DNA of 40,941 nucleotides from Deltaproteobacteria bacterium (GTDB lineage Bacteria > Desulfobacterota > Binatia > Binatales > Binataceae). Shown piece by piece: positions 1-40,941 of this stretch. The position numbers and the translations under genes are program-made. The notes under the pieces were generated by a model. That model was given only the letters and a program-made list of their open reading frames with translations, had not been told where the DNA came from and ran no database searches. Each line of letters opens with the position of its first letter. Within the stretch, counting starts at the first letter, position 1. The stretch lies in assembly GCA_003135855.1 (NCBI GenBank), contig PNBD01000015.1, positions 270,306 through 311,246 on the forward strand, in the 5' to 3' direction.

Positions 1-1002
1 AAGGGCTTCTATTACCACTTCCTCGACATGCAGAGCGGCAAGCGAGTTTGGCAATGCGAGTTGTCGCTGATCGATACGGCGCTGTTGCTCGCTGGAGTGC
101 TGATCGCTGGCGTTTATTTTTCCGGGAGTACTCAAAGCGAAGCGGAGATTCGCGAACTCGCGGACGCGCTATATCGGCGGATTGATTGGCAGTGGGCGCA
201 AATCAAATCCACGCTCTCGCAGGGATGGAAACCGGAATGCGGTTTTCTCCACTACGGTTGGGAGGGCTACAACGAGGCGACTATCCTCTATGTATTGGGC
301 CTGGCGTCGCCCACCCATCCATTGCCGGCTAGTAGCTACTCGGCATGGACCTCGACTTACCAATGGGAGAATCTCTACGGCCACGATTTTCTATATGCCG
401 GCCCGCTGTTCATCCATCAATTTTCCCACGCGTGGATCGATTTCAGGGGCATCCAGGATCGATTCATGCACGAAAAGGGAATCGACTATTTCGAGAACAG
501 CCGGCGGGCAACCCTCATGCAGCGCGAGTACGCATTGCACAATCCGCACGAATTTGAAGGCTACGGCGAAAACTGCTGGGGTCTTTCGGCAGGCGACGGG
601 CCGGGCAACCTGACGCTCCGGATAAATGGAAGGCAGCGCCGCTTTTTCGGCTATTCCGCCCGCGGCGTGCCGTATGGACCGGACGACGGAACCATCGCGC
701 CGTCGGCGACGCTCGGGTCGATCCCGTTTGCACCCACGATCGCGATGTCCGCGCTGCGTCACTTGATTGAGCGATATCCGGAGATGACCGCCGAGCATAT
801 GTTACCGAGCGGTCTCAATCCAACCCTTGCCGGTAACGGCCACCGCTGTTGGACGCCGGCGGACTATTTCGGACTCGACCAGGGCATAATCATGATGATG
901 GTCGAAAACTATCGCTCCCAACTTATCTGGAAGCTGATGCGGCAGTGCCCCTACATCAGGATCGGGTTACAGCGCGCCGGGTTCACGGGCGGCTGGTTGT
1001 GA
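1..1002 (+). CDS. Glucoamylase-family (glycoamylase-like domain) protein, 5' truncated by window edge
   Basis: The frame is open upstream of the listed ATG (KGFYYHFLDMQSGKRVWQCELSLIDTALLLAGVL...). The FYYHFLD and ELSxIDTALLLAG stretches and GENCWGLSAGDGP are typical of this family. Confidence 0.75.
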   Translation, partial: KGFYYHFLDMQSGKRVWQCELSLIDTALLLAGVLIAGVYFSGSTQSEAEIRELADALYRRIDWQWAQIKSTLSQGWKPECGFLHYGWEGYNEATILYVLGLASPTHPLPASSYSAWTSTYQWENLYGHDFLYAGPLFIHQFSHAWIDFRGIQDRFMHEKGIDYFENSRRATLMQREYALHNPHEFEGYGENCWGLSAGDGPGNLTLRINGRQRRFFGYSARGVPYGPDDGTIAPSATLGSIPFAPTIAMSALRHLIERYPEMTAEHMLPSGLNPTLAGNGHRCWTPADYFGLDQGIIMMMVENYRSQLIWKLMRQCPYIRIGLQRAGFTGGWL

Positions 1003-1033
1003 GTGGCGACTCCGCATTTGGGAAAGACGACTG

Positions 1034-2560
1034 ATGCAGCAAGAAAACTTTTCGCGTCAGATATTGCCGGATGAATCTTACAACAGCGCATTGCTGGAGA
1101 ACGCGCATCCTCCAGCCTGGCGAAATCCCGAGCCTCGCGACAAATACAACCTGGTGATCGTCGGGGCTGGGGCCGCGGGGATTCTCGCCGCTCGGGCGGC
1201 GGTCATGGTGGGCGCGAAAGTCGCGATCGTCGAGCGCGATCTGGTGGGAGGCGTCTGCCTCAACCTTGGCTGCATTCCTTCCAAAACGATCATTCGCACC
1301 TCGCGGTTGTACGCGGAGATGCGCGATGCGGAAAACTTTGGCGCACAAGTCCCCACCGGCATCAAGATCGATTTCCCGGCCGCGATGGAACGCTTGCGAC
1401 GCATCCGGGCGCGCCTCAGCCGGTTCCGTGGTTCGGCGCAACAACTCAGCGCGATCGGCGTAGATGTGTTTTTCGGCGAGGCGCGCTTTGCCGGATCGAA
1501 GGCGATCGTGGTGGACAACAAGACCTTGCGCTTCAGGAAAGCGCTGATCGCGACTGGCGCGCGGCCCAAGTCTCCGGCGATTCCCGGACTGTCTGAGGCA
1601 GGCTACTTGACCAATGAAAGTGTTTTTGACTTAACCGAGTGCCCGAGGCGTCTGTTGGTGATCGGCGGCGGTCCGCTCGGGTGCGAATTGGCGCAGGCGC
1701 TCGCTCGACTGGGGTCGCAAGTCACTATCGTGCAAGACGATCCGATGTTCCTGGGCAATGAGGAGCGAGACGCCGCGCAAATTCTTTCCGACGCGCTTGC
1801 GCGAGATGGGATCGGAGTTCATCTCAACACCCAGGCCGTCAGGGTTCGCGTACAAGGAAAGGAAAAGATCGTCGACCTCGTCAGCGATGACGACAAAACC
1901 ACGGTTACGGTCGATGAAATCCTGGTCGGAGTCGGGAGCGCGCCGAACGTCGAAGGCATGAATCTCGAGGCCGCGGGCGTCGAGTACGGCGCGGAAGCCG
2001 GAATTCCGATCAACGATTTCCTGCAGACCAGCAATCCGCGAATCTATGCGGCCGGCGACGTCTGCTCAGAGCACAAATTCCCGCATATCGAGGCTGCCGC
2101 CGCGCGGATCGTGGTTCAAAACGCATTGTTCTTTGGCCGCAAGAGACTGAGTTCATTGACGATCCCCTGGTGCACTTATACCGATCCGGAAATCGCACAT
2201 ATCGGTTTGTATGTCCGAGAGGCGCGCGAGAAGAACATACCGGTGAAAACGTTCACGGTGCTTATGCACGAGGTGGATCGCGCGATCACCGATGGAGAAG
2301 AAGAGGGCTTTGTTAAGATACACGTGAAAGAAGGCACCGATAGAATTCTGGGTGCCACTGTGGTCGCGAGTCATGCCGGGGAGATGATCAGTGAAATCTC
2401 ACTTGCGATGGCCTCAGGTATCGGTCTCGGCGCTTTGGCGCGTGTCAATCATCCCTATCCTACGCAAGCGCAGGCAATAAAGATGGCCGCAGATACCTAC
2501 AACAGCACCCGTCTGACCCCCGCTTTGAAATGGATATTTCGGCGGTGGCTGGCCTGGTAA
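1034..2560 (+). CDS. FAD-dependent pyridine nucleotide-disulfide oxidoreductase (dihydrolipoamide dehydrogenase / mercuric reductase-like)
   Basis: IVGAGAAGILAAR FAD-binding motif; redox-active GGVCLNLGCIPSKT; second Rossmann motif VIGGGPLGCELAQ; IYAAGDV; C-terminal dimerisation domain HPYPTQAQAIKMAAD. Confidence 0.85.
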   Translation: MQQENFSRQILPDESYNSALLENAHPPAWRNPEPRDKYNLVIVGAGAAGILAARAAVMVGAKVAIVERDLVGGVCLNLGCIPSKTIIRTSRLYAEMRDAENFGAQVPTGIKIDFPAAMERLRRIRARLSRFRGSAQQLSAIGVDVFFGEARFAGSKAIVVDNKTLRFRKALIATGARPKSPAIPGLSEAGYLTNESVFDLTECPRRLLVIGGGPLGCELAQALARLGSQVTIVQDDPMFLGNEERDAAQILSDALARDGIGVHLNTQAVRVRVQGKEKIVDLVSDDDKTTVTVDEILVGVGSAPNVEGMNLEAAGVEYGAEAGIPINDFLQTSNPRIYAAGDVCSEHKFPHIEAAAARIVVQNALFFGRKRLSSLTIPWCTYTDPEIAHIGLYVREAREKNIPVKTFTVLMHEVDRAITDGEEEGFVKIHVKEGTDRILGATVVASHAGEMISEISLAMASGIGLGALARVNHPYPTQAQAIKMAADTYNSTRLTPALKWIFRRWLAW

Positions 2561-2690
2561 CAGCTATTAAACGCGAGCAAGCGCCGCGCGGTGGAAAGGG
2601 ACAAGCGGGGGACGGCTTACTCGTGATGAACCGGCTACCATCGGGATTTCGCGGCAGGTAGACTGTTGTGTCTGAGTAGGTGAAGGTGCG

Positions 2691-3647
2691 GTGCGCAAAA
2701 CGGTAGTGCAAAATCTCGTAACCTATGCGATAGCAGCGGCAATCGTATGGTACGCTGCACGCGGCGTCTCGTGGAGGCAGGTGGCAGACGCCGGAAGCCA
2801 CGCCACGCTCTGGATATTTCTCATCGCCAGCGTGGGAGGCTTTCTATGCTGGTTTATCGGCGAGACCGTCTTGTATTCCCGCTTGTTCAGTTATTTTCAC
2901 GGTCCGACTAACGCGATCGAGCTGCTTCCGACCATGGCTGCGGTCTATTTTCTTCAGATCGTGAACTCCTATGTCGCAAGCGGCGCGTTTGTGCTTTTTC
3001 TGCACGCCCGCAAGCGCGCGCCCTGGGTGATGGGCGCTTGCACCTTGCTCTTCCAGGGCTATCTAGACGCGATGCTACTTGCTACATTGTCGCTCTTCGC
3101 GATCGCTCTGGTGCCGACGTCACCGATTCGACTGGGTCTCAACTACGCGGCAGGTGTGCTCGGCGTAGGCGGTTTGATCGCGTCCTTTTGGCTCCTATGG
3201 GGGGCGCGGCTACCGACCGGTAATTGGCTCCGATGGATATACGAGCGACCCTCGATGGCGAGTTTTCGCATGGCGCGGCCGTCGCATTACGTCAAGCTGC
3301 TCGCCATCAGATTCCTGATCGTCCTTGGAGCGGGCTTTGCTCTCTATGGACAGTTCGTTAGCTTTCACATCGAAGTATCGCTGATGCAGACGCTGGCTTT
3401 GACGCCATTCATCGTGGCGATCGGAAATTCGCCATTCTCACCAGGCGGAATTGGAACGACCCAGTTAGTTTTCACGCTGGCTTTTGCCCGGTTCGCGAGC
3501 AAGAACGATCTGTTCGCGCTGTCCCTGGCGGTAACCGCCTTTAACCTCGTGGTCCGAATACCTATGGGACTAGCGATGGGTACGCCGCTCGTGGAAGAAG
3601 CAGTCGAGGTCACCAGCGAATTTGCGACCAAGCGCGGGGTTGGGTAG
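2691..3647 (+). CDS. Flippase-like / lysylphosphatidylglycerol synthase TM-domain family integral membrane protein
   Basis: GTG start; multiple hydrophobic segments; SPGGIGTTQLVFTLAF resembles the conserved PGGxG motif of the family. Confidence 0.6.
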   Translation: MRKTVVQNLVTYAIAAAIVWYAARGVSWRQVADAGSHATLWIFLIASVGGFLCWFIGETVLYSRLFSYFHGPTNAIELLPTMAAVYFLQIVNSYVASGAFVLFLHARKRAPWVMGACTLLFQGYLDAMLLATLSLFAIALVPTSPIRLGLNYAAGVLGVGGLIASFWLLWGARLPTGNWLRWIYERPSMASFRMARPSHYVKLLAIRFLIVLGAGFALYGQFVSFHIEVSLMQTLALTPFIVAIGNSPFSPGGIGTTQLVFTLAFARFASKNDLFALSLAVTAFNLVVRIPMGLAMGTPLVEEAVEVTSEFATKRGVG

Positions 3648-3649
3648 CT

Positions 3650-4417
3650 ATGAGTATCATGCGTTGGCAAAGTGTAAGTGTCGCCATGTTTCTGGGGCTG
3701 GTATTGCTGAGTCTGGCTGAGATATCCCATGCCGCGGACGATCAACAAGCGCGGGAGGCCGTGGAACGGGTAGCTCAGCTGTTTAGCAGCAAGTCCAGCA
3801 TCGCTACCGTGAAAATGGAGATCACCAATGAAGATGGACAACGCAACCTCTCGATGAAGATCTGGTCGCTCGGAGAAAAGGTTCTTGTCCGCATCACCAA
3901 TCCTCCAGATGAAGCAGGCACCGCCATCCTGAAAGAAGGCAGCGACATCCGGTACTATCTGCCGAAATCGAATCGCACGGTTAAAGTTCCCGCTTCGATG
4001 GCTATGAGCTCGTGGATGGGCAGCGCCTTCACAATCGATGATCTGGTGAAACAGGCTTTCCTCACGCGCGATTACTCTATTAGTACCTCTTTCGAAGGTA
4101 ACCGCGGCGGGATTGCGGTGAAAGAATACACTCTGACACCGAAGCCAGATGCGGCGGTGGTGTGGGGGAAGATTGTTGTGCAAATTCGCCAAGCCGACTC
4201 GGCGCCGACCTGGCAGGGTTTCTATGGCGAGGACGGGCAACTGGTCCGGGAGCTTACCTTCTCTGACTACAAGCCGATGAGCGGCAAGCTCATTCCGACG
4301 CGCCTGGTCATGAGACCGGCGGACAAGGCTGGTGAGCAGACGACGATCGAGTACAACGATATCGCGTTCGACGTGCCGATCAGCGAGGAGACGTTTTCCC
4401 TGCCCAAACTTAAGTGA
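3650..4417 (+). CDS. LolA-like outer-membrane lipoprotein-sorting protein
   Basis: N-terminal signal peptide, then KMEITNEDGQRNLSMKIWSLGEKVLVRITNPPDEAGTAILKEG...IRYYLPKSNRTVKVP, the pattern of this family. Directly precedes the FtsX-like permeases. Confidence 0.75.
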   Translation: MSIMRWQSVSVAMFLGLVLLSLAEISHAADDQQAREAVERVAQLFSSKSSIATVKMEITNEDGQRNLSMKIWSLGEKVLVRITNPPDEAGTAILKEGSDIRYYLPKSNRTVKVPASMAMSSWMGSAFTIDDLVKQAFLTRDYSISTSFEGNRGGIAVKEYTLTPKPDAAVVWGKIVVQIRQADSAPTWQGFYGEDGQLVRELTFSDYKPMSGKLIPTRLVMRPADKAGEQTTIEYNDIAFDVPISEETFSLPKLK

Positions 4418-5676
4418 TGAGCGGACGGCTTCTACAGCTTGCGTGGCGCAATCTCTGGCGCAATCCTCGGCGGACTTTTATCACGATGGCAGCCATCGCG
4501 TTTGGTTACGCAATGCTGCTGTTTGTTGCGTGCCTGATGGCGGGACTGAGATGGCAGATGATCGAGAACGGCACTTCCCTGGTCATGTCCCAGATCCAGG
4601 TACATGCTCCGGGTTACTACCCAACCCGTTCCATTCAGAAGACCCTGGGCGGAAGGCAAGGGACCGATGTCACCGCGATGCTCGCGACGATTAGCGCGGA
4701 TCGCCGGGTGGTTGCTGCGGCTCCCCGGGTGTACGGCAACGCCTTGCTAAGTGCGTCCCATCGCTCCGCCGGAGTGGAACTGATGGGAATCGTTCCGGAT
4801 CAGGAGCCAAAGATTACGACTCTGAATCGCCAAATCGCAAAAGGTAGTTACCTTAATGCGCAGGTGCCAAAAGGGGTGGTGATTGGAGATAATCTCGCCA
4901 GCACGATTGGCATCGATGTGGGCTCAGAAATCGTTCTGCTGACGCAGGCGGCCGACGGTTCGATGGGCAATGACGTTTACTCAGTTGTCGGGATTTTCCA
5001 CACCGGCCTTGATACTGTAGACCGCGAGTTGGTGCTCATGTCTCTGCCTTCTCTGCAGGAGCTTTTGCATCTGGCGCCCGCGAGGATCGATGAGGTTGGT
5101 ATCAAGCTGAATGACATAACGGCGGCTACCGCTGTGGCTTCCTCATTGCAGACCCAACTAAGTAAAACGCTTCCTGTGCGGGTAATGGCATGGCCTGAGC
5201 TGGCGCCGGAATTGGCCAGTTACGTGCAGTTCAATCGGGGCATCACGTTTGTTCTCTTTGTCATTTTTTTCCTGGTGGCGGTCATTGGTGTCATGAACAC
5301 TATGCTGATGGCGGTGTTTGCGCGCACCCGAGAATTGGGCATGCTGATGGCGCTGGGAATGCGTCCCGTCCAGGTGATTGTTCTGATCATGGCAGAGGCG
5401 GCAGGCCTGGCGGCGGCCAGTCTGGTTGTGGGAGGGGCGCTTGGCGTTCCGCTCCTCTGGTATCTGCAGGAGCATGGCCTGGACCTGGGTGGCGCTACCG
5501 GCGAGGTGATCTCTCTCGCGGGAGTGGTGGTGGGCCACCTCTGGTACGGCCGGCAGGATTTTCCCGCCTACGGTCAGGCTGCCGTCGGACTGGCCGCGAC
5601 TGCTCTAGTCTCTGCGCTTTACCCTGCCTGGCGAGCGGCTCACTTTCGGCCGACGGAAGCGATTCGTAAGGTCTAA
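4414..5676 (+). CDS. ABC transporter permease, FtsX/MacB/LolC-E type
   Basis: LAWRNLWRNPRRTFITMAAI N-terminus, large periplasmic domain, C-terminal FtsX segment NTMLMAVFARTRELGMLMALGMRP. ATGA overlap with the upstream stop. Confidence 0.85.
   Translation: MMSGRLLQLAWRNLWRNPRRTFITMAAIAFGYAMLLFVACLMAGLRWQMIENGTSLVMSQIQVHAPGYYPTRSIQKTLGGRQGTDVTAMLATISADRRVVAAAPRVYGNALLSASHRSAGVELMGIVPDQEPKITTLNRQIAKGSYLNAQVPKGVVIGDNLASTIGIDVGSEIVLLTQAADGSMGNDVYSVVGIFHTGLDTVDRELVLMSLPSLQELLHLAPARIDEVGIKLNDITAATAVASSLQTQLSKTLPVRVMAWPELAPELASYVQFNRGITFVLFVIFFLVAVIGVMNTMLMAVFARTRELGMLMALGMRPVQVIVLIMAEAAGLAAASLVVGGALGVPLLWYLQEHGLDLGGATGEVISLAGVVVGHLWYGRQDFPAYGQAAVGLAATALVSALYPAWRAAHFRPTEAIRKV
4444..4466 (+). repeat. 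Exact 23-bp direct repeat, copy 1 (TGGCGCAATCTCTGGCGCAATCC)
   Basis: Identical to 5712-5734; both encode WRNLWRNP at the N-termini of the two permeases. Confidence 0.9.
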
Positions 5677-5678
5677 CA

Positions 5679-6971
5679 GTGACAAGTGCTCTCCTGCTTG
5701 TGAAAATTAGCTGGCGCAATCTCTGGCGCAATCCCCGAGGTACGCTGCTGACTGCCCTCGCGCTGGGTCTGGGTCTTGCGTTGTTGCTTATCTCGTTGGG
5801 TCTGCTCGATGGCGGGCACGAGCAGACAATTGCCGATGGAGTGCGCCTTGGTCCAGGGCACGTAGTCATCCAGGCGAAGGGGTATCAAGATACCAGCTCC
5901 GACGAGTTGCTGCTTCCGGCCCAAGTGGTATCTACGGTCGACGGTTTTTTGCAAACCGGGGCCATGAAGCAGGTTGTGCGAGGAGTTAGTCCCAGGCTTT
6001 TGGCCACTGGGCTTCTGAGTTCCTCGGCCAATGCTGCCGGCGTGAGAATTATGGGAGTGATGCCACCAGCCGAACGGGCCGTATCTCTGATCCCGCAACG
6101 GATGATTCAAGGAACCTATCTAAATGATGACAAACTCTCTGGCGTTGTCATCGGCGACGAGCTGGCTCGCAAGCTCGAGGTGAAAATAGGTTCCAAAGTG
6201 GTGCTCATGACTCAGGCGTTGCAACAGCCGGGCACTGAGACCAAAAAAAGCGGCGGGGAAGAGATGCACAGCACTCTTTTGCGGGTGAGTGGTATATTTC
6301 GCACGGGGTTGCAGGCGTTCGATGCTAACATCATTCAGCTACCCTTGCCCGCGGCTCAAACTTTGCTCGGAGTGGCAGACGGCCAGGTGACTCAGGTGGC
6401 CCTTTTGCTTGAACGGGAAGGTGATGCTCTGCTGGTGGCAAGAGCGTTGCGGAAGCAGTTGACGGGAGCTCCGGTAGAAGTGTTGACCTGGCGCGAATCG
6501 CTCCCGATGCTTGCTCAGATTCTCGGACTCGACCACGCTTTTAACTACGTCATGAACGCCGTGATACTCGCGATGGTAGGGTTGGGAATACTGAACACGA
6601 TTCTCATGAGGGTGCTGGAGCGCCGTTATGAATTTGGTGTTTGTAAAGCTCTTGGACTTCGGCCCGGGCAGCTTGCGGTAGTGGTCGTCGGCGAGTCTCT
6701 GGCGCTCACCGCGATTAGCCTAGCCTTGGGACTAGCGTTGGGTTTGAGCGTCCAGCATTATTTCGCTACCTCGGGATTGGATCTACGCTTGGTATTCCGG
6801 ACGGGCCTGCCACCCGCTCTGGTGTTTGATCCGATTCTCTACTCGCGCCTAACTATGAATCGAATCGTTTGGTCCGTCAGCATTGTATTCATGATGGCAA
6901 CAATCATTTCGTTTTATCCGGCGTTCAAGGCGGCACAAACAGAGCTACCTGACGCATTGAAGGTACTTTAG
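5679..6971 (+). CDS. ABC transporter permease, FtsX/MacB/LolC-E type (paralog of preceding gene)
   Basis: ISWRNLWRNPRGTLLTALALG; NTILMRVLERRYEFGVCKALGLRP; GTG start. Confidence 0.85.
   Translation: MTSALLLVKISWRNLWRNPRGTLLTALALGLGLALLLISLGLLDGGHEQTIADGVRLGPGHVVIQAKGYQDTSSDELLLPAQVVSTVDGFLQTGAMKQVVRGVSPRLLATGLLSSSANAAGVRIMGVMPPAERAVSLIPQRMIQGTYLNDDKLSGVVIGDELARKLEVKIGSKVVLMTQALQQPGTETKKSGGEEMHSTLLRVSGIFRTGLQAFDANIIQLPLPAAQTLLGVADGQVTQVALLLEREGDALLVARALRKQLTGAPVEVLTWRESLPMLAQILGLDHAFNYVMNAVILAMVGLGILNTILMRVLERRYEFGVCKALGLRPGQLAVVVVGESLALTAISLALGLALGLSVQHYFATSGLDLRLVFRTGLPPALVFDPILYSRLTMNRIVWSVSIVFMMATIISFYPAFKAAQTELPDALKVL
5712..5734 (+). repeat. Exact 23-bp direct repeat, copy 2 (TGGCGCAATCTCTGGCGCAATCC)
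   Basis: Identical to 4444-4466. Confidence 0.9.
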
Positions 6972-6984
6972 CAGAGAGGGCGCT

Positions 6985-7716
6985 ATGACCGAATGGGCGG
7001 TGGAACTGAAGGACGTGAGGAAGACCTACCGCTCCGGACCGATCGAGGTTCCGGCGCTGCGTGGCCTCTCTCTACAGATTGCTCCGGGGGAATTTGCGGC
7101 TACCGCCGGTCCGTCAGGTTCAGGCAAAACTACGCTGCTTAACATCATTGGTGGACTCGACCGAGCCGACACTGGCGAGATCTGGGTGGCAGGGCAGAAC
7201 CTTCAGCTGTTATCCTCGAGTGAGCTAGCCCATCTGCGTCTGCAGCGTATCGGCTTTGTATTTCAAACCTACAACTTGCTTCCTGTCCTTACCGCTTTGG
7301 AAAATGCCGAGTTTACCTTGCTCCTCCAGGGGGTGCCTGCGCGCGAGCGCAGGGAGAAGGTAGAAAAGCTATTTCTGGAAATCGGCCTGGCCGGCCTGGA
7401 AGATCGTCGCCCAGCGGAATTGTCCGGCGGGCAGCAACAACGGGTGGCTGTTGCTCGCGCGATGGTTACACAACCTGCGCTCATTCTGGCGGACGAGCCT
7501 ACGGCAAATCTGGACTCTGCCACTGCTATCGCCTTACTCGATGTCATGGAGCATCTCAATCGCACTACTGGTACGACATTCCTCTTTTCCACCCATGATC
7601 CTCAGGTCATGGAGCGGGCTCATCGTTTGATCCGTTTGCGAGACGGTCAGATAGCTAGCGACGAGGCACATGGTAAGCAAGGGGCTGCTGTAAGAGCCGA
7701 GAGAGATGCAGGCTGA
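6985..7716 (+). CDS. ABC transporter ATP-binding protein (LolD/MacB type)
   Basis: Walker A GPSGSGKTTLLNIIGGLD; signature LSGGQQQRVAVARAM; Walker B LILADEPTANLD. Confidence 0.92.
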   Translation: MTEWAVELKDVRKTYRSGPIEVPALRGLSLQIAPGEFAATAGPSGSGKTTLLNIIGGLDRADTGEIWVAGQNLQLLSSSELAHLRLQRIGFVFQTYNLLPVLTALENAEFTLLLQGVPARERREKVEKLFLEIGLAGLEDRRPAELSGGQQQRVAVARAMVTQPALILADEPTANLDSATAIALLDVMEHLNRTTGTTFLFSTHDPQVMERAHRLIRLRDGQIASDEAHGKQGAAVRAERDAG

Positions 7717-7730
7717 CTACTGAAAAATAG

Positions 7731-8714
7731 TTATCTGGGAGTCGACGAACCGCCGAGCAGTGCTGCGATCGGTGCGTGGGCTGCGGCGATTGCTGGTGCA
7801 GCCGCGATCGGTTGCGCGCCGATGACGTGGAAGCTGATAAGCTCCGTGGTGACGGCAGGGCCGCCGACAAAGGTGGTGCCTTCTTGCTTGAGCAGCCGAT
7901 AGGGTGGCGTCGACTGAAAGTAGAGCGTGTTCTTGGGAACTACCGGCTTGATGACACTTAGCACAAAGCGCGGCCAGTTTGGCATTACCGTCGCGATGTC
8001 GACTTGTGCGCTTACCTTGAGCGCGGAGAAGCTGCCGGCTGGCACGGTGATCTGTTCCATGCCTTTGGCCCAAACTTCCTGACCAACATAGCTATACGGC
8101 GTGATCTGCTGATGAATCATACCTTGGGCGCCGTCGCGAGGCGCGTCGAGGACGCGCAAAAACGCCATCCAGGGAACTGAGTCTGGATACAAGTCATGTG
8201 GCAGGTCGGCGGCCCCGGCCAGCCGCATCACGGTCGCGTCGTTACGCCAGAACGCACTCTGCAGCGCGCGACCATGATCGTACAGCGTCCATTGATACAT
8301 GGTGCAACCCTGGCGATGATTGGGAAACAGCCAGAAGGCGACTTCGAACTGACTGGCCGATAGGGTGGTCACCTCGACATGAATGGTGTCGTCGGCGATC
8401 ATTTCGTCCCACAACTTCACCTGGTTCAGAACCTCGCCCGTACGGTTCTCTGTTTGGCGGGTTTCGGATACTTCGGTGCCGGGTGGTGGCGTCATCAGGT
8501 CAATGCCGGACTTATCGCCGATCATCCCATGACCGATTAGCCCGCGTGCCACCAGCCAGGCATCCGTGGCGCCACCTGCATTCGACTTCGTGCCGGGCGC
8601 CAGAACTACATCCGAGCGGGCCACAGACGGATATAGTGTTGCAAGCGCGATCGACGCGGCAAGAAGTATTGGAGTCCCGAGACGGAGCGATAAGATTTTC
8701 ATTTTGAAATCCAC
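7731..8714 (-). CDS. Hypothetical secreted/periplasmic protein
   Basis: 327 aa ORF with signal-peptide-like N-terminus (LRLGTPILLAASIALATLYPSVARS); no family recognised. Confidence 0.6.
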   Translation of the reverse strand: MDFKMKILSLRLGTPILLAASIALATLYPSVARSDVVLAPGTKSNAGGATDAWLVARGLIGHGMIGDKSGIDLMTPPPGTEVSETRQTENRTGEVLNQVKLWDEMIADDTIHVEVTTLSASQFEVAFWLFPNHRQGCTMYQWTLYDHGRALQSAFWRNDATVMRLAGAADLPHDLYPDSVPWMAFLRVLDAPRDGAQGMIHQQITPYSYVGQEVWAKGMEQITVPAGSFSALKVSAQVDIATVMPNWPRFVLSVIKPVVPKNTLYFQSTPPYRLLKQEGTTFVGGPAVTTELISFHVIGAQPIAAAPAIAAAHAPIAALLGGSSTPR

Positions 8715-8983
8715 ATTCCTAAGGGACGACTATGTGCCGCAGCCTGGCTTCGCGTTTCTGATGCGTTTCATGTGCTTGCTTTCGCAAGTGCCCAAAAGGC
8801 ATACCGCGTGCCGGCGGCGACTCCTCTTCCTCGAACAAAGTGGCTAGATGTGTGAAAACTCTCGAACGAGGTCAATAGACTATACATGACCGGATTAGGA
8901 AGGGAAAGGCAGTGGTGAGGAAAGCAGAGTGACCAGCGGTCAAGCTCTAAATATCTTCATAATATGGCTATTCTCATAGGCTT

Positions 8984-9736
8984 TCATTGCAGTTCTTGGC
9001 TCACCACCTGGAGGAGAAGGGGCTGATTCAGGAAGAAATGGTCGCCGGGAAGCATCCGCAGCGAGAAGGAATCACTCGTCTGAGAACGCCAGGCTTCAAG
9101 ATCGCTATCGTTCACTCTGTGATCCTGCAAGCCGCCAAACGCGGAAATAGGGCAGTTCAGGGGCGGCTCGGTCGAGTACGCGTAGGTTTCGTAGAGCGCG
9201 AAGTCCGCCCGCAAGAGCGGAAGCATGATCTCCATCAATTCTTGGTGGTCGAGCAGCTCGCTGGGAGTGCCGTTCAGCCGGCGCAGTTCGGCCAAAAAAT
9301 CTTTTCTTGGCAAGGCATGGATTGGCGGGCCTCGATGAGGGATTTGAGGCGCTCGACCAGCAGAAACAAACAGCCGAACAGGATGCACGCCATGTTGTCT
9401 GCGGAGCCAGCGGGCGAGTTCGAAGCCGACTAATGATCCGAGGCTGTGGCCGAAAAATGCAAAAGGCTTGTCAAGGAGTGGAACCAGCGCTTGCCCGAGG
9501 GCCTCGACCAGAGGCGAGAGTTGGGTGAAAGGACGTTCCATCAGCCGAGTGCCACGTCCTGGGAGTTGAATCGGGCAAAGCTCGACATCCCTCGGCAAGC
9601 CGTCAGACCAAGTGCGAAAAATCAAAGCGCCGGCTCCCGCATACGGGAAACAAAACAGGCGAAGTCGGGCATCCGGGTCGGGCTTGCGGAATGGAATCCA
9701 GGAATCAGAAGCGGCCGCGGTTGCGAGCCGGTTCAT
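8984..9736 (-). CDS. Type II thioesterase (external editing thioesterase, alpha/beta hydrolase)
   Basis: LFCFPYAGAGALIFRTWSDGLPRDVELCPIQLPGRGTRL; FFGHSLGSLVGFELAR nucleophile elbow; GDHFFLNQ catalytic His region. Confidence 0.92.
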   Translation of the reverse strand: MNRLATAAASDSWIPFRKPDPDARLRLFCFPYAGAGALIFRTWSDGLPRDVELCPIQLPGRGTRLMERPFTQLSPLVEALGQALVPLLDKPFAFFGHSLGSLVGFELARWLRRQHGVHPVRLFVSAGRAPQIPHRGPPIHALPRKDFLAELRRLNGTPSELLDHQELMEIMLPLLRADFALYETYAYSTEPPLNCPISAFGGLQDHRVNDSDLEAWRSQTSDSFSLRMLPGDHFFLNQPLLLQVVSQELQ

Positions 9737-9770
9737 TCAGAATCTTTACATAGAGAGTAGAACATAGAAT

Positions 9771-10010
9771 CTAACTCTTCGACGAACGGATCGGCTTTTC
9801 CTGCTGCTCCATTTTCCGCCTCAGGCTGAGTGGTCTCATGTCGGTCCACACTTCATTAATATAAGCGAGGCATTCCGCCTTAGGACCGGTCTTACCCTTA
9901 TCCGTCCAGCCTGGAGGGTTTTTCTTTTCGGCGGGCCAGATAGAGTACTGCTCTTCATGATTTACGACGACTTTGTAAGTTGTCGTATCTTCCTTGTCGT
10001 CCTTGTTCAT
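9771..10010 (-). CDS. MbtH-like protein
   Basis: 79 aa from the internal ATG at 10010: [53 protein letters not shown]. Canonical NxExQxSxWP, GW and WTDMRPxSLR motifs. The 170 aa ORF in the track extends spuriously upstream into the NRPS gene. Confidence 0.93.
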
Positions 10011-10023
10011 CTGGCGTCCCTCA

Positions 10024-13000
10024 TCACCTGTTCGATGGATTGATTCCATCGGCGAGCCATTCTTCACTAGCTCGTACCTGATCGAGGCAAGCCCGTAGCT
10101 TCTCAGCCAGGACTTCGACGTGAGGCTTGTAAACCATCGTTGCGTGATTGCCCGGAACGACCAGGACGTCCGTTCCTCCGGCAGCCCACTTACTCCAGCC
10201 CAAGGTCGGATCAGACGAGGGTTCCGAAAGCTCCTGTCCAGCCTTGAAGAGCGTGATTCGACCCGAGTAGCGATGCAGCACATAGTTTTGCGTAGCTCGA
10301 AAATCGGCCTTGCAAAGTTCGATGAATGGCTGCGCTTGGGACACTTCGATATCGGCAGGCATCAGGCCGGCTCTTTTCGCGTGCTCGAGCACACGTTCCA
10401 GCAGCTCGTGCTTGGGAAGGCGGGCGAGCGCGTCCCGGGGATCGAGTGAAAGACCGAAATAGCGGACAAAATCAACCAACAACCGCGCCTCGAAGTCCTC
10501 GTCGTCGAGTTCCTCGTCGGCAGTTGGAATGCGAGCATCCAGCAACGCTAACAAAGCGACCCTCTGCCCTTGCGCGTGAAGCTGTTGCGCCATGTCGAAG
10601 GCTACCATTCCTCCCATCGACCAGCCTCCCAGCAAGTAGGGACCTACCGGCTGCACCGTCCGTAGAGCTTCGATGTAGTAAGCGGCCATGTCTTCGATTC
10701 GCGAGTGAGGTTCCTGTCCCTCTTCCAGTCCTCTTGCTTGCAGGCCATAACAAGGTTGATCCGAGCCTAAGTGGTGCGCCAGATGAACGTAGGAAAAGAC
10801 ATGCCCGCCGGCCGGATGGATCAAGAAGAGAGGCCGTCGGTTGCCGCCCGGTTGAATAGCTACCAAAGATGAAGGTGGCGCTGCTTTGGCATGCTGGCCG
10901 AGAATATGTGCGAGATGCTCAATCGTCGCTCCTTGAAACACAGTGGCTAGCGGAACTTTCTTGCCCAGCCTTTTTTCGATCAATGCGAACAAACGAACGG
11001 CCGCCAGGGAGTGTCCACCCAGCTCAAAGAAATTATCCGTCACGCCGATGGGCCTGATACCCAAAACCTCTTCCCACAGATTGCTGAGCTGGAGTTCCAG
11101 AGCGTTTCGCGGCGCTACGAACGCCCTTCCCGGTTGGGACAGTGTTGATCCGGGCTCCGGCAGGGCACCGCGGTCTACCTTTCCGTTGGGCATCAGCGGT
11201 AGGGCATCGAGCGGCACGAAGACCGCAGGCATCATGTAATCGGGCAGCTTCTCTTTCAGAAAACCTCGCAACTCACTAGCCGTCGGCGTGGACTCTCGCT
11301 GGGCAACCACGTAGGCCACTAAATACTTCTCACCCGCCGCGTTTTCCCGAGCAAGGACGATAGCTTCTCGCACCGTCGGATGTTGGCGAAGCGCTGACTC
11401 GATTTCCCCTGGTTCGATACGGAACCCGCGGATCTTCACCTGATGATCAATTCGACCAAGGAACTCGATATTGCCGTCAGGAAGATAGCGGGCCAGGTCG
11501 CCGGTTTTGTACAGTCGCGCTCCAGGGACGCGGCTGAAGGGGTTCGGAACGAAATTCTCCGCGGTCAAATCGGCTCGATTGAGATAACCTCGAGCCAGGC
11601 AAGCGCCGCCAATATACAGTTGACCCGGAACTCCGACCGGAACCGGGTTACCGTACTTGTCTACAATGTAGCTCTCTCTGTTAGTGAGAGGACGGCCAAT
11701 CGGAATTCTCTGCAGAGGTGAGTGCTCGCGAAGCTGCGGCGTGATGTCAAAGGCAGTTGCAGTAATGGTCGCCTCGGTGGGCCCGTAAGCATTGATGAGG
11801 CGGATTGAACTCATCGGTGTGCGATGCCACAACTCAAGGAACTCAGACAGCATCGTATCTCCGCCAACAATAAACACTCTGGGTTGAATATTTGGGACCA
11901 ACTCCGCAAGACCCGCCCATTCTCGCGCCAGTTCCTGCCAGTAGCCAGTTGGAAGATTTAGTACAGTGAGTCCAAACGCCGAGACCTTCTTATGGAATTC
12001 TGTCGTCCGCCAAAGGTCGGCACTCATCATGACCAGCCGGGCCCCGACGATAAGAGTCGGGAGGATTTGCTCCAATGATAAATCGAAACTCAGTGAGGCG
12101 ATCTGGAGCACCCTATCGCTTGAATTTAGGTCGTAGTGCTTTTGAACGCTAAGGCAGTGCTCCGTAATCGAAGCATGTGAAACGAGAACTCCCTTGGGCT
12201 GGCCAGTGGACCCCGAAGTGTAGATTACATAAGCGAGGTTCTCAGGCACGACTAAGCAGATTGGGTTTTCAGGACTCTCCTGGGCGATGGTCTCCCAATC
12301 TGAATCCAGATAGACCACCCTGGCGTCGTGTTCAGGCAATTCCGGCAGCAGCGCCTTATGTGTCAGTAGTACTGGCACCTCGGCGTCTTCCAGCATGAAG
12401 GTGAGTCGCTCCTTCGGATACGCTGGATCAAGGGGCAGATACACCCCGCCCGCCTTTAGAATGCCCAGCAATCCGATCACTATCTTCAGCGAGTCCTTCA
12501 GACAGATGCCGACCGGTACCTCCGGTCCCACTCCCAGACCTCGTAGATGATTCGCCAGTTGATTCGCCCTGCGATTCAATTGTTCGTACGTCAGCTGCTC
12601 ATCTTCAAATACCAAGGCGATCGCGTCCGGTGTTCGCGCTACCTGCGCCTCAAAGAGTTGATGGATATTCAGATCCTTCGGCCAACCAGCCCTGGTATCG
12701 TTCCAAGTCACGAGTAGTTGCTGGCGCTCTGGTTCGGTCAAGAGCGTCAGGTCCGAGAGGCGTCGCTCAGGAGTGGCAGCGACAGCCTCAAGTAATGTCC
12801 TGAAATGGCCTAGCATGCGAATAATCGTCCCGGCCTCAAACAGATCGGTGTTGTAGGCCAAGGTTGCCGCCAGACCTTGCTCGGTGTCCGCGATATGTAG
12901 GGTCAAATCAAAGTGAGTCGTCCCGGTGTCGATCTCCACCGGGCTCAGGCTCAATCCGGGCAGCTCCAGGGTCTGCACCGCGGCATTCTGCAGCACGAAC

Positions 13001-16000
13001 ATCACCTGAAAAAGCGGATTGCGGCTTAAGTCCCTCGCCAGGTGTAGTTCCTCGACCAGCCTTTCAAAAGGCAGGTCCTGATGGGCATATGCTGCCAGAC
13101 ACACTTCCCGCACCCGGCGCAAGAGGTCGCTGAAACTGGGATTGTTTGAGAGGTCGGTGCGCAGGGCCAGTGTGTTTACGAAAAATCCGACTAGGCTCTC
13201 GATCTCCAGCCGGTTACGGTTAGCGATCGGCGTTCCTATGATGATGTCATCCTGACTCGTGTAGCTATGCAACAAACTTTGAAACGCCGCCAGCAGGGTC
13301 ATGAACAGGGTGACGCCTTCCTGGCGGCTTAGCGCCTTCAACCTATCGCCCACGGTCTCGGGCAATAAACAAAATTGTTGCGCGCCGCGATAAGTCTGTA
13401 CTACCGGTCTAGGGTGGTCCGCGGGCAACTCCAGAAGCGGAGGCGCGCCCAGCAGTTGCCGCTTCCAGAAGGTAAGCTGAGCTTCCAGAGCCTCGCCTTC
13501 CAACCACTGCCGCTGCCAGTGAGCGAAGTCTGCATACTGGATTGGCAGCTCAGGAAGAGGCGAGGGCCTTGCGGAACAATAGGATTGGTAGAGTACGGCC
13601 ATCTCCCGGATCAGTATGCCGGTCGACCAACCATCGGAAACGATATGATGCATCGTCAGGAGCCCGACGTGCTCGTTCTCGCCCAAGCGTAGCACGCTAG
13701 CACGTACGAGCGGACCTTCGGCCAAATCGAACGGCCGCTGCGCCTCGTTGGTCGCGAGGCGCTGGACCTCGGCCTCACGCTCGGTCTCGGGCAGCTCCCG
13801 CAAATCAACTATTTGAATCGTCAGCGTCAGGTGCGGTGCAATGATCTGAACCGGTCGGCCATCCACAATGGTAAAGGTCGTCCGCAAGACTTCATGGCGC
13901 CTCACGATTTCGTTCAGACTCTGTTGCAAAGCCAACACGTTGAGCGGTCCCTTCAGACGGACGGCGGCGGGAAAATTATAAACGGAACTGCCCGGCTCGA
14001 GCTGATCGATGAACCACAGCCGCTGTTGAGCAAAGGAGAGGGGCAGCTCTCCGTCCCGCGGAACCGGTACAATAGGCGGCGCCTGTAGTCCCGTCCCGCG
14101 GCCCAGGTCGATATTTTCAGCCAGGCCAGCAACGGTGGGCGCCTCGAACAGACGGCGCAGCGGCATCTCCACCTTGAAGGCTTCGCGGATTCGGGAAACG
14201 ACCTGAGTAGCCAACAGCGAGTGCCCGCCTAGCTGGAAAAAGTTATCGTAGATACCCACTCGCTCGACGCCGAGGACTTGACCCCAGATCTCGGCGAGCA
14301 GCTCCTCTGTAGGGGTGCGGCATGGCACATAGGCCTCGTCCAGTTCGGGCCGTTGCCCGTCAGGCGTCGGCAGTGCACTGCGGTCTACCTTCCCATTGGG
14401 GGTCAGCGGGAAGGTGTCCAGCAGCATAAAGACCTTGGGCACCATGTGCTCGGGCAGTTTGTGGTTTAGAAAATCGCGCAGCTCGGTAGCGGTAGGACGC
14501 GATTTGTCCTGCGCGGCCACATAGGCCACCAACCGCTTTTCTAAGGGCCCGTCTTCGTGAACCAGGACGATAGCCTCGCGCACACCCGGGTGCTGTCCGA
14601 GCGTACCTTCGATTTCCCCAAGTTCGATGCGGAACCCTCGAATCTTGACCTGGTGATCAATCCGGCCGAGATACTCGATGTCACCCTGGGGCAGGTAGCG
14701 TGCGAGGTCCCCGGTCTTGTACAACCGCGCGCCCGGCTCGGAGCTAAAGGGGTCTGGAATAAACTTCTCAGCGGTTAAATCGGGTCGCCTGACATAGCCT
14801 CGAGCAAGACCCACTCCGCCGATATACAAGTCACCGGCGACGCCGATCGGAACAGGACGAAGTAGGCCGTCTAGAATATATATGCGTGCATTCGGTATAG
14901 GTCGTCCTATAGGAATTGCCGACTGAGCGTTGAGCTCATCGCACGGCCAATACGCAGAATCGATGATGGCCTCAGTCGGTCCGTACACATTGTACAGCTT
15001 CGCCTTGAAGCGGCTTTGGAACCGCCTGACGATCTGAGGCGTCAAACTCTCGCCACCGCACATGACTGCGCGCAGGGTGAGGCTTTCGTCTAAGGCGGGC
15101 TCCTCAACAAGGAGCCGGAGCAACGATGGCACGCAGTGAAGAATTGAGATCCGCTCGCTGCGGATGGTCTCTGCGAGGTATCGGCTATCACGATGACCAC
15201 CCGGTTCTGCGATTACGAGGGTTCCTCCTGAAAGCAGGGTGGGGAAGAACTCGCGCCCGGCGGCATCGAAGGTAATGGGAGTCTTCAAAAGACAGCGGTC
15301 GAGAGCCGACAGTTCAAGAGTTTCAGTTATCCAGTTGACCGCGTTACTAAGTCCACCGTGTTCGACCATGACCCCCTTCGGTGATCCGGTTGAACCCGAG
15401 GTATAGATCACGTAAGCAGCGTCCCTGGTAGTTGCCGTAGGTACCGGATTGCTCTCGCTATCACGGGCGATCAATTCCCAGTCTGAGTCCAGGCAGAGGA
15501 CGTGGATCTCCTGCTTGGATATATCGTCCACGAGATGTTCCTGCGTCAGCAGCACTGGCGCGTGAACATCTTGTAGCATGTAAGCTAGGCGATTCTTGGG
15601 ATAATCGGGATCCAATGGGACGTAGGCGCCACCCGCCTTGAGAACGCCAAGGATCCCCACGACCATCTCGAGGCATCGCTCCATGCAAATGGCAACTGGA
15701 ACTTCCGGTCCAACCCCGAGCCCTCGCAAGTGATGCGCGAGCTGATTGGCACGAGCGTTGAGCTCGGCGTAGGAGAAATGGCGGCCCTCGAAAACGACGG
15801 CGACGTTCTCCGGCGTGCGAGCCACCTGCTCCTCGAATAGTTGGTGAACGCACGTGTCTTTAGGATAGTCATTGCTGGTGTTGTTAAACTCAATCAGCAG
15901 TTGACGCCGGTCCACTGCGCTTACGATCTCGAAGTCATCGATCTCAGCGTCGGGATTGGTCGTGACGCTTTCCAGCAAAGTCTGAAACTCTCTCTGTAAG

Positions 16001-17250
16001 CGATCGATATCTTCACCCCGGAACAATCTGGAATCGTAATGGAGCTCGGTGACTAATGAATCTTCCCTTTGAACGCATGAGAGTTTAAGGGTGAACCGAT
16101 CGGAACAGGCGTATCGCTTTTGAATGGAGAAGCTAACCCCGGCGGCGGAGTATTTCGCAGGGTCTTCCGTGAATTCGAAACCAACGGGCAAGAAGGGAGG
16201 CGACCCCGCATCAGTCTGCGATCCTGGGATTTGTTCCCAACTGAAGTACTCCTGCCATGCGATGGCCTCGCGCACAGATTCGTTAGTCCGCTTCAGGAGT
16301 TCACTGAACCCAAGGTGTCCTTCCAGATGACAAGCAAGGGGCAAGGTCTTAGCAAACAGACCGACTGCATCCACTAGCCCCTCATAGGTACGGCCGTCGC
16401 AACTCATGCCCATGACAAACTCTGACTGGCCGGTTAGGCGCCAGAGAAGAGTCTCCCAGCAAGCCAGGAGGAATACAGACGGCGAAGTATCATACTTACG
16501 GATGAGGGTCGCGATACTTGCGGTTAAATCAGGGTTGATGGGCGAGGTCAAAGAGTGTGGTTCAAATGTCGATCTTTCGAAGGGCCGCTGAAAGGGAAGT
16601 TGCGGGCACATAGCGGTGGAGAGTTTCCGCTCCCGCCACTGTTTTCTTCCTTCCGCTGTTTCTTCCGATTCCAGTAAATTATTCTGCCACTCGGCCGCAT
16701 CGGCGTATTGCAGCGGTTCATCCGATAGTTCCTCGCAAGCCTGGCAAGCTGAATAGCAACGTGCGAGTTCCCGCACTAAATTATTGAGTGAGGTCGCATC
16801 CGCGCAAAACGAAGACAGATTGATAAGCAAGATATGTCTGTCGGGCGTCAGAGTAAGGAGGGACAGATGCGAGAGCGGACCTCGATCAAGATCAAAGGCC
16901 AACTCGGCCGCCTGCCGATATAGCGCGTCGATTGTAGCCTTTTGCGCAGTCGCTTGCCGGCGAAGATCGCAACCGCTCAGATCGTAATGCTCGATCGATG
17001 GCATTGCGCCCGCCACGACGCGCTGAAGCGGAACGGTCATGCCGCGTCCGCATTGAAAAACCGTGCGCAGGACCTCGTGCCGATTGAAGATTCTCTGCAG
17101 TGCGGCTCTCAGAATCCCGGTGTCAAGGCTGCCTTCGATCAGGACCGAGCACTGGGCATGATAAGGCAGGCTGCTGTCGGCTTGCGCCAACGACCACAGG
17201 TGCTTTTGCTGAGGTGAAAGCCGGAACCCTTCATTAGCGTCCGTTTGCAT
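10024..17250 (-). CDS. Non-ribosomal peptide synthetase, C*-A-PCP-C-A-PCP-TE
   Basis: Two A domains ([14 protein letters not shown] / [31 protein letters not shown]), two PCPs ([28 protein letters not shown]), internal C with HHIVSDGWS, and C-terminal type I TE ([14 protein letters not shown]). The first C domain has SSFCADA in place of HHxxxDG. Confidence 0.95.
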
Positions 17251-18841
17251 TCGTGTACTTCGGCTTTCCTTGTACGGGCTCGTTGCCCAGGTGCGATGCG
17301 CTAAGAGCTTTCCGCCTGACCTGCTGTAACTTCTGAATATTGAGTTCTCGGTGCTCTTTTCGGATCCGGGCCTGCTCCTGTGTGTCCGTTTCTGCGAGTA
17401 GTTCTTTTAGTGCGCTCAACCTGGTAGCGGGCTGTCCAACGACATGTCGCAAGAGCGTTTCGAAGTATCCCGACATTCGGGCAATGGTAGACGGATCAAA
17501 CAGGTCGGTGTTGTATCGCATCGAAGCCGAGAGCGATTCCGGCGTTTCGATTATCAACAATACCAGGTCGAGAGTTGCTGCCCGACGTTCGAGAGGAAAG
17601 GACTCCAGCACCAGACCTCCGGGATTCATGCGAAGGCCGGTTCCGCCCGCCTCGAACGTTGGTGCTCCTTGTTCAGCGAGTCGGTGCGGTTTGTCCAGCA
17701 CGAACATCACCTGGCAGAGCGGGGGGCGGCTAAGATCTCGAGACGGCCTAAGCCGTTCGACCATCAGGACGGTGGGGAAGTCCTGGTGCTCGAGAGCGGC
17801 CAGCACCGTTTGTCGCACCTGGCCAAGAAACTCCAGAAAGGTCGGATTGCCGGATAGATTCGCCCTCAAGACTACGGGGTTCGTAAAAAGACCGACGATT
17901 CCTTCGAACTCGGCCCGGCTCCGGCCCACCATCGGGGAACCGACCAGGAGATCTTCCTGGCCGGTGTGATAGGAGAGCACAATCTGGAACACCGACAGCA
18001 GCACCATGTAGAGGGTCGCGCCATGAGACTTAGCGAGCGCCTTCAGCCGGGAGCTCGCTTCCGTGTCGATAGTGAAGTCGTGCGAGGCTCCGCGATAGGT
18101 CTGAATGATTGGCCGCGGCCGATCGGTTGGAAGCTCGAGTACTGGTAACTGCCCAGCTAGTTGTTTCTGCCAGTACGCCCACAGCCGTTCTCCTTGCTGG
18201 CCCGCCAGCATCTCGGCCTGCCAACGGACATAGTCGGTATATTGTAGATCAAGAGGAGGCAGGGGCGCTTTCAAGCCGGCTCTCTCGGCCGGGTATAGCA
18301 CGCCGAGTTCATTCAGGAGCACCGCGAGGGACCAGAAATCGATCACGATATGATGGACGACCATCAGAAGAATGTGTTCCTCTGCCGATCGCATGATCAG
18401 ACTGACCCGCAGCAGCGGCCCTCGTTCCAGATCAAACGGGCGATACGCTTCCTCGAGTAGTCGGGCCTTCAGTTCGTCTCCGCTCCAGGTTGATCCGTCC
18501 ACTTCCTCGAAGTGAACCTTCAGGTGTTCGTGGACCTGCTGGAGCGGTTTGCCAGTCTGCGCGGGAAAAGTAGTACGTAGCGAAGGATGGCGATCAACCA
18601 AGGTCTGTAACGCGCGACGCAGTGCCGCGACATCTACCTCGGTCGAGATGCGCGCCGCGAAATTGACGTTGTAAACGGTGCTCTCCGGCGCCAGTTGATA
18701 GAGAAACCAGATGCCCTGCTGATTATACGAGAGAGGATAAAATAATTTGGCGCCGCTCGCCTGCTTGCGAAGAAGTTGGGCAAGGAGGGCACGCTTTTCG
18801 CCAGATGAGAGATCGGCGATTCGCTGGGACGTGCTGCTCAT
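17234..18841 (-). CDS. Stand-alone NRPS condensation-domain protein
   Basis: 535 aa with one C domain (YPLSYNQQGIWFLYQLAP; HHIVIDFWS; YRGA; DLLVGSPMVGR), charged N- and C-terminal tails, and no A or PCP domain. Confidence 0.92.
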   Translation of the reverse strand: MSSTSQRIADLSSGEKRALLAQLLRKQASGAKLFYPLSYNQQGIWFLYQLAPESTVYNVNFAARISTEVDVAALRRALQTLVDRHPSLRTTFPAQTGKPLQQVHEHLKVHFEEVDGSTWSGDELKARLLEEAYRPFDLERGPLLRVSLIMRSAEEHILLMVVHHIVIDFWSLAVLLNELGVLYPAERAGLKAPLPPLDLQYTDYVRWQAEMLAGQQGERLWAYWQKQLAGQLPVLELPTDRPRPIIQTYRGASHDFTIDTEASSRLKALAKSHGATLYMVLLSVFQIVLSYHTGQEDLLVGSPMVGRSRAEFEGIVGLFTNPVVLRANLSGNPTFLEFLGQVRQTVLAALEHQDFPTVLMVERLRPSRDLSRPPLCQVMFVLDKPHRLAEQGAPTFEAGGTGLRMNPGGLVLESFPLERRAATLDLVLLIIETPESLSASMRYNTDLFDPSTIARMSGYFETLLRHVVGQPATRLSALKELLAETDTQEQARIRKEHRELNIQKLQQVRRKALSASHLGNEPVQGKPKYTNANGR

Positions 18842-21800
18842 TCACTAACTTCCTCTTTAGCTAGTAGGTCAGTGAGCAACGAATTCACTTCCTCATCCGA
18901 ATACTGGTCAAGACTTTCCAACCGATGTTCATTGATGCCGCCGTTTTGCTGCTCCCCGTTGCGGTGCGTAATTGCCGAGGAAAGCGGCACCGATGAGGTA
19001 GAAGTATCAGATGTAAGTAGTTGAAGCAGTTGCGCCGCCGCCTGTTCAACGCTAGGTCCCGAAAGAAATGTCACCATCGGCACATTCACGTCCAGGTCAA
19101 CCGCGATCCGATTCTTCAACTCGACCGCCATCAAGGAGTCCAGTCCAAGATTGCTAAGCGGTTGCTGTAGGTCGAGCTTGGATGCGGACACCCCGAGCAC
19201 TCGAGCCACTAGCTCAGTCAAGTAGGACTGCAATAAATTGCCGCGCTCCGCTGGTTGTGCGGCAAGGAGCGTACTCCTCTTCTCGCGCGCTTGACTCGCT
19301 TGTGGTGCGTTGTTGGCTTCCTCTCGCGCAAGCTCAGCGAGCAGTGGTGATTCGGTGCCAGCCGGATAAAACTGGCGATACGTTCGCCAGTCAACCGGCA
19401 CCGCCGCGACCTGGGTCGAGCGTTGCCGGAGCAATCGTTCCAACACTTGCAGCGCTTGCTCGGGTGCGATGCTCTTGATTCCGAGTAGCGCGAGACGTGT
19501 GGCGAGGCGCTTCCCTCCAGGCGTCTCCGCGAAGCCCAATCCGCTCCACGCTCCCCAATTGACGCTTAGCGCAGGCTGGCCTTGGGCGCTTCGATGATGA
19601 GCGAGGGCATCCAGGAAGGCGTTGGCCGCAGCATAGTTACCCTGGCCAGGCTGGCCTAAGAGGGAACCCGCGGAAGAGAAAAGTACAAAGAAGTCCAAGG
19701 GGGCGTCTTCGAGCAGGCGATGAAGCAGCCAGGCACCGATCATCTTGGGCCGCATAACCGAAGTTAGTGCTGCCGCATCGAGTTGCGTCAGTAGTCCATC
19801 CTGCAGAACTCCCGCCGCGTGCACTATTCCTCGAATCGGCGGCCATCCCTCAGATCGAAACTCATCTAGAAACGCGCTTAGCTGTACTTCATCCGCCACG
19901 TCTACCGGGGCAAGATGCACGCTCGCGCCTAAGGCTTCCAGTCCGCGAATCGCGGCAATTTGATGACTCAGCCGGCTCTCCGCTTCTACAGAGTTCCAGC
20001 GCGCGCGCGCCGGGAGCTTAGTGCGTCCCATGAGGATCAACCGCCGCGCCCCTTGCTCCACCATCCAGCGCGCGACTGAAAGGCCGAGGTCTCCCAAGCC
20101 ACCGGTGATCAGGTAGGTGCCATCACTGCGCCAGCTAAGGGGAACTTCCTGCGTGGCGGATCGACGCTTCCGCAGCAAACGGCCTACGTAGCGTCGCGCT
20201 TGTCGGAACGCAATCTGATCCTCTCCGTCTGGCGCGGAGATTTCTTGCCATAAATGATGAGCGGCATCGTCGAGCAGCGAAGCCCTGGGCTCCAGATCGA
20301 TCAGTCCGCCCCAGAGCATAGGGTGCTCCTGAGCTATCACGCGACCCAGTCCCCAAAGAGGCGCTTGGGCGGTGTCCAGAGGTAAAGCCTCTTCCCCCGC
20401 TGGCTGAGCTCCCCGCGTGATAAGCCACAAACGAGGACCCTGATGCCGTTCGACACGAGCGAGCTCCTGCACCAACCGTAAGACATTACCGCAGCCCAGC
20501 GACTGCGCTGCCTCCAGCGATGCCACTGTGGTCTCTTCTACACGACCAGCATCAAGACTCCAGAGATGGACAACCGCCCGGCAGATTGGCTGATCAGGTG
20601 CTAGCACTACCTCCAGGAGCTGTCGGAGGTCCTCTGGCCGCTCGGGACTGATGCGAAAATGACCACCGTCTGTGCGCTCGTACGAGTCCCCGCGAGTTAC
20701 AAGGATGCTTCGATCTCCTTGTGCGTTGATCAGTGCTCCGAGGGCTTCACCGACGTTGTTGCTGTCGGCAAAGATCAGCCAGTTACCCGGGCTGGTCGGC
20801 GCGGACGTTTCCTGGGATGGCTGTCCATTCGGACGCTCGCGTCGTTGCCATTGAAATTCGTAAAGCCAGTCGTCCAGATTCTCAATGGCAGCGCTCCTGG
20901 TATCGCGACTAACATTATCGAAGCGTAGTCCGAGAATTTCGACTGCTATGTGCCCGGTTTCATCCAGCAGCCGCACCTCTCCCTTGATCGTATCGGCCTC
21001 GCGTTCTTGCAGATGGGCGTGACTCCATAGATGCAAACCCGGACGACCGTGGATCCGAATCTCATCGATATGAGTGGGCATGTAGGTGCCCTGTTGGTCG
21101 CTTTCTGTTGCTTGAGCAGCTAGACCTGCTCCAAAGGTCTGGAAGCAGGCGTCTAGAGTCGCCGGGTTGAGTTGACCGGCTCCAAACTCTCGATTCGGCC
21201 CATCAGGAACTCTCACTTCTCCGAGCATTTCACCGTTGCATCGCCACAACTGAGTAATGCTCTGGAAAGATTCGCCATACTCGACACCACTTTCGCGAAG
21301 CCTTCGATAGTAGTCTTGTCCTGAGATCTGCTCCGAGCATCGAGCCTGGACCTTAGCGATCGCTTCCTGTTCGATAACCGGGGGAATGCCAGGGCTCTGC
21401 TGAAGGCAAATCTTGGCTGTCGCATGTAGTGTCCACGATCTATTGGCTAGCTCTACCTCGTGCGGGCAACTGTAGATATGAACGGACGCGGTACCGTTTG
21501 CGCCAGGAGCAACGATCACCTGAACGGTGCGCGTTCCGTCGTCAGGCAGGAAGAGGGCGCGTCGAAATTCCATGTCTTTCAACACAAAGGATTGTGACGA
21601 GAACGCCTCAGCCGCGGCGGCCCATGCCATCTCCAGATAGAGCGCAGCGGGGAGCACTGCGACACCTTCGATGCGATGATCATCGAGATAAGGCAACGCG
21701 CGCTTGTCGAGAGTGACTTCCCAGAAGTGCGTATCCGCTTGCGCCGATTTGAAATGCCGACCGAGAAGAGAATGCGTACCCGTTCGATCACGCGAGGCGT

Positions 21801-24800
21801 AATGCGATCGATCGCCGATCTCGCCCACTGGATCGTCCAGCCAACAACGCTCCCGCTGCCACGGGTAGGACGGAAGCTGAACGAATCGGCCTCCCTCTGG
21901 ATAAATTCGGCTCCACTCAATCGGATAGCCCAAGGTATAGAGGGCACCGAGCGATCCAAGCATGACCGAGTGTTCTTCTTCCTCACGCCGCAAGGAAGGA
22001 AGCACACTGCCTTCATTGCGAGAGTGATTAAGTCCTTGCTGAATGCTACTGAGTAAAATGGGATGCGGACTGACCTCCAGAAAGATGTCATGTCCATCTT
22101 CCAGCAACTGCTCAACCGCAGTTGAAAAGAGCACCGGCTCTCGGAGGTTTCTCGTCCAATAGAGCGGGTCGAAGCTCAAGCCGTCGCCAACCTGGCCGGT
22201 TACCGTCGAGTAGATCGGCATCGATGCGGGTCGAGGATCCAGCCCTTCCAACGCCTGCAACAAGTCGGCGCGCAAGGGATCCATCTGCGGGCTATGAGCG
22301 GCAAAATCTACTTTGACCATTCGGCAGAAGATGTTCTGACGCTGCAATCGATCCACGATTGTTTCCAGCGCTTCGGGATCTCCCGACAAAACCGTCGACG
22401 TGAGGCCATTGCTGACAGCGATCGATACCCGATCTTCGTAGCCGGCCAGGGCGCGCCGAGCGTCCGCGATGGAAAGTTCCACCGACGCCATCGCTCCGTG
22501 CCCAATCGTCGGCTTCACCACGCGACTGCGCGCGCAAATCACTCGTGCCGCATCTTCGAGGCTTAGCGCGCCAGCGACGTGAGCGGCCGCAACCTCACCC
22601 ATGCTGTGACCCACGACGGCGTGCGGCTCAATACCCCAGGATCGCCACAGCGCCGTCAGCGCCACCTGAATCGTAAACAGCGCAGGCTGCAGGATGTCGA
22701 TTTCGTTCAACCGGGAGTGAGCCGTATCGGTGGTGGTGAGTTCCGCAAGCAAGGACCAGTCTCCGTAGGGACGCATCGCGCGGTCGCAGCGTTCCACGGC
22801 TTCGCGAAAGACCGGTTGCTGCTCCAAGAGCGTTCGCCCCATCCCAAACCATTGGGACCCTTGCCCAGGAAACACAAAAACTAGTTTTCTCTGTCGATCC
22901 GAAAGCTTGCGGCCGGAAGACAGCCCCGGACGAGCTTCTTCCCGTGAATAAGCTTCCAAGCCTTCAGTCAGTTGCTCCGCCGACTTGCCGGTCACACTGA
23001 GACGGTAGTCGTGATGGCTCCGCCGCATACTGGCGCTGTAACAGATGTCGTGCAGGGACGCCGTGGACTCCGAGCGAGTCAGAACGTCCCGGTAGACTTG
23101 AGCAACCGATCGGAGAGCCTCCGGGCTGCGCGCCGACAGCGGCAGCAGGTATGCGGATTTAGCATCGCGAGTTTCGTTCTTGCGTTCCGCCACGTGTCTT
23201 TCCGAATCGGATCGAGGAGCTTCTTGCAAAACTACATGGGCATTGGTGCCGCCAAAACCAAATGAACTCACCCCGGCCAATGCTGGAGCCGCATCCGTAG
23301 GCCATCGATCCAAAGTAGTCTGCACTCGCAGCGGGAGCTGATCAAAAGGGATGTGCGGGTTGGGCTCCTCGAAATGCAGGCTAGGTGGGATCTCCCGATA
23401 CTTCAGCGCCAGCGCCACCTTGATTAAGCCAGCGACACCCGCTGCGGCTTCAAGGTGACCCAGGTTGGTTTTGACCGAGCCAACACGACATGGGCGCTCG
23501 GGAGGACGGTCCACAGCTAGCACCGCGCCCAAGGCTTTCGCTTCGATCGGATCGCCTAAGAGTGTGCCGGTGCCATGGGCCTCGACATATTGAACGTCGC
23601 CGGGCGAGACCTCGGCTCGCCGATAGGCTTCGCGGAGGACCGCTTCCTGGGCGAGAGGATTCGGCGCCATCAGTCCGTTGCTACGTCCGTCCTGATTCAC
23701 CGCGCTGCCACGAATGACGGCATAGATCGAATCACCGTCGCCCAAGGCCTTCGATAGCGGTTTGAGAACGACGATCCCGGCGCCTTCACTGCGAACGTAG
23801 CCGTTAGCTCGCGCATCGAAGGCTTTGCAGCGTCCGTCGGGAGCCATCGCCCCAGCTTTGCTGAAATTGATCGTAATCGCCGGCGAAAGGATCAGATTCA
23901 CGCCACCCGCCAAGGCCAGTGCGGACTCTCCGCTTCGCAGGCTGCTGCAGGCTTGGTGGACCGCGACGAGTGATGACGAACAGGCGGTATCGAGGGCAAT
24001 ACTCGGTCCGCGGAAATCGAATACATACGAGATACGGTTGGCGGCGATGCTTAATGCGTTGCCGGTCCCCGCGTACGCATCGATGCGCTCAAAGTCATGC
24101 AACTGTATGCGGCCATAGTCGTTGTTCGAGATGCCGATGAACACACCAGTGGGCGTGCCTGCCAGCCGCTCGCGCATTTGTCCGGCATCTTCCAGCGCTT
24201 CCCAGGTCACCTCGAGCAACAGACGTTGCTGCGGGTCCATTCGCGCAGCTTCCCGCGGCGAGATACCAAAGAAATGCGGATCGAACTGATCGACCTGCTC
24301 GATGAAACCGCCCCAGCGCGTGGCCATCTTGCCCGGGGCCGCCGGATCGGGATCGTAAAAATCGTTCAGGTTGAAGCGCTCCGCGGGAACTTCCCGGATT
24401 GCATCTACGCCATTGCGAAGTAGGTTCCAGAAAGCTCGCGCGTCCTTTGCGCCGGGAAAGCGGCAGCCAATGCCGATGATGGCGATCGGTTCGGCATTTG
24501 TCTCCCGAACCCAACTCACATCGGTGGCCGACTGCGACGGGCTCGATGAATCCGCCAGGTGGTGCGCGAGAGCTTCGATGGTCGGACACTCGTATGCCAG
24601 CTCAGCCGGAAGCTGTCGTCCCAGCCATTCTGCGAGTTCACCCGAGAGACTGACCAGCTCGGTGGATCCCAAACCGTAGCTGGCGAATGGTTCCGCGACG
24701 TCTATTTCGTTCGCTTCGATTTCCAGCAGCGCGGAAAGTCTGGATACCAGCCAAGCCTGGATCGCTTCCGCGCCGGGATCTAAATTCCCGTTCTCGCGGT

Positions 24801-24855
24801 GTCCGTTTCGCTCCGCATGATGCGGCAAAGCGCCGTTAATTCGACTTCCAGCCAT
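18838..24855 (-). CDS. Type I polyketide synthase, ACP-KS-AT-DH-KR-ACP
   Basis: N-terminal ACP (YGLGSTELVSLSGEL); KS (DTACSSSLVAVHQA, EAHGTGTLLGDPIE, KTNLGHLEAAAG); AT (GHSMGEVAAAH); DH (HRIEGVAVLP and LDACFQ); KR (TYLITGGLGDLGLSVARW); C-terminal ACP (LGLDSLMAVELKNR). Start assigned to the internal ATG at 24855, overlapping the FAAL stop (TAATG), rather than 24909. Confidence 0.95.
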   Translation of the reverse strand: MAGSRINGALPHHAERNGHRENGNLDPGAEAIQAWLVSRLSALLEIEANEIDVAEPFASYGLGSTELVSLSGELAEWLGRQLPAELAYECPTIEALAHHLADSSSPSQSATDVSWVRETNAEPIAIIGIGCRFPGAKDARAFWNLLRNGVDAIREVPAERFNLNDFYDPDPAAPGKMATRWGGFIEQVDQFDPHFFGISPREAARMDPQQRLLLEVTWEALEDAGQMRERLAGTPTGVFIGISNNDYGRIQLHDFERIDAYAGTGNALSIAANRISYVFDFRGPSIALDTACSSSLVAVHQACSSLRSGESALALAGGVNLILSPAITINFSKAGAMAPDGRCKAFDARANGYVRSEGAGIVVLKPLSKALGDGDSIYAVIRGSAVNQDGRSNGLMAPNPLAQEAVLREAYRRAEVSPGDVQYVEAHGTGTLLGDPIEAKALGAVLAVDRPPERPCRVGSVKTNLGHLEAAAGVAGLIKVALALKYREIPPSLHFEEPNPHIPFDQLPLRVQTTLDRWPTDAAPALAGVSSFGFGGTNAHVVLQEAPRSDSERHVAERKNETRDAKSAYLLPLSARSPEALRSVAQVYRDVLTRSESTASLHDICYSASMRRSHHDYRLSVTGKSAEQLTEGLEAYSREEARPGLSSGRKLSDRQRKLVFVFPGQGSQWFGMGRTLLEQQPVFREAVERCDRAMRPYGDWSLLAELTTTDTAHSRLNEIDILQPALFTIQVALTALWRSWGIEPHAVVGHSMGEVAAAHVAGALSLEDAARVICARSRVVKPTIGHGAMASVELSIADARRALAGYEDRVSIAVSNGLTSTVLSGDPEALETIVDRLQRQNIFCRMVKVDFAAHSPQMDPLRADLLQALEGLDPRPASMPIYSTVTGQVGDGLSFDPLYWTRNLREPVLFSTAVEQLLEDGHDIFLEVSPHPILLSSIQQGLNHSRNEGSVLPSLRREEEEHSVMLGSLGALYTLGYPIEWSRIYPEGGRFVQLPSYPWQRERCWLDDPVGEIGDRSHYASRDRTGTHSLLGRHFKSAQADTHFWEVTLDKRALPYLDDHRIEGVAVLPAALYLEMAWAAAAEAFSSQSFVLKDMEFRRALFLPDDGTRTVQVIVAPGANGTASVHIYSCPHEVELANRSWTLHATAKICLQQSPGIPPVIEQEAIAKVQARCSEQISGQDYYRRLRESGVEYGESFQSITQLWRCNGEMLGEVRVPDGPNREFGAGQLNPATLDACFQTFGAGLAAQATESDQQGTYMPTHIDEIRIHGRPGLHLWSHAHLQEREADTIKGEVRLLDETGHIAVEILGLRFDNVSRDTRSAAIENLDDWLYEFQWQRRERPNGQPSQETSAPTSPGNWLIFADSNNVGEALGALINAQGDRSILVTRGDSYERTDGGHFRISPERPEDLRQLLEVVLAPDQPICRAVVHLWSLDAGRVEETTVASLEAAQSLGCGNVLRLVQELARVERHQGPRLWLITRGAQPAGEEALPLDTAQAPLWGLGRVIAQEHPMLWGGLIDLEPRASLLDDAAHHLWQEISAPDGEDQIAFRQARRYVGRLLRKRRSATQEVPLSWRSDGTYLITGGLGDLGLSVARWMVEQGARRLILMGRTKLPARARWNSVEAESRLSHQIAAIRGLEALGASVHLAPVDVADEVQLSAFLDEFRSEGWPPIRGIVHAAGVLQDGLLTQLDAAALTSVMRPKMIGAWLLHRLLEDAPLDFFVLFSSAGSLLGQPGQGNYAAANAFLDALAHHRSAQGQPALSVNWGAWSGLGFAETPGGKRLATRLALLGIKSIAPEQALQVLERLLRQRSTQVAAVPVDWRTYRQFYPAGTESPLLAELAREEANNAPQASQAREKRSTLLAAQPAERGNLLQSYLTELVARVLGVSASKLDLQQPLSNLGLDSLMAVELKNRIAVDLDVNVPMVTFLSGPSVEQAAAQLLQLLTSDTSTSSVPLSSAITHRNGEQQNGGINEHRLESLDQYSDEEVNSLLTDLLAKEEVSE

Positions 24856-26660
24856 TACTGATTCTTCGCGGAGTACTCCAGCGTCCCGTCGCGAAACCGA
24901 GCCTCGCAAACACCGCGCTGAACCTTGCCGCTGGGAGTCCGCGGAACGCCTCCCAATTTGAGCAATACGACCGCATGCACCCGCACGTCATGGTCTTCCG
25001 CCACCGCGCCCCGAATGGCGCGAACCACGGCGTCGGCGTCCGCTGGAGACCGCCCGTTCGAATGGCTGCCGTTTGAATGAGCGCGCGATTCGCCATTCAG
25101 TTGATGTCGCTCCGGTTGATAGTGGCGCTCGACCTCGACTGCAATGATCAGACGTTCCTCGTCGGCGACATCGACTGAGAACGCCACACAACCACCCGGC
25201 CGCACAGCCGCATGACTCTGCTCCACGGTCAATTCGATGTCGTGGGGATAGAGATTGCGGCCGGCGATGATGATCAGATCCTTAAGCCGGCCGGTGACAA
25301 AAAGCTCGCCGTCTTTCAAGAATCCCAAATCGCCCGTGCGCAGAAACGGACCCTCACCGCTATCTGCGAGGCAGGCGTGGAAGGTGAGCTCGGTTTCCTC
25401 GGGCCGGTTCCAATAGCCCTGGGTCACGCTCGGACTCGATATCCAAATCTCCCCGACCTCATCCGGTGCACACGCGGTCATCGATTCAGGATGAACGATA
25501 ACGATTTTTGTGTCTGACATCGCGTGACCGCATCCCACAAGCGTGCGGACGTTTAACTGCTGGTCGGAGGTCTCTGCGACGCCGTTGTGTTCAAGCGCTG
25601 CAGCCTGGGTCGTGCACAGGATGGGCTCATCTTTCACAAATCCACCCGCCACGATCAGAGTGGCTTCGGCGAGTCCGTAACACGGGTAGAAGAAGTTCGG
25701 CCGGAAACCACAAGATCCAAACGTCGCTGCAAACCGTTTCAGGGTGTCCGCTCGGATTGGCTCGGCGCCGCTGTACGCTACCCTCCAATTGCTGAGGTCG
25801 AGCGCGCTCTGCTGCTCGGGAGTAATTTTACGAGCGCACATTTCGTAAGCGAAGTTGGGACCTCCACTGATCGTGGCTTGGTAGTGCGAAACAGCCTCCA
25901 GCCAGCGCACCGGCCGCTGAAGAAAGGACTGCGGCGGCATCAGAACGCACCCACGTCCTCCATACAGAGGTTGGACAATACCATTGTTAAGTCCCATATC
26001 GTGGAAAACCGGGAGCCAGGTCACAGAGAAATCGTCCGATCCAATCTCGAATGCCTGACTGATATGGGCCGAGTTCTCGAGCAGATTCCCGTGACTGACC
26101 ATCGCGCCTCGCGGTACGGCGGTGGAGCCCGAAGTGTATTGGAGCAAAGCCAGCGTGTTGCTGGTCGCCGCAGGGTCCTGCCATTCCTCAGCCGCGCCGC
26201 TGACAACCACGTCGGTTGCCAACCAGCGCATCGTCCGTAGTTCAGGAGCTTGCGCGAACAAACCCTCGAGCTTTGAGAGGATCGATGACGTGGTCAGCAC
26301 CAGCGTCGGTTGCGCATCGTTTGCGATGGCCCGAAACCTGGTGAGAGTCCGCTGCGGCCGGGCCATGTTCGGCAAGGGCAAAGGAACGGCGATGACGCCG
26401 GCATACATGCATCCAAAAAAGGCGGGGATGAACTCAAGACCCGATGGATAGAGTAATAGAGCGCGCTCTCCGCTTGCTCGGTAGCCTTGGAGCAATGCGC
26501 CAATAGCGCGTGCTTGCCAGTCCAAGGCCGCCAAGGTCAATTTCGCTCCTTCTGTTTCTCCGTCGACCAGGTAGGTGTACATCCGCAGGTCTGGCTGCCG
26601 GAGCGCCCGCCCGTGCAGAAGGTCGACGAGCGTAGAAGGTTTCGCGTTAGTTCGATTCAC
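24855..26660 (-). CDS. Fatty acyl-AMP ligase (FAAL), stand-alone starter-loading enzyme
   Basis: TLVDLLHGRALRQPDLRMYTYLVDGETEGAKLT; LLQYTSGSTAVPRGAMVSHGNL; FHDMGLNNGIVQPLY; RTGDLGFLKDGELFVTGRLKDLIIIAGRNLYPHDIE. These are FAAL hallmarks. GTG start. Confidence 0.95.
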   Translation of the reverse strand: MNRTNAKPSTLVDLLHGRALRQPDLRMYTYLVDGETEGAKLTLAALDWQARAIGALLQGYRASGERALLLYPSGLEFIPAFFGCMYAGVIAVPLPLPNMARPQRTLTRFRAIANDAQPTLVLTTSSILSKLEGLFAQAPELRTMRWLATDVVVSGAAEEWQDPAATSNTLALLQYTSGSTAVPRGAMVSHGNLLENSAHISQAFEIGSDDFSVTWLPVFHDMGLNNGIVQPLYGGRGCVLMPPQSFLQRPVRWLEAVSHYQATISGGPNFAYEMCARKITPEQQSALDLSNWRVAYSGAEPIRADTLKRFAATFGSCGFRPNFFYPCYGLAEATLIVAGGFVKDEPILCTTQAAALEHNGVAETSDQQLNVRTLVGCGHAMSDTKIVIVHPESMTACAPDEVGEIWISSPSVTQGYWNRPEETELTFHACLADSGEGPFLRTGDLGFLKDGELFVTGRLKDLIIIAGRNLYPHDIELTVEQSHAAVRPGGCVAFSVDVADEERLIIAVEVERHYQPERHQLNGESRAHSNGSHSNGRSPADADAVVRAIRGAVAEDHDVRVHAVVLLKLGGVPRTPSGKVQRGVCEARFRDGTLEYSAKNQ

Positions 26661-26797
26661 TCGTGGCTGACCCGGCGTGCTCGCTATGCGACACGCATGT
26701 TCGTGGAGTTACCTGGTTGATCCACAAGCACAGCGATTTCTCGGCCTTGGCGAGCGGCCAGATGGCGCTCAAATCGGGCCAGGTGCTCGGTGACGCC

Positions 26798-26833
26798 AAG
26801 TCGCGAAGCGTCTAAAAGTCGCGAAGCGTCCAA
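26798..26833. repeat. Tandem 18-bp duplication (AAGTCGCGAAGCGTCTAA / AAGTCGCGAAGCGTCCAA)
   Basis: Two adjacent 18-mers differing at one base. Confidence 0.9.
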
Positions 26834-27234
26834 GCCGAGTCGGCGCGCAAAATCCGTCAGTTCCGTGTTGGAAAACCCACGAGAATGCTTCTTCCCGTCT
26901 CACCCGCGCAAGATCGGCTCGCCGCAGTGCCGCAGTGCCGTTTGGATGTTCAAGTTTCGGTTCAGTGAGTCATTATTTATCGCAACAGGGAGTTCGGGGA
27001 AACGAGACGTTCCCACGGACTTCCCGTTTTGTTCTTCAGAGCACCAAATGGCGAACCCAAACAGCCCTTCGAGAGACACCGTTAGTTCCTGATCGCGCCG
27101 TCGCAACTGGTCCGGGCTCGGAAGATACCGACGATATCGGCGCTGGCGGATGAAGCAGTCTGATACGAGCTGCTCTCGACGTGAAATTCCCTGATCAACA
27201 GATAAAAACACCGCGACGAGCGAGTGCACACGCT

Positions 27235-27255
27235 TTGTGCCAGCCCTTTTCACGC
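27235..27255 (+). promoter_or_regulatory. Gapped motif TTGTGC-N6-TTTTCACGC, copy 1
   Basis: ttgtgc cagccc ttttcacgc; same spacing as copies at 27545 and 37941. Confidence 0.35.
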
Positions 27256-27544
27256 ATCCAATCGTGAGGATTCCGGCACACAAAGTGCCGCTTAAGAAAA
27301 GACGCTGGCCCTGCTTTGTCTCCTGCGCCAAGCGAGCCGCCAAGCGAACCGATCGACCGCCAACCGTCGCAGGTGCTCGGAGAGTTCAAGGGGCCATGGG
27401 CGGAGCCGGCAGTTCCCGCGACTGGCCCAATGCTGATGCCGCCGCGCGACTCAATGGCTATGCCTCGCGGCGATATCTACAGGTCTTTTCGTTGATGTCC
27501 AAAAATCTGGGCGTCGCTGCGTGTGAGATCGGATGACAAGCGAA

Positions 27545-27574
27545 TTGTGCGGCGATTTTTCACGCCGTTTGGAT
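27545..27574 (+). promoter_or_regulatory. Gapped motif TTGTGC-N6-TTTTCACGC, copy 2
   Basis: ttgtgcggcgatttttcacgccgtttggat; 26/30 identical to 37941-37970. Confidence 0.4.
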
Positions 27575-27589
27575 AGGAGCTTGAAGATA

Positions 27590-27784
27590 ATGGAAGCGAA
27601 ATTAGGCACGAATTACCGGCATTTCACCAGAGTTACGCCTCACGAAACGAAGATCGTTCACCCGCGCGCGATTTCGTACGGCTCTTATACCGAAGGCGTA
27701 GCGATGCAGGCGCTGGTGCTGATTGGACTGGCGATTCTCACCGCAATGACGGTTTCGATGCTGGTCGTTTTCAAAATCATCTAG
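27590..27784 (+). CDS. Small putative single-pass membrane protein
   Basis: MEAKLGTNYRHFTRV...MQALVLIGLAILTAMTVSMLVVFKII; GGAG upstream of ATG; C-terminal hydrophobic helix. Confidence 0.4.
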   Translation: MEAKLGTNYRHFTRVTPHETKIVHPRAISYGSYTEGVAMQALVLIGLAILTAMTVSMLVVFKII

Positions 27785-27824
27785 GAATTTACTCGGGCAT
27801 ATTCCATCGGAGGGCATCACGACA

Positions 27825-28766
27825 ATGATTTCGCAGAATTCCACGATTGGATTCATCGGGCTGGGCGCCATGGGACAGCGCATGGCGCGCAGACTTCTAA
27901 ACAGCGGCTTCGGACTTATCGCGTACGACCACACGAGTCGTAAAGCGACAGCGCTCGCCGCTGACGGAGCGATAGTTGCGCCAAGTCTGCGCCAGCTCGC
28001 GAGGAAATCGGAAGTGATCGTCTCGTGTCTGCCAACTGACGAGGCGGTGCTGAGCGTCTATCAAGGTCCCGAAGGAGTTATGGCCTGCGCGAACCGAGGA
28101 AGCATCGTGATCGAAATGAGCACGGTCTCGCCGGATACATCGCGACTGCTCCATCGGATCGGCAGAGAGCGCGGGATCGAAGTCCTGGACGTCGCGATTT
28201 CCGGTAGTACGCCCGCTGCTGAGCAGGGCACGTTGACGCTCCTCGGCGGCGGCGACGCGAGCACATTCGAAGCCTGCCAACCAATCTTTTCCGCCGTAGC
28301 GAAGCAGTATTTCCTTCTGGGCCCGAGCGGTTCCGGGACCACGATGAAGCTGGTGGTCAACGCTTTGCTTGGTCTGAACATGCAGGCGATTGCCGAGGCG
28401 GTCGCCTTCGGAGAAAAGGCGGGCCTCGATCGCGAACTCCTGTTGGATGTACTCGCCAAAACGGCAGTGGTGTCGGCGGCACATCAGAACAAACTTCTTC
28501 GTGCCAAGCATGATGACTATTCACCTCAGTTCCCGCTGAGGCTGATGAATAAAGACTTCGGACTGATTCTCGATAAAGCGGCCGAACTGGGCGCGCCGAT
28601 GCCAGCGACCGCCGCCGCATTTCAGATCAATGCCGCCCGGACCGCAGTCAATGGTGAAGAGGATTTCTCGAGCGTGATCGCCGAAATGGAACGGCTCGCT
28701 CGGGTCCACGGCAATTCTCAGTCGGCCAGCCTGGCTTCAAGACCGAAGACTCAGGCGGCGCAATGA
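27825..28766 (+). CDS. NAD(P)-dependent dehydrogenase, 3-hydroxyisobutyrate dehydrogenase family
   Basis: IGFIGLGAMGQRMARRL Rossmann motif; ISGSTPAAEQGTLTLLGGG; SGSGTTMKLVVNALLG; NKDFGLILDKAAELGAPMPAT. Confidence 0.88.
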   Translation: MISQNSTIGFIGLGAMGQRMARRLLNSGFGLIAYDHTSRKATALAADGAIVAPSLRQLARKSEVIVSCLPTDEAVLSVYQGPEGVMACANRGSIVIEMSTVSPDTSRLLHRIGRERGIEVLDVAISGSTPAAEQGTLTLLGGGDASTFEACQPIFSAVAKQYFLLGPSGSGTTMKLVVNALLGLNMQAIAEAVAFGEKAGLDRELLLDVLAKTAVVSAAHQNKLLRAKHDDYSPQFPLRLMNKDFGLILDKAAELGAPMPATAAAFQINAARTAVNGEEDFSSVIAEMERLARVHGNSQSASLASRPKTQAAQ

Positions 28767-28798
28767 TCCGCTGAGGCGTCCGGGGAGGGTTTTCAATC

Positions 28799-31700
28799 AT
28801 GATGTGGCTCGTACGGCTGGCACTTCGCCGCCCGATCTCAATCGCAGTGATGGCGCTGCTGATGCTGGTGCTCGGCACACTGTCCTTCTTCCTGATGAAC
28901 ATCGATATCTTTCCGGCGATCAACGTGCCGGTGGTGATGGTGGTCTGGAACTACCCCGGAATGTCGGCCCTGGACATGGAGCGTCGCACGGTCATCATCA
29001 GCGAGCGCGCCTATTCAACTACCGTCAACGGGATCGAGCACATCGAGTCCGAATCGATCCTTGGTGTGGGTCTGCTGAAGATCTATTTCCAGCCCGGCGC
29101 GGATATCGCGAGCGCAATCGCGCAGATCAACGCGGTCTCCGAGACGGTTCTTTCTAACATGGCGCGCGGCACCGAGCCGCCGCAGATCATCTCCTACAAC
29201 GCGGCCGACGTTCCGGTCGCGCAACTCAACGTCTCGATCGACACGAAGTCGGTGCAGCAATTATTCGACTACGCTTTCAACTTTCTGCGCCTCCAGCTCT
29301 TCACGATCCCCGGCTTCTCGTCACCCGCTCCGCTAGGCGGCGTTCAGCGCGCTGTCATGGTGAATATCGATCCGACCGAGTTGTACGCCAATAACGTTTC
29401 CGCGAACGACCTCGGCAATTCGCTCGCGACCTCGAACGTAATCATTCCGTCCGGCACCGCGCGCATGGGTCATTTTGAGTACCACGTCAATATCAATATG
29501 AGCCCGGCCAAGGTTGACGACTTCAATCGCCTGCCGGTCAAGATCGTGAACGGCGCGCCGGTCCTGCTGGGCGACGTTGCGACAGTCACTGATACCCATC
29601 AGCCGCAGACCAACGTGGTCAGAGTCGATGGAAAGCCTGCTACGTACCTGATGGTGATCAGGCACGCAGCCGCATCGACGTTGGCGGTCGTCGATGCGGT
29701 GAAAGCCAGGCTGCCGTTCATCCGGGCCACAGCGCCGAAGGGAATAAAGGTTGCGCTCACTTTCGATCAGTCAACGTTTGTTCGCGAAGCGCTGGTCGAA
29801 GTGGTGCGCGAGGCAATAATCGCAGCGATCCTGGTCGCCCTGATGGTGCTGCTGTTCGTCGGTTCGGCGCGCAGCATGCTGATCGTCATCACCTCCATCC
29901 CGCTGGCGATTCTGACCGCGATCGTTGGTCTCAAGCTCTCCGGTCAGACCATCAACACGATGACCCTGGGCGGGATCGCGCTCGCGATCGGAATGCTGGT
30001 CGATGACGCGACCGTCGAGGTCGAGAACATCCATCGCAACCACGTAATGAATAAGCCGCTGCTGGTGGCAATTCTCGACGGCGCGCACCAAATCGCCACG
30101 CCCACTCTGGTTGGCACGCTGTCGATATGCATCGTCTTCTTTCCGGTCGTGCTGCTCTCCGGCGTGGCGCGCTTTCTGTTCACGCCGCTCGCTTTGTCGG
30201 TCGTGTACGCGATGCTGACGTCTTATCTGCTCTCGCGGACGCTGGTGCCGACGATGGCTTCCCACCTGCTTCCCGAACAGCACCAGGAGCCTGACCCCAA
30301 CACCTTCATGGGCCGTCTTCTGCGCGGATTCGAGGCGCGGTTCGAGCGCCTGCGCGAAGCCTACGCATCCGGTCTCGCAGTCTTCGTGACACATCGCACC
30401 ATTGGCCTGCTGGCAGTCGGCCTGGTGATCGTCGGTACGCTTCCGCTTATGTCAATCGTCGGCGAAGATTTCTTCCCGAGGGTCGATGCGGGCATGATGC
30501 GCCTGCACGTGCGCGCGCCGAGCGGCACTCGAATCGAGCGCACCGAACAAATCGTCGAGGCCGTCGAACAGTCTATCCGCAAGATAATCCCGCCCGACGA
30601 ACTCGAAAGCATCAGCGACAACATCGGCATCCCGCTTTCCTTCGACCTTGCGTACTACCAGACCGATAGCGTTGCGGCGCAGGACGCGGATGTATTGATC
30701 CAGCTCAAGCCGAAGCATCGCCCGACCGCGATGTACGAGAATCAGATTCGGCAGATGCTCCCGGTCAATTTTCCGCAGGTGGTAGGCTACTTTCAGGCTG
30801 CCGATATCGTCAGCCAGGTGCTGAATTTTGGCCTGTCGGCGATGATCGATGTGCAGATCTCCGGTTCCAATCTGAACTCCGACTATGCGCTCGCCGCGAA
30901 GCTCAAGAACAAGCTCAGCCGTATTCCAGGCCTGGTCGATCTCAGAATCGCCGAGCCGCTCGACTATCCGGCGTTCAAGGTTGACGTCGATCGCACCAAG
31001 GCGCTCGAGGTTGGCGTAACCGAACAGCAGGTCGCGTCGAGTCTGCTCGCCGAGCTTTATGGGGCCACTCTGGTTCAGCCAAATTTCTGGCTCGATCCGA
31101 AAAATGGCGTCAACTACAACGTCATCGTCCAGGCGCCGTATCACTTGATGCATTCGGTCGATGCGATCAGTAACACCCCGCTTACTCCAGGAGCAATAAA
31201 CAATACGATCGGGTCCGCGCAGTTACTCTCCAACGTCGCATCGATCAAACACGCCGTCGATCCGGCGGTGGTCGATCACTACTCCGTGCAACGCGTGATC
31301 GATCTCGATTGCGCAACGTCGGGACGCGATCTCGGTAGCGCGACCAATGCGGTGCAGCAGGCGATCGCTTCGCTTGGACAGTTACCGGCCGGCACCCTTA
31401 TCAACATCCGCGGCCAGAGCCAGGCGATGCGCAGCTCATTCGTAACGCTCGGCGGCGGCATTGTCCTCGCGATAGTCCTCGTCTATCTGCTAATGGCTGC
31501 GAATTTTCAGTCATGGCTCGAACCTTTCATTATCACGATGGCAGTTCCGGGCGCGCTCGCCGGAGTGCTTTGGATGTTGGTGCTGACCGGCACGACGATC
31601 AACGTCGAGTCTCTGATAGATGGGCACGATCATGGCGGTGGGCGTCGGGGTTGCCAACGGAAATCTGCTCGTCACTTTCGCCAACGAGATGCGCGAAGAG

Positions 31701-31988
31701 GGGCATGATGCGGTCGCAAGCGCGATCGAAGCGGGCCGAATCCGTTTTCGACCGATCATGATGACGGCCTTAGCGATGGTACTCGGCATGCTGCCGATGG
31801 CCCTGGGATTGGGCGCTGGGTCCTCGCAGAACTCACCGCTCGGCCGCGCCGTAATCGGCGGCCTGCTGGCTGCGACTCTGATGACGCTGTTCGTCGTGCC
31901 GGCAGTTTATTCGATCTTCGGCCGCACACTCATCACCAAGGCGGAGCGCGACGCCAGGATCAACGCAATCACGCAACCCGGCGCGTAA
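28799..31988 (+). pseudogene. RND efflux transporter permease (AcrB-like), interrupted by a frameshift near 31616
   Basis: ORF 28799..31708 carries the RND N-terminal and central regions (FPAINVPVVMVVWNYPGMSALDMER; IALAIGMLVDDATVEVENIHRN). The missing C-terminus continues in another frame at 31620..31988 (MGTIMAVGVGVANGNLLVTFANE...RPIMMTALAMVLGMLPMALGLG...). Confidence 0.8.
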
Positions 31989-32002
31989 GCGAGGACAATC
32001 TA

Positions 32003-33184
32003 ATGAAACCAGAAAGTACCAAGACACCGAACGAACAAAGAAAAAGCCGCCGGCGTTTCATAGTCGCAAGCGCGATTGCGGTGGTTCTCGTCACCGCGAC
32101 CTCGGCCGGAATAGTGCTCGCATATCAAATGCGGCTGCAGAGACAGGCCGGCCAAATCGGCGCGGAGATCGACCGCGGACCACGCGTGCTTGTGCAACCG
32201 ATTCACGCGAGTGAGAGCGCGAGAAATTACGAAATCCCGATCACGATGCGCGGCTACGTCGAGACACCCGTTTACGCGAAGATACCCGGCTACTTGAAGA
32301 CTATCTACGTCGACAAAGGCGATCGGGTGAAGAAGGGCCAGGTCCTCGCGATTCTCGAATCACCCGAAACCGACAAACAGGTCGCCGACTCGCTTGCGAA
32401 CTACAAACTGCAAGCGATCACCTATAAGCGCTATCAGTACCTGCTTGAGAAGCAGGTCGTACCTCAGCAAACGGCTGACAACTGGCACGCATCGATGCTG
32501 CAGGCGCAGGCATTCTACCAGCAGAATCTCGCGATGCAGGCCTACGAGGTGGTGCGAGCGCCCGTCGAAGGAATCATTACCGCCCGCTACTACGACCAGG
32601 GCGCGATGATCCCGGCAGCTACTGCACCCATCTCTGCCACGCCGAACCCTACTTACCCGACCAACAACACGTCGTCGCCGATCGTCACGATGGCGACACT
32701 GCAGCCACTACGAATCTATGCCTATGCTCCACAGGCGCTCACCCCTCTTATTCACGATGGCGACCACGCATCGGTGACTGTCGATGAATATCCCGGCCAG
32801 AAATTCGATGGCACGGTGACCCGTCATCCCCAGGCGCTCAGCGAAGCATCGCGCACGATGCTGGTTGAGATCGATCTACCAAATACCGATCTCAAGCTGA
32901 TGCCAGGGATGTACGGCAAGGTGCGCCTGACGACAACGCCTACTGCGGGCGGTCTCGTCGCACCGGATGACTCGCTCGTGTTTCGCGACGATAAGGTTTA
33001 TCTGCCGCTCGTCCGCGAAAATCGACTCCATCTGGCAGAGGTTCATCTAGGTCACGACAACGGCATCGACGTCGTGGTGTCCGGTGATGTCCACGACGGC
33101 GATCTGGTTGCGATGAGCGTCGGCCAGGCCGTGAGCGACGGTGAGCCGGTTCAGCCCGTCAAGTCGAACCCGGGCAATACGTAA
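32003..33184 (+). CDS. RND efflux periplasmic adaptor (HlyD/MFP family)
   Basis: N-terminal TM anchor; VYAKIPGYLKTIYVDKGDRVKKGQVLAILESPE lipoyl-like motif; VRAPVEGIITARYYDQGAMI; LMPGMYGKVRL. Confidence 0.9.
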   Translation: MKPESTKTPNEQRKSRRRFIVASAIAVVLVTATSAGIVLAYQMRLQRQAGQIGAEIDRGPRVLVQPIHASESARNYEIPITMRGYVETPVYAKIPGYLKTIYVDKGDRVKKGQVLAILESPETDKQVADSLANYKLQAITYKRYQYLLEKQVVPQQTADNWHASMLQAQAFYQQNLAMQAYEVVRAPVEGIITARYYDQGAMIPAATAPISATPNPTYPTNNTSSPIVTMATLQPLRIYAYAPQALTPLIHDGDHASVTVDEYPGQKFDGTVTRHPQALSEASRTMLVEIDLPNTDLKLMPGMYGKVRLTTTPTAGGLVAPDDSLVFRDDKVYLPLVRENRLHLAEVHLGHDNGIDVVVSGDVHDGDLVAMSVGQAVSDGEPVQPVKSNPGNT

Positions 33185-33233
33185 CGTTGCGACAGTGCTT
33201 ACAAGACGAAACATCGGATCAAAAGGAGAAAAT

Positions 33234-34277
33234 ATGGAAACCGCGAAAATCCCCGGCGCGAATCTTCACTTTTCGCGCATCGGTCTGGGCACCTGGGCGA
33301 TGGGTGGATGGATGTGGGGCGGCACCGATGAACAGGAATCGATCCGCACGATCCATTCCGCGATCGATCGCGGAATCACTTTGATCGACACCGCGCCCGT
33401 TTATGGCTTCGGCAAGTCGGAAGAGATTGTCGGAAAAGCGCTCGCATCAGGCGGTCTCAGACAGCGAGTGTCGATCGCCACCAAGGTCGGGCTGGACTGG
33501 ACTAACGGCGAGCCGTTTCGCAACGCGACTCGGAAACGAATCTTCGCCGAGATCGATACGTCGCTGAAAAGGCTAAGAACCGACGTCATCGATATCTACC
33601 ATGTGCACTGGCCGGATCCGATGGCGCCCATTGACGAGACCGCCGGCGCGATGGCCGCGCTGTTCAAGCAAGGCAAGATTCGCGCGATCGGAGTGAGTAA
33701 CTTTTCACCAGACCAGATGAATGAATTCGGCTTGGTCGCTCCGATACATTCCGCGCAACCTCCTTACAATCTTTTCGAGCGCGAAATCGAGAAGAGTGTC
33801 CTGCCGTACTGCGAACGGGACGGCATCGCAGTCCTTGCATACGGCGCGATCTGCCGTGGATTGCTCAGCGGGCGAATGAATTCCGACACGAAATTTGACG
33901 GCGACGATCTGCGCAGAACTGATCCCAAGTTCTTACAACCGCGATTCGGACAATATCTGGAGGCCGTTCGGCTACTCGATCGATTCGCCCAGGAAAATTA
34001 CGGAAAACGAGTAATACATCTCGCACTCAGATGGGTGCTCGATCAGCCGGGCGTCACCAGCGCGCTATGGGGCGCACGACATCCGGGACAGCTCGATCCG
34101 GTTGGCGACGTGATGGGATGGACGCTGGACAGTGACGCGCTTGGTGAGATCGATCGGATCATCCGCGACACGGTCAAGGATCCGGTGGGTCCCGAATTCA
34201 TGGCGCCGCCTGCCCGCACCCGAACGAGCGCTCAAGGCAAGATGAAACCGGAGCAATCTCCTGGAGCCATGCACTAA
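33234..34277 (+). CDS. Aldo/keto reductase
   Basis: Internal ATG at 33234 preceded by AAAGGAGAAAAT. LHFSRIGLGTWAMGGWMWGG; LIDTAPVYGFGKSEEIVGKAL; IDIYHVHWPDP; IRAIGVSNFSPDQM. Confidence 0.92.
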   Translation: METAKIPGANLHFSRIGLGTWAMGGWMWGGTDEQESIRTIHSAIDRGITLIDTAPVYGFGKSEEIVGKALASGGLRQRVSIATKVGLDWTNGEPFRNATRKRIFAEIDTSLKRLRTDVIDIYHVHWPDPMAPIDETAGAMAALFKQGKIRAIGVSNFSPDQMNEFGLVAPIHSAQPPYNLFEREIEKSVLPYCERDGIAVLAYGAICRGLLSGRMNSDTKFDGDDLRRTDPKFLQPRFGQYLEAVRLLDRFAQENYGKRVIHLALRWVLDQPGVTSALWGARHPGQLDPVGDVMGWTLDSDALGEIDRIIRDTVKDPVGPEFMAPPARTRTSAQGKMKPEQSPGAMH

Positions 34278-34297
34278 GTAGGTTCCGGATTGCTCTG

Positions 34298-37200
34298 CTA
34301 TCTGCCAACGCTCTCGACGAGGACCTGGGTCATCTCGATATGACGGGGCATCCCGATCTGCGCGTAAGTCTCCCGCGCCTCACTGAGTAACCTGCGCGCT
34401 TTTTCGCGATCACCTGGGGCGGCGCGATCCATGAGCATCATTGCGTGGAAGCGTCGTATCTCCGCCTGTTCGAGACGTTGGGGAAAGGACTCAGCCTGCT
34501 GCATCGCGATTTGAAAATGGTCTTCGGCGGCTTCCCACTCATGAGCGGCCGCCGCGGCGACCCCCGCGATCGTTTGCGTAAAGCGTGATATCGGAAAAAG
34601 CGTCACAGCTCCAGTGTCGATCAACTCGCGAACAAGCGGGTAAAGCGTTCCAGCCTGCGATTGCTCGCCGAGCATCGCGAGGCCCTCAACCACAAGTGCG
34701 AGCATCAACCACGAACCTCTGAAGTTCTGTTGGCCGATAGTAGGCAGCCACGTGCGCTTTTCACGAAGGATTGCCGATGCTTGGGCACGATCGCCCGCGT
34801 AAGCCAGCTGTCGAAAGAGCGTTCCCTGGCCGAATCCATGGATTGAACTCGTCGCTGGGTCGGGGCGGCAGGAGGCTTGAGCATGCACTAGAGCACCTTG
34901 CCAGTCTCCGCGAATGTAATCTACCAGACTTAGTTGTACCTCGGAGAGAACTTCCCAGAAGGCAAACCGCACCTTTTGGTCAGATTTCGACACTTGCTGG
35001 AAGCCGGCTTCGAGTTTTGCGAGGTCAGGCACTTTGCCAAATTCGGCCCAGGTTCGGGTGCTGAGGCAGAGTGCCATCGAGTAAGCTTGTCCGAGCTTTC
35101 TCGCCAAAGGTTCAAGTACGTCGGCTATTCTGACCGCCTCTTCCAAGCGTCCAAGATAGAGTAATGTTTGATGCAGAACTCGCAGCTGTAGGGCGCGCTG
35201 CCAGGGGGCCGATTCCGATCCACCCAGTTGTTCGCTAAGAAGGCCATCTGCGGCAGCTTCTCTCAATCGAAAGAAATGCATATTTACTATCGACCGAGCG
35301 CCAAGCACCCTGGCCTCGAGCTTTGGATCGGAGAGCTGGGATGCAATGTTCAACGCTTCCTGCAGCGCCTCATTGGCCGGCTCATAGCCTCCGACGGCCC
35401 CTAGGGCCTGGCCCAGGGCAGAGAGCAGACGCCCCCGATTATCGCTAACATCTACCCGAAGGTAGGCGAGCCCGCGACGAGCTGTTTCGGCTGCTTCCCC
35501 GAAGCGACCAACCCAGATGAGGCTATCGGTCAACTCGGCAAAGCTCTTCCCGATCATCTAGCGATCATCGAGATTAGTGTAGATTTCGAGCACTTCGCGG
35601 AGATTGGCGAGTGCTGAGTCCCATTGTTCAAGACTTAGCTCGGCCATCGCGAGGCTCGCCAACAATTCAGCCTTTTCTCTTCCGCCAAGAGCGTTTGTAT
35701 GCGACAGGGCGGACCGAAAGCTGCGTCGCGCTTCTTCAAATGCCGCCGATTCAAGCGCGCTCTTGCCTGCAAGAGTCAGATAACGCACCAGTCTGCGGTC
35801 ATCCGCGAACGATCCGGCCTTTAGCAGATGGTCAGTGATCTCCACGGTGCGTTCGTTGACCGCACCGGGATAGACCAGCTCGATCGCATCGGCGACTCCG
35901 GCGTGCAGTTGCTGTGCGCGCGGCGCCGAGATGCCAGCAAGCAGTGTCTGGCGCACAAGTTCATGGGCGAAGGTAAACGGCTTCTCGGGTCCATCGGAGC
36001 TGGGGACGATTATCCCCATCTGCTGCGCCTTCTCGATGACGGTGAAGAGTTCGTCAACGTCGACCTGGCTTACCGCAGTCAGAAGTTGAAAGCTGAAACT
36101 GCGCCCGATCACGGCGGCGGCCGCCAACATACGCCTTTCATTCTCGTCGAACCGCTCGAGACGGCGCCCGATGATCAAGCGCACGTTCTCGGGAACGTCG
36201 ATCTCGCTGATCTTGATGTCAGTGTGGAACTGCCCGGCCTCATCGAAGACTTTTCCCTCTTCGACCAGATGCCGGTACACCTCCTCGACGAAGAATGGAT
36301 ACCCCTGGCTTTCCTCAAAGATGAGGCTCACCAGATTTTCAGAAGGCTCGCGCTCGCTTAGTCCATGCAGCATTTGCGCGATCGCGTCCTTGGTCAGGCC
36401 TCCCAACTTAAGCGGCCGGATACCCATCCGAATCAACTCTTCGAGGGTTCTGACGAAGGCCGGATTGTTCTCCGCGAATCCGTCGCGATAGGTCCCAACG
36501 ATCACGATTGGAAGCTGGCCGATGCGATTTGCCAGATGAACCAGAAGGCCCAGGGTGGATTCGTCGGCCCAGTGAAGATCCTCAAGGATCTGCAACTGCG
36601 AGCGTGTTTGAGCCCTGCGCCTGAGCGCCTCAGAAAGGCTCTGGAAAAGATAGCGGCGCCTCTGCGAGGGCGGCAGTTCCAGCGGTTGCGGAATATCTGG
36701 AAAAGCGCGCCGAAGGCTGGGCGCGATTTGGGCCAGTTCGGCAGCATATTCTCCCATCCGCCCGCGGAAATCATCCAGGCTTGGGGCTTGCGCCAGAGCG
36801 CTTTCAATAATCTCGACGAAGGGGAGAAAGGGGAAGGGTTCGTCTCTTTCGTAACAGTGTCCGACCAGACATCTAAAGCCAACGCGCGACGCGTACTCCG
36901 CCATCTCCATCGCGAGACGGGACTTCCCCACGCCGGGTCCGCCCCCGAGCATCACCAGCGAGCCTTGGCCGCCGAGCGCGCGATCGATGATTGTGCGAAT
37001 CATGCCGCGCTCGGTTTCACGCCCCACAAAGGCGGTCCGTTGCGCGACCGGGAAGGGAGAAACTTCCAGAACCGCCGCGGATGCCGGCGCATGATCGGCG
37101 CGCGGTGGAACGGGCTCGACGCTTGGGACAGGTTGCTCCGCCGTCGCTCCGAATTCCCACGCAATCGGAAAATCGGGGCCAGGCTGGTACGAACAAAAGG

Positions 37201-37846
37201 TGCCCGTCTTGATGCATCGCGACAGGATCTCTCCAAGCCCGGCATCGCTCTGCGCGATCCTCTCCAGTACCGCCTTGATCGTCTTGGTGATGCTCTGCCG
37301 GGCGCGCTCCGAAGCTGACGCCGCCTTGCGATTACGTCCGCCGAGACCCACCGCGCGGGAGAGTTCTCGCGTCAGTGCATCGATCTCCTGTTCCGCTTGC
37401 TCGGCGCGCTCGACGTTTCCCAGTCCCTTGGCTTCTTCCAAATCTTCATGCAACTCGGAAAGCCGGAGCCGATAAGCCGACTTGGCTTGCTCGTCGAGCA
37501 TCGCGCCTGCGTCACCTAGACCGCCGACATGGATCCCCGCCTTTTCGAGGTCTTCGTCGCCGCGCGGCAAGCCGTGCGCCGAGTGCCCGGTTTCGTCCTC
37601 CTCGCGCTGGCCCGCGATTCCTCCGACCAGATCGAGCACGTGGAATTCGATCGTCGGGTGACGGACCAGATGGGCAAGGTAGCCGAGTCCCTTCGTATCC
37701 TTCAGGCGAAAAGATTTCCCGCCGTAGCCTAGGGTCCAATACTCGCCCTCTTTGCGGAAGACCCCCGGTTGCACAGCACGGACGCTCGGCCCGGAATCGC
37801 CGGTACCAGCCGAGCCAGATCGAGCGCTCTGCGTCTCACGCGCCAT
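34298..37846 (-). pseudogene. AAA/STAND-type ATPase with TPR-like C-terminal region, split by one in-frame TAG at 35558-35560
   Basis: 35558..37846 (762 aa): YWTLGYGGKSFRLKDTKGLGYLAHLVRHP N-terminus, Walker A GGGPGVGKSRLAMEMA. 34298..35557 (419 aa): TPR-like helices in the same frame, starting immediately after the TAG (...YTNLDDR*MIGKSFAELTDSLIWVGRF...). Confidence 0.7.
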
Positions 37847-37940
37847 TGGGAATTACTCCAGGCCGTTCGGATCCAATTTCTGGGGGAAAAGCTGTCGCTG
37901 CAAAATCGTACCACTGCGGCAGTCCCCTGCCCAATCCTGT

Positions 37941-37970
37941 TTGTGCGGTCATTTTTCACGCCTTTTGTAT
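37941..37970 (+). promoter_or_regulatory. Gapped motif TTGTGC-N6-TTTTCACGC, copy 3
   Basis: ttgtgcggtcatttttcacgccttttgtat; in the intergenic region between divergent genes starting at 37846(-) and 38043(+). Confidence 0.4.
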
Positions 37971-38042
37971 CGAACGGCCGGCAAGGTCGGGAAGAAAAAG
38001 CTCCCGGAACCGGTCGAGATAACAAACAGGAGGTTCGTTTTT

Positions 38043-38348
38043 ATGAAAAGGCTTTCAACCATTTTTGCCACCGGAATGCTGACGTTGACTTTGTCGGCGA
38101 GTGCTATGGCGGGCTCCGTCGGAGTTTCGCGTAGTGACGCCGTCACTCACCCCGACCCCGAGACGATTGCTGAACTACAGCGGGCCTCGCAAGCTGCGCA
38201 GCGCGAAGCCTACGAAGGAAACAAGGACAATCTCGCCTTTCGCCAGAAGAGCTACGAAATCGATCAACTCATTGCGCGCGTGAAGAGCGGGCAGCAGGTC
38301 GATCAGAACCAGGTTGACGAGGCACTGCAGCCGGTCTGGGTCTGGTAG
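38043..38348 (+). CDS. Small secreted hypothetical protein
   Basis: MKRLSTIFATGMLTLTLSASAMAGS signal peptide; AGGAGG-type RBS upstream (acaggaggttcg); 101 aa. Confidence 0.6.
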   Translation: MKRLSTIFATGMLTLTLSASAMAGSVGVSRSDAVTHPDPETIAELQRASQAAQREAYEGNKDNLAFRQKSYEIDQLIARVKSGQQVDQNQVDEALQPVWVW

Positions 38349-38371
38349 CGCGGCGACACAGAGAGGCGGCG

Positions 38372-38677
38372 GAGATCGGCCAAGGCTCGAATTGCCGCCG
38401 CTTCCATCATCGCGATGACAATGACTTCGTTCAGGCGGGCAATCTCTACCGGCTGATGAGCGAACCCGAGAAGGTGAGACTCGTGAACAACATTGCGGCG
38501 AATCTTTCCAAGGTTAGCCGCGAAGACATCATCGAACGTTCAGTGGCAAACTTTGGCAACGCCGATCTGGAGTTTGGCGATCGAGTTGCAGGGGCAGTGA
38601 CAAAACGCCGGTCGCCACGTCCAGCGGCTTTCGACGGAATCAAGCCAATAGCAACGGATAGCGAACGTGCTGATTAA
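38372..38677 (+). pseudogene. Catalase C-terminal fragment (relic)
   Basis: The frame reads ...RRFHHRDDNDFVQAGNLYRLMSEPEKVRLVNNIAANLSKVSREDIIERSVANFGNADLEFGDRVAGAV, matching the C-terminal end of clade-type small-subunit catalases. The remainder of the gene is absent upstream. Confidence 0.75.
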
Positions 38678-38718
38678 ATGTTTGGAGTTTTGAACTACTT
38701 AAAAGGAGAACCAGCGCC

Positions 38719-39231
38719 ATGAAAAACAGCTCTGCAACTAAAATGAAAAACTTTTCGGATACCGCAACCGATCTCAGCGGCGACGCGGTGGTCGAGATAT
38801 CGGGCAGTCTTCGTAAGTTGCTGGCCGACGTGTTCACGCTCTATGTGAAGACCAAGAACTTCCATTGGCACATGACCGGCCCGCATTTTCGCGATTATCA
38901 CCTGCTCCTCGATGAGCAAGCAACTCAGATCTTCGCCATGACGGACGATATCGCAGAGCGTGCACGCAAGATCGGCGGTAAGACACTTCGCTCGATCAGC
39001 GACATCTCACGGCATCAGCGCCTCAAAGACAACAATGACGAATTCGTCACACCCGAGGACATGCTGAGCGAGCTTCACGCTGACAGTCTAGAACTGACAC
39101 GCAATCTACGTGCGACGCATGAGCTATGCGATAAGCACAACGACGTCGCCACTGCCAGCCTGATCGAGAACTGGATCGACGAGACTGAACGCCGAACCTG
39201 GTTCCTGTTGGAGATAGTCGCCGAACGCTAG
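38719..39231 (+). CDS. dps: Dps-family ferritin-like DNA-protection protein
   Basis: LLADVFTLYVKTKNFHWHMTGPHFRDYHLLLDEQATQIFAMTDDIAERARKIGG: ferroxidase-type KNFHWHxxGxxFxxxHxxxDE motif. AAAAGGAGAA RBS. Confidence 0.92.
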   Translation: MKNSSATKMKNFSDTATDLSGDAVVEISGSLRKLLADVFTLYVKTKNFHWHMTGPHFRDYHLLLDEQATQIFAMTDDIAERARKIGGKTLRSISDISRHQRLKDNNDEFVTPEDMLSELHADSLELTRNLRATHELCDKHNDVATASLIENWIDETERRTWFLLEIVAER

Positions 39232-39402
39232 CCGTTACTCCGACTTGATGTCGATACGGGTTAGCAGACCGGCCTTCGGCATGGACCTTAATAGCCACCC
39301 AGGGATGACGAACATGCAGCAATCTTCAGAGCTGATCGAGCGCCTTAAATGCCTGGAGCGCAGACAGGCTGAACTGCAACGTACCAACCGAAGGCTGGGA
39401 TC

Positions 39403-40529
39403 GGTTACGGGTGCGATATCAACCCGCTGCCCGAAGTGGGGTTGCTGCGATTCAAACATCCGCAGGAACCGCTTCATCTGTTGGGCAAAGGGACCCGCCT
39501 TTCCGATCGCCTTCTGCAGGTTCGCATCAATGGCGACGTAGCTCTGCTGAAAGGAATAATTAAAACCGTGCTTGAGGCGGAGGATCGTTCGCCGGAAACA
39601 GTGTTGGACTGGGATTTCATTCGCGGCCACACCAATCGAAACGGAGTCGAAAACATCCGCGAACTCGTCAACCTGCTCCTTCTCCGCGGCAACATCGGAA
39701 AGCCTAACTCGGGAGTCCTATGCGTCCGCGGACATAGTAATGTCCAGGGCGATCGCACCATGGGTATCTGGGAGCAGATGGATGAAGGATTTCTCAACCG
39801 GCTGGGAGTCGAATTCAAGTTCGAGCCTCCGCGCCGCAAGGGCTACGACACGGTCGAAACTATCCGCGCGATTCACGCTGGCAAGGTCAAAGCGTTCATA
39901 AGTCTCGGTGGCAACTTTCTCTCCGCGACTCCTGACACCGATGTGGTCGCGCGCGGATTGAGTAGGTGTAGGCTCACAGCTTTCATTTCGACCAAGTTGA
40001 ATCGGGGCCACCTAGTTACGGGAGAGACCTCGGTGATTCTACCCTGCCTGGGACGCACCGAGGTCGACGTGCAACCCTCGGGGCCGCAGGTCACGACCGT
40101 GGAAGATACGCTCGGGGTAGTGAGTTCGTCGCGCGGCGTACTCGCCCGCGCGTCGAAAGATATCAGGAGCGAAGTTGCCATGATTGCTGGTATCGCCGAA
40201 GCAACTGTGGGCGGCAAAGGCGACGTCAACTGGATGCAGTTGCTCGACTACGATCAGATTCGCGACCGCGCCTCCAGAGTCGTGGCCGGATTTGAGAACT
40301 TCAATGAGCGCGCGCGCTCACCAGGCGGATTCTACGCTCCAGTGGCTACGAAAGAGCGGCGCTTCGCCACCGCCACCGGCAAGGCGAACTTCACCGTCAA
40401 TCCAATCCGGCCGCGACCTACTGCCCGGAAACCAATCCTCTGGTCGCGCTCGGCAGCGTTGCGGAAATCAGCAACACTCCGGCGTCGAAGTCGATCGTGA
40501 TCACCATCGAATCGGCGAATCGCAACTAG
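39403..40529 (+). pseudogene. Relic of a molybdopterin-dependent oxidoreductase alpha subunit (FdhF/YdeP-like) with N-terminal, internal and C-terminal deletions
   Basis: GYGCDINPLPEVGLLRFKHPQ...LLGKGTRLSDRLLQVRINGDVALLKGIIK; NLLLLRGNIGKPNSGVLCVRGHSNVQGDRTMGIWEQ; GGNFLSATPDTDVVARGL; STKLNRGHLVTGETSVILPCLGRTEVD. C-terminal piece in another frame (TYCPETNPLVALGSVAEISNTPASKSIVITIESANRN*, 40416-40529). Confidence 0.75.
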
Positions 40530-40593
40530 AGGGGGTAGCCATCCCGACACGCCAAGAAAATCTATCGAAGTCGGCAATTCGCACAACGCTAGG

Positions 40594-40686
<93 letters not shown>

Positions 40687-40857
40687 GCGCCGTTGAGTGC
40701 CGATTCTTCAATATCGATTGCCCTCGCGCAAGCTGCGTTGCGAGGCCCGCAGCCTCTACTCGATTCGCGGCGCGCGACTATAGTTCTCTAGCGCTTTGAC
40801 GCCGTCGATCCCCGGTTCGCGGTTGTGCCGATCTCCGCCCGGTAGTATCACTCCGCT

Positions 40858-40941
40858 ATGCCAGCAGCCGCTGAATCTGCCGTACCGCCGGTGATGCGAA
40901 TCGAACTGCCGCCCGGTCCGGGCTTCATCGCTACGTTTGAT
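40858..40941 (+). CDS. Start of an unidentified CDS running off the window
   Basis: ATG at 40858, open to the window end: MPAAAESAVPPVMRIELPPGPGFIATFD. Too short to assign. Confidence 0.3.
   Translation, partial: MPAAAESAVPPVMRIELPPGPGFIATFD

Follow-up and report, generated by a model that had tools for sequence, protein, structure and literature searches.

A conserved FAAL-PKS-NRPS assembly line in Candidatus Binatus-like bacteria, with a predicted non-catalytic interface-type domain and no adjoining hydroxylase

The MAG analysed here (90% complete) represents a Ca. Binatus-like soil bacterium from Binatota, an uncultured phylum, and contains, within a window of 40,941 nt (the whole stretch of DNA examined), a six-gene cluster that is best read as an assembly line for a lipodipeptide. 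We consider the whole reading reasonably probable, namely that the NRPS carries a non-catalytic, inherited interface domain whose hydroxylase has been lost, that the stand-alone condensation (C) protein docks by its tail, and that an adjacent operon exports the product. Three BGCs from Binatota have been described as the first of the phylum (PMC8692599). Few BGCs are reported for these uncultured bacteria, and the cluster offers a conserved, testable natural-product pathway among them.

The assembly line, its neighbours and its predicted product

The six genes occupy positions 8984-26660 on the minus strand, with gaps near zero or overlaps, in the order FAAL, PKS, stand-alone C, NRPS, MbtH and TEII, and the whole cluster lies inside the contig (Table 1). 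The tight co-directional packing given in a preliminary description was borne out by the gene coordinates, and its domain content by Pfam matches and catalytic motifs. The same description called the cluster complete, which holds in that all parts are on the contig with their motifs intact; evolutionary completeness is doubtful, however, because the hydroxylase usual beside an interface domain is missing. The range assigned to the assembly line also stood, but the conserved unit extends into the LolA/FtsX/ABC operon at 2691-8714. At least four Binatota relatives (G017, G018, G021 and G030) keep the same assembly line and domain order, with per-domain identities of 54-92%. Conservation of this order and of the sequences across those genomes shows that the cluster is not a chance arrangement. 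Among family genomes, 6 of the 7 that have the cluster and 1 of the 34 that lack it carry the LolA/FtsX operon; in G047 the operon is present and the NRPS does not adjoin it. This operon probably exports the product, carrying the lipopeptide across the periplasm. The RND pump, HIBDH, AKR and AAA genes upstream of FAAL had no conserved neighbourhood in the relatives and were left out of the cluster.

Table 1. Features of the cluster and the neighbouring operon, in window coordinates.
Feature	Position	Strand	Evidence
LPG_synthase_TM family membrane protein	2691..3647	+	Pfam; synteny
LolA-like periplasmic carrier (PF17131)	3650..4417	+	Pfam; synteny
FtsX/MacB-type permease 1	4414..5676	+	
FtsX/MacB-type permease 2	5679..6971	+	Pfam; synteny
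ABC ATPase, LolD-like	6985..7716	+	Pfam ABC_tran; synteny
Conserved neighbour, no Pfam match	7731..8714	-	adjoins cluster in five relatives
Type II thioesterase (TEII, GHSLG)	8984..9736	-	Pfam Thioesterase; motif
MbtH-like protein	9771..10010	-	Pfam MbtH
NRPS, interface(C-like)-A1-PCP-C-A2-PCP-TE, 2408 aa	10024..17250	-	Pfam
Type I thioesterase (GWSMG)	10027..10845	-	Pfam; motif
PCP2 (GGHSL)	10891..11115	-	Pfam; motif
A2 domain, code DLENIGAITK	11155..12666	-	
Catalytic C domain, HHIVSDG, residue 1 to residue 2	12706..14058	-	Pfam; motif
PCP1 (GGHSL)	14101..14325	-	Pfam; motif
A1 domain, code DARHMGVIDK	14356..15855	-	
Non-catalytic interface-type domain, C superfamily (predicted)	15871..17250	-	HHxxxDG lost; tree clade
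SSFCADA where HHxxxDG expected	16795..16815	-	alignment
Stand-alone catalytic condensation protein, HHIVIDF, hybrid-type	17234..18841	-	Pfam Condensation E=3e-107; motif; tree
C-terminal tail motif ELNIQKLQQVRRKALSAS, proposed docking tail	17294..17347	-	TauD N-terminus profile
Type I PKS, ACP-KS-AT-DH-KR-ACP	18838..24855	-	Pfam; active-site motifs
PKS ACP2	19000..19254	-	
PKS KR	19525..20799	-	S-Y-N intact
PKS DH	20875..21789	-	HxxxGxxxxP and DxxxQ intact
PKS AT	21925..22899	-	GHSMG intact
PKS KS	23209..24504	-	DTACSSSL/EAHGTGT/NLGHLE intact
PKS ACP1	24535..24774	-	
FAAL, fatty acyl-AMP ligase, 601 aa	24855..26660	-	Pfam AMP-binding, AMP-dom_DIP2-like; top NCBIfam matches are FAAL families

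The cluster holds the elements of a FAAL-started PKS-NRPS lipopeptide line with intact motifs: a FAAL, a receiving ACP, a PKS module, NRPS modules and a release TE. The serines of both PKS ACPs and both NRPS PCPs are present. For the PKS the likely start codon is ATG 24855, which overlaps the FAAL stop (the ORF is open from 24909), and the true MbtH start should lie at about 10010. A single PKS round with intact DH and KR had been proposed, and the active-site motifs agree; no ER or methyltransferase domain was found in the assembly line. The FAAL would activate a fatty acid and load it on the N-terminal ACP of the PKS, and KS-AT-DH-KR would add one C2 unit, probably from malonyl, to give a 2-enoyl acyl chain. 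The stand-alone C protein, which its motif and tree placement mark as the predicted catalyst of the first, PKS-to-NRPS condensation, would join this chain to the PCP1-bound residue, the internal C domain would append the residue from A2, and the TE would free the product. The A1 code is invariant in 8 Binatota genomes, and we read it as likely Glu/Gln-like. The A2 code is DVENIGAITK in two relatives. Neither ten-letter code was matched in a literature search; a six-letter search gave DVENAGVVTK, from the Ahp position of cyanopeptolin, as the closest published code to A2. As no other related code was found, a basic residue (Orn/Lys/Arg) at A2 was dropped as a candidate. The likely product is therefore worded here as 2-enoyl-acyl-(Glu/Gln-like)-(second, uncertain residue). 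Because of the FAAL-loaded reducing PKS round, the intact DH and KR, the two A-PCP units and the TE, the 2-enoyl lipodipeptide proposed previously is still the simplest colinear reading, but the role given to the C-type domains needs revision.

The interface-type domain and the missing hydroxylase

The assembly line has three C-type domains versus the two couplings needed. The earlier reading of the NRPS was right about its two A-PCP units and TE, but the first C-type domain is, by motif loss and phylogeny, a non-catalytic interface domain. NRPS residues 1-460 lack HHxxxDG, and the alignment shows PSLCADA or SSQLADA at that site in relatives. Membership of the C superfamily is indicated by two Pfam Condensation stretches in the NRPS and by phmmer, which matched residues 10-459 with Txo2 over their full length. 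In a tree, 16 interface domains formed one clade (support 100/100), including 11 cyanobacterial homologues that adjoin TauD hydroxylases, among them that of the cyanochelin B cluster record AP017310. An AlphaFold model of the domain from five sequences reached a pLDDT of 47, too poor for use. Proteobacterial plasmid matches (about 31% to the interface query) were rejected as interface domains, being ordinary C domains, and for neither the stand-alone C nor the interface domain did plasmid records hold a match at 60% identity or more.

A SyrP/TauD-type beta-hydroxylase was found neither between C and interface nor elsewhere in G000, G017, G018, G021 and G030. An intact TauD (Pfam TauD) lies between C and interface in G010, a Binatota genome of another family (f2), and a Nostoc relative has a TauD hydroxylase at the same position. 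We propose that the interface domain descends from an ancestral hydroxylating line arranged as C - TauD - interface-A-PCP and that the hydroxylase was lost in the Ca. Binatus line, so that residue 1 should be unhydroxylated.

The frame of the interface domain is open in all five Binatus genomes and its dN/dS is about 0.2 to 0.4, indicating that selection still holds it. Relaxed selection as an explanation of its 55% identity was rejected, since codon analysis shows raised dS: 1.2-3.4 over the interface domain versus about 0.6. The rise starts within the C gene, in its second part; the stretch from there through the interface domain would thus be an exchanged block.

The tail motif and competing explanations

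Unexpectedly, the C-terminal tail of the stand-alone C protein resembles a hydroxylase N-terminus. A profile built from TauD N-termini only was scanned against 688 ORF C-termini. The tail scored above all 500 shuffles and ranked 6 among the 688, and every one of the best 13 of the 688 belonged to a C protein immediately upstream of an interface module. In the Binatota genomes G038 and G075, and also in G131 (which carries an A2-like A domain), there is no interface domain, C is fused to A and the tail is missing. From this co-occurrence and sequence likeness we infer that the stand-alone C docks on the interface domain through its tail, which is most likely why the interface domain is retained. 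A tentative extension, to which we give somewhat less than even weight, is that interface domains are general docking platforms addressed by one short motif on both the upstream C C-terminus and the hydroxylase N-terminus, docking alone holding the split module together in Binatus. The relatives form a natural experiment on the interface role, having hydroxylase and interface, interface only, or neither. The shared motif is a concrete, mutable prediction of how stand-alone C proteins and hydroxylases locate their module, and is useful to NRPS engineering.

The domain might instead be a slowly decaying vestige kept only by fusion to A1, and the tail a remnant of an ancestral C-TauD fusion; C-TauD fusions in Trichormus and Nostoc carneum carry the same motif in the linker. 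The Binatus genomes encode no partner enzyme, the catalytic-site motif drifts (SSFCAD, PSLCAD, SSQLAD), and in the closest trio (G017, G018 and G021) interface dN/dS is 0.38-0.41 versus 0.14-0.24 for the other NRPS domains, a roughly twofold rise that also fits slow decay. Its dN/dS is nevertheless below 1 with the frame open in 5 of 5 genomes. Faster divergence than the A domain beside it (identity ratio mostly 0.6-0.8) is likewise seen in interface domains that have an active TauD, and from G038 and G075 interface domain and tail are missing jointly. We regard decay as unlikely.

Another rival to retention for docking is a tailoring enzyme, such as a hydroxylase, whose gene lies elsewhere and which works in trans at the interface domain; the MAG being 90% complete leaves room for this. 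Four further TauD-family genes occur in the genome, one on the contig of the cluster, and some Nostoc interface modules are preceded by a methyltransferase and an asparagine-synthase-like gene, with no TauD there. At E<=1e-3, however, the G010 hydroxylase has no match among these four, nor among any genes of the other Binatus genomes, and we regard such an enzyme as improbable. A cyanochelin-type lipopeptide siderophore is more improbable still: the FAAL-PKS-C-interface order is that of cyanobacterial siderophore clusters, but the line adds two residues only, the window has no identified siderophore receptor gene, the A1 code differs from their Asp code DLTKIGxVGK, and no beta-hydroxylase was found, whereas beta-hydroxy-Asp siderophores pair an Asp A domain with that enzyme. 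A search of the genome for ornithine/lysine N-oxygenases gave one useful match (48 bits), on another contig and in a promiscuous family, from which we took no evidence of hydroxamate chemistry.

Relation to known systems

Interface domains were reportedly described by Reitz et al. in 2019 (PNAS 116:19805, cited in PMC12230676) as C-superfamily domains partnered with a beta-hydroxylase. The Ca. Binatus domain resembles that type in belonging to the C superfamily and a TauD-associated clade, lacking HHxxxDG and preceding an A domain, and differs in having no hydroxylase partner and an A1 that by its code is neither Asp nor His.

Clear architectural relatives occur in Nostoc and Leptolyngbya. Cyanochelin B (Leptolyngbya sp. 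NIES-3755; PMC12628792) and potashchelin (PMC7100376) share the FAAL start and the C - TauD - interface/C - A order, written C-TauD-C(-A_Asp) for potashchelin (PMC7100376), but they are characterised beta-hydroxy-Asp siderophores with many modules and an active hydroxylase. The plasmid cluster of Nostoc sp. NIES-3756 likewise runs from PKS through a stand-alone C to interface-A-PCP, with C-A, MbtH and TEII following; unlike ours, it includes TauD, an Asp code in A1, extra modules and iron-export-type ABC genes. Within Binatota, G010, G038 and G075 share the FAAL-PKS-C line, but G010 keeps TauD, whereas G038 and G075 have C fused to A in place of the interface arrangement, G075 also being without DH. 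The uncharacterised cluster of Nostoc indistinguendum CM1-VF10 differs in its own TauD between C and interface, a C fused to the PKS and a separate FAAL-ACP gene, no DH was found, and its contig ends early; yet it too runs FAAL, PKS, C and then interface-A, with identities of 71% (KS), 54% (C), 50% (interface) and 66% (start of the A domain).

Assembly line and genome setting

The window lies inside a 356-kb contig (G000:C86) of a 4.5-Mb MAG of the phylum Binatota, which shares its genus with Ca. Binatus soli UBA7539. The preliminary description had claimed a six-gene FAAL-PKS-C-NRPS-MbtH-TEII cluster with intact KR and DH. Gene calls, domains and motifs bore out both claims, and active-site motifs are intact in all cluster enzymes. 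The three C-type domains found in this genome all belong to the cluster, which is real and of the known FAAL-PKS-NRPS lipopeptide kind, conserved in Ca. Binatus. A description of the Ca. Binatus cluster was not found in the literature that could be searched.

Coordinates of features in the window
Feature	Position	Strand	Remark
FAAL, PKS (ACP-KS-AT-DH-KR-ACP), stand-alone C protein, NRPS, MbtH, TEII	8984-26660	minus	six genes
LolA-like, two FtsX, ABC ATPase, LPG_synthase_TM, one gene of unknown family	2691-8714		beside cluster
Interface domain	15871-17250	minus	start of NRPS
Raised dS versus G017	17234-18361		second part of C gene
Raised dS versus G017	15796-17250		
RND pump gene	28799-31988		two overlapping frames (28799-31708, 31620-31988); possible frameshift or assembly error
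AAA_16 ATPase and TPR protein pair	34298-37846	minus	regulator-like

The genes from LolA-like to LPG_synthase_TM, with the gene of unknown family, adjoin the cluster in five relatives (G017, G018, G021, G030 and G038). Of the 41 family genomes, seven carry the cluster, six of them with the FtsX gene; of the 34 lacking the cluster, one has this gene. For export of the product, this Lol-like system is a good candidate. Across genera, the LolA-like/FtsX/FtsX/ABC/LPG_synthase_TM operon is found in tight linkage with the NRPS cluster; in G047 it has no NRPS beside it. The RND, HIBDH, AKR and AAA genes lie beyond the FAAL and are not kept as neighbors.

An interface domain with and without a hydroxylase

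NRPS residues 1-460 form a C-superfamily domain, a point absent from the preliminary description. SSFCADA replaces HHxxxDG there, and the domain falls in an interface clade with 100/100 support. That clade holds all five Binatus-type copies plus 11 cyanobacterial domains, separate from 51 catalytic-type C-superfamily domains in the same tree. All 11 adjoin a TauD/SyrP-like dioxygenase, encoded as a separate gene or fused to the upstream C domain. Judged by sequence, the first 460 residues are the interface domain reportedly described by Reitz et al. 2019. This domain type is now annotated by antiSMASH 8 (PMC12230676). The stand-alone C protein most likely performs the first coupling, since it retains HHIVIDF and the tree places it among hybrid-type C domains.

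G010, a Binatota genome from a different family, encodes a 362-aa TauD protein exactly between the stand-alone C protein and the interface domain. No gene separates these two in the window, G017, G018, G021 or G030, where their genes overlap or abut. The G010 hydroxylase query, run against 148 class genomes, gave no match in these five genomes, nor does it match any of the four other TauD-family genes of the window genome. G038 and G075 have no interface domain, their C domain being fused directly to A1, and the fragmented genome G019 reads likewise. G131 carries a fusion of a C domain with an A2-like A domain. One assembly line therefore occurs in three states: G010 has both hydroxylase and interface domain, the window genome with G017, G018, G021 and G030 has the interface domain alone, and G038 and G075 have neither. 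From the hydroxylase in G010 and in the cyanobacterial relatives, we infer that the hydroxylase-bearing state is ancestral.

The dN/dS of the interface domain is 0.18-0.21 for the window versus relatives; within the G017/G018/G021 trio it is 0.38-0.41, and 0.14-0.24 for the other NRPS domains. The interface domain is under constraint, perhaps weaker than theirs. Synonymous divergence between the window and G017 jumps from ~0.6 to 1.2-3.4 across the interface domain, and the second part of the C gene already shows a rise, so this block was probably exchanged by recombination.

A tail motif shared with TauD enzymes

A basic motif closes the stand-alone C proteins of those Binatota that have an interface domain; it reads NIQKLQQVRRKALSAS in the window and NIQKLKHVKRKNIITSQ in G017, and is similar to the TauD enzyme N-terminus. 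Using a profile made from 11 TauD N-termini alone, all six Binatota tails outscored every one of 500 shuffles each. When 688 ORF C-termini were ranked by this profile, C proteins directly upstream of an interface module filled the top 13 places and 14 of the top 15; two more ranked 79 and 128, with a similar tail by eye. The motif is absent from fused C-A proteins. It is present in Nostoc ATCC 43529 and Goleter, although between C and interface TauD is replaced there by a methyltransferase and/or an asparagine-synthase-like enzyme. At L036:18290-20954 the interface module is preceded by a methyltransferase and an asparagine-synthase-like gene, and in the Goleter locus (L048) by an asparagine-synthase-like gene, in neither case by TauD. 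These arrangements suggest that interface domains serve trans enzymes other than TauD.

We propose that the tail would dock the stand-alone C protein to the interface module, and that the N-terminal motif of the hydroxylase would likewise dock that enzyme. The main alternative is that the tail is a leftover of an ancestral C-TauD fusion, and such fusions are found in Trichormus and Nostoc carneum. The cluster deserves interest for its interface domain lacking a hydroxylase and for the tail motif, since between them they allow the role of interface domains to be tested.

Substrate codes, acyl chain and known systems

All eight Binatota genomes with a readable A1 code carry DARHMGVIDK, with or without the interface domain; this code is not Asp-like. 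The same column mapping returns, elsewhere, codes that we take to be recognizable as Asp, Thr, Ser and Gly, which supports the mapping; DARHMGVIDK is presumably nearest to Glu/Gln among published codes. The DH catalytic residues are kept in every DH-bearing relative and G075 lacks the DH, so the acyl part is predicted to differ within the cluster family. For the G075 cluster (L057), a 3-hydroxyacyl chain is predicted, not 2-enoyl.

The A2 code is D[LV]ENIGAITK, and the closest published code found was that of the cyanopeptolin Ahp position, DVENAGVVTK (PMC2533009). One cyanobacterial member of the interface clade belongs to the characterized cyanochelin B cluster (AP017310; PMC12628792), and potashchelin (PMC7100376) has the C-TauD-C-A order of the cyanobacterial interface loci.
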